NCBI GenBank assembly: GCA_011524395.1
Contig: WTKN01000226.1
Location: forward strand, 1-40,386
Direction of reading: 5' to 3'
Source of the DNA: Moorena sp. SS36440bin_2
GTDB taxonomy: Bacteria; Cyanobacteriota; Cyanobacteriia; Cyanobacteriales; Coleofasciculaceae
DNA length: 40,386 nucleotides
Positions 1-40,386 of the stretch are shown piece by piece (within the stretch, counting starts at the first letter, position 1; each line of letters begins with the position of its first letter). The translations under genes were made by a program, and so were the position numbers. The notes under the pieces are model-generated. The model saw only the letters and a list, made by a program, of their open reading frames with translations, did no database searches and was not told the origin of the DNA.

Positions 1-22
1 AAAAATAAAAAATAAAGGTAAT

Positions 23-52
23 GCTGTTATCACAGTTTAAATGCATAACAGC
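23..52 (-). terminator. Probable terminator of the reverse transcriptase gene
   Basis: An 8-bp perfect stem (gctgttat at 23-30, ataacagc at 45-52) lies just past the stop codon of the minus-strand reverse transcriptase. Read on the minus strand it is followed by a very T-rich tract (positions 22 down to 1), as expected of an intrinsic terminator. The 14-base loop is rather long. Confidence 0.5.
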
Positions 53-76
53 TTATAAAATAAGGTAAGCTGATAC

Positions 77-1489
77 CTAATAGTGATTAGATAACCATTT
101 TTCTTTGATGCGTTGGATTTGTGCTTGAAACGGGGCTGCTTTTTCGGGATTGACCATGGCGATGAAGTTGGCGTAGCCTTGAATGGCTGGGATTACATTA
201 CTGGAGTTTCCCCAGTGTTTGCTGTCTGGACCGTCTTTTTCGATTTGATAGAGAGTAGCACGAAAGCGTTTTAATTGTTTTCTGGAAATATTGAGATGGT
301 CGTTGACTACAATTCCTGTTACTTCTTGCTGCTGGGATTTCCTTAGGATTCGGGTCTTTTGTTGATTGATAGTAAACCCTTCGTGAGCTACTACGGAGCT
401 GGTGCGTTTTAGGAGTTTACCGATAAAGCGGAGGCTGTCACCGGAGCCGGAGAAGGTGAGATCATCGGCATAGCGGGTGTAAATAAAGCCTAAGTCTGTG
501 GCTAGTTTGGTTAGTCGGTGGTCTAAACGACGGCACAATATGTTGGTAATGGCTGGTGAAGCGGGGGACCCTTGGGGGAGGTGGCGATCGCTTGTGGCTA
601 CGTAGTAGGTTTTGCTATCTAGTTCCACTTCTTCAATGTCGGCTTCTGTACAGAGTAATCCAAATACTGTTGCTACTGCTTCTGAATAACCGAATGACCG
701 GAAAAGTCCTTTGACTCGTGGGTAGGAAATGGATGGGAAGAAATTTTTTAGGTCAATGTTGATAATGACATCAGCACCAACATGAGGCTGGGCGTTGGTT
801 ACTATGGAGCGATCGCGTCGAAAGCCGTGAGCTGCATTGTCTAGTTCTAGTTTTTCTAGTATGTTGCTGAGAATCCAGTGTTGTGCTTGTTTTAGTTTTG
901 GTTTGGGTGCGGAAATTAATCGCTCTCCACCGGTTTTTTTGGGAATCTTGAAACGAATGTAGTGAGATATGGTGGCGGTTTTGCGATTAAATGCGAGAAA
1001 CCGTAGCTGTCCTAGGGTAATCCCCATGGCTTGAGCAATGTCTTGGGCTGTGCTAAGCAGGGGTAATTTATAGGTTTCTAATCGTATGCGATCGCATTCG
1101 GTATGGTTTAGACCTGGGGATACTTGCTCACCGAGATAGAGTATTTCCTGTTCCTGGCGTATAGCCCACGCTTGGGCACGTTCGAGCCGTTGTTGTTCCC
1201 GTCTTTCTTTGGTTTCCTGACGCTTAAGCCTAGACTGGGCTAACCGTTCTTTTAACAACCGCTTACGGACTGCTTGTTCATTTTGTAGTTTCTGACTTTC
1301 TTGGCGCAGTTGGGCTAGTTCTCGCTGGAGTTCTCCCCGCCGTCGAATTTCATCTGCTGGATCTTCTGGCATCTCACCTTCTGCTGGCCAAAATCCGTAG
1401 CGAATCATTTCTTCAAGGACGAATTCTTCTTTTCCAATTTGGCGGATGCGATCGTAGAGTTCCTGACGGGTAAGGGGTTGGTCTGACAT
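77..1489 (-). CDS. Retron-type reverse transcriptase with N-terminal coiled-coil extension
   Basis: RNA-directed DNA polymerase of 470 aa. Residues 1-115 are charged and helical, probably coiled coil, and carry a GFWPAEGEMP segment. The RT core runs from about 145 to 460. The catalytic aspartates are D246 (NIDLKNFFPSI) and D342/D343 in YADD; QGSP is at 306-309. Two marks separate retron RTs from group II intron and DGR enzymes: NAxxH (NAQPH, 232-236) and VTG (390-392), both present. Retron RTs copy part of a cognate ncRNA into msDNA, usually for anti-phage defence with an effector. No effector gene adjoins it. Upstream on the same strand there is only repeat-rich DNA; downstream the window ends. 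The ATG at 1489 is preceded by an A-rich stretch with no clear Shine-Dalgarno. The family call is firm; the defence role is inferred. Confidence 0.9.
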   Translation of the reverse strand: MSDQPLTRQELYDRIRQIGKEEFVLEEMIRYGFWPAEGEMPEDPADEIRRRGELQRELAQLRQESQKLQNEQAVRKRLLKERLAQSRLKRQETKERREQQRLERAQAWAIRQEQEILYLGEQVSPGLNHTECDRIRLETYKLPLLSTAQDIAQAMGITLGQLRFLAFNRKTATISHYIRFKIPKKTGGERLISAPKPKLKQAQHWILSNILEKLELDNAAHGFRRDRSIVTNAQPHVGADVIINIDLKNFFPSISYPRVKGLFRSFGYSEAVATVFGLLCTEADIEEVELDSKTYYVATSDRHLPQGSPASPAITNILCRRLDHRLTKLATDLGFIYTRYADDLTFSGSGDSLRFIGKLLKRTSSVVAHEGFTINQQKTRILRKSQQQEVTGIVVNDHLNISRKQLKRFRATLYQIEKDGPDSKHWGNSSNVIPAIQGYANFIAMVNPEKAAPFQAQIQRIKEKWLSNHY

Positions 1490-1649
1490 GGGAACTATTT
1501 TTTAGTTTTTAAGGTTGGTTGTTCGGGTAGCGTAGCCGTTCGGGTAGCGTGGCCTAAAGGCCAAAAGGCCAAGGTTGTTTGTTATGGCGCTATGCCCAGG
1601 GAATAGGGAACAGCGGATCACCGGAACAAAGAAGAGGCAACAGGCAAAA

Positions 1650-1700
1650 GCGATGCAGCGCGGTCTTGGGGGTTTCCCCCATAAGCGACTGCATCAAGAC
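1650..1700. repeat. Dispersed palindromic repeat, gggggtttccccc family, copy 1
   Basis: A 51-bp unit reading gcgatgcagcgcggtc, a gggggtttccccc core, then gcgactgcatcaagac. Its outer halves are imperfectly complementary, so the unit can form a long hairpin. Related copies lie at 1764-1797, 38018-38050 and twice at 40213-40310. Confidence 0.8.
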
Positions 1701-1763
1701 GGCAACAGATAAAAAATCATGTGTACCTGATTAGGCTAGAAAGCGCTATACATTTTTTACTAT

Positions 1764-1797
1764 TGTCTTGATGAAGTCGCTGATGGGGGAAATTCCC
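1764..1797. repeat. Dispersed palindromic repeat, degenerate copy 2
   Basis: Starts tgtcttgatgaagtcgct and keeps tgggggaaattccc in place of the perfect gggggaaaccccc core. It is oriented opposite to copy 1, 60 bp away, and appears decayed. Confidence 0.65.
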
Positions 1798-2048
1798 TTT
1801 GGTGGCACCGGTACAGGCAGTTATGGGTGAGTGTCAACTTCGTATTTTCAATTTTAGCTGCTGGCACAAGACTGTTCAAAGGTGATACACAGAGCGGTAA
1901 GCGCCAGCCCTTTCGATACATCACAGCAGAGTCAGTTTTGACTAATGTTGCCAGATTTTCAGTCGCTGTCTGTAAACTTTTGTCAGTCAATCACTAGCAA
2001 CCCTTGCACGTAATCAAGTCCCAAACCGCTCAACAAGATATCATTGTT

Positions 2049-2390
2049 TTAACGAACTGCATAACGGGTAAATTGGCGCTTAAAAGCGGAATGAAAACCT
2101 AAAACGATATCACAAGTGGGTACACCCATTTCCACCAACCTCTCAGCAACCGAGTCTTCAGTCCCGTTATATTGAATCCAGATTTTGCCATCAATAATAT
2201 CAAAGTGCATCACAGGACCAAATACCCGCTTATCTCCTTGCCAACCCACATAAGCCAATTGATAATGGTCGTGTTCCCTATCAAATATTAGCTCGGCTTT
2301 GACCGTATCCCTATCAGTAGGGGTTGCTATTTGGGAGTGTTCAGTTAAAATATGCTTTACAAATTGCCGATATTGCTCTATTTTATCCAT
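2049..2390 (-). CDS. xisI: XisI-like protein (fdxN element excision controlling factor)
   Basis: 113 aa, full length for the family. Recognisable segments are the N-terminal MDKIEQYRQFVKHIL, YQLAYVGWQGDKRVFGPVMH in the middle and the C-terminal CDIVLGFHSAFKRQFTRYAV. In Anabaena, XisI and XisH are needed with the recombinase XisF for excision of the fdxN element during heterocyst development. Most cyanobacterial copies are stand-alone pairs whose biochemical role is unknown. The start codon overlaps the xisH stop by 13 bp, the usual translationally coupled xisHI order. Its partner xisH is broken here, so XisI may lack a functional mate. No xisF-like recombinase is present. Confidence 0.92.
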   Translation of the reverse strand: MDKIEQYRQFVKHILTEHSQIATPTDRDTVKAELIFDREHDHYQLAYVGWQGDKRVFGPVMHFDIIDGKIWIQYNGTEDSVAERLVEMGVPTCDIVLGFHSAFKRQFTRYAVR

Positions 2391-2843
2391 TGCTTAATCT
2401 CCTCCAATTTCGGATCGTAAATCATCAACTTGACTTGGTAACGTCTCAGAGCGCGTTGGATGAAAGAAAGCTGAAAAAAATCTTGATAAGTTTCATAAGG
2501 AATCGCTAAATAAACAATTCGCTCTGGTTCAATTTCTTCAAGAGCCTGACAATAGTTAAGATATTGCCCTAACGCCGTATGAAATGTGCTGATATCTGAT
2601 TCTCCAATAAAGCTTTTGATTTCTACAGCAATTTTTGAGGTGCGACCCAAGGGCGATTTACTCGCCCATTGGAAAGCGCACCTATTCGGAATCTCGTTCA
2701 GCTGCGATTGCGATTTCTGCCGCTAAATCAATTTGTAATTTGACTGCCTCGCCAATCCGAATCGTGAGAGGATCATGAGTTATATTCCATCCGTCTTTGA
2801 TCAAAGCATTTTTAACCTGTTGATGGAAAACGTCTTTTGCCAT
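2378..2843 (-). pseudogene. xisH: xisH interrupted by a 46-bp palindromic element
   Basis: Translation from the ATG at 2843 gives a normal XisH N-terminus (MAKDVFHQQVKNALIKDGW, then GEAVKLQIDLAAEIAIAAERDSE) and then meets an in-frame TAG. A 46-bp palindrome (2638-2683) follows and adds two stops and a frameshift. After it the protein resumes as KIAVEIKSFIGESDISTFHTAL and ends QWIK. XisH is about 138 aa and belongs to the PD-(D/E)xK-like nuclease-fold group; the EIKSF motif lies right after the break. The C-terminal 90 codons stay open from a TTG inside the element, so a short product by re-initiation is conceivable. It would lack the N-terminal third. Confidence 0.88.
2638..2683. repeat. 46-bp palindromic mini-element inserted in xisH
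   Basis: Ends are aggtgcgaccc and ggaaagcgcacct, giving outer complementarity aggtgcg/cgcacct. An inner hairpin gggcga-tttac-tcgccc sits in the middle. A 47-bp relative with the same ends lies at 3082-3128. Comparison with an uninterrupted XisH reading (RDSE-KIAV) puts the insertion precisely inside a codon run of A residues. Confidence 0.85.
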
Positions 2844-3079
2844 TTTGGATGTTTTTCATCCTCATTTTCATTTATTTAATTCTATCATCTACGGCATTGT
2901 CATTAGCTGTTCCTCATTTAAATTGGATATTATTCAGTATCTTGATGTAAAGCGCGAGTGGTTTTGGGCTGGTTGATTGACCGAAAATCTGCCAAAGCCA
3001 ATGGCAGTAAACTTATGCATCGAGTTCGTTTAACCTCTAATTACGACCCTGACCCAGCCATGACCTGCCGCAAACAACA

Positions 3080-3298
3080 TCAGGTGCGACCCGTGGCGAA
3101 TTTAATTCTTAATGCGGAAAGCGCACCTAAGTTTTTGTAGTCAACTTTAGCATGCATGCCTCTTGCCAATGCCATTGCGGGTAGCGCCTCACGGGGTGAC
3201 AACCTGGGATGGCGAGCGTGGGCATAGGCATCATTACCATAAAACACAGACAGGCAAAGTATATAGAGCACAATCAAGATTTTTTTGAGTTGTTTCAT
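3080..3298 (-). CDS. Small putative secreted protein ending in a repeat element
   Basis: 72 codons. The first 26 residues look like a Sec signal peptide: a positive start (MKQLKK), a hydrophobic core (ILIVLYILCLSVF), and a likely cleavage after AYA. The mature part is only about 46 residues. Its last 16 (from LGALSA on) are encoded by the 47-bp palindrome at 3082-3128, and the stop lies immediately beyond it. The natural C-terminus has therefore probably been replaced by the element. I do not recognise the family. It may be a truncated gene rather than a working one. Confidence 0.4.
   Translation of the reverse strand: MKQLKKILIVLYILCLSVFYGNDAYAHARHPRLSPREALPAMALARGMHAKVDYKNLGALSALRIKFATGRT
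3082..3128. repeat. 47-bp palindromic mini-element, second copy
   Basis: Same ends as the copy in xisH (aggtgcgaccc at one side, ggaaagcgcacct at the other), same orientation, different centre. It overlaps the 3' end of the small secreted-protein ORF. Two copies within 450 bp suggest recent local activity of a REP/MITE-like family. Confidence 0.8.
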
Positions 3299-3675
3299 AG
3301 CTAGAACAGCTAGTGTAAAAATTTATTCTTGAGCGATGCTAATGTAATCACAACTATTATCACAAGTAGTTTATGATAAAAAAAAATTCCTCTATTTTAA
3401 TGTCCATCAGGAAATGATTGACTTTGTAATACCTGTTGATTGAAAGGCTAAGCAGTGGATACATAAACCAATTTATCCTCAAACTTACTTAAAAATTAAT
3501 TAGTCTGACTCGAAGCTCCTGACTCGAAGCTCCTGAATCGGAGGATAGTTGGTTATGTCGAACTCAGGTGATTTTAAATTATCAATTTTTAATTGACTAA
3601 AAATACTGATGGTCTATAGATAAATCAGCAGCTAAGATCGATGAATTAACATTCCAGATACAATAGGAGATGACA
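3299..3675. other. AT-rich intergenic leader of the lipase-like gene
   Basis: A 377-bp gap without a gene. It contains a 14-bp direct tandem duplication (ctgactcgaagctc at 3505-3518 and 3519-3532) followed by a partial third copy. It presumably holds the promoter of the hydrolase gene; no clear promoter boxes could be fixed by eye. Confidence 0.5.
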
Positions 3676-5421
3676 ATGTCTGTACCTACCCGTACTCCTT
3701 TACCAATTATCCTAATTCGTGGGTTTGGCGGTCTCAATATTCAAGAGGAACAGCGCTTAACCTATCAGGGCTTTAACCAAGGCACCGTCTATGAACACAA
3801 AAAGGGAACAAATGAGATTTATGAAGGATTAATCCTGAGTTTTCTTAAGTCAGACTGGCAATACCAGGATACCACTAACGTCGTGACCTTTAGTAGTCGG
3901 GAGATTGAAGATGAACCAGCCCTGCCTAGGAAACTAAACTCTTTGCAGAAAATGCTCCAGGATGGCAAACCCCTGCCATCATCACTTCAGTGGTTAAAGG
4001 ATAATGGTATTTTCGATAAAATTAAGCGCCTCAAAGAAGAAACCTATACTCTAAACTATCCAGAAAAAACTGAACAAAAAAGATATTTTTCAGGGGATAA
4101 AGTAGTTATAAACCCAGAGATGTCAGAATACTTTTTGGAGTCTATCAAAGATCCTTGGCGCTCCATTTGGGTATTTCGCTACTATGACCTAAAAGAGCGT
4201 AAATTTGACACCTATGGTAATGCATTGGTGCGTCTGATCTACTTAATTCGTGAACTAACCGCAAATCAAGCAGGTGTTAAACCTAAGGTTAACATCATCG
4301 CCCATTCTATGGGTGGATTAATCGCTCGTGAAGCAGTTCAAGTCACCTATCCCAGCCTTGGTCTTAAGGCTGAAGACTACATCAATAAAATTATCACTTT
4401 GGGCACTCCTCACCAAGGCATTACCTTCCAAATTTTAGAAGATTGGCTGGGCTTTGGGGGAGAACTAGGTGCTCAAGAAGAATTAGAGCGCTTTAATCTA
4501 AAAAATCAAAGTAAGCTCAACAACCCCTATTCGTTCCAAAATTTTGAGAAACACTTTCCCTTAGAACGACTTTTAACTATTGTTGGCACCAACTATAAGT
4601 CTTACAATTTGCGACAAGCCTCCTTTCTCAACCGCGTTTTCTCCCCGAGATATGAGTTTGGTTCTAACTATAACCGTAGTGATGGCTTAGTTAAGCAATT
4701 CTCTGCCCAAATTTCTGGGGCACCCCGTACCTTTATCCACAAATCCCACGGTGGTTTCGACTCCGTGATTACTTCCCGGGAAGCATTTGAAGTAGCAACG
4801 CGCTTTTTGTTTGGGAATGTGCGATCGCGTTTACGTTTTGTCAACGGCCAAATCACTCGGGGTAAGGATTGGTTTGGCAAAAGTGAGTTCTTTCTGGGAG
4901 TATCCATTAAACCCCGTCTGCTGGATTTTGAACTGTTCCACCAGAGTGAGGCTGCGGAAAACTGCTATGGTCCGTTTATTAAAGAGGATTTGACCGACGA
5001 AAACCCAGCATTTGGTTGGGCTGATGGCAAAAATCTGATCTGGGAAGGCTACCTGAATACCATATCAATTCTAGAGGATGAGAGTATCCCAGCACAAGAG
5101 AAAGACATGGTCTTACGGCTGGACTTTTACGTCGGTGAGCGGGATTTGTTAGGTCTTGGTTTCTCTGACAATGTCATCTTCCGCAAACAATACTATATTC
5201 AGGTTCTGATTGCCAAGACACCCATAGAACTCTACCTCTATACCGATGAAAAATTTGCTCAGCCAGATTTTACCGTCAATCCCGCTGATAAAATGAAAGA
5301 AGTGGATGGTGCCTGGGAATTTCAAGTGCAGGACACTGGATTTGAAGGGACATTCCAGATCGAAATCGATTGTATTCCTGAACATGGACATCCAGAACCG
5401 TTCCTTTCCGGGATAGGATAA
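3676..5421 (+). CDS. Lipase-like alpha/beta-hydrolase
   Basis: 581 aa from the ATG at 3676. An in-frame ATG at 3670 touches the aggag Shine-Dalgarno (3665-3669), whereas 3676 has six-base spacing, so 3676 is preferred. The N-terminus PIILIRGFGG is the oxyanion-side strand and loop of lipase-type hydrolases. VNIIAHSMGGLIAREAV holds the nucleophile Ser211, and TLGTPHQG follows, as in triacylglycerol lipases and PGAP1/LCAT-like acyl hydrolases. The acidic residue and histidine cannot be assigned with certainty; IHKSHGGFDS is one candidate histidine region. The last 200 residues look beta-rich and may be a separate domain. No signal peptide is visible, so it is probably cytoplasmic or membrane-associated. 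The substrate is unknown. Confidence 0.85.
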   Translation: MSVPTRTPLPIILIRGFGGLNIQEEQRLTYQGFNQGTVYEHKKGTNEIYEGLILSFLKSDWQYQDTTNVVTFSSREIEDEPALPRKLNSLQKMLQDGKPLPSSLQWLKDNGIFDKIKRLKEETYTLNYPEKTEQKRYFSGDKVVINPEMSEYFLESIKDPWRSIWVFRYYDLKERKFDTYGNALVRLIYLIRELTANQAGVKPKVNIIAHSMGGLIAREAVQVTYPSLGLKAEDYINKIITLGTPHQGITFQILEDWLGFGGELGAQEELERFNLKNQSKLNNPYSFQNFEKHFPLERLLTIVGTNYKSYNLRQASFLNRVFSPRYEFGSNYNRSDGLVKQFSAQISGAPRTFIHKSHGGFDSVITSREAFEVATRFLFGNVRSRLRFVNGQITRGKDWFGKSEFFLGVSIKPRLLDFELFHQSEAAENCYGPFIKEDLTDENPAFGWADGKNLIWEGYLNTISILEDESIPAQEKDMVLRLDFYVGERDLLGLGFSDNVIFRKQYYIQVLIAKTPIELYLYTDEKFAQPDFTVNPADKMKEVDGAWEFQVQDTGFEGTFQIEIDCIPEHGHPEPFLSGIG

Positions 5422-5490
5422 TGGGTAATGGGTAATTAGTAATCGGTAATGGGTAGTTGGTAATTGCTAGTTTATGATTACCGATTACCC
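5422..5490. repeat. Degenerate short tandem repeat (gggtaat units)
   Basis: Irregular copies of a heptamer-like atgggta/ggtaatt unit directly after the hydrolase stop. Complementary units (gattaccgattaccc) at the end allow a small hairpin. It is a decayed cyanobacterial STRR-type tract. Confidence 0.5.
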
Positions 5491-5564
5491 TGACCCAAAA
5501 ATCGAGCCACTATTTGGTAAGTGATTAACCGGACTTTTAAATAGATTAATACTAGATTAAACCA

Positions 5565-5933
5565 ATGGCTTCATCAAAATCAAAACGTAATGCTTCTGAC
5601 TCCAAAACCTCTGGCAATCGAATTGCCTACCAGGAATTTGGCACTAGCAATGACGCTGCAGTTGAACGAGGGATTCAGGAACTTCCCCCAAATCAGCAAG
5701 ATTTGCGGGTACAGGCATCACGGAAAGGACGTAAAGGAAAAACAGTTACAGTAATTAGTGGATTTCAATCATCACCAGAAACCTTAACCAAGTTACTTAA
5801 ACAGCTGAAAGGCCAATGTGGTAGCGGTGGTACAGTTAAAGATAATACTATTGAAATTCAAGGGAATCATACTGATAAACTATTACAAATTATGATTAAA
5901 CTGGGGTACAAAGCAAAAGTTAGTGGTGGTTAA
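5565..5933 (+). CDS. SUI1/eIF1-domain translation initiation factor-like protein (YciH-like)
   Basis: 122 aa. The first 45 residues are polar and probably disordered. The C-terminal SUI1 domain (about 46-120) shows LRVQASRKGRKGKTVTVISG, then LLKQLKGQCGSGGTVKDNTI, and ends GYKAKVSGG. These are the basic loop, the GxGGTVK turn and the terminal strand of eIF1/SUI1 proteins. Bacterial YciH-type proteins bind the 30S subunit and influence initiation fidelity. It is a stand-alone gene closed by a strong terminator 40 bp downstream. No Shine-Dalgarno is obvious. Family assignment is firm; the exact role in cyanobacteria is not established. Confidence 0.93.
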   Translation: MASSKSKRNASDSKTSGNRIAYQEFGTSNDAAVERGIQELPPNQQDLRVQASRKGRKGKTVTVISGFQSSPETLTKLLKQLKGQCGSGGTVKDNTIEIQGNHTDKLLQIMIKLGYKAKVSGG

Positions 5934-5973
5934 TGGTAAAAGATAAAATAAATCTGGATATTTAAACACGGAG

Positions 5974-6005
5974 AAACGGATAACCTAAGATTAGGTTATC
6001 CGTTT
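5974..6005. terminator. Bidirectional intrinsic terminator
   Basis: A 14-15-bp perfect stem (aaacggataaccta at 5974-5987 with its complement at 5992-6005) and a very short loop. A T-run follows on the plus strand and an A-rich stretch flanks the other side. It sits between the convergent SUI1-like gene and the coiled-coil gene and can serve both. Confidence 0.88.
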
Positions 6006-6030
6006 TAATTACTAATCTTAATGACTAGAC

Positions 6031-6537
6031 TTAAATGACTAGTTTCGTAATCCTTAAAACATCGTGATCGGAACGAAGATAGGGAACTGAGGTACTTCTG
6101 AATCCAGTAACAAAGGGTCGATGATACAACTTCCAATAAATGGGACTCAGGTCATGAGCGATCGCTTTTAGGGCTTTGAGTTCTTCGGCTAGTTCCGCTG
6201 CCAGTTCATTAATCCGTTCAGCGTGGTCATAAGCTTGTTGTGTAGCTTGTTCTATTTGGTCTTCTAGGGTTAGGGGTTGACTGATAGTAAGTGCTGGCTG
6301 TAGCTGCTGCTGTTTTTGTTGCAACTGGGCTTCTAAGGCTGCGATCGCATTATCGATTCCTACTATCTCTACCGACCGTTGGGCGTTTTCACTGGCTTGA
6401 CGACGATAGGCTTGAGCGATCGCTTCTGGAGACTGGTCTTCTAAGATAATTTCCTGGCGAGTTAGGGTATCACGTTCAGCACGCAGTGCGGCAATGCTCT
6501 GGCGAATTGCGTCAATTTCTGAGTGTATTTGCTCCAT
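6031..6537 (-). CDS. Hypothetical coiled-coil protein
   Basis: 168 aa, function not recognised. Residues 1-30 and about 60-135 are rich in E, Q, A and K with heptad-like spacing (IDAIRQSIAALRAERDTL, IAALEAQLQQKQQQLQ, INELAAELAEELKALK). This points to two helices forming a coiled coil. The last 35 residues are different: SPIYWKLYHRPFVTGFRSTS, then a conserved-looking tail. No signal peptide or membrane segment is seen. It is the last gene before the terminator at 5974-6005. A 195-bp gap separates it from the mocA-like gene upstream, so it is probably its own unit. It could be a structural or adaptor protein. Confidence 0.7.
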   Translation of the reverse strand: MEQIHSEIDAIRQSIAALRAERDTLTRQEIILEDQSPEAIAQAYRRQASENAQRSVEIVGIDNAIAALEAQLQQKQQQLQPALTISQPLTLEDQIEQATQQAYDHAERINELAAELAEELKALKAIAHDLSPIYWKLYHRPFVTGFRSTSVPYLRSDHDVLRITKLVI

Positions 6538-6732
6538 TTTTGCCTTTAGCTATGAGTTTTATACTCTTTTTATATTGTTTTATATTGAACAGTCAACAGC
6601 CCTATCCACAAGGGGATGGAGCTTGTCACTAACAGGACTTACGCCATAACTATACCAGTAAGCTGCGTTAATAACGCACCCTACTATAGCGTTTGTATTT
6701 GAGATGTAAACCTGTATTATCTTTTTTTATTG

Positions 6733-7398
6733 TCAAATAAAACTGAGGATATCTTTCCCCCCTTGGTTTTTCTGTAGCTGTTGGTAATCTCTTGGTGTAT
6801 CAATATCAATTACACCTAATGGAAAAAGAATACTACATACTTCGTTGTAGTATTTATTGATTATTTTTTTAGCCCCCACGGTCTCATCTAAGGTTGCTAC
6901 TTCAGAGAAAAGTATATGTTTAAACAAAACAGGTACACCTAATGTATCTGCATATTGACAAGCAACAATGGGTTTTCCCGTAGCATGATAGCCTGCAACT
7001 ATGTGATTAATAATTTCAGGAGAAATAAACGGCTGGTCACAAACAGTAATAACTGCTGCATCTATGGTTTCCAAACAAGTGGCAAGGGATAGAATTCCCC
7101 TACGAATTGAGGAACCCATTCCCAAATTCCAATCTGGGTTTTCAACTACCGTTACAGAAGGTTGGTTAACTTCAGAATATATCTGTTGGGCATTTGCTCC
7201 TAAAACCACTACCACAGGCTTGCAGACTGAAGCCATTGCAGTCTCTATGGTATGGCGAAGTAAGCTGGAGCCCTGATAGGGTAATAGTTGTTTAGGTTTA
7301 CCCATGCGGGTTGATGCACCTGCTGCTAGGATAATAATAGCAATCGTTGATTCAGTTGATTTTAGCTGTGAATTGGTGATTTTCATTTCATAATTCAA
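6733..7398 (-). CDS. MocA/MobA-like molybdenum cofactor nucleotidyltransferase
   Basis: 221 aa, GT-A-type nucleotidyltransferase. The nucleotide-binding signature LAAGASTRMGKPKQLLP is at residues 24-40, VVVLGANAQQI and the NPDWNLGMGSSIRRG segment follow, and the metal-binding region is VITVCDQPF. MocA adds CMP to molybdopterin to make the MCD cofactor of the xanthine dehydrogenase superfamily. MobA is the GMP-transferring relative; QLLPY with a CDQP motif fits MocA-like proteins better. It is 32 bp behind the xdhC-like gene on the same strand, so the two are probably one maturation operon. The PaoABC-like enzyme at 13.7-17.4 kb is the likely client. An internal ATG at 7386 is an alternative start. 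Confidence 0.88.
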   Translation of the reverse strand: MNYEMKITNSQLKSTESTIAIIILAAGASTRMGKPKQLLPYQGSSLLRHTIETAMASVCKPVVVVLGANAQQIYSEVNQPSVTVVENPDWNLGMGSSIRRGILSLATCLETIDAAVITVCDQPFISPEIINHIVAGYHATGKPIVACQYADTLGVPVLFKHILFSEVATLDETVGAKKIINKYYNEVCSILFPLGVIDIDTPRDYQQLQKNQGGKDILSFI

Positions 7399-7430
7399 AG
7401 AATAACGAGATGCGCTTTAAAAACTTTTAT

Positions 7431-8588
7431 TTATAGTTTATTAATTGGAATTTTTTTGACTTTAGTTCGTTCGTGAATTGGTTCCATGCGGTGTTTTAAA
7501 AAGCCACCACCACGGTTTGCTAACACGGCTTGAATCTCAGCAATGATGGATAACGCGATCGCTTCTGGTGAATCTGCACCAATATCTATACCAACAGGAG
7601 TATATAACTTTTGTAGCTGTATGGGTGTACATGCTACTCCTGCTGCACGTAAATCTTGTAGTAACCTGGCAGTGCGTTGCTTGGAGCCCAAACAACCCAA
7701 ATAGCTGATCTCAGCAGGGATTAGCACTTTCAAAATTTCTAAATCATCGAGGTAGTTATGAGTCATCACCACAGCAATGGTGTCATGATCAATACAGATT
7801 TGCTTGTGTAGAATGTCCCTGCGGGTGAGAATCACCTGATCAGCCATGACAAAACGCTCTTGAGTTACCTCACTTCCTCGACAATCAACAATAGTGACTC
7901 GCCAACCTAAGGCTTTAGCAAACTCTGCTACAGGTAGACTATCACGACCTGCACCAAAAATTATTAGGTGTGGCGGGGGTTTAATAAACTCGATAAAAAT
8001 ATCTACTTTACCCACTGCTAATTGGTATTGATGGAAACTTGAATGTTTATTTTCCAGAGCAGCTTGAGCATCTTTGAGCAAAGCAGCAGTCAAATACTCG
8101 TCTTTAATATCAGTATTGACAGTATTATTTGATTGCAGGATTAAACGCGCCCCAACCTGAACATTAACCTTAGCTTCCACAGCAATAACAGTGGCAATAA
8201 TACCTGCTTGCTGGTTGTGGAAACATTGATTAATAAAAGCTAAGGGATTAAGCGGATTACTTTGATTTAGAGGCTCAATCAAGACGTTTACCACACCGTT
8301 ACAACCCAGGCCAAATCCCCAGATAATGTCCTCATCAGCCGTGGTATCATAAGTGACGACTATGGGGTTTCCATCTGGCATTGAGACGCGAGTATGCTCA
8401 AATACATCATTTTCCAAACAACCACCGCTAATGGTTCCTACCATTTTACCAGTTGATGTGATCAGCATCCGCGCACCAGGTTGGCGATAGGTAGAGCCTT
8501 GAGAATTGACAACAGTAGCAAGAAATACTTGTTGATCGTTGTGTTGACTATCTCCGAATGCTGCTAGAATAGAATTTAGCTCTTTCAT
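7431..8588 (-). CDS. xdhC: XdhC/CoxI-family molybdenum hydroxylase maturation factor
   Basis: 385 aa. The N-terminal XdhC/CoxI domain has GSTYRQPGARMLI and the GTISGGCLEND motif. The C-terminal Rossmann domain starts at LIIFGAGRDSLPVAEFAKALGW and contains VVMTHNYLDDLEIL and YLGCLGSKQRTARLL. XdhC proteins bind the molybdenum cofactor, protect it, help its sulfuration and insert it into xanthine dehydrogenase-family apoenzymes. It lies first in an operon with the MocA-like gene, a pairing known for MCD-containing hydroxylases such as PaoABC (PaoD is the equivalent chaperone). A Shine-Dalgarno-like aggagt lies about 16-20 bases upstream of the ATG, somewhat far. Divergent from the glutathione S-transferase gene. 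Confidence 0.92.
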   Translation of the reverse strand: MKELNSILAAFGDSQHNDQQVFLATVVNSQGSTYRQPGARMLITSTGKMVGTISGGCLENDVFEHTRVSMPDGNPIVVTYDTTADEDIIWGFGLGCNGVVNVLIEPLNQSNPLNPLAFINQCFHNQQAGIIATVIAVEAKVNVQVGARLILQSNNTVNTDIKDEYLTAALLKDAQAALENKHSSFHQYQLAVGKVDIFIEFIKPPPHLIIFGAGRDSLPVAEFAKALGWRVTIVDCRGSEVTQERFVMADQVILTRRDILHKQICIDHDTIAVVMTHNYLDDLEILKVLIPAEISYLGCLGSKQRTARLLQDLRAAGVACTPIQLQKLYTPVGIDIGADSPEAIALSIIAEIQAVLANRGGGFLKHRMEPIHERTKVKKIPINKL

Positions 8589-8682
8589 CTTGGCTGCTAG
8601 ACACTCCTGTTATAGCCAAGCTTAACAATTTGGGCTCAATGATGTAAAGTAAAAAATTTTGTGGCTTTTGTGGAGATATTTT

Positions 8683-9300
8683 ATGACGAGAATATTGTAT
8701 TATCACCAGCAATCAAACTTTTCTAGGAAAATTCGCATCTTGTTAGCTGAAAAAAAAATAGACTGCGAACTCAAAGAAGTTAATCTTAAGGATAAACCGT
8801 CTGAATTTATTAAAATTTCTCCCATTGGTAAAGTACCGGTGTTTGTAGAAGAAGATGGTACAGTGATTTGGGATTCTACATTAATTGCAGAGTATTTAGA
8901 CGAAACTTATCCACAAACTCGTTTTTACCCAAGTCATCCTCGAGAACGGCTTGAGTGTCGTAAATGGGAAGAACTCGCTGATCATTTAGGTGATAATATC
9001 ATCAATTTATGGCTTTTAAATTTGACTAATAATTTAGAGGTAACTGATTATCGAACCAAATTAGAAACGTCAATTAATCGCCTTTTACCAATTTTTGATC
9101 AACAATTAGCCCAAGCTCAATATTTATTAAGAAATGACACATGGACAGCAGCAGATATAGCAGCATTATGTTCCTTGGGTTACTACAGCCTTCGCTTAAA
9201 TGAAGATTGGGTTTTGCAATATCCTAACTTAGGAAATTGGTTCGATAAATTACACGAACGTGAGTCGGTCAAGTCAACTGTTCCTATGCCGTTAAATTAA
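8683..9300 (+). CDS. Glutathione S-transferase family protein
   Basis: 205 aa from the ATG at 8683. The frame extends back to a TTG at 8659, but tggaga sits seven bases before 8683, so that ATG is the likely start. The N-terminal thioredoxin-fold domain has YYHQQSNFSRKIRILLAEK (the Ser in the active-site loop), the cis-Pro motif GKVPVF, and DSTLIAEYLDE, which binds the gamma-glutamyl end of glutathione. The C-terminal helical domain has WTAADIAALCSL, the N-capping box region. GSTs conjugate or reduce electrophiles. It is 62 bp upstream of the FAD monooxygenase gene on the same strand, so the two may be co-transcribed. The substrate is unknown. Confidence 0.9.
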   Translation: MTRILYYHQQSNFSRKIRILLAEKKIDCELKEVNLKDKPSEFIKISPIGKVPVFVEEDGTVIWDSTLIAEYLDETYPQTRFYPSHPRERLECRKWEELADHLGDNIINLWLLNLTNNLEVTDYRTKLETSINRLLPIFDQQLAQAQYLLRNDTWTAADIAALCSLGYYSLRLNEDWVLQYPNLGNWFDKLHERESVKSTVPMPLN

Positions 9301-9362
9301 GTATGAAACTACACGCAAGCGCACAATAAAAAAATCAAGTTTAAAAGATATACCGATCATTT

Positions 9363-10529
9363 ATGGAAAAAGTTGCAATTATTGGTGCTGGACTTGGAGG
9401 TTTGGCTGTTGCTATAGCACTCCGGAAATACGGGTATGATGTCCAAGTTTATGAAAAAGCACAAGATTTTCGCCCCGTTGGTGGTGGTCTGGGGTTGCTA
9501 CCAAATGGTTTAAATTTCCTTGATGCTATTGAACCTGGCATAGTAGAAACTATCAAAAAATCAAGTTGTGAGGTTAGGAAAAGCGTTTTAAAGAATACTC
9601 AAGGTGAAACAATTCCCACTAACCCAGGAAGCAGATTTGAGGATAAATACGGTCAGCCATTGATAACTGTTTGGTGGTGGCATTTGCAACAAATTCTAGC
9701 ATCTAGACTGCCCTCTGATAGTATTCATCTTAACCATCGCTGCATCGGTTTTGAACAAGATGAGAATTATGTGTCAATATATTTTGATAATGGGGAAAAG
9801 GTTAGTGCAGATTTTCTAATTGGAGCCGATGGTATAAATTCTGCCATTAGAGAAGCTTTAATTGGAGACGGCAAACCCCGCTATTTAGGAAGTATGTCTT
9901 GGCGTACTGTAATTAAGTGTCACCAAGAATTACTTAATCCCGGTGAACTCGGGTTTGTGAAAGGTAATCAAGAATTTATGTACCTCCTCAATCTCGGTGA
10001 TGATTATATTTATTGGGGATATCGTAAATTATCATCAGATTATGTTGTTTCTAAAGATGCGGCTGAGGTCAAATCTCGGCTTCTCAATCAATTAGCAGAC
10101 TGGGGAGAATCATTGCGATCGCTTGTGGAAGCAACACCAGCAGAGCGAATTTTTGAATCACCAATTTGCGACCGCTTACCCCTAAAATCTTGGAGTCAAG
10201 GCAGAGTGACTTTGTTGGGTGATGCAGCTCATCCCATGTCACCTGCTTTGGGACAGGGAGCCAATAGCACCTTTGAAGACGCCTATGAACTAGCCTTGTG
10301 CTGTTCCCAAGCATCCAGCATTAAAGAAGCTCTGGCTCGCTACGAACAGCGTCGTATACCCCGTACCAAACTGATGCAAACCCGTAGTGCTTTGGCTAAA
10401 ATGGGTGACAACACAACGGACAGAGAGGCTGCTAATCAGCAAATGCAGGAGCAGTCACAGATGAGTCGTGAAGAATTTGAAGATTGGGTTTTTAACTATA
10501 AGCCTGAGGTTGAATTCTATGATAATTAA
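9363..10529 (+). CDS. FAD-dependent aromatic-ring monooxygenase family protein
   Basis: 388 aa, class A flavoprotein monooxygenase. The N-terminal dinucleotide-binding motif is VAIIGAGLGGLAVAIAL (GxGxxG) with YEKA at the end of the second strand. The DG motif is FLIGADGINSAIR and the GD motif VTLLGDAAHPMSPALGQGAN, all in the expected order and spacing. Members use NAD(P)H, FAD and oxygen to hydroxylate or epoxidise aromatic or isoprenoid substrates; 3-hydroxybenzoate hydroxylases and zeaxanthin epoxidases are in the same superfamily. No signal peptide, so it is a cytoplasmic enzyme. It follows the glutathione S-transferase by 62 bp. The substrate cannot be told from the sequence. Confidence 0.9.
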   Translation: MEKVAIIGAGLGGLAVAIALRKYGYDVQVYEKAQDFRPVGGGLGLLPNGLNFLDAIEPGIVETIKKSSCEVRKSVLKNTQGETIPTNPGSRFEDKYGQPLITVWWWHLQQILASRLPSDSIHLNHRCIGFEQDENYVSIYFDNGEKVSADFLIGADGINSAIREALIGDGKPRYLGSMSWRTVIKCHQELLNPGELGFVKGNQEFMYLLNLGDDYIYWGYRKLSSDYVVSKDAAEVKSRLLNQLADWGESLRSLVEATPAERIFESPICDRLPLKSWSQGRVTLLGDAAHPMSPALGQGANSTFEDAYELALCCSQASSIKEALARYEQRRIPRTKLMQTRSALAKMGDNTTDREAANQQMQEQSQMSREEFEDWVFNYKPEVEFYDN

Positions 10530-10561
10530 TCTAGTCTTTAGAAACAGTAAATTTTATAATT

Positions 10562-10723
10562 ATCAAAAATTCATTACAACAAATAGAATATCACTCCAGA
10601 CTAAGATTGGAAGTCCTTCCAGGATTTAACTTGCTTAATCTGACAGATTCACAAAGACATCAATTAAAACAATCTCTATGGAAACATGGTGTTATTTTTG
10701 TCAAAAATTTTAAAATAATCTGA
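10562..10723 (+). pseudogene. N-terminal remnant of a TauD/TfdA-like dioxygenase
   Basis: An open frame without a start codon reads LRLEVLPGFNLLNLTDSQ, then HQLKQSLWKHGVIFVKN, and stops at TGA (10721-10723). The pattern of an LTD segment, a run of spaced leucines and a xHGVI-F-x-N strand matches the N-terminus of Fe(II)/2-oxoglutarate dioxygenases of the TauD/TfdA type. Everything after that strand, including the iron-binding HxD, is missing. It is thus a short relic, downstream of and in the same direction as the monooxygenase. Recognition rests on about 35 residues, so confidence is moderate. Confidence 0.45.
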
Positions 10724-10892
10724 GTTTTGGTTAAGCCGATTAAAGTAAAAACCAGTCCAGATAAAGACTGGGCTTCTTTGATGGGTGACAATATGCAATT
10801 AATAAACATAATATACTTACAGCGGTTTGCAATTGGATCAGATACAAATTATTGGGTTTTAGGTACCTCATAACTGCGATAAAATCTATATG

Positions 10893-11005
10893 TATAGCAA
10901 TCCTAAATCATTTGTAAAATCAGCAAAATCTGGGATTATTGCTGGGCAAGGGTTTTAGCATTCACTTTGGCCAATATATTTCACGAATCATATAGGACTG
11001 CTATA
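10893..11005. mobile_element. MITE-like element with 26-bp imperfect terminal inverted repeats
   Basis: The left arm (10893-10918, beginning tatagcaatccta) is complementary to the right arm (10980-11005, ending taggactgctata) over 26 positions with a few mismatches. The 61-bp centre has no coding potential. Size, palindromic ends and intergenic position fit a non-autonomous miniature element. No transposase for it is in the window. Confidence 0.65.
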
Positions 11006-11060
11006 TATTTATGTATGGTCTCTCTATCTGCCTATTTTATTATCCAAAACTCATATCAAA

Positions 11061-11735
11061 TTAAGTTTCAAAAGATAATTTATCACCAAAGACTTGTTGC
11101 CAATCAGTATTAAATTGTTCAACGGCCAAAGGTATAGCCGGATGTGAAACCATTTGTCCCATTATACCTACAGGCAAAGTAATCGCACCAACCCCTGCTT
11201 GTAATACCTCTAAAACTTGACGGGAATTTTTAAAACTAGCAGGTAATAAACAACAACTTAGCTGTTGTTGTTGGATAAGTTGTTGAAGTTGCTCCACAAC
11301 TGTGACACCATTTCCCCCAAAAACATCAATTCGATTTACATAAGGAGCTAAATAATCTGCACCTGCTAGTGCAGCTAAAAAACCTTGTTGAACTGTATAA
11401 ATTGCCGTAGCTAATAGAGGTATCTGCTTCTGATGTAACTGTTTTATTGCCACCAGACCTATTTCCGTGGCCGGAATTTTAACCACAATATCATAGGGTA
11501 AAGCTATTATTTCCTCAGCTTCAACGATAATTTCATCTACAGATTGACTAATAACTTGAATGTGGAAACGTGCCTCATTCCCTAGTATAGTATTTACTTC
11601 TTTAAGTAGTTGATTAACACCTATGTTTGCTTGAGCCAGAATACTGGGGTTCGTTGTTATTCCTTTAATTGGTAAGCAAGAGTGAAAACGTGCTATTTGT
11701 TCAACATCGGCACTATCTAAATATAGTTCTAACAT
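11061..11735 (-). CDS. fsa: Fructose-6-phosphate aldolase / transaldolase-like protein
   Basis: 224 aa, the size of FSA-type small transaldolases (about 220 aa). The signature blocks are LYLDSADVEQI, GITTNPSIL, the Schiff-base lysine K86 in IVVKIPAT, TAIYTVQQGFLAALAGADYLAPYVNRID, ASFKNSRQ and ITLPVGIMGQM. FSA cleaves or forms fructose 6-phosphate from dihydroxyacetone and glyceraldehyde 3-phosphate; closely similar proteins have transaldolase activity, so the physiological reaction is uncertain. Cytoplasmic, no partner genes beside it. A 325-bp AT-rich gap holding a MITE lies downstream and about 180 bp separate it from the fusion membrane protein gene. Confidence 0.92.
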   Translation of the reverse strand: MLELYLDSADVEQIARFHSCLPIKGITTNPSILAQANIGVNQLLKEVNTILGNEARFHIQVISQSVDEIIVEAEEIIALPYDIVVKIPATEIGLVAIKQLHQKQIPLLATAIYTVQQGFLAALAGADYLAPYVNRIDVFGGNGVTVVEQLQQLIQQQQLSCCLLPASFKNSRQVLEVLQAGVGAITLPVGIMGQMVSHPAIPLAVEQFNTDWQQVFGDKLSFET

Positions 11736-11919
11736 TATTAAATTCTGATTAACCTTTACTGAATGAAAATACTCCGCAGCACAGTTATATAAGGGTTAGG
11801 GTAAACTTCTTGATATTGAACACCAGATTATGCCAAAACCATATAGTTATGATTTGATAATAAAAGTGATTTGGGGCAGCAAATTGCGTCCGCTCTTGCT
11901 GAGCCAACCTCCAAGCAAA

Positions 11920-13104
11920 TCATATAATTAGCCATAGCGCAAGTCCCCAGAAAGGAATAAATCGAAACCAGCCAATCCTGCTGTTAACTGCCCCTAAAAG
12001 TAAAGCCTGAAAAAGGTAAAAAAGGACTAAATCTACACAGAAAGCTAATGTAAGTCGGTTCGTCATCAATTGCTGCCCAAAATAGTTCATTCTCTCGACC
12101 AAATCTCCAAACTCTGGTCGGCAGAGTACCCCCCAAACTAAGGCAATTATCCCCACTATCATTCCTGTCCAACCAAATACACGAGCTAATATTCCCTTGT
12201 TCGTTTCCTCCTTTACTGGAGGAATTGGTGTATTATAGCGCAGTGCCATATAAGGGGTAAGAACAGCATTGGTTCCGAACATCGCCAGACTCCAAATCAG
12301 AATCTTGGGGAGATGAGTTGTCCTTCTATCGACGAGGAGTAGAGGTAAAAACATGAAAATCCAAGCTTCGGCAAAGTTGAAGAGTGCTTCTAAGGTAGGA
12401 TGAACCACTGGTGCTTCTAAATAATTAATGCCTACTCGGTTCAAAAGGGGTAAAATAAAGAAAAAATTCAGTGATTCATTTACTATTTCTTCTATAGTTT
12501 CTGGTTGAATAGCCCAAGCGGGTTGCCCTGGAATAAGTTGCCCTGGCGGAGATAACAACAGAATGTAAATATAGGCGATCGCTATTAACCCAAATACTAG
12601 AGGAAGAAAGCGTTGACTTTTTGGAATTCCTTGGCCTAAGGGAGAGATTTCCATGGTACTTTTATCTTGCCGATCTTTCAGCAGTTTTCGTATCAGCGGA
12701 GAGACTAGTCGGATGATAAAGAATGCCGCTTTCCCTGGTTTTATGGGGGGTTCAACCAGATCACGGGCTAAAACTAACTTGCCAGTTACCTCAGAACAAC
12801 GATAAAAGCTAACACCTCGTCCGTTGGGAAAGGGAATGCCGTCTAACTCAACGTGCCATAGTATTCCTACTGCCAGGGGATCGCCTTTGGTGATATCATC
12901 AATTACAAATTTTAACTCATCCGGGATACCTTGACAGGATTCTTCCAGAAGTTGTCTGACAGCTTCCTTTCCTTTGAATGGTTGGGAAAAGTTAAGATCC
13001 TCGTAAATACACTGGTCGTCTATCCACTCCATCGCAGCGTTAACATCCCTACGATTGATGGCTTCATAGATGGACTGGATGACATTATGGGCAGGTGTGG
13101 TCAT
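11920..13104 (-). CDS. NTF2-like domain fused to a polytopic membrane domain
   Basis: 394 aa. Residues 1-130 form an NTF2/SnoaL-like cone domain (VIQSIYEAINRRDVNAAMEW, then FKGKEAVRQLLEE and the ISFY-like GRGVSFYRC strand). This domain type covers small-molecule isomerases, lyases and binding proteins. Residues 160-394 hold about six hydrophobic segments (for example FLPLVFGLIAIAYIYILLL, LIWSLAMFGTNAVL, MIVGIIALVWGVL, TLAFCVDLVLFYLFQALLL, ending FWGLALWLII). The membrane half resembles uncharacterised cyanobacterial integral membrane proteins. With no signal peptide before the NTF2 domain, that domain should face the cytoplasm. Stand-alone gene. The substrate is unknown. Confidence 0.75.
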   Translation of the reverse strand: MTTPAHNVIQSIYEAINRRDVNAAMEWIDDQCIYEDLNFSQPFKGKEAVRQLLEESCQGIPDELKFVIDDITKGDPLAVGILWHVELDGIPFPNGRGVSFYRCSEVTGKLVLARDLVEPPIKPGKAAFFIIRLVSPLIRKLLKDRQDKSTMEISPLGQGIPKSQRFLPLVFGLIAIAYIYILLLSPPGQLIPGQPAWAIQPETIEEIVNESLNFFFILPLLNRVGINYLEAPVVHPTLEALFNFAEAWIFMFLPLLLVDRRTTHLPKILIWSLAMFGTNAVLTPYMALRYNTPIPPVKEETNKGILARVFGWTGMIVGIIALVWGVLCRPEFGDLVERMNYFGQQLMTNRLTLAFCVDLVLFYLFQALLLGAVNSRIGWFRFIPFWGLALWLII

Positions 13105-13132
13105 GAGATTTGAAATTTTAGATTTTAGGTAA

Positions 13133-13397
13133 GCATTTAGTGGTAAACCTGCATGGCAGGCATTAACAGAAGCACCTTTCCAAGAATTAAGTGATCAGCA
13201 ATTCTATGATCGCTCTCCGCAGACATACAAAGCATTGCCCTAGTTGTCGGCAATCTCTAGTGTTGATAGATAAACTCAAAGATTATTGTCTAAATTTTAC
13301 CGCAGTCTTGGTAATATTAGTCTTTTTACTAATACTAATTAATCTACAGATAAGACTAGTTTTAATCTCAAGGGGTGACAACAAACCATTAACCTAG
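13133..13397 (+). pseudogene. C-terminal remnant of a Rieske-type PaO-like oxygenase
   Basis: Two overlapping frames together give a recognisable tail. Frame one (13133 onward) reads GKPAWQALTEAPFQELSDQQ then FYDRSP. Frame two continues RRHTKHCPSCRQSLVLIDKL and then a hydrophobic helix (AVLVILVFLLILINL). The HTxxCxSC motif followed by a membrane helix is the C-terminal signature of pheophorbide a oxygenase-like (Lls1-type) Rieske proteins. The Rieske centre, the mononuclear iron domain and any start are absent, and the frames are offset by one shift near 13220. This is a dead relic. The stop lies within a hairpin stem. Confidence 0.6.
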
Positions 13398-13602
13398 GCA
13401 GGTGCTAGGTTAATGGTTTTAGGTGTTGGGTTTAATGAGCGCGACTCGTTTTGTTGTAATTCCGAGCAGTTGAAGCAATTTTCACCAATCCAACTGCATA
13501 GATAGTTTTAATCAACCACTACGCCATGACGATGTTACCTAAAACCTAACCCCTAAAACCTAACCCCTGTAAGATTTTAAAGAGCGCTTGTCACCCCTTG
13601 AG
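13367..13602. repeat. Large nested inverted-repeat region
   Basis: A 15-bp perfect inverted repeat (ctcaaggggtgacaa at 13367-13381, complement at 13588-13602) bounds a 236-bp segment. Inside are a 15-bp-stem hairpin (13383-13419) and a ggttttaggtgttgggttt stretch after it that is roughly complementary to tandem acctaaaacctaacccct units (13538-13568). No protein is encoded beyond the Rieske relic's end. It could be a non-autonomous element or a remnant of one. Confidence 0.55.
13383..13419. terminator. Strong hairpin, terminator-like
   Basis: A 15-bp perfect stem (aaaccattaacctag / ctaggttaatggttt) with a seven-base loop, followed by a short T-run on the plus strand. It overlaps the stop codon of the decayed Rieske fragment and probably served as its terminator. 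Confidence 0.6.
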
Positions 13603-13694
13603 GTAAATATTTATCAGCAGCATTCCCAAAAAAGGTTTACCCGTGGTTGACTTATATGAAAATTAACATCATCACAACATAAACATCATCACAC

Positions 13695-13730
13695 AACAGA
13701 AGAGGCGTTGAATGGAATGCCTCTTCTGTT
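13695..13730 (-). terminator. Hairpin downstream of the molybdenum hydroxylase operon
   Basis: A 12-bp perfect stem (aacagaagaggc / gcctcttctgtt) with a 12-base loop, starting seven bases past the stop of the large subunit on the minus strand. The following minus-strand sequence is only moderately T-rich, so termination may be partial. Confidence 0.65.
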
Positions 13731-13737
13731 ATGTGTG

Positions 13738-15867
13738 TCACAACAACTTATCCGGTGTAATTGGTAAATCACGGATACGTTTACCTGTAGCATGGTAAAT
13801 AGCATTAGCGATCGCAGCCGATACTCCTGTAATCCCAATTTCACCCAAACCCCGCACCCCTGCGGGATTAAAGTTATAGTCGGGTTCCCCTACAAATGTC
13901 ACCTGAATCCGGGGAATATCTGCATGACTGGGATAATGATAGGTGGCCAGGTCGTAAACCACGGGATAGCCAATATTGGGGTCAAAATCACAGGCTTCCA
14001 TCAAGGCGTGCCCAATACCCATAATTACACCACCCCGTATCTGAGACGCTGCAGTTTTGGCATTCATTACTCGCCCAATATTCATCACAGACACCCAACG
14101 GTTGACGCGCAAGCGGGCAATGTCTTCATCTACGCTGACTTCACAAAAATGTGCCCCCCAGGATTGGAATGCCCATTTCTTCCCCTCTTCACCGGCTGCA
14201 GAAGAGGCTGTCGCTTCAAACGCAGCTTGTCCCGACTGATGCAGGGTGGCAAAGGCTTCTTGGGCTGTTGCGGCAAGAGCCGTCTTGAGAACTGCCTCAC
14301 AAGCCGCCATCACTGCTGGTACAAGGGTTGCTGTCATTTGGGAAGCACCCGCCATCCCACCATTTGGCAGTAAGGAGTCTCCCATCTCCACCCGCACCTG
14401 TTCTACAGCTAGCCCCAATACCTCGGCTGCTGTACCTGCAACAATGGTATATGCACCAGTACCCATGTCATTAGCACTAGTGAGGATATGGGCAGTACCA
14501 TCGGCTAACAACCGCACTGTGACTGTAGCTGAACTCCGTAAAGCCGGGAAGGTTGATGCCGCCATGCCCCAACCAATCAGCTTACCATCACGGGTGAGGG
14601 AGCGCACCTGTTTTGGTCGATCTTGCCACCCAAATTGTTGCGCACCCAGCCGCAAACATTCTGCGAAATGCTTGGCAGAGAAAGGTAAACCCCGGCGCTG
14701 GTGTTCCTTAGTTTCATTGTTTAACCGCAGTTCCACTGGGTCTATTTTTAACTCCCACGCCAATTCATCCATGGCTGATTCTAGTGCCCATAACCCCGGA
14801 TTTTCCCCTGGGGCACGCATGAATGCGGGTGTCCCAACGTTCATAACCGCCAATTCCTGACGGGTTCGCAGATTGGGTGCAGCGTACATAACTGGTGTGA
14901 TGCCTGTACAAGGTTCAGTAAAAATATCAACTGGTGAGGTAGAGGATTTAACCCCATGGTCTATGGCCATCAAGCTACCATCAGCATTTGCCCCTAAACC
15001 AATCGTTTGTTCCGTTTCAGACCGGTGTCCGGTGTTGGCGGTCATTTGCCGACGGCTGAGAACAACTTTCAGGGGACGTTGCAGTTGACGGGCGGCTGCT
15101 GCACCAAGAATGGCATGGGGCCAAGGAAAGCCTTTAGAACCAAAGGCTCCACCAATAAAAGGTGTGATAATACGGACTTTTTCTGGGGGAAGTCCAAACA
15201 GGTCTGCATAGGTACGCTGACTACCCATTACCCACTGGGATGGTTCGTAGACAGTCAGGGTGTCTGGATCTTGCCAGTGAGCAATGATAGCATGGGGTTC
15301 CATCGCTGCGTGTAGTTCAGTGGAAGTTGTGTATGTTGCTGTAATCCCGGCTCCTACACCTGCCATGGCACGGGCATTGTCCCCAGCAGCAACATTCCCC
15401 TTCTCAAAGGTCATCTGTTGCCCAAACATGGGTGGAGCTTCGTTAAAGGTAGCTTTGCTGGTTTCTACAATTGGTTCTTGGGTGACGTATTCTACCTTAA
15501 CTAAATGAGCAGCGTGACGTGCCCGTTCAAAGGTATCTGCGACTACCAAACCAACAATTTGCCCTGCATAGTAAATTTGGTCATCTGATAACGGTAGTCG
15601 TGCCTCGTAGATTTTCGAGGTGAAAAAATCGTTAGCTGGTTTAGATACAGTCGGCGGGTTTTTATGGGTGAAAACTGCAATTACCCCTGGTGCTGTTGCT
15701 GCTGCTTGGGTATCAATACTTTTAATCTGCCCATGAGCAATATTAGCAGTCACCAGATAACCATGAACTAAACCGGGAATTTGATGTTCAGCAGCGTAGG
15801 TTGCTGTCCCTGTAACCTTTGCTCGTCCATCCTTGCGGTTAATACTAGTACTAGTTACTTGATTCAT
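13738..15867 (-). CDS. Molybdenum hydroxylase large subunit (PaoC/YagR-type, molybdopterin-binding)
   Basis: 709 aa, normal for PaoC-like subunits. It begins with the small ald_xan_dh_C domain (GRAKVTGTATYAAEHQIPGLV). Cofactor-contacting segments follow: PSQWVMGSQRTYADLFGLPPEKV, PFIGGAFGSKG, and FMRAPGENPGLWALESAMDE. Near the C-terminus VRGLGEIGITGV carries the invariant catalytic glutamate (GxGExG). Enzymes of this class oxidise aldehydes or N-heterocycles with water as oxygen donor; the PaoABC relatives are broad aldehyde oxidoreductases with MCD cofactor. The start overlaps the FAD-subunit stop by ATGA, with aggagg upstream. It is the last gene of the operon. The substrate is not predictable. 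Confidence 0.93.
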   Translation of the reverse strand: MNQVTSTSINRKDGRAKVTGTATYAAEHQIPGLVHGYLVTANIAHGQIKSIDTQAAATAPGVIAVFTHKNPPTVSKPANDFFTSKIYEARLPLSDDQIYYAGQIVGLVVADTFERARHAAHLVKVEYVTQEPIVETSKATFNEAPPMFGQQMTFEKGNVAAGDNARAMAGVGAGITATYTTSTELHAAMEPHAIIAHWQDPDTLTVYEPSQWVMGSQRTYADLFGLPPEKVRIITPFIGGAFGSKGFPWPHAILGAAAARQLQRPLKVVLSRRQMTANTGHRSETEQTIGLGANADGSLMAIDHGVKSSTSPVDIFTEPCTGITPVMYAAPNLRTRQELAVMNVGTPAFMRAPGENPGLWALESAMDELAWELKIDPVELRLNNETKEHQRRGLPFSAKHFAECLRLGAQQFGWQDRPKQVRSLTRDGKLIGWGMAASTFPALRSSATVTVRLLADGTAHILTSANDMGTGAYTIVAGTAAEVLGLAVEQVRVEMGDSLLPNGGMAGASQMTATLVPAVMAACEAVLKTALAATAQEAFATLHQSGQAAFEATASSAAGEEGKKWAFQSWGAHFCEVSVDEDIARLRVNRWVSVMNIGRVMNAKTAASQIRGGVIMGIGHALMEACDFDPNIGYPVVYDLATYHYPSHADIPRIQVTFVGEPDYNFNPAGVRGLGEIGITGVSAAIANAIYHATGKRIRDLPITPDKLL

Positions 15868-16859
15868 GCTACCCCTCCTCCTTGAGCAGAAACCATGAGG
15901 GCGCGACGAATCGCCCGTTTTGCCAGTTCGACTTTATAACTGTTGTGAGTTAAAGGTTTGGCTAAGTCCAAGGCAATTTCTGCAGCCTCGGTAAATGTTG
16001 CTACATCCGCCGACTTACCAATCAAAAACTCTTCTGCTGCTGTTGCTCGCCAAGGCTTGTGTGCTACCCCACCCATTGCCAAACGTGCAGCTTGGATGTG
16101 CTCCCCTTGCAAGTTTACCGCCGCCGCCACAGAAATTAAAGCAAAGGAATAGGAAGCGCGATCGCGTATTTTCAAATAAACCCCAGATTTCCCAAAGGAT
16201 AAGGTCGGCAGAATCACAGCGGTAATTAACTCCCCTGGTTCTAAATTGGTGTCTTGCTCGGGTCTATTTCCCGGTAGACGGTGGAAATCTGTAAACGGTA
16301 TCTGCCTTTGCCCTTGGGCACCTGCTACTTCCACCACCGCATCCAATGCAGCTAGGGCAACACACATATCTGACGGGTGGACTGCTACACACTGCTCGCT
16401 GGCACCAAGGATGGCATGAGCACGGTTAATTCCCGTGATTGCGGGGCAGCCTGTCCCTGGTTGCCGTTTATTACAAGGAAAGGCGGTATCGTAATAATAG
16501 GGACAACGGGTACGTTGCAGCAGGTTTCCCCCCACTGTAGCCATGTTGCGAATTTGCTGAGATGCGCCAGATATAATTGCCCTAGCTAACATGGGATAGT
16601 TGCGGCGAATATCACTATTGTCTGCTACTGCGGTATTACTAACTAGTGCTCCCAGACGCAGACTACCATCAGCCATCGGTTCAATGTTATGCATCTGTAA
16701 CCGAGAGATATCAATCAGTTGCGATGGCTGATCTAAGAATACTTTCAGACGGTCAACTAAATTCGTTCCACCAGCAATAAACATGGAGTTTTGGTCAGCA
16801 ACTGCCTGGTTCACGGCATCTGACACGGAAGTGGCACGGGTATAGGTGAAGTTCTTCAT
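15864..16859 (-). CDS. Molybdenum hydroxylase FAD-binding subunit (PaoB/YagS-type) with extra iron-sulfur cysteines
   Basis: 331 aa, CoxM-like FAD subunit. FAD-binding motifs are MFIAGGTNLVDRLK at the N-terminus and ATVGGNLLQRTRCPYY. The stretch from TRCPYYYDTAFPCNKRQPGTGCPA to ASEQCVAVHPSD contains the four-cysteine insert that binds an additional [4Fe-4S] cluster in E. coli PaoB; ordinary xanthine dehydrogenase FAD subunits lack it. This insert is my main reason for calling the enzyme PaoABC-type rather than xanthine dehydrogenase. Five bases separate it from the 2Fe-2S gene upstream and four bases overlap the large-subunit gene downstream, indicating tight translational coupling. Confidence 0.92.
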   Translation of the reverse strand: MKNFTYTRATSVSDAVNQAVADQNSMFIAGGTNLVDRLKVFLDQPSQLIDISRLQMHNIEPMADGSLRLGALVSNTAVADNSDIRRNYPMLARAIISGASQQIRNMATVGGNLLQRTRCPYYYDTAFPCNKRQPGTGCPAITGINRAHAILGASEQCVAVHPSDMCVALAALDAVVEVAGAQGQRQIPFTDFHRLPGNRPEQDTNLEPGELITAVILPTLSFGKSGVYLKIRDRASYSFALISVAAAVNLQGEHIQAARLAMGGVAHKPWRATAAEEFLIGKSADVATFTEAAEIALDLAKPLTHNSYKVELAKRAIRRALMVSAQGGGVA

Positions 16860-16864
16860 GATGC

Positions 16865-17425
16865 TTAGTTATTTCCAGATTCACTGACCATCACCGCTGC
16901 CACAGGGTATGGTGGTTTTTGTCCAATTACCTGCTGTACGGCTGCCACAATACCATTGTAAGCACTGCATCGGCAAAGATTCCCACTCAGTCGTTCCTTA
17001 ATTTCCGCCTCGGAGAGTTCAGCTAGTTGTGGAGGACTATGCAAATCTGGTGTCACCGCGCTAACACAACCCCGTTTAACTTCCTCCAAAAGAGCCACAG
17101 AAGCGCAAATTTGCCCTGGGGTACAATAGCCGCATTGGAAGCCATCATTGTCAATAAATGCCTCCTGCACCGGATGGAGAGTATCCCCTGTTGCCAAACC
17201 TTCAACGGTAACAATTTCCTTACCTTCTTGCATGACTGCCAAAGTGAGACAGGAATAAACTCGCTGACCATCAATTAAAACAGTACAGGCTCCACATTGT
17301 CCATGATCGCACCCCTTTTTACTCCCGACTAATCCCAAATATTCACGCAGAGCATCTAGGAGTGTTACACGGGGTTCAATGGTGAGGATGTGCTGTTCAC
17401 CATTAATGGTAAGAGTCACATTCAT
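16865..17425 (-). CDS. Molybdenum hydroxylase 2Fe-2S subunit (PaoA/YagT-type)
   Basis: 186 aa. The plant-type ferredoxin centre is GSKKGCDHGQCGACTVLIDG with the fourth cysteine in YSCLTLA. The second cluster lies in the helical domain at CGYCTPGQICAS and GNLCRCSAYNGIV. It passes electrons from the molybdenum centre to the FAD subunit. E. coli PaoA carries a Tat signal; none is present here, so this enzyme is probably cytoplasmic. The ATG overlaps the stop of an upstream gene (ATGA at 17425-17422), and its aggagg Shine-Dalgarno lies inside that gene. The upstream gene, now cut by a TnpB element, was therefore once part of this operon. Confidence 0.93.
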   Translation of the reverse strand: MNVTLTINGEQHILTIEPRVTLLDALREYLGLVGSKKGCDHGQCGACTVLIDGQRVYSCLTLAVMQEGKEIVTVEGLATGDTLHPVQEAFIDNDGFQCGYCTPGQICASVALLEEVKRGCVSAVTPDLHSPPQLAELSEAEIKERLSGNLCRCSAYNGIVAAVQQVIGQKPPYPVAAVMVSESGNN

Positions 17426-17535
17426 CTAGGCTTCGCCTCCTTGTCAACTTTCTCTGGCCAATTACGGGGTGGAATTTCCCTTCCTTTGTAAAATTGCTGC
17501 TCCAACTTACCCAAAAGCCACCAAACTCCCCCACT

Positions 17536-17680
17536 CATTAAAACAGCTACATTGACACTCCCCGTCCTATAAGAACGGGGATTCTTTAATCAACGAGTCA
17601 GCGTGGCTCTTCCAGACCGGAATCAGGAAGAGTAGAGGCTGATTCTCCTAAAGCGTTCGGATCTAAGATCCAGGTTCCGG
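17536..17680 (-). ncRNA. Predicted omega RNA (reRNA) of the TnpB element
   Basis: In characterised TnpB elements the guide RNA overlaps the 3' end of tnpB, includes the right-end hairpin and ends in a guide copied from flanking host DNA. By analogy the scaffold here would end with the hairpin at 17560-17580. The guide would start at 17551 (tgtagctgttttaatga on the minus strand) and the target-adjacent motif would be TTGAC. The boundaries are inferred, not seen. Confidence 0.35.
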
Positions 17681-18779
17681 TATGCCCTACCGTACCTAAG
17701 GCTCTTTTCAGAATATTGATCGCAGCATTATGGTCTCTGTCTAATTCACAACCACACTCACAGATATGGGTTCTGGTTGATAAAGACTTTTTGACTACTT
17801 CGCCACAATTTGAACAATTTTGACTGGTATAGTCAGGATTGACTGCTACTGTCTGCCTACAAAATTTTTGCCCAAAATACTCTAACCACTTTCTGAATTG
17901 ATACCAACCCGCATCATTAATAGATTTAGCAAGACAATGGTTTTTTGTTAGATTTTTAATCCTCAAGTCTTCGTAAGCGACCACATCGTTAGAGTGGATT
18001 ACGCAACGTGCCAGTCTCTTGGCATGTTCTTCACGCTGCCTACTTATTTTGAGGTGTGTCCTACCTAGCCTATTTCTGGCTTTTTTACGATTGGATGAGC
18101 CTTTCTTCTTGCGAGAAACTCGACGTTGATAGAATTTCAACCGCTTCTCGCCCTTACGATAAAATCTTGGGTTTGGTTCTGTACCTCCTTTAGAGTCGGT
18201 ATAAAATTCCTTCAATCCCACATCTAAACCAATATTGGTATGAGAGGGATCCAGGGGTTCTTCTATATTGACTTTCACGCAGAATTGAACATAATAACCA
18301 TCGGCGCGGCGAACCAACCTAACTCGTTTGATCAGTTTTTGGTCGTAACGCCATAATTCCCAAGTTCCTTTAAGTTTTAGCTTCCCTATACCCTTTTTAT
18401 CAATAAAGGAGATTGACTTGGTATCGGGGGAAAGCTTCCAGCCAGATGTTTTATATTCGACTGATCTAGAAAACTTTTTGAACTTGGGGTAACCTTTTTT
18501 CCCAGGGATTTGTTTTTTGCAGTTGCTATAAAACCTAGAAATTGAATTATAGGCTCGCTCCACGGAAGCTTGACAAGCATGAGAGTTCAAGTCTTTGACA
18601 AAAGGAAACTCAGATCTAAGCCACGTGTTATAGCGATAAAGGTCTTTTTGTCCTACGCCTTTGTTTTCCATCCAATATCGAAGACACTTGTTGCGTACAA
18701 ACTGACCCGTCCTTATCGCTTCATCGATGGCGGTGTATTGAGTTTTATTCCCTTTGACCTTAAACTCTAGAGCGATCAT
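17598..18779 (-). CDS. tnpB: TnpB, RNA-guided RuvC nuclease of IS605-type element
   Basis: 393 aa, full length. The RuvC-like catalytic residues are in place: D186 (IGLDVGLKEF), E270 (VAYEDLRIKNL) and the aspartate of DRDHNAA (347-353). A four-cysteine zinc ribbon (NCSNCG at 321-326, CECGC at 340-344) sits between the last two. The N-terminal wedge/REC half begins MIALEFKVKGNKTQ and carries the helical KGYPKFKKF segment. TnpB cuts DNA next to the target-adjacent motif under guidance of an element-encoded RNA and helps keep the element after excision. No stops or frameshifts, so it is probably active. The C-terminal 40 residues past NILKRAL are variable. Confidence 0.95.
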   Translation of the reverse strand: MIALEFKVKGNKTQYTAIDEAIRTGQFVRNKCLRYWMENKGVGQKDLYRYNTWLRSEFPFVKDLNSHACQASVERAYNSISRFYSNCKKQIPGKKGYPKFKKFSRSVEYKTSGWKLSPDTKSISFIDKKGIGKLKLKGTWELWRYDQKLIKRVRLVRRADGYYVQFCVKVNIEEPLDPSHTNIGLDVGLKEFYTDSKGGTEPNPRFYRKGEKRLKFYQRRVSRKKKGSSNRKKARNRLGRTHLKISRQREEHAKRLARCVIHSNDVVAYEDLRIKNLTKNHCLAKSINDAGWYQFRKWLEYFGQKFCRQTVAVNPDYTSQNCSNCGEVVKKSLSTRTHICECGCELDRDHNAAINILKRALGTVGHTGTWILDPNALGESASTLPDSGLEEPR

Positions 18780-18884
18780 TTTGACGTCAAAAACCTCTAC
18801 GTCAAATTATAACTCAAAAAAAATCAGACTGTCAACAAAGCCGTCCTTTGTTCGCGCAGCTTGGCCTACGGCCAAGTCACCGTA

Positions 18885-18960
18885 AGAATAGTGGAGCCTT
18901 ATTTAATAAGTTTTAACCCTTTTTCTGATAGCCATTCCCCTATAAAGGCTCCACTATTCT
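18885..18960. repeat. 76-bp palindrome nested in the left end of the IS element
   Basis: Arms are a 16-bp perfect inverted repeat, agaatagtggagcctt (18885-18900) and aaggctccactattct (18945-18960), around a 44-bp AT-rich centre. It lies between the tnpB start and the left-end hairpin. It may be a smaller element that inserted into the IS, or a structural part of the IS left end. Confidence 0.6.
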
Positions 18961-19260
18961 AAGGCGCGGGTCTCCTAGAAGGACGGGGCTTGAGACCCAA
19001 AGTTTTTGGTCAAAATAATAACAGTAACAATAGATACGCCAGGGTGGAGCAATACCAGTAACGGAAGGAATACCCAAACCAGTCCAGTCCGTACAGCTAA
19101 TCCCAGCCTTAACCGTTGCAAGTTCCCTAAAGCCCCACCACAACTCGCGCATTTTTCCGTGTGGTAATGATACTTTTCTAAGAGAACTTCTTCCAAAACA
19201 TTATTGATTCAGCAACGGAACAGGAGGTTTCTCCCACTTGGGCTTTTCATCAAAACAGTA

Positions 19261-19288
19261 AGATGCTCCCATTTTGTTGGGAGCATCT
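19261..19288 (-). terminator. Hairpin downstream of ndhD
   Basis: A 10-bp perfect stem (agatgctccc / gggagcatct) with an 8-base loop about 150 bp past the ndhD stop on the minus strand. A degenerate second copy of the same hairpin (about 19367-19397) lies between it and ndhD. The T-tract is weak. It also insulates the downstream operon. Confidence 0.55.
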
Positions 19289-19434
19289 CATTTTGGCAAA
19301 TATATCGTTTTATTTTGGCGGTAGAATCACGATGATACAGCTATTTGCGGTATGTTTTTTCCAAAGTGAGATGCTCCTACTTTGTTTGGGGCGTTCTTTT
19401 TGTTTAACTCCCGCTAATTGGAAACAGGAACTAA

Positions 19435-21048
19435 TCAATACTGGGTAACCCCAAGAATAGGTTGAGCCTTTGTTTTAGCTAACTGTGGTGCTGTGAAGTT
19501 ACCAGAGTATAGAGGTGATTCCTTTTGAACAATCACTGGTAAGGATTGGCGCATTTGAGCAGCAACCGCTACAGTTTTCACATCATAGGTTTGAGTGACT
19601 AGCTTCGGATAAAGACCGATGCCAATAATAGGGATTAACAGACAAGCGGTAACGAAAATTTCGCGAGGCTTGGCATCCCCTAAGTATTTCTCAATAATTA
19701 ATCCAGAGTTATTTTTACCGAAAAATACCTGTCTCAGCAGTGAAAGCAGATAAATCGGAGTTAGGATTAATCCCACTGCGGCTAATAAAACGATGACGAC
19801 TTTGAAAGACGAGCTGTACACACTGCTAGTGGTGACTCCAAGAAAGACTGACAACTCACCCACAAAACCACTCATTCCTGGTAAGGCTAGGGATGCCATG
19901 GAACCAGCAGTGAAGAGGGCAAATGCTTTGGGCATTTCCTTCGCCATTCCTCCCATTTTTGCCATCGCTAGGGTATGAGTACGCTCGTAGGTGACACCAG
20001 ATAGGAAGAATAAGGCAGCAGCGATTAACCCATGGGAAAGCATTTGTAAGATAGCTCCATTCATTCCTAATTCAGTGAACGAAGCAATGCCAACCAACAC
20101 AAAACCCATGTGGGAAATTGACGAGTAAGCTAGTCGTCGTTTGAGATTGTCTTGGCTAAAAGCAAGTAAAGCACCGTAGATAATATTGACCACACCTAAT
20201 ACTGCTAGCACTGGTGCGAAGTAAGTATGGGCATGAGGAAGCATTTCTAGATTCATGCGCATCAGTCCATACCCACCCATTTTCAATAAGACCCCAGCTA
20301 ATATCATCGAGACTGGAGCAGAAGCTTGGCTGTGTGCATCTGGTAACCAAGTATGTAGCGGAAAAATCGGCAACTTGACACCATAGGCAATTAAGAAACC
20401 CGCATAAGCTACTAGTTCCAAAGCTATCGGGTAATTCCGGTTCCCTAGGGTTTGCATGTCAAAGGTGACTGTATCTCCAGCAAACGCCATCATTAGCGCG
20501 GCGACCAGGATAAAAACTGAACCTGCTGCTGTGTAAAGAATAAATTTGGTTGCGGCGTAGAAGCGTTGTTTTCCTCCCCATATAGAAATGAGCAAGTACA
20601 CTGGCAGCAACTCTAATTCCCACATTAGGAAAAACAACACTAAATCTTGAGCTGCAAACACCCCGATCTGGGCGCTATACATGAACAGCATCAAGCAGTA
20701 AAATAAACGCGGTTTATGGTTAATCTTCCAAGCCGCAACAATAGCTAAGGTAGTGACTAAGCCACTTAACACAATCAGAGGCATCGATAAGCCATCGACT
20801 GCTACAGACCAACTAATGCCAAGCTGGGGTATCCACGTATAACTTTCCCTGAGCTGAAAATCGGAGTTTCGGAAATCGTAATGATGCCAAAACCCATAGA
20901 TCATTAGGACAAAATCCAGAAGGGCTACACCTAGGGCATACCAACGAATCATCCTCAGCCACTTGCTGGGAATGAGCGGAATGAGCAGAGATGCCACTAG
21001 GGGCAGCAGAATAATCGTCGTTATCCAAGGAAAATTTACGGAGACCAT
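19435..21048 (-). CDS. ndhD: NAD(P)H-quinone oxidoreductase subunit 4 (NdhD)
   Basis: 537 aa from the ATG at 21048, which gives the normal N-terminus [20 protein letters not shown]. The frame stays open to 21165, but that extension is AT-rich and atypical. Subunit 4 of NDH-1 is a proton-pumping antiporter-like membrane protein with about 14 helices. Diagnostic segments are [32 protein letters not shown] with the conserved glutamate, [20 protein letters not shown] with the essential Lys/His region, and [23 protein letters not shown]-1 complexes in cyanobacteria serve respiration, cyclic electron flow or CO2 uptake depending on the NdhD paralogue; the N-terminus suggests a respiratory/cyclic type, but this is not certain. 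ndhF is not adjacent. Confidence 0.95.
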
Positions 21049-21308
21049 AGCTAAGAATAAATACCTATTGGCTTCTAATTTCAGTATATTAACTAAAGTT
21101 AAGAATTGCAAAGGGTATTTGCCAAAAAAACACAAAAAAAATTTTTTGGTAACAATTGCTACCAAAAAAGTAAAGAATTATTAAAAATTTAGGTTAATAT
21201 GGGTCAAACCCAGAATCTTTATGCTATGGGTTAGATTTTGGGTAATCAGAAGCAATTACCAACTATAACCAGCAGGGGGTAATACCATCGGATTTGGTAA
21301 AAGTGGTA

Positions 21309-22286
21309 TTAGCTACTTAATTCCAGAGCAATCTTGGTGCCTTGGGAATCTAAAGAAAGCGATCGCACTTGAGCCTCAATCCCGGCATCGGTCCAAGCTA
21401 GCGCCATTGCCTCCTGAACCGCTGGTGCTTGGGACTCATTCACCAAAGCCAACAAAGTAGGACCAGCCCCACTAATCACCATGCCATAAGCTCCAGCATC
21501 CAAAGCTGCCGCCTCCACAGCGTCATAACCAGGAATCAGCTTTTGGCGATAAGGCTGATGTATTCGGTCTTGCAAACCGACCCGTATCCAATCCCCCTTA
21601 CCAGACTGCAAACCTCGCAACAACAACCCTAAACTGGCCACATTCAACACTGCATCAGCACGGCTGTAGCTATCAGGCAATACCTGTCGTGCCTCCTGTG
21701 TTGAAAGCTCGAAATCTGGAATTGCTACCACCGGAACTAGATCAGAAGACCAATCAACATCACAAACTACCCAATCCTGTTCTTTTGCTTCGGGTCTTTG
21801 GGGTTTCATAGCCAAACCTCGACCAGTCAAACGACATCCCCCCAAAAGTGCTGGAACCACATTATCAGGATGCCCCTCAATTGCGATCGCTAACTCCATT
21901 ACCTCCTGCTGAGAAAGAGGTTTACCCGCTAACTGATTTGCAGCAATCAATCCTCCAACAATCGCTGTGGCCGAACTCCCCAATCCTCGTGCCAAAGGCA
22001 CCCCCAAATCAATCTCTAGGTGTACTGGAGGCGGAGTTTTGCCCAGACGATCATATAACGTTGCAAAAGCTCGATAGACAAGATTACTCTCATCTGTACT
22101 AACCTTGTTGGCTTCCACACCAGTAACGTCAATCTTAAGCTTCACTGATCCAGAATTTACCGATTCCAGGCGAGTGACTTTAAACTGGTTATACACAGTT
22201 AACGCTGCGCCTATGCAATCGAAACCTGGTCCTAGATTAGCGGTAGTACCGGGCACAATAACCCTGACCGTAGAAACAACAGACAT
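21309..22286 (-). CDS. thrB: Homoserine kinase
   Basis: 325 aa, typical size. GHMP kinase family: VIVPGTTANLGPGFDCIGAAL at the N-terminus, the phosphate-binding loop VPLARGLGSSATAIVGG (residues 97-113), EGHPDNVVPALLGGC, and the C-terminal GMVISGAGPTLLAL. It phosphorylates homoserine for threonine synthesis in the cytoplasm. It lies 260 bp upstream of ndhD on the same strand. The separate spacing and the AT-rich gap suggest independent transcription, although cyanobacterial genomes often keep ndhD4 or ndhD1 and thrB as neighbours. Confidence 0.96.
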   Translation of the reverse strand: MSVVSTVRVIVPGTTANLGPGFDCIGAALTVYNQFKVTRLESVNSGSVKLKIDVTGVEANKVSTDESNLVYRAFATLYDRLGKTPPPVHLEIDLGVPLARGLGSSATAIVGGLIAANQLAGKPLSQQEVMELAIAIEGHPDNVVPALLGGCRLTGRGLAMKPQRPEAKEQDWVVCDVDWSSDLVPVVAIPDFELSTQEARQVLPDSYSRADAVLNVASLGLLLRGLQSGKGDWIRVGLQDRIHQPYRQKLIPGYDAVEAAALDAGAYGMVISGAGPTLLALVNESQAPAVQEAMALAWTDAGIEAQVRSLSLDSQGTKIALELSS

Positions 22287-22753
22287 TTGACAATATTCTG
22301 AACTAAATAATCTTGCCCTAAAAATTGCTCTCCTGTCTACTGGGTTTAGTATATTTATTTACAGTTGGTTGCACGTAAGTGATTTTCAATTGAATAAACG
22401 ACACCCAGGCAGAAATGAGAACGATTAATGATCTATGGTAATCATGAATCAGTGTATTCTCAGCCTGTGAAAAATTCGATAAGTCCTGAGTGCAGACCGT
22501 GCTGATACAGCATGTTTGAAATCATCAAAGCCCGAACAGCTGCTAGGGGATTTCTAGTTTAATAAAACCTGTTACTCCAAAGCCAAAGTCTTAAACACCT
22601 TGCGTGGTTGAATGTTAATTGTTACACATTGTTGAACGTTGTCGTAAAAGCATAGTCTCACAAATAAAAGATAGTCCCAATCTATTATTTTGTTGCGTTC
22701 ACAAAAAACTGAGTGGAAGCAGTAGGCTGATCGCTCCTGCAAATAAATACCCT
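22287..22753. other. Intergenic region between thrB and the kinase gene
   Basis: 467 bp, AT-rich, with no reading frame, hairpin or repeat that I can support. It should contain the thrB promoter on the minus strand and the 3' end of the kinase transcript. Confidence 0.5.
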
Positions 22754-24550
22754 TTAAGGCTTGATCAAATTTCTCTCTAATTTCCGATAGGTTTTGACTT
22801 GCCGCAGACGCTCTAATGGCGGATAGAGAATCATCACACCTAAGGGAACTGCTGTAACTAAAATCGCGATCAGTACCAAGATATTTAAAAATCCCAGCTT
22901 CAAGCCGATACCTAAACTAATGCCCAAGGCGACCGATAACACAGGCACTCCGACGGCTAAGATTTTACTAAACCCACGCTTTCGGCAGCTTTGAGCGACT
23001 CCTTCCCCTTCAAAGGCTGCCATAAACACTACCGCATCCACTGCTGCAAAGGTAGCAATTGCGCTATCCGTAGCGCGAAACTTGGCACCAAATCCAGCTA
23101 CCAACAGGGCTGCTACTCCAGCAAAAAACACTGCTGCTAGGGTATCCATAGCCTTTAACGGAATACTAAACCTTGCTCTGACTCTTGCTACCAGTTTCGA
23201 GATCACCCCAGATGTCACAGCAGCAGTCAATCCCAGCATTGCCACCAAGACTGAAACAAAAGTAGCGATCGCAATCCCGATTGTCCCACTGTTACTCACA
23301 ATTCCCTCCCAAGCCGTAGTTTCTACCCACGTAGCTGTAGTAGCTAAACCAATCAATAGCGCTAGGGATAGATAGGGAAGTTTTTTCGTGGCAATTGGTA
23401 CCGGAGCAGTATGGATTTTCAGGGGTAAAACCTGAGTTGAGTGTTCAGCATTAGTGTGAATTAATACCTCTCGCTCATAGGTTTGGTCTGCCATCAGCTT
23501 ACTGGTATCTATCGTAATTTGGCACAACCCTTGATTCCCATTAACATCAGCTGTGTCCAATCGAATCCAGTCATGGAAGTAGGGAGTGTGGGGTGGGTCA
23601 CTGACATGGGGAGCAATTTGCCAGCGGCTTTCTAAGGCTGTGTCTGGAACTGTGTTACAAATGGTGATAGTTTTTGTCAGTTTTTCCCCTAATTTTTTAG
23701 CTATCAACTCTAGATACGGTTGGGATAGTTTTGCCTCTGGAATCCGGATAACGTAGATTGGCTTAAGAGCTTCTAAAGCTGTTTCAGCATCAGGAAAACG
23801 ATCTTTAGGTTTCAGCTCTACCATCCTTTGCAGCCACTGCAGCCAACTCAAACTTACTTGAGGTAGACGATGCTGAAAATTGAGACAATAGTCTTCATCA
23901 ATTAAGGTATTAATCGTAGTCGATCGAGTACCAGTCAGTAAACAAATCAAGGTCGCTCCTAACCCATATAAGTCTGACGCTTTACTTAGGGCTTTATCAA
24001 ATAACTGTTCCGGAGCCATAAACCCAATAGTGCCTTTGGCTACACTACTCACCGCTAGTTCACTATCACCAATCCGAGCTAAGCCGAAGTCTACCAAAAA
24101 AACATTGATCGTCTCATCTACTAAGATATTTTCTGGTTTGATATCTCGATGAATGATCGGAGGAATCCGATGTTGTAGGTAAACCAGAATGTTGAGTAAC
24201 CCAACCGCGATTTGCTTAATCTCCTCCGGGTCAAAACTACGAGGTACAGCCAGGGAAGGAGCATGTTTGTATTCCTGTACCAAACAACAGCCCCTAGTGG
24301 TTTGGAATGACCCTAAGTAACGGGGGATACCGGGATGATTCAGTCCCCGCAACACTTGAATTTCCCCTTCTATGGTCTCATAGTCTGACCAGTTACTGTT
24401 GCGTTGAGCAAACTGAAACTGCTTGATCACTACCAATTGGTGATTGACCTGGTTTCGGGCTAGGTAGGTCACTCTCCCACCAGCGCGATTATGACCCAAT
24501 TCCCTGATCACTTTGAAATCGTGACTTGATAAGTCTGGAAAATTGCTCAT
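22754..24550 (-). CDS. Membrane-bound Ser/Thr protein kinase
   Basis: 598 aa. A Hanks-type kinase domain (about 13-270) is complete: catalytic lysine K43 (VVIKQF), HRDIKPEN with D136, DFG at 154-156 and APE at 179-181. Residues 270-385 form a beta-rich linker (for example FHDWIRLDTADVNGNQGL), perhaps a ligand-sensing or Ig-like domain seen in other cyanobacterial kinases. The C-terminal 200 residues hold about five membrane segments (LPYLSLALLIGLATTATW, IGIAIATFVSVLVAMLGL, AMDTLAAVFFAGVAALLV and two more), ending in a basic tail. The glycine loop is atypical (GHNRAGGRV). The gene diverges from the WGR gene across a 192-bp gap, so the two may share control. Confidence 0.9.
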   Translation of the reverse strand: MSNFPDLSSHDFKVIRELGHNRAGGRVTYLARNQVNHQLVVIKQFQFAQRNSNWSDYETIEGEIQVLRGLNHPGIPRYLGSFQTTRGCCLVQEYKHAPSLAVPRSFDPEEIKQIAVGLLNILVYLQHRIPPIIHRDIKPENILVDETINVFLVDFGLARIGDSELAVSSVAKGTIGFMAPEQLFDKALSKASDLYGLGATLICLLTGTRSTTINTLIDEDYCLNFQHRLPQVSLSWLQWLQRMVELKPKDRFPDAETALEALKPIYVIRIPEAKLSQPYLELIAKKLGEKLTKTITICNTVPDTALESRWQIAPHVSDPPHTPYFHDWIRLDTADVNGNQGLCQITIDTSKLMADQTYEREVLIHTNAEHSTQVLPLKIHTAPVPIATKKLPYLSLALLIGLATTATWVETTAWEGIVSNSGTIGIAIATFVSVLVAMLGLTAAVTSGVISKLVARVRARFSIPLKAMDTLAAVFFAGVAALLVAGFGAKFRATDSAIATFAAVDAVVFMAAFEGEGVAQSCRKRGFSKILAVGVPVLSVALGISLGIGLKLGFLNILVLIAILVTAVPLGVMILYPPLERLRQVKTYRKLERNLIKP

Positions 24551-24742
24551 TAATCTATCGGCTACATCAGAGTCAAGCTACGCAGCAATGGGCAAGTTTT
24601 AATCCTTTCGGTTAGGCTGGGCTTACCTTGCTTTTATTTACGATAGCTTTAGGATTGGGGAAAGGGAGCGACTAGATAATTTTTTTAATATGGTGGTAAT
24701 GACAGGCGTTTCTACTTCTAACTGGGTTTTACCTGATGTCCT

Positions 24743-27700
24743 ATGAAACTGATCAAACGCACTACGCTCCATTATCAAGCTGATAACTCAGATAAAATCT
24801 ACGAAGTCGATCTGTGTGATCTCGGTAACGAGCAGTATATCGTTAACTTCCGCTATGGACGCCGTGGCAAGACCTTGAAAGAAAGTTCAAAAACTGCTCA
24901 GCCGGTAGCTTTGGCTAAAGCACAACAAGTCTTTGATCAGTTAGTTGGCTCAAAACTCAAGAAAGGCTATCAAGATGTAACTGAGCCATCAAATAGTGAG
25001 ACTCAAGAAGAGGTTAATGACTTAACTACTAGTAACGTAGTTACCAAGGACCCACGCCATCAAGCCATTCTCAACGCGATCGCCTTTGGCGCGGCTGAGG
25101 CCTTTGGCCACGCTACGCGAACGCGAAGCGTCGGCTTTGCCGAAACGCCGATCGCTTTTGGCACGGCAGAGCCGAACGCAAATCCAGATAGTAGTAAAGG
25201 CTCTAGTAAATGGTCCCAAACCCGAGCGATCTGGCGGGCTGGAGAATTGAAAATTCGTGAAGCTACGCCCTTAATTATCCCCCTGATTGGGACTGATCAA
25301 CCCTTAAAAGACTACTGCATTGCTTGGGCTTTAGGATGGTGTGGTGATCAGCATGTAATTCCTCACCTCCAACGCTTGTATGAAACCCCTTCAACTCCAG
25401 ACTTTGTCAAGGGGATTGCTTGGGAAGCCTGGATGAAACTCTGTGATCCATCAACTCAAGAACGGTTGCGCTCTCAACAGATAGAGCAATTGCCTGCCGA
25501 ATTGCAATCCCATATCGAAACCGATAATCCTGCTCAGTTCTCTAATGCCCTACTTACCTATCTAGACAGTAACGACTATACTCGTTTTGGTGTCCTCGAT
25601 ACCCTATATCAAATTAATAATGCTCAAGTGCGTCCAGCACTACTAAATATCTTACGCACTGCTCCCCTACGCCCCAACTACTTCAAAGCCATTCGCCACA
25701 TATTCAAGATTGCCGAATATCGACAAGATGCCCAAGTATTTTGCATTATCGCCTACCGCCTAGACACCGAGCCACCAATGTTTCGTCAGTCTTATTGGCA
25801 TAAATATTACTGGGACAGAAATAGTCGCAAATATCTTCCCCGTGCCAATTACCTCGGTAGTCCTGATGCTAAACGGGCTTACAGCAACGTAACTCGTGAC
25901 TATCTACGGCGGCGGGTATGGCGGACTCTCAGGAAATTGGGTGAAGAATGGGATTGCAATTACATAAATCTAGCCCTAGAAGTATTACTCCAATATTCTG
26001 ATTCTGATGGGGTGCCCGCCAGAACATCAACCTTGTATCGCTGGAACTACTCCAACTGGACTCGCACCAGCTACACTCGCAACTGGGACAGCTATGCCGG
26101 TTACTTAACCTTTAACCATATTCTCTATACCAATAGTCCCCGTTACCTATTAATGCCCAACAACCAGGCATGGCGTTGTCGAGACAACTACAAACCCGGT
26201 GATCCAGAACCAGATGTCCGAGAAGAAGCCTTTCCTAAACTTTGGGAGCAACATCCAGAGGCACTGCTACAGTTACTATTACAAAGCCACTGTCATCAAG
26301 TTCATCAGTTTGCCGCCAAAGCCTTGAAAGTATGTCAGTCATTCTGTAATCAAATCGATACAGAGACTGTAATCAGACTAGTTAACAAACCCTACCCAGT
26401 AACCGCTCAACTCGGCTTTGAACTAGCAACACAAAAATATAATTCCGATAATCCAGAGAATCCTAACCTAGACTTATTACTTGCCTTAGCTAACTGCCAA
26501 TTTCCACCAGCTCGTACTCAAGCCCATCAGTGGATACAAGCAATACCAACTCACTTGATTACCGCCAGCCAGCTGATACTCCCTTTAGTGATCAGTCAAC
26601 ACTCTGATACCCGTACCTTTGCCCGTCAGTTACTGACTCAATCAATAATAAGTGAAGCAACAGCCAAAGTATTAATTGGGCAAATTATTGTAGCAGTACT
26701 CGCACTAGAACCAACTCAAACCGATATCGCCAAAGACACTGCTCAAAGCCTGCTTCTAGGTTTTACCCCCCAACTCAGGAAATTGGGTATGGGAGTAGTA
26801 CTAGATCTGCTCCAACACCCCATGCCAGAAATCCAGGAATTGGGAGCAAGAATCCTATTCAATCACGAAACTCCTGCCGCTGACTTACCACCTAAATTAA
26901 TTGAATCACTCCTCAACGCTTCCCATCAGTCAGTGCAAGGGATTGGGGTTCATATTTTCGGTAAACTTCCCGATCAACGGTTGCTACAAGACTACGACTT
27001 AGTATTAGCGATCGCAACCAATCAACAAGCACACTTGCGTCAAGGTATTCGTCCAGTAATTCAGCGCTTAGGACAATTATATCCAGAATTTGGAACTCAG
27101 CTAGCCACAGAAATCATTACCCTATTGCAGCTACCAGAAAGACATGAAGGTGTTCACAAAGATTTAGTTCAACTGCTACGAGAAGACTTACCCAGCTGGA
27201 TGACTAGCATTACCAAAGACAACGCCATGGAACTTCTCCAAGCCAAATCATCAGCCGCTCAAGAATTAGTAGGATTAGTACTCCAAGCTAACTATACCAC
27301 TTGGGGATTAGAATTAGAAATTCCTGACATTGTAAAACTAGCCAATCATGAAATCCTATCCGTCCGTCAAGCCGCTTGGGCAATGATTGAGCAAAGGCTC
27401 AACCGTATCCGTAGCAATTCTCAAGACATGTTAGCCGCAGTGCAATTACTAGAAGCAAAATGGCAGGATTCCAGAGAATTTGCTACCAAACTGTTTAGCC
27501 AACAAATTACCGAACAAGACTGGACACCTGAAGTCATGGTCAGTATTTGTGACAGTACTCGGGATGATGTTCGTCAATTTGGGCGGGATTTAGTCCTACG
27601 TACCTTTCAGCAGAGTTATGGTCAAGATTATCTCCTCAAATTTAGTGAACATCCCAGTCAAGACATGCAGCTATTTGCCACTAACTATCTAGAACAGTAT

Positions 27701-27997
27701 GCCGTAGATAATCCCGACCGTTTGCAAAACTTAATCCCTTACTTTATCAGTATTTTGTCTCGGGTTAATCGCGGACGAATTGCTAAACAGCGCGTCTTCG
27801 CATTTCTAGAAGCTGAATCAAGAAAAAGCCAAGCAGCTGCTAAAATAGTAGCAGAAATATTAACACAACAATCCATCACAATGGCTATTGGTGATAAAGC
27901 CCGTTCAATTCATATCATGCTTCAAATTTACCAAAACTATCCTAGTATTTCTCTTCCTATTAACGTTAAACCAGTATCTGAAGTAAGAGGAATGTAG
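24743..27997 (+). CDS. Giant WGR-domain protein with helical repeats
   Basis: 1,084 aa. Residues 1-80 are a WGR domain (KRTTLHYQADNSDKIYEV, NFRYGRRGKT), a nucleic-acid-associated fold known from PARPs. The rest is alpha-helical and looks like HEAT-type repeats (DYCIAWALGWCGDQHVIPHL; LKVCQSFCN; FARQLLTQS; LEAKWQDSREFATKLF). No enzymatic motif is seen. Between the WGR domain and the repeats, residues 111-146 come from an inserted dispersed DNA repeat and read like low-complexity sequence (IAFGAAEAFGHATRTRSV). A central aromatic- and arginine-rich block (about 360-470) is unusual. The SWIM protein gene follows on the same strand, 302 bp away. Such WGR and SWIM proteins are, from memory, neighbours of MoxR/vWA conflict systems; none is present here. 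Confidence 0.8.
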   Translation: MKLIKRTTLHYQADNSDKIYEVDLCDLGNEQYIVNFRYGRRGKTLKESSKTAQPVALAKAQQVFDQLVGSKLKKGYQDVTEPSNSETQEEVNDLTTSNVVTKDPRHQAILNAIAFGAAEAFGHATRTRSVGFAETPIAFGTAEPNANPDSSKGSSKWSQTRAIWRAGELKIREATPLIIPLIGTDQPLKDYCIAWALGWCGDQHVIPHLQRLYETPSTPDFVKGIAWEAWMKLCDPSTQERLRSQQIEQLPAELQSHIETDNPAQFSNALLTYLDSNDYTRFGVLDTLYQINNAQVRPALLNILRTAPLRPNYFKAIRHIFKIAEYRQDAQVFCIIAYRLDTEPPMFRQSYWHKYYWDRNSRKYLPRANYLGSPDAKRAYSNVTRDYLRRRVWRTLRKLGEEWDCNYINLALEVLLQYSDSDGVPARTSTLYRWNYSNWTRTSYTRNWDSYAGYLTFNHILYTNSPRYLLMPNNQAWRCRDNYKPGDPEPDVREEAFPKLWEQHPEALLQLLLQSHCHQVHQFAAKALKVCQSFCNQIDTETVIRLVNKPYPVTAQLGFELATQKYNSDNPENPNLDLLLALANCQFPPARTQAHQWIQAIPTHLITASQLILPLVISQHSDTRTFARQLLTQSIISEATAKVLIGQIIVAVLALEPTQTDIAKDTAQSLLLGFTPQLRKLGMGVVLDLLQHPMPEIQELGARILFNHETPAADLPPKLIESLLNASHQSVQGIGVHIFGKLPDQRLLQDYDLVLAIATNQQAHLRQGIRPVIQRLGQLYPEFGTQLATEIITLLQLPERHEGVHKDLVQLLREDLPSWMTSITKDNAMELLQAKSSAAQELVGLVLQANYTTWGLELEIPDIVKLANHEILSVRQAAWAMIEQRLNRIRSNSQDMLAAVQLLEAKWQDSREFATKLFSQQITEQDWTPEVMVSICDSTRDDVRQFGRDLVLRTFQQSYGQDYLLKFSEHPSQDMQLFATNYLEQYAVDNPDRLQNLIPYFISILSRVNRGRIAKQRVFAFLEAESRKSQAAAKIVAEILTQQSITMAIGDKARSIHIMLQIYQNYPSISLPINVKPVSEVRGM
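25075..25180. repeat. Dispersed repeat inserted in frame in the WGR gene
   Basis: About 106 bp rich in GC palindromes: gcgatcgcctttggc, ggcctttggccacgctacgc, gaacgcgaagcgtc, ccgatcgcttttggc. The same ggcctttggcc/cgctacgc words occur in intergenic repeats here (1523-1572; a related ttggcctacggccaa near 18861). The insertion keeps the frame and adds roughly 36 residues to the protein. Confidence 0.75.
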
Positions 27998-28020
27998 GGA
28001 TTTATCAATTGTGGATTGTC

Positions 28021-28055
28021 GGGAATAGGGAGTCGGGAGTCGGGAGTCGGGAGTC
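28021..28055. repeat. Tandem heptamer repeat (gggagtc)
   Basis: Five heptamers in a row: one gggaata, then four gggagtc. A typical cyanobacterial short tandem repeat (STRR) after the WGR gene. Confidence 0.85.
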
Positions 28056-28186
28056 GGTAGTAGCGATAGTATGAGAAACCCTATAGCATTTTCAAATATA
28101 TCCTGATAGCTCATTAAACAAAATACTGATTCAGGATAACACCAAAAACTAGTATTATCTATTTCCATTATCTATTTCATAATTTT

Positions 28187-28259
28187 CCCGATTCCCAATT
28201 CCCGATTCCCGATTCCCGATTCCCGATTCCCGATTCCCAATTCCCGATTCCCGATTCCC
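28187..28259. repeat. Tandem heptamer repeat (cccgatt)
   Basis: Ten heptamers, eight cccgatt and two cccaatt, ending about 40 bp before the SWIM-protein start. It is complementary in type to the gggaatc tract at 37892-37943 and partly to the gggagtc tract upstream, so the 28021-28259 region can fold back on itself. Confidence 0.92.
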
Positions 28260-28299
28260 TTATTAAGAATTAAAAAAATACTTCAACACCCTAAAAAAT

Positions 28300-29940
28300 A
28301 TGGAATTTAACTACGCCTATAAAACTAGTACAGCAGTTAGCGATCGCGGCAGCAGCACCCAAATGTCTTTCTCCCCAGACACCAAGCGTCCTCCCACTTA
28401 CTTCATTGGTGAATTAGGGAAAAATGTAGCCTTTCGAGAAGCCATCAGTGCCCTACATGACGTAGTAGTTTCCGATTTACGCTTCAAACCCAAAGACAGA
28501 ACTGAGTATAAACAATGGCGTGCTAACCAAGACCAACAAGACTGGCAACTTATAGCTGCACAACGCCAAGACCTCGCCAATAAAATTCACCCCTTACAAG
28601 CAGAACTAACTCAATTAAATCAGAACCGATATCAACGATTATCCACCTTTTATAAAGCCAGACAACAGTACTACAATTATCTCTATCAGAAAGACCGTGA
28701 TGCCTGGTTTGTCCTCGATCCAGTAATTACTGTTCATCCCGATGAAGTCTTTTTTGAATGTTTCAGCCAAGATGAATCCAGTTATGGCCGACTAGGAGCC
28801 AGCTACGAAGTCTTTAAAACTATCAGCGAATTCGCCTGCGGTACAACCAACATAGACTACTCCGCCGCCCTTTACAACGAATTTCAAAAAATCCGCAGTT
28901 ACAAGACAACCCAATTTGAAATTGACCCCTCCGGTTTTGAAGTCAAAACCACCCATGAAGCAGCATTTAAAGAAGTCAAAATTGACCTACCAGACAGTTG
29001 GGTAAGAGGATTTCTACAAGTCAGTTCCGCCATGGCCTTACCGGCCACAACCTTTGACTTGCAGCCGATGGATATTCACAATATCTGTTTTGTGTTGCGT
29101 CGCCACAAAGAAAAAACTGGCCCACGGGGAATGCGTTACCATCTCAAACCAGGAGAACCCGTGCGAATAGTATTTGAGCCTTGGAACATCGACATAGTCT
29201 GTTCGCGATCGCCCTATCAAGGTTCATCAGAACAGGTCATCCGAGTTTGGGGACGCCGCCGCCTCCACATCCTAGAACGTCTTATCCCCATTGCCAACAA
29301 ATTTAGCATTCACCTACTCGGAACCGGTATGCCATCCTTTTATGTAGCTGACTTGGGGGATATGTCCTTTACCCTCGGCTTATCAGGATGGACAGCTAAC
29401 GATTGGTCTCAAGCTGGGAACTTTGACTTAATGGCACCCCGTGCAGATGTAGACCAGTGGACCCAACAACTCATTTTTGACGCACTCAGAGAAAACTGGG
29501 TAGAAAGTCCCCACAGTCTCGCCCAGCGCTTAGACTTAAGTCCTACTGCTGTCCTAGGTGCCTTAGGAGCTTACACCCAAGCCGGACGAGCCATGTACGA
29601 CTTAAACAAGCAAGTATATCGAGTCCGGGAACTCTCCCGAGAGCCCTTACCCATGGAACGGTTACGGTTTGCCAATCAGCGAGAAGAAACAGCAACCCGC
29701 TTCTTAAGTAACAATGCCGTAGAAGTAACCTCAATAAACGACACTCAAGGTACACTCCAGCTACAGGGAAATGTCAGAGATAAAAGCAAAACCTATAATC
29801 CCGTTTTGACAATTGATCGTGATGAACGTATAATAGCGGCAGAGTGTACCTGTAATTGGTATCAGCAAAATAAGCTGTACAAAGGTCCTTGTGAACACAT
29901 ACTGGCGTTGCGGATGCAGCACGCTCGTCAGTATCAATAA
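28300..29940 (+). CDS. SWIM zinc-finger family protein
   Basis: 546 aa. A C-terminal SWIM finger is complete: C516 and C518 (ECTC), C531 and H533 (CEHI), the CxCx(n)CxH pattern of this zinc-binding fold that contacts DNA or proteins. The finger is preceded by a beta-rich stretch (TYNPVLTIDRDERIIAAEC). The middle (about 390-450) looks like a winged helix (LIFDALRENW, SLAQRLDLSPTAVLGALGAY). The N-terminal half is specific to this family and not recognised otherwise. No enzymatic motif is seen. It lies 302 bp after the WGR gene on the same strand, across the heptamer repeats. WGR and SWIM proteins are typical genomic partners, suggesting joint action. Confidence 0.85.
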   Translation: MEFNYAYKTSTAVSDRGSSTQMSFSPDTKRPPTYFIGELGKNVAFREAISALHDVVVSDLRFKPKDRTEYKQWRANQDQQDWQLIAAQRQDLANKIHPLQAELTQLNQNRYQRLSTFYKARQQYYNYLYQKDRDAWFVLDPVITVHPDEVFFECFSQDESSYGRLGASYEVFKTISEFACGTTNIDYSAALYNEFQKIRSYKTTQFEIDPSGFEVKTTHEAAFKEVKIDLPDSWVRGFLQVSSAMALPATTFDLQPMDIHNICFVLRRHKEKTGPRGMRYHLKPGEPVRIVFEPWNIDIVCSRSPYQGSSEQVIRVWGRRRLHILERLIPIANKFSIHLLGTGMPSFYVADLGDMSFTLGLSGWTANDWSQAGNFDLMAPRADVDQWTQQLIFDALRENWVESPHSLAQRLDLSPTAVLGALGAYTQAGRAMYDLNKQVYRVRELSREPLPMERLRFANQREETATRFLSNNAVEVTSINDTQGTLQLQGNVRDKSKTYNPVLTIDRDERIIAAECTCNWYQQNKLYKGPCEHILALRMQHARQYQ

Positions 29941-30044
29941 ATCACGTCCATTCCATCAGTTGGTAAACAGCCTTGCAATCTGGGCGGTGGATCGCCGTCC
30001 CTGGAATAAGTTCAACCACGCATCACTAGCCTGCTCGTGACTGT

Positions 30045-30117
30045 GCGGGCTTTCGGGTGCTATCGCTATTACGGTTTCGTTTTCCTAAAACTAATTAGCG
30101 ATAGCACCCGAGCCCGC
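30045..30117. repeat. Imperfect inverted repeat between SWIM gene and tldD
   Basis: The left arm (30045-30067) and right arm (30097-30117) are complementary over about 20 bp apart from a two-base bulge; the shared core is cgggtgctatcgct / agcgatagcacccg. The 29-bp loop is AT-rich. It sits 105 bp past the SWIM gene and may act as its terminator or be a miniature element. The rest of 29941-30404 holds only the hairpin at 30256-30279. Confidence 0.65.
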
Positions 30118-30255
30118 TTGAGTTGAGCAGTCTAGTCCGAGGGAGTTTACGAAGGGGTAACCAACGGAGTGGGCGTGATTTTTTGGTGTTGCTTAATCTG
30201 GGAATGGTTAACCAGAAAAGGTTATTTTTTGATATTTGAAATAATAAATAAGAAG

Positions 30256-30279
30256 GGCATTGCTTGATTGAGCAATGCC
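30256..30279 (-). terminator. Terminator of tldD
   Basis: A 9-bp perfect stem (ggcattgct / agcaatgcc) with a six-base loop, 126 bp past the tldD stop. Read on the minus strand it is followed by a T-rich stretch (cttcttatttattattt). Confidence 0.7.
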
Positions 30280-30404
30280 GATACTTTTCCTCCATCTTAG
30301 ATAGTGAGTTGAGAAATGGATGGTAACATTTACCTCTGTTTGACCTAACACTAATTAATCGAGCTACCCAACTAACCATCAAAAAACTATTAACAATTAA
30401 CGAT

Positions 30405-31901
30405 TTAGGATCCCCCAATCTGAATATTGCGCACCCGCACCGGCACACAAGCATGAGTCATTTGAGCAATTTGTATCGGTTCGCCTTTACCACACATATG
30501 GGTACCAAACTGCTCCCGTTCCGAAGCCACTCCAATGGCATCAACACTATTCCAGAAATCAGTACTCATAGAATGATAGGTGACATCCTTCAGCATGCCC
30601 ACTACTTTACCTTTCTCCACCTTCCAGAAAGCATCTCCACCAAACTGAAAATTACGTCGCTGCTGGTCAATGGAAAAACTACCTCTACCATCAATTAAAA
30701 TCCCTTCCTGAGTCTCAGCAATCATTTCTGCGAGTGTGGCAGAGTGACTTCCTCCCTCTGCTCCCGGTTCCAACCCTAAATTAGGAATCCGCACCATCGG
30801 TACACTTGACCAACTATCGGCGTAAGCGCAACCGTTACTACTAGCATTACCTAGTCGATAAGCGGTTTCCCGGTCAGTGAGGTAGTCTACTAAAATGCCA
30901 TCCTTGACAACATACCAATCTTGTGCAGGTACCCCTTCATCGTCATAGCCTAAAGTACTACGTCCCCCCGATTGAGTGCGATCGCATTTAAAATTCACCC
31001 AAGGAGCAGCATATTGCAGCTTGCCTAATTTATCAGTAGTCGCAAAGCTAGTACCAGCAAAATTTGACTCATAGCCGTACACCCGATCTAGTTCCGTAGG
31101 GTGTCCCACCGATTCATGAATCGTTAGGTGGAGATTACTAGGCTTCAGAATCAGAGTGCTGCGAATACCAGAAGGTCCTTTGGGAGCATGAACTTTCTCT
31201 ATTGCTTCTTCTGCTACCCGTTCTACCTGATTCAAAAGGTCTGGAGGTTGAATATGCTCGTAACCGATATTTAAAGGTGGACGCTCATAGCTACGGTTTT
31301 GAGCATCACCATTGGCAACTGCTGTACAACCTAGACCTGGATAGCTGCGGTATATAGTCTGTTCAATTAGGGAATCAACAGTAGAGGCAAAAATCTTATC
31401 TTCACGAGTAAAACGTAGGAAAGAGTAAGCCTTCTTAATTCCGCGATCGCTATAGCTAAGCAATTGATTATTAATACGCAATAGTAAATCTGCTTTCTCA
31501 GTAATTGGTATAGTAAACGGGTCAATTTCGATTGGAGTAATATAGCTATCGCGATAGGCTTCTACTGGCGCTAATCTTACCTGTGTTTGCTGAGAAAGGC
31601 GGCTACCTTTAGCAATTTCTACAGCTAAAGCCACCATTCGTTCTACTTCCTCTGGAGTTTTATAGGGACTAGCCGCAAAGCCCCAAGCGCCCTTTAGTAA
31701 AACTCTTACCCCAAAGCCAGAACTAACATTATCACAAAGTTGGCTAAGGGAGCGATCCTGTGCAGTTAGCTTCTGATTACGGTAAGTACAAATACGGATA
31801 TCTCCATACTCACAACCAGCTTTACGAATTAAATCAATCCCTAGTGTGGCCAAGTCTCTCGCCAAGTCAGTAGTCGTAATTGGTGATAAAGCTTGTATCA
31901 T
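30405..31901 (-). CDS. tldD: TldD-family metalloprotease
   Basis: 498 aa. The zinc-binding motif HESVGHPTELDR is the HExxxH signature of TldD (the PmbA/TldE partner lacks it). Conserved flanks include LILKPSNLHLTIHE, the GYDDEGVPAQDWYVVKDG block and NLGLEPG, followed by GILIDGRGSFSID and FWKVEKGKVVGMLKDVTY. TldD with TldE forms a heterodimeric protease that cleaves unfolded peptides, such as microcin B17 precursor and the CcdA antitoxin in E. coli. No tldE-like gene is next to it; cyanobacteria commonly keep the partner elsewhere. Cytoplasmic. Stand-alone gene with a terminator downstream. Confidence 0.94.
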   Translation of the reverse strand: MIQALSPITTTDLARDLATLGIDLIRKAGCEYGDIRICTYRNQKLTAQDRSLSQLCDNVSSGFGVRVLLKGAWGFAASPYKTPEEVERMVALAVEIAKGSRLSQQTQVRLAPVEAYRDSYITPIEIDPFTIPITEKADLLLRINNQLLSYSDRGIKKAYSFLRFTREDKIFASTVDSLIEQTIYRSYPGLGCTAVANGDAQNRSYERPPLNIGYEHIQPPDLLNQVERVAEEAIEKVHAPKGPSGIRSTLILKPSNLHLTIHESVGHPTELDRVYGYESNFAGTSFATTDKLGKLQYAAPWVNFKCDRTQSGGRSTLGYDDEGVPAQDWYVVKDGILVDYLTDRETAYRLGNASSNGCAYADSWSSVPMVRIPNLGLEPGAEGGSHSATLAEMIAETQEGILIDGRGSFSIDQQRRNFQFGGDAFWKVEKGKVVGMLKDVTYHSMSTDFWNSVDAIGVASEREQFGTHMCGKGEPIQIAQMTHACVPVRVRNIQIGGS

Positions 31902-32416
31902 ATGTAAAGTATGTAAATAATTTTTAAGAACAATGCCTAATATGGATTAAATTTGCTATAATTCCACTGGAATTAGATTAGGCTTAACCTAGCACTCTCC
32001 TCATTTTAATAAATGTCAGTACAATCAAGGTCACTGGTTGTAACCATTCAGCCTAATCCTAAAAGGAATAAGAAGTAATAAGAACTAATAATAAATCAGC
32101 GTGTTTCTAGTTGTCCAGACTCAATCATTTACTAGCAGCCCTAGTTCAAATCCCTGAGTTTTCCTGGATTATTGATATCTAAACTATCGGCTAATATGAT
32201 ATAGCTTCAGTAATTTTATATTGAGTGAACTGGTGATAGTTAATTGGCTCCGGATTATCCATTACCCATTAGGGTTCACCACAAGGTATTCGTATTTAAC
32301 TTCTTACCAATGGCGATCTCTCATCCCAGCATGCGGAATCAGTGCCCCTCTATTATCTTCCTAAAAAAAAATATATATTATACTTTTAACAGATTACAAT
32401 TACTAACAAAGAAACT
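31902..32416. other. Divergent intergenic region, tldD / mutarotase-lactonase
   Basis: 515 bp, very AT-rich, without a supported gene, repeat or hairpin. It must hold the promoters of tldD (minus) and of the fusion gene (plus). No boxes could be assigned confidently. Confidence 0.5.
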
Positions 32417-34477
32417 ATGCTTACTGGCTCAATGTTACTAAAAATAATCACAATCTTTACCGCAATGGTAATGAGTGTACTTTTATTAAAATCCGATTTA
32501 TACAATAGATTTAACCCTGAGCAATCTTACGCCACAGCAAATAACTACCAGACCAAACAAAACAAAAGTATAAATAAAATTGAATTTGGCCAGACTAAAG
32601 ATGGTCAAAACGTTGATCTCTATACTTTAACCAATACCAATGGTTTAGTAGTTAAGATAACCAACTATGGTGCTACTCTTACTGAATTACACTTGCCTGA
32701 CAACAGCGGTAAGCTAGATGATGTAGTGCTGGGATTTGATAGTCTAGAAGGTTATTTGACCGCTAAGCACTACCTATATTATGGTGCAATTGTTGGTCGC
32801 GTCGCTAATCGAATTAAAGATGCTCAGTTCACTCTCAATGGTCAAAGGTATGATCTAGCTGCTAATGCCGGTTCCCATCACATACATGGTGGTAAAAAAG
32901 GTTTTGACAAAGTAGTTTGGAAAGCTGAACCGATTAACAGTAGCCAAGGACAGGCACTAAAACTAACTTATCTGAGTCCTGACACAGAAGAAGGATATCC
33001 AGGTGATTTAAAAGTTACAGCTATTTACACTCTGACTAACGATAATGAGTTAAAGCTGGAAATGACTGCTACCACTAACAAACCTACTCCTGTCAACTTG
33101 GTGAATCATTCATATTGGAACTTGGCTGGCCATAGTTCTGGGAATATTCTAGGACAATATTTAACGATCAATGCCGATAGATATACGCCTAACAACGAAC
33201 AGCGCATCCCTACAGGAGAGATTAAATCAGTTAAAAATACACCCTACGACTTTACTCAGACTCAGTTGATTGGAGATGGAATTAATCAGCTTAGAAATAC
33301 CCTAAAGCAAAACTATCCAGGAGGTTACGACCTCAATTATGTTTTGAATGGAGAATCAGAAAAAATTAAACTCGCAGCTACTGTATATGAACCAAAATCA
33401 GGTCGAGTGATGGAGCTTCACACGAATCAGCCAGGAATGCAGTTTTTTTCGGGAAATATTCCTAACCTTAGAACTGTGGGTAAAGGAGATGTTGTTTATA
33501 CAAATCATCAAGGTTTGTGCTTAGAGACACAACATTTTCCTGACTCAGTCAATCAGCCTAACTTTCCTTCGATTATCTTGAATCCAGGTGAAAATTACCG
33601 ACACCTAATGGTTTATAAATTTTACACCAAACAAAATAATCTAGGAAAAATTATTGCTCCCAATACTCAAGTTGAAAAGGTAGCAGGAGCTTTTAAGTTT
33701 ACTGAAGGACCTGTTTGGCATCCCGACGGCTTTCTGCTATTTAGTGATATTCCAGCTAATACCATTTATAAATGGCAACCAGAGCAGAAAACCGAGATTT
33801 TTCGTCAACCTTCTGGCAATGCTAATGGTAATACCTTAGACCGCTCAGGGCGTTTAGTTACTGCCGAACATAGTAATCGTCGTCTATCCCTAACACAGAA
33901 AGATGGAAAAATCGTAACTCTAGCTAGTCACTACCAAGGCAAGCGGCTGAATAGTCCCAACGATCTAGCAGTCAAATCAGATGGTAGCATCTATTTTACC
34001 GATCCTCCCTATGGCATCAAATCCGAACAAGAAGAATTAGGCTTTTATGGTGTTTATCGCCTAGCACCAGATGGAACACTAACCCTGCTAGTTGATGACT
34101 TTGTTCGCCCTAATGGTATTGTTTTTTCCCCAGATGAAACTAAATTATATGTGAATGATTCACAAAGAGGTCATATTCGGGTTTTTGATGTCAAGCCAGA
34201 CGGGATATTAGAGAATGGAAAACTTTTTGCGGAACTGAAACCTCCTAGTAAAGAGGGTGCAGCAGATGGTATGAAGGTAGATATCCAAGGAAATGTTTAC
34301 AGTACTGGACCAGGAGGAGTTTGGATTTTTGATCCTAGTGGCAACCTACTGGGAATTATTGAAGTGCCAGAAGCCCCTGCTAATTTAGCCTGGGGTGATA
34401 GTGACTACCAAACCCTTTACATTACAGCAAGAAACAGTCTTTATCGTATCCGTATTAAGATTAAAGGGATGCCCTAG
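32417..34477 (+). CDS. Exported fusion of aldose 1-epimerase and SMP-30/gluconolactonase
   Basis: 686 aa, two enzymes in one chain. A hydrophobic N-terminus (LLKIITIFTAMVMSVLLL) is a signal peptide or anchor, so the domains should lie outside the cytoplasmic membrane. Residues 53-405 are a galactose mutarotase: NYGATLTELHLPD, GRVANRI, HIHGGKKGFDKVVW, the catalytic histidine in VNHSYWNL (H231) and catalytic glutamate in LETQHFPDS (E370). Residues 418-686 are an SMP-30-type beta-propeller lactonase: E430 in FTEGPVWHPDG, then NSPNDLAV, FTDPPYG and RPNGIVFSPDETKLYVND supply the metal ligands. The fusion could interconvert sugar anomers and open sugar lactones. A sugar dehydrogenase gene converges on it 87 bp away. 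ATG 32432 is an alternative start. Confidence 0.9.
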   Translation: MLTGSMLLKIITIFTAMVMSVLLLKSDLYNRFNPEQSYATANNYQTKQNKSINKIEFGQTKDGQNVDLYTLTNTNGLVVKITNYGATLTELHLPDNSGKLDDVVLGFDSLEGYLTAKHYLYYGAIVGRVANRIKDAQFTLNGQRYDLAANAGSHHIHGGKKGFDKVVWKAEPINSSQGQALKLTYLSPDTEEGYPGDLKVTAIYTLTNDNELKLEMTATTNKPTPVNLVNHSYWNLAGHSSGNILGQYLTINADRYTPNNEQRIPTGEIKSVKNTPYDFTQTQLIGDGINQLRNTLKQNYPGGYDLNYVLNGESEKIKLAATVYEPKSGRVMELHTNQPGMQFFSGNIPNLRTVGKGDVVYTNHQGLCLETQHFPDSVNQPNFPSIILNPGENYRHLMVYKFYTKQNNLGKIIAPNTQVEKVAGAFKFTEGPVWHPDGFLLFSDIPANTIYKWQPEQKTEIFRQPSGNANGNTLDRSGRLVTAEHSNRRLSLTQKDGKIVTLASHYQGKRLNSPNDLAVKSDGSIYFTDPPYGIKSEQEELGFYGVYRLAPDGTLTLLVDDFVRPNGIVFSPDETKLYVNDSQRGHIRVFDVKPDGILENGKLFAELKPPSKEGAADGMKVDIQGNVYSTGPGGVWIFDPSGNLLGIIEVPEAPANLAWGDSDYQTLYITARNSLYRIRIKIKGMP

Positions 34478-34564
34478 AAAGTTATAGAAATTATCCTGGA
34501 TTAATCAGATGTTCGGTTTTATCCTTCAACCTAACCTACAATAAGGTGAATTCCATAACCATCA

Positions 34565-36043
34565 TTATTCCAAACTATTCTGGTCAATAGGGGATTTTGG
34601 TGAACGAACGAGTTTCCTAACTTTACCATCTTGTTTTGATGTCACATAGATTTCTCCTTCTTCATCCACCCCGAATCGCACATCAGAGCGTTTTTTTCCA
34701 ATGATTTCCAGAACAGAAGCGTCTTGCTCTCCGTCAAAGAGTCTGAGTTCTTTTATTTTTGCCTGTTTGCCATCGACAAGTTCATCTACAGGAACGTGGA
34801 AAAATCTGGCATCATGAGCGAAGTCAGCAAAAATGTATTGACCGATTAATTCAGGAATTGCTTTGCCCCGATAAACATAACCACCAGCGATCGCAATTCC
34901 ATAGAAGCCTTTTATGTCGGGGGGGATGTCATGGTCATATTGGGCAACGGGATAAGTATAGCCATAGGAGCGATCGTTTTTGGGTAATGCAAACAAAACA
35001 TTTTCATTATTTTCCTCTATAACCCAAGTACCTTCCCCCTCGCCCCAACCATAGTTAGCTCCTTTGATACCAAGATTAACTTCTTCAATAAAAGCCTGAC
35101 CAGTATCAGCAATCAACATTTTGCCTTCGCCACCAGTATCCCAGCTAAAACGATGGGGATTACGCAGTCCATAAGCCCAGATTTCACCCAAGGTTTTAGG
35201 CTCTTCATCTGTAACAAAAGGATTATCACGAGGAATACCATATTGACCATTAACACTATTATTGCCAAAGGGATCGATTCTGAGAATTTTGCCCAGGGGT
35301 GTTCCTAGATTCTGTCCATTATCCAAGGGATCGGTATCGCTAACAGGGTAGCCATCACTACCGCCATCAGCTACTGCAATGTAGAGCAAGCCATAATCAT
35401 CATCCCCTGGTTTAGCATTGGGATTAAAGCCCAATTGTCCAACATTATGATCTGGGTAAGGCTCTTCAATGCGCAAAATCTCACGGAATGTTCCGACAAA
35501 AGTATTGCTAGAAGGGTTTGTTGCCTTCCACTCGCGAATTACATCGTGGTGGGCACTTTCGATAATGTTATTGTTACTGTCAATAATTGATTTGGTAACG
35601 GGGAAGTCAGGAGTACCGCCAGTTTTAACTTCGCTAGTTACAGTATAAAAAATTCCATTCTGAGCAAATTCTGGATGAAAAGCAAAATAAGCGAAGCCCT
35701 GTTGAGGAGTTTCATAGGTAAAGTCTGCACAAATTAGTTTTTTCAGATTCATATAAACAGTAGCAGTGCCGTCAACAATGACATACAACTTGCCACGCAT
35801 ATCGTTAACAAATAATCTTCCGCTACCATCTCCTGCATTGGTAAGCAGGTTCAAGCGAGGAGCTTTCTTTCTTCCAGTTCCACTATTGGGAATTTGAACA
35901 ACTTCTTCCAATCCGACAGAGAGTTTTGACTTTTTAATTGGCTCGGGAATGGGATCGGTTATCTGAGCAGAAGAAATGCTGCCAACAGCAAAGATGACCA
36001 AGAAGAGGGACAATATAAAACAGAGAAGGCGAAATTTATTCAT
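34565..36043 (-). CDS. Exported PQQ-type sugar dehydrogenase (glucose/sorbosone dehydrogenase family)
   Basis: 492 aa. Residues 1-26 form a signal peptide (FRLLCFILSLFLVIFAVG, cleavage near SSA-Q). The six-bladed propeller starts around residue 43 with NLLTNAGDGSGRLFVNDMRGKLYV. Family motifs are the active-site histidine H199 in DHNVGQLGFNP, the calcium/PQQ region YIAVADGGSDG, GTPLGKILRIDPFG, and the cofactor-contacting R294 in YGLRNPHRFSWD. Members oxidise aldoses to lactones with PQQ. No PQQ synthesis gene is in the window, so the cofactor would have to be scavenged or made elsewhere; human and plant HIPL relatives show that the fold can also lose activity. It converges with the mutarotase-lactonase gene. 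Confidence 0.88.
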   Translation of the reverse strand: MNKFRLLCFILSLFLVIFAVGSISSAQITDPIPEPIKKSKLSVGLEEVVQIPNSGTGRKKAPRLNLLTNAGDGSGRLFVNDMRGKLYVIVDGTATVYMNLKKLICADFTYETPQQGFAYFAFHPEFAQNGIFYTVTSEVKTGGTPDFPVTKSIIDSNNNIIESAHHDVIREWKATNPSSNTFVGTFREILRIEEPYPDHNVGQLGFNPNAKPGDDDYGLLYIAVADGGSDGYPVSDTDPLDNGQNLGTPLGKILRIDPFGNNSVNGQYGIPRDNPFVTDEEPKTLGEIWAYGLRNPHRFSWDTGGEGKMLIADTGQAFIEEVNLGIKGANYGWGEGEGTWVIEENNENVLFALPKNDRSYGYTYPVAQYDHDIPPDIKGFYGIAIAGGYVYRGKAIPELIGQYIFADFAHDARFFHVPVDELVDGKQAKIKELRLFDGEQDASVLEIIGKKRSDVRFGVDEEGEIYVTSKQDGKVRKLVRSPKSPIDQNSLE

Positions 36044-36351
36044 ACATAATATGAATGGTGCTAAGTTAAGGGCGCAGACGCTAAAAATATGATAAATACC
36101 AAAATACGAAACTCCTTGTTATAAGTACCTTGTGAGGGATTGAGCTTGGAGTCATGGTGGCGTAATTTGGTTTTTTGCATGTTACAGCTCAAGGCACTGG
36201 TTCCGCAATAATTCTTGCCCACTAGAGCAATAGTAATAGAAACTACTGATAGTCCTGTTAGAAATTGTTACTATAGTAGTTTATCTCTATTAACCAAGTC
36301 TTAGATATTAAGACCTAGACACTCATCGGTGCATTCTACAGATTAACTATA
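36044..36351. other. Divergent promoter region, sugar dehydrogenase / GTP cyclohydrolase
   Basis: 308 bp without a gene. It should drive the dehydrogenase (minus) and the cyclohydrolase gene (plus). No riboswitch-like fold such as an FMN element was recognised. Confidence 0.45.
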
Positions 36352-37620
36352 ATGGAAAATTCAAAAACTATAACCAAACCCAAGCATATCGTTTTAACCT
36401 CCCATCCCAGCTCTTCAAGATGCAATTCACCAGCAATTCACTGGGGAGAAAGTGACCCCCTCAAGCGAGGACCCATTGTCGGTACCTTAGTTAACTCAGC
36501 TCATCGCAATGTTATTGGTACTCACTCAGGTTCCTATTCACTGTATCGAGCCTTAGCTGTAGCCAGTGGTACACTCCAGCCTAATCACCGCCCGGATCTC
36601 ACCAACACTGCTCCCATCGTTCCCATTGGTCCTTATCCCAGTTGGACTGACCCTAATTTGATTGTTTCTATCGACCCCTTTGGAGCCATGGTAGGTGAGG
36701 TTTATCGCGATTTATATCAGCAGGGATACGACATTAGACCCACAATTGCCATCACCAAAGCTCATATCAATATGCCAGAACTACAGGATGCTGTAGAGAA
36801 AAAGCGTTTAGCAATTGATGGCAAAATTATTAAAAATGATGGTAGTTTAGTAGTCACTAAAGTAGCAATTGACCCGGTTTGGTATCTAACGGGAATTGCC
36901 CAACGATTGGACATTCAGGAAAGTTACCTGCGCCGTGCTCTATTCCAGCAAACCGGTGGTATGTTCCCGGAACTGATCACCCGCCCCGATTTAAAGGTAT
37001 TCTTACCCCCGATTGGTGGCATCACTGTCTATTTAATTGGTGATGTGGCAGCCATTACTGAACCCAATCGACTTCTGGCTGTACGAGTTCATGATGAATG
37101 TAATGGTTCCGATGTTTTCGGTTCCGACATCTGCACCTGTCGTCCTTATCTAGTTCATGGTCTAGAAGTCTGTGTCCAGACAGCCCAAGCTGGAGGTGCA
37201 GGTGTCATTGTTTATTTCCGTAAAGAAGGTCGCGCCTTAGGTGAAGTAACTAAGTTCCTAGTGTACAATGCCCGGAAACGTCAGGAAGGAGGTGATAGCG
37301 CTAATGCCTACTTCAACCGTACAGAGTGTGTGGCTGGAGTTCAAGATATCCGCTTCCAAGAACTAATGCCTGATGTGCTCCATTGGCTGGGAATTAAACG
37401 AATTGACCGTTTTGTATCTATGAGCGATATGAAATATAACGCTATCGTTCAATCCGGTATTGAGATTATTCAGCGCATTCCCATTCCAGAACACTTGATT
37501 CCCGCTGATGCCCAAGTAGAAATCGCTGCCAAAAAAGCTGCTGGTTATTACACTGAACATACAGCTGAACAAGATGCGATCGCATTGGCTCAAGTTCAAG
37601 GGCGCGGTTTAGCCGATTAG
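36352..37620 (+). CDS. GTP cyclohydrolase II family protein, URC1 (pyrimidine catabolism) type
   Basis: 422 aa, twice the size of ordinary RibA. The C-terminal half is the GTP cyclohydrolase II domain with zinc cysteines C250, C261 and C263 (HDECNGSDVFGSDICTCRPYL) and the RKEGRALGEVTKFLVYNARK segment corresponding to the QEGRG loop. The N-terminal half (SHPSSSRCNSPAIHWGES, HRNVIGTHSGSYSLYRALAV, RPDLTNTAP) is the extension typical of URC1-like enzymes. In yeast, Urc1 acts in the reductase-independent uracil degradation pathway, and bacterial homologues are found near urc4 (DUF1688) and uracil phosphoribosyltransferase. Neither partner is next to it. Riboflavin synthesis is less likely, since no DHBP synthase domain is fused. 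A strong terminator follows. Confidence 0.85.
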   Translation: MENSKTITKPKHIVLTSHPSSSRCNSPAIHWGESDPLKRGPIVGTLVNSAHRNVIGTHSGSYSLYRALAVASGTLQPNHRPDLTNTAPIVPIGPYPSWTDPNLIVSIDPFGAMVGEVYRDLYQQGYDIRPTIAITKAHINMPELQDAVEKKRLAIDGKIIKNDGSLVVTKVAIDPVWYLTGIAQRLDIQESYLRRALFQQTGGMFPELITRPDLKVFLPPIGGITVYLIGDVAAITEPNRLLAVRVHDECNGSDVFGSDICTCRPYLVHGLEVCVQTAQAGGAGVIVYFRKEGRALGEVTKFLVYNARKRQEGGDSANAYFNRTECVAGVQDIRFQELMPDVLHWLGIKRIDRFVSMSDMKYNAIVQSGIEIIQRIPIPEHLIPADAQVEIAAKKAAGYYTEHTAEQDAIALAQVQGRGLAD

Positions 37621-37641
37621 TAATTGTACTCATCTTCTTGA

Positions 37642-37689
37642 GCAATTCCTCTCCCATTATACCCGTAGGGTTAGCGGGAGAGGAATTGC
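37642..37689 (+). terminator. Terminator of the URC1-type gene
   Basis: A 14-bp perfect stem (gcaattcctctccc / gggagaggaattgc) with a 20-base loop, beginning 22 bases past the stop codon. The loop can form a small inner hairpin (acccgtagggt). The downstream T-tract is weak. Confidence 0.65.
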
Positions 37690-37722
37690 CTTCCCGTAGC
37701 GTGACCTACGGTCAATGTATTG

Positions 37723-37841
37723 GCTCACACGCAATAATTTAAAATGTGAGCATGAGTGAAAAAGCTTACCGTTACCGTTTTTACCCAACACCTGAAATTG
37801 ATCAGCTTAATCTCTAGCTGGGTGGGTTACTGCTCCACCCA
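37723..37841 (+). mobile_element. Internally deleted IS605-type element
   Basis: Two short hairpins (gctcaca/tgtgagc at 37723-37751; tgggtgg/ccaccca at 37819-37841) flank 21 codons that match a TnpB start. The layout is left end, tnpB 5' end, right end, with almost all of tnpB deleted. This is the form of non-autonomous IS605 derivatives (PATE/MITE-like). It is not derived from the TnpB element at 17.5-19.0 kb, whose N-terminus differs. Confidence 0.6.
37752..37817 (+). pseudogene. tnpB: 5' fragment of a tnpB gene
   Basis: Reads MSEKAYRYRFYPTPEIDQLN before a stop. AYRYRFYPTPE is the N-terminal strand of IS1341-type TnpB proteins (usually YRFRFYPTPEQ). Everything downstream is deleted. Confidence 0.7.
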
Positions 37842-37891
37842 TGAGTTGAAAGGGGGGATGGGGTGCTCACAGGGGTAGGTTTTTTACATTT

Positions 37892-37943
37892 GGGTCGGGA
37901 ATCGGGAATCACCGAATCGGGAATCGGGAATCGGGAATCGGGA
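37892..37943. repeat. Tandem heptamer repeat (gggaatc)
   Basis: About seven gggaatc units, interrupted once by caccga. It is the reverse complement of the cccgatt tract at 28187-28259. Confidence 0.88.
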
Positions 37944-38017
37944 AAAGCGAGAAATGGGGAGAATTATCCCGGAAAATAGTGTGTATTTTGATACATATTT
38001 TTAGTAATTTATACGTA

Positions 38018-38050
38018 GCGATGCAGCGCGGTCTTGGGGGAAACCCCCAC
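38018..38050. repeat. Dispersed palindromic repeat, gggggaaaccccc family, copy 3
   Basis: Reads gcgatgcagcgcggtc, then the ttgggggaaacccccac core. The left half equals copy 1 at 1650-1700 but the right half (cgcgcaaagcatgg) is different, so this copy is truncated or rearranged. Confidence 0.8.
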
Positions 38051-38319
38051 TCGCGCAAAGCATGGCTGACAATCAAAGTACCTACTCGCCCCTTTGTAAA
38101 AAACCTACCCTTGTAAGGGGATGGGGTGGGAGCACCAAAGCCAATAGACATCAGGGCCAATGAGCATGTGAACAGACTAATTTAATCTCTATCCAATTTC
38201 CTTGATTCTGCAGAGATTGTCTAGTCTGAATTGAGCCAAAGCCAACCTCTGCGCCAACGTCTGTTTTGTCAAGTACAATTTCTACAAAATAGCTGCGATT
38301 ACCCTGAATCAGATAGAAA

Positions 38320-40053
38320 ATGAAAATTAAGCTCTATAAGCTGCCATTGATCGTGATTTTAGCTGGTATCTTGTTCTCGCTTTACCTACAATGGCAAATC
38401 CCTGATGAAGTTTTTTTTAGTGGCGATGCTGGACTAAAAGCTTTACAGGCAAAGCAGTTTGCATCTGGTGATTTTCGCTTTGACTTACATTTATCCGCAC
38501 AGGCTTGGGTACAGCAACTTTGGAATGAAGGACTTTATCCTTTTGAACCACCCTTTGCTTACAAAATATCCCAGCAGTACTTTAGCCAATATCCTTTCAC
38601 TTTTCCCTTAGTAAGCGCACCATTTTATGCACTCTTTGGTTTCAGGGGACTCTACATCCTTCCGCTGGCTTCCTTGTGGGCATTGTGGTTCAGTTTTTCC
38701 TTGACTTGTCAACGCCTCAAATTGGGAGCTACTGCTACTTCTTTAGCCCTAGCTACTCTGATATTTGCTTCGCCACTATCTCTGTATGGTGCTATGTACT
38801 GGGAGCATACCCTAGCAATTTTCCTAGCTTTTGAGGGTTTGGTCACTATCTTAGTGCCAAGCCAATCAAATTTATCTCCAAAAAAAGCTATTTTAGGGGG
38901 AATACTGTTAGGTTTATCTGTTTGGTTTAGACCAGAGTTTCTCTGTCTGGTGGGAATTGTATTACTACTATCTTTTGTTTCGCCAAGAGTAAGCTTTATA
39001 TTTGACTTTGCCTTCTTATTTAGTGCAATTGTTATTGCACTATCTATCTGGATGAAAGCCGAATCCATCCGCTTCATTGGTTTTATTGGTGTAATAGCAT
39101 ACGCTATATCAAAAGTTAATTTTACCTTAGAAAATAAGAAGCATATTATTGGCAGCATGCTACTGAGCGTTGCTGGATTTTTTGCTTTGAATGCAATGAT
39201 TTACCATCATCCCTTAGGGACTCATGGTCTTCAGGTAGTAGAAGAAATTTCTTTACGAAGTAGAGGAGAAGAAGCATTCAAATATTTTCAGCAGATGAAT
39301 TCTGATTTACTTTATTACTTCCCAATCATTTTATTTCCTTTTCTCTATCTACTGCTGTCTTTGGTTGACATAAAACTAAAATTGCAACCAAGGATAAAAA
39401 TTTTATTTATCATCTGCATCTTGTTCATTTATGGCACTCCAATCTTGTTACCAAGTAGTGGAGGTAAACAATGGGGACCTAGATTTATATTGATTATCAT
39501 CCCATTGATTTCTTTATTGGCGATAGTTATCCTCAAGTCTGTATTCAGAAGCAATAGGTTTAGTTGGCGACTGGTTGGAGTGGGGATATTTGCAGTTTTT
39601 TTTAGTCTTGGAATTTATACCAATACCTATATAGGTACGAGCCGTTTACTGCAAGATTATCGTCAAAGAGTATTTCCAGCCCTTACGTTCTTACGAAAAG
39701 AGCCAAACTCAGTTGTTGCTGTATCTCACCAATTTATTGCTCAAGAACTGCAAGCAGTTTTTGGAAAAAAAACTTTTTTTCTCACTAAGAAGCCTGAAGA
39801 TTTACAGAAATTAATTGAGGTGCTAATCGCTCAAAAACAATCGCAATTTCTCTTGCTTTGCTACACTTATCAAGACATCTGCCATTCCGCTCAAAATGTT
39901 ACAAATAAGGGATGGATACTTCCTATAGAAAATAACACAAACAAGCTCGTTTTTGATTATTTAAATAAGTTTAAAAAACTTGATTGGCGCTCAGATGGAG
40001 GAGTTATTATTTACAGAGTTTCGCTATTAAGTAGTGATAAAAATAATAATTAA
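38320..40053 (+). CDS. Polytopic membrane protein, putative glycosyltransferase (GT-C-like)
   Basis: 577 aa with about ten membrane helices, starting KLPLIVILAGILFSLYL. The first extracytoplasmic loop carries FFSGDAGLKALQAKQFASGD; an acidic residue in this first loop is the usual catalytic site of GT-C (PMT/ArnT-like) transferases. Tryptophan- and tyrosine-rich loops (AQAWVQQLWNEGLYPFEPPF, ALYGAMYWEHTLAIF) and a conserved-looking WFRPEF follow. The C-terminal 120 residues are soluble. Such enzymes move sugars from polyprenyl-phosphate carriers. No other polysaccharide or lipid-carrier gene is in the window, so substrate and pathway are open. The gene stands alone; no clear Shine-Dalgarno precedes the ATG. 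Confidence 0.75.
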   Translation: MKIKLYKLPLIVILAGILFSLYLQWQIPDEVFFSGDAGLKALQAKQFASGDFRFDLHLSAQAWVQQLWNEGLYPFEPPFAYKISQQYFSQYPFTFPLVSAPFYALFGFRGLYILPLASLWALWFSFSLTCQRLKLGATATSLALATLIFASPLSLYGAMYWEHTLAIFLAFEGLVTILVPSQSNLSPKKAILGGILLGLSVWFRPEFLCLVGIVLLLSFVSPRVSFIFDFAFLFSAIVIALSIWMKAESIRFIGFIGVIAYAISKVNFTLENKKHIIGSMLLSVAGFFALNAMIYHHPLGTHGLQVVEEISLRSRGEEAFKYFQQMNSDLLYYFPIILFPFLYLLLSLVDIKLKLQPRIKILFIICILFIYGTPILLPSSGGKQWGPRFILIIIPLISLLAIVILKSVFRSNRFSWRLVGVGIFAVFFSLGIYTNTYIGTSRLLQDYRQRVFPALTFLRKEPNSVVAVSHQFIAQELQAVFGKKTFFLTKKPEDLQKLIEVLIAQKQSQFLLLCYTYQDICHSAQNVTNKGWILPIENNTNKLVFDYLNKFKKLDWRSDGGVIIYRVSLLSSDKNNN

Positions 40054-40212
40054 AATCCTCATTGCTGGGATGATTTGCGGACAAAAAAGAAAGCAACCGA
40101 CTAAGACTCTCCTCGGACCAGTCTGGATTGGTAAAGACTACCAATTACCTCAAGCTAAGAACACTACACTCGGCACTCATGTTATAGCACTACCCATTAA
40201 GGTGTTTGACAT

Positions 40213-40310
40213 TGTCTTGATGCAGTCGCTCATGGGGGAAACCCCCAAGACCGCACCGGTAGTCGCTCATGGGGGAAACCCCCAAGACCGCGCTACCTCC
40301 CTGCATCGCT
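40213..40310. repeat. Dispersed palindromic repeat, tandem copies 4 and 5
   Basis: Begins tgtcttgatgcagtcgct and contains two direct copies of a block reading agtcgctcatggg, gggaaaccccc and aagaccgc. The outer cttgatgcag and ctgcatcgct ends are partly complementary. A 93-codon plus-strand frame (40034-40315) running through it is a repeat artefact. Confidence 0.85.
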
Positions 40311-40335
40311 CCTAAACTCTGAAATCTAGTCCTAG

Positions 40336-40386
40336 CTGACTTCTGACTTCTGACTTCTGACTTCTGACTTCTGACTTCTGACTTCT
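40336..40386. repeat. Tandem heptamer repeat (ctgactt) running off the window
   Basis: Seven perfect ctgactt units plus two bases, cut by the window end, so the full length is unknown. Confidence 0.92.

Follow-up and report, generated by a model that had tools for sequence, protein, structure and literature searches.

A putative exported sugar-oxidation module of Moorena and other cyanobacteria, pairing a mutarotase-lactonase fusion with a divergent dehydrogenase homologue

Analysis of two convergent genes of Moorena sp. SS36440bin_2, a member of a genus of natural product producers, suggests that they encode an exported module for the oxidation of sugars at C1, a reading to which we assign a probability of about 0.5. 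Both genes are located on a stretch of 40,386 nucleotides (contig WTKN01000226.1, positions 1 to 40,386), referred to at its full length as the window. In the proposed pathway, an epimerase domain would interconvert the alpha and beta anomers of an aldose, a GSDH-like propeller would oxidise one anomer at C1 to the lactone, with His199 as base and the electrons passing to an acceptor, and a gluconolactonase-like (SGL) domain would open the lactone to the aldonic acid, thereby pulling the oxidation forward. The best support for such a mutarotase-dehydrogenase-lactonase module is the exchange of the epimerase for a protein of the DUF4380/TTE1925 type in related loci, which also strengthens the three-step idea of the original prediction. 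Its description of the module as complete was too strong with regard to cofactor, electron acceptor and substrate.

The fusion protein and its dehydrogenase-like neighbour

The locus comprises the following features:

32417..34477, forward strand: open reading frame of the 686-aa fusion of epimerase and SGL, located as originally predicted
32567..33631, forward strand: aldose 1-epimerase (galactose mutarotase, Leloir type) domain, residues 51-405, with R132, H157, H231, D305 and E370
33632..34474, forward strand: SGL (gluconolactonase-like) domain, residues 406-686, with calcium-ligand positions E430, N515, N566 and D617
34478..34564, no strand: spacer of 87 bp between the convergent genes
34565..36043, reverse strand: 492-aa GSDH (PF07995)-like dehydrogenase homologue of a divergent subfamily, with His199, Arg294-Asn295 and NYGW kept

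The predicted fusion of mutarotase and lactonase was confirmed, both domains scoring above their Pfam cut-offs: PF01263 (Aldose_epim) matches residues 67-401 (E 5.7e-93; 312 bits, cut-off 27) and PF08450 (SGL) residues 428-671 (E 2.2e-52; 178.6 bits, cut-off 26.3). A hydrophobic N-terminus (~9-24) is followed by the epimerase, a linker (~402-427) and an SMP-30/gluconolactonase propeller. The epimerase domain passes PRK11055 (296.6 bits, cut-off 240) and misses the equivalog cut-off of galM_Leloir (322.7 vs 397.65). It contains the expected Arg, two His, Asp and Glu at the five positions listed, which we take to be the catalytic ones of a Leloir-type aldose 1-epimerase; in the Nostoc fusion (L036) the catalytic Asp is replaced by Asn. 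The fusion alignment excludes four rows: L049, whose coordinates give a stop codon, and L055, L064 and L103. The SGL domain, a candidate sugar lactonase, has all four positions of the Glu-Asn-Asn-Asp calcium-ligand pattern, as given in the available text of PMC12362111.

The 492-aa protein exceeds the PF07995 cut-off of 25 with 77.7 bits and falls among the window-type members (61-93 bits), whereas a conventional aldose dehydrogenase encoded next to cyanobacterial pqqC and pqqE reaches 427 bits. It misses the cut-off of NCBIfam non_repeat_PQQ (29.8 vs 434.55 bits), and the window-type GSDH proteins form a separate clade on a long branch, apart from soluble aldose dehydrogenases and sGDH. Other dehydrogenase families were discarded, with Pfam at E 0.001 yielding PF07995 alone. 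The best matches among solved structures are hedgehog-interacting proteins, which are not known as enzymes.

From the hydrophobic N-termini alone we infer export of both proteins; the originally predicted export of all components agrees with the dehydrogenase start, which resembles a signal peptide, and less well with that of the fusion, which is more signal-anchor-like than signal-peptide-like. The two genes converge and are therefore not an operon, and a simple scan of 34400-34650 revealed no promoter-like or terminator-like site.

Conservation of the locus and exchange of the mutarotase-type partner

A pattern-based contig scan, of which the best 80 matches were considered and in which divergent fusions can be missed, revealed the intact fusion in at least eight cyanobacterial genomes. 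Among the matches listed, a GSDH homologue is present in all eight carriers and lies beside the fusion in six, supporting the predicted linkage in other genomes; a wide occurrence of the fusion without the dehydrogenase was not seen. The arrangement with a convergent GSDH neighbour recurs in all four searched genomes of the genus and in a Pleurocapsa MAG, and Nostoc carries the two as a divergent pair; because of this recurrence, the pairing exceeds chance. The GSDH gene is found away from the fusion in Symploca and SU2, and away from SGL in Xenococcus. An H-type lectin in the extension of the SU2 dehydrogenase was rejected (15.7 bits, below the cut-off of 24).

Neighbouring GSDH and SGL genes occur in convergent, divergent and same-strand order. 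Within 20 genomes of the family, GSDH or a fragment of it was detected in eight of the nine with a close SGL (>=70%); among the 11 others it is absent in ten and represented by tiny remnants only in one. Two genomes (G412, G413) have lost GSDH, and SGL save for a remnant, and keep the epimerase alone. Beyond these genomes, none of 1138 matching plasmid records covers 80% of the fusion, and of 64 pattern matches to viral copies of the dehydrogenase none was confirmed. Outside cyanobacteria, three of 63 matching plasmid records were inspected, those with GSDH relatives from Spirosoma, Runella and Deinococcus; none showed linkage, the annotation listing no genes of this kind in the vicinity.

Comparison of the loci at the sequence level established GSDH and SGL as the conserved core of the module, to which a mutarotase-type protein is joined in two alternative ways: as a Leloir epimerase fused to the lactonase, or as a DUF4380/TTE1925-type protein that adjoins the dehydrogenase or is fused with it. 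In a hand tally, SGL has a window-type GSDH gene, or a fragment of one, no more than 4 kb away at 16 distinct loci (fused epimerase in six, epimerase stub in one, DUF4380-type protein in seven, neither in two, both in none). Seven of the ten GSDH-SGL pairs without a full epimerase adjoin a DUF4380/"TTE1925 mutarotase"-like protein, one of them fused; in G411 (L208) the DUF4380-type domain resides within the GSDH protein itself. By comparison, both the epimerase and the DUF4380-type protein are absent from all 14 cyanobacterial SGL loci that have no GSDH and extend 2.3 kb or more to either side. Excluded from this tally were loci with a smaller margin on one side, fusion loci and duplicates, the pseudogene of M. 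bouillonii, the Acidobacteriota locus L057 and the additional SGL copies in L051 and L083, which are close to the same module.

The DUF4380 cut-off is exceeded by three of six third-gene proteins of the relatives, and NF052227 matches all three scanned DUF4380-type proteins (E 1e-10 to 5e-18) with 41-65 bits against a cut-off of 550; we call these proteins mutarotase-like on the basis of such NCBIfam matches far under cut-off. Homology between them and the epimerase gave no significant profile match in small alignments.

Cofactor supply and alternative readings

The search for PQQ biosynthesis covered pqqC and pqqE among the pqq genes and recovered both in the positive controls G211, G394 and G396. 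PQQ production by the window genome itself, a point raised by the original prediction, found no support: pqqC gave no match at E 0.001, and the four pqqE matches all stay below cut-off. The same negative result for both genes was obtained for all seven fusion genomes tested. Of the 14 tested genomes that carry a window-type GSDH, whole or as a fragment, two have pqqC and pqqE over cut-off, one with a GSDH fragment only and the other, Calothrix FI2-JRJ7, with an intact gene. If PQQ is the cofactor, it must come from an external source and bind at an altered site in the fusion genomes tested.

The 492-aa protein shares the PF07995 propeller, catalytic His, Arg-Asn and NYGW with E. coli YliI (2G8S), the P. 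aerophilum enzyme (3A9G) and sGDH (1C9U), and differs from them in the Gly-Pro loop, the Lys377 position and the Arg406/Arg408 pair. His199 and Arg294-Asn295 correspond to His144 and Arg228-Asn229 in the numbering of sGDH and are invariant in all 14 aligned window-type sequences. In the alignment, the equivalents of Arg406/Arg408 read K451-R452-S453, the Gly-Pro calcium loop reads G315-Q316 and the Lys377 position is A409. The original call of a PQQ-type aldose dehydrogenase with catalytic residues in each domain thus stands for epimerase, SGL and the GSDH family, His and Arg-Asn, and fails for the full PQQ/calcium set; at the level of sequence, the loss of PQQ-binding residues is partial, and the label "PQQ-type" is weak.

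These data could still describe a conventional PQQ-dependent aldose dehydrogenase module living on PQQ from neighbouring bacteria, with the divergent residues forming a variant PQQ site, a possibility that we regard as somewhat doubtful. It agrees with the retained His, Arg-Asn and NYGW, with Arg452 being invariant in the 14 sequences, and with the Calothrix genome. A Lys at the 377 position is moreover not universal, being missing from solved chain 7cdy and from the G211 enzyme encoded beside pqqC/pqqE, and fungal AA12 binds PQQ without its equivalent (PMC6881789); use of external PQQ has been proposed for Microcoleus in the available text of PMC7367855. On the other hand, R-x-R-[DE]-V, kept in the five solved enzymes compared and in G211, is replaced by [K/E/Q/N]-R-[S/T]-D in the window family, with R-x-R in register in none of the 14 sequences; Gly-Pro (Gly-Ser in G211) has become Gly-Gln, and just two of 14 genomes have both pqq genes. 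The changed clamp residues and the hedgehog-interacting proteins as top structural matches would suit a non-dehydrogenase binding propeller, with SGL acting on another ester or lactone; SGL substrates do vary, as seen for 2-coumaranone with the SOD-SGL fusion of D. radiodurans in the available text of PMC12362111. Given the invariant catalytic His and Arg-Asn and the association of GSDH with two kinds of mutarotase-type protein, this appears distinctly unlikely.

The epimerase is a dispensable part, being deleted in several relatives. As the first search scored at most three first-look candidates per genome, the epimerase was searched again alone, and a Leloir-type epimerase was found in two of 388 genomes of the class, the own genome and one remnant. 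In a tree with the sampled galM proteins, the epimerases of the fusions group as a single clade (row L167 of this tree is the same locus as L036, mislabelled galM). In the SGL tree, whose inner branches have moderate support, the genes of Xenococcus, Hyella and G331 that encode SGL alone fall within the clade containing six of its seven intact fusions, which makes repeated loss of the epimerase probable; the Nostoc fusion is placed apart from this clade. Nostoc locus B shows an in-frame deletion of the epimerase, and the frame break of Nostoc LEGE 12450 may be a sequencing error, since its contig name gives low coverage. Together with the lone epimerase of G412 and G413, this pattern would fit a passenger galactose mutarotase, perhaps horizontally gained, fused to an exported lactonase and untied in function to the dehydrogenase. 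We consider this unlikely, as epimerase dN/dS against the window is 0.12-0.28 in five of six comparisons (0.56 with M. bouillonii) and 0.12-0.14 among stand-alone copies and Symploca, and a second mutarotase-type family takes the same place in other lineages. Values for epimerase, SGL and GSDH are below 0.6 in all comparisons and below 0.3 in most.

Counted against the sugar-oxidation module are the GSDH divergence, the hedgehog-interacting-protein matches, the epimerase deletions, the Nostoc Asn, the unlinked Symploca, SU2 and Xenococcus genes, the sub-cut-off mutarotase naming, the missing DUF4380-epimerase profile match and the three unlinked plasmid relatives. An improbable extension would be a cyanobacterial extracytoplasmic aldose-oxidising module whose dehydrogenase subfamily lies beyond known PQQ use, through either a different cofactor or a novel PQQ site, its mutarotase being swappable between two families and weldable to lactonase or dehydrogenase.

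Significance and relation to known systems

If the sugar-oxidation module is real, these cyanobacteria, Moorena included, would oxidise sugars outside the cytoplasm with a cofactor that is either vitamin-like and taken from neighbours or held at an unrecognised site, and fusion and exchange of the mutarotase-type protein would speak, on genomic grounds, for anomer conversion as a limiting step in such oxidation. Proteins without the known PQQ clamp would then also fall under the automatic label "PQQ-dependent sugar dehydrogenase". The gluconolactonases 3DR2 (Xanthomonas XC5397) and 3E5Z share the SGL propeller and the four calcium-ligand positions and, to our knowledge, have no epimerase fused.

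In sulfo-Entner-Doudoroff metabolism, sugar oxidation is intracellular and NAD-linked, and a lactonase step follows the sugar dehydrogenase. According to the available text of PMC5902678, its clusters likewise combine a mutarotase of the aldose-epimerase family with a sugar dehydrogenase, this mutarotase differing in that it acts on sulfoquinovose. The fusion was not found described in the titles and abstract openings of the open-access literature searched; the originally supposed absence of any described cyanobacterial pathway of this form has to be qualified by a related idea in print for Microcoleus (PMC7367855). As far as its available text goes, Microcoleus similarly has a gene for a PQQ sugar dehydrogenase without a pqq operon of its own, PQQ being expected from neighbouring bacteria; it differs in the type of enzyme (2-ketoglucose dehydrogenase, 2KGDH) and the phosphate solubilisation context, the proteins were undetected, and mutarotase or lactonase are not mentioned there. 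Another close system is SOD-SGL of Deinococcus radiodurans, for which the available text of PMC12362111 describes an SGL fused to another domain, in a predicted operon with the adjacent glucose dehydrogenase gene; its partner is a Cu/Zn-SOD instead of a mutarotase, and the measured lactonase activity is on 2-coumaranone, which it hydrolyses, while the opening of gluconolactone is sped up just slightly.

The fusion gene, its dehydrogenase-like neighbour and their occurrence

Both parts of the original prediction, a mutarotase-lactonase fusion and a dehydrogenase gene converging on it, were recovered as open reading frames separated by 87 bp, with Pfam domains in agreement.

Genes of the proposed module in the window
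32417-34477, + strand, fusion gene, 686-aa ORF
34565-36043, - strand, gene of a glucose/sorbosone dehydrogenase homologue (GSDH) converging on the fusion gene, 492-aa ORF

The fusion comprises an Aldose_epim domain (residues 67-401) and an SMP-30/gluconolactonase domain (SGL, 428-671), and its neighbour was matched to GSDH by Pfam. For the fusion, the top solved structures were an aldose 1-epimerase (1snz) and gluconolactonases, exported or putative; for the GSDH, they were hedgehog-interacting protein followed by aldose and glucose dehydrogenases. Judged by these families, the module is best read as combining mutarotase, C1 dehydrogenase and lactonase activities, which would act outside the cytoplasm in the order mutarotation, C1 oxidation and lactone opening. 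Near precedents are described in three reports: a SOD-SGL fusion adjoining a glucose dehydrogenase gene in D. radiodurans (PMC12362111), a 2-ketoglucose dehydrogenase of Microcoleus without pqq genes (PMC7367855) and gene clusters with a sulfoquinovose mutarotase (PMC5902678). The module is a rare yet recurrent and conserved form of a pathway kind that is itself already known.

Among the matches listed for 388 genomes of the class, the full fusion was found in the source genome alone (7.75 Mb, completeness 99.87%); a Leloir-type epimerase occurred in two of the 388, the second case (G191) being a 53-residue remnant adjoining a GSDH gene. A pattern-based scan of one genome per species (84,980 species, best 80 matches) returned 79 loci, of which six were full-length fusions, all cyanobacterial, with Moorena species as nearest named matches (94%). 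A family search of 20 genomes added one further fusion genome of the same genus (G421); coordinate agreement identified G388/G420, G389/G422 and G390/G414 as identical genomes. At least eight genomes thus carry the fusion, the source genome and seven more cyanobacteria: M. bouillonii, G421, Moorena SIO3I8, Symploca SIO2C1, a Pleurocapsa MAG, SU2 and Nostoc LEGE 12450. None of 1138 matching plasmid records covers 80% of it.

The predicted linkage to the dehydrogenase was borne out, a GSDH homologue being present in all eight fusion genomes and adjacent in six. It is convergent and adjoining in the four genomes of the genus and in Pleurocapsa, divergent in Nostoc, with a frame break in that copy, and located elsewhere in Symploca (86%) and SU2 (63%). 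Within the family, GSDH or a fragment accompanied a close SGL (70% or more) in eight of nine genomes, the exception (G415) having a distant match only; ten of the remaining 11 lack GSDH, and G426 retains tiny remnants. Distinct loci of the divergent GSDH subfamily of the window protein (window-type; gene or fragment) lie within 4 kb of an SGL gene in 16 cases and apart from it in three (Symploca, SU2, Xenococcus); further loci adjoin an epimerase remnant only (G191) or consist of a remnant beside an SGL remnant (G426), and a 36-residue fragment (G393) and a 52% homologue (G331) were left out of this count. The dehydrogenase-lactonase core has good genomic support.

Probable exchange and loss of the epimerase part

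A separate aldose epimerase of ~300 aa was found in 17 of 18 genomes searched (absent from G256), among them all seven fusion genomes searched, so that the fused domain is not the sole mutarotase of the cell. In Calothrix PCC 7716 (where the GSDH is a fragment), Calothrix FI2-JRJ7, two Scytonema, G217, G410 and G411, the GSDH-SGL pair adjoins a ~330-aa protein with, by eye, a hydrophobic start where complete. It exceeded the DUF4380 cut-off in three of six cases scanned and matched the NCBIfam TTE1925 mutarotase in three of three, far under cut-off. In G411 this domain forms the C-terminal part of a window-type GSDH protein (L208:2751-5066, 772-aa frame), in G410 domain and GSDH are split by a stop codon, and in G426 the DUF4380-type domain persists beside GSDH and SGL remnants. 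By manual count with duplicates removed, 16 GSDH-SGL loci carry a fused epimerase (6), an epimerase stub (1, Nostoc locus B), a DUF4380-type protein (7) or neither (2; G256 at a contig edge, G409 with short flanks), and never both; among 14 cyanobacterial SGL loci that lack GSDH and have flanks of at least 2.3 kb each side, counted likewise, neither type occurred. The mutarotase role of the third part is fairly supported, and by its distribution this part appears exchangeable between fused epimerase and DUF4380-type protein. Speaking against exchange, profile comparison of the two mutarotase-type groups gave no significant match. In one Scytonema an RRXRR/HNH endonuclease gene (L083:8760-10088) lies between the SGL and DUF4380-type genes; the module of the other (L051) is uninterrupted.

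The fusion epimerases form one clade versus sampled galM proteins (99/94; one row of the tree is a mislabelled duplicate of the Nostoc LEGE 12450 fusion, L036). In the SGL tree the Nostoc fusion falls outside the clade of the other fusions, within which genes with SGL alone, from Xenococcus, Hyella and G331, are nested (100/96; support inside moderate). Epimerase loss in these SGL-only lineages would be the simplest reading of this nesting, among other possible ones. Two loci show epimerase deletion directly: a second fusion copy in M. bouillonii (L031:3647-4955) is a pseudogene that has lost most of its epimerase and carries a frame break in the SGL part, and at Nostoc locus B the epimerase is deleted in frame beside an intact GSDH. 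G412 and G413 hold a stand-alone intact epimerase ORF (430- and 403-aa frames; dN/dS 0.12-0.14 between themselves and versus Symploca), no GSDH, and SGL absent or as a 37-residue remnant. Versus the window, dN/dS was 0.06-0.15 for SGL, 0.20-0.41 for GSDH and 0.12-0.28 for the epimerase, but 0.56 for that of M. bouillonii.

The PQQ question

The assignment of the dehydrogenase as PQQ-type is weak. Against PF07995 the window GSDH reaches 75-78 bits and window-type members span 61-93, compared with 427-442 for seven canonical aldose dehydrogenases of the searched genomes, from which the window-type group is set apart in the tree by a branch length of 2.0. His199, Arg294-Asn295 (window numbering) and NYGW are invariant in 14 window-type sequences; in the same 14, Gly-Pro has become Gly-Gln, the Lys377 column (sGDH numbering) holds neither Lys nor Arg, and R-x-R is replaced by [K/E/Q/N]-R-[S/T]. 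Among five solved enzymes compared, R-x-R occurs in all and Lys377 in part only. The known PQQ site has thus likely been lost in window-type GSDH, as far as residues can tell. AA12 enzymes, according to one report, bind PQQ by a different residue set (PMC6881789), so that loss of the known site need not mean loss of PQQ. The window-type GSDH of SU2 (L169:2668-4926) bears a long C-terminal extension with a weak, sub-threshold H-type lectin match.

The search for pqqC and pqqE was negative in all seven fusion genomes examined (the eight less G421), the source genome included: pqqC gave no match, and pqqE none that passed its cut-off. Of 14 genomes examined that carry a window-type GSDH, whole or fragmentary, two have both genes, and pqqC exceeded the cut-off in one of 388 class genomes. 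In the cyanobacterium G211, immediately after an ordinary aldose dehydrogenase gene come a gene that by eye resembles pqqB and then pqqC and pqqE (L149:8516-12761). The fusion genomes of Pleurocapsa and SU2 also encode a canonical aldose dehydrogenase, though without pqqC or pqqE over cut-off; missing pqq genes alone therefore cannot exclude use of external PQQ. No canonical enzyme was found in the three Moorena-genus genomes examined, Symploca or Nostoc.

Other genes of the window

Genes of a three-subunit molybdenum hydroxylase (13738-17425) and XdhC-type and MobA-type genes (6733-8588) share one strand, and 6733-17425 is possibly an aldehyde or purine oxidase cluster. A gene for a large HEAT/WGR protein is followed on the same strand by one for a SWIM zinc-finger protein (24743-29940). 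Mobile elements are represented by a reverse transcriptase ORF and an IS605 OrfB/TnpB-type ORF (77-1489 and 17598-18779).
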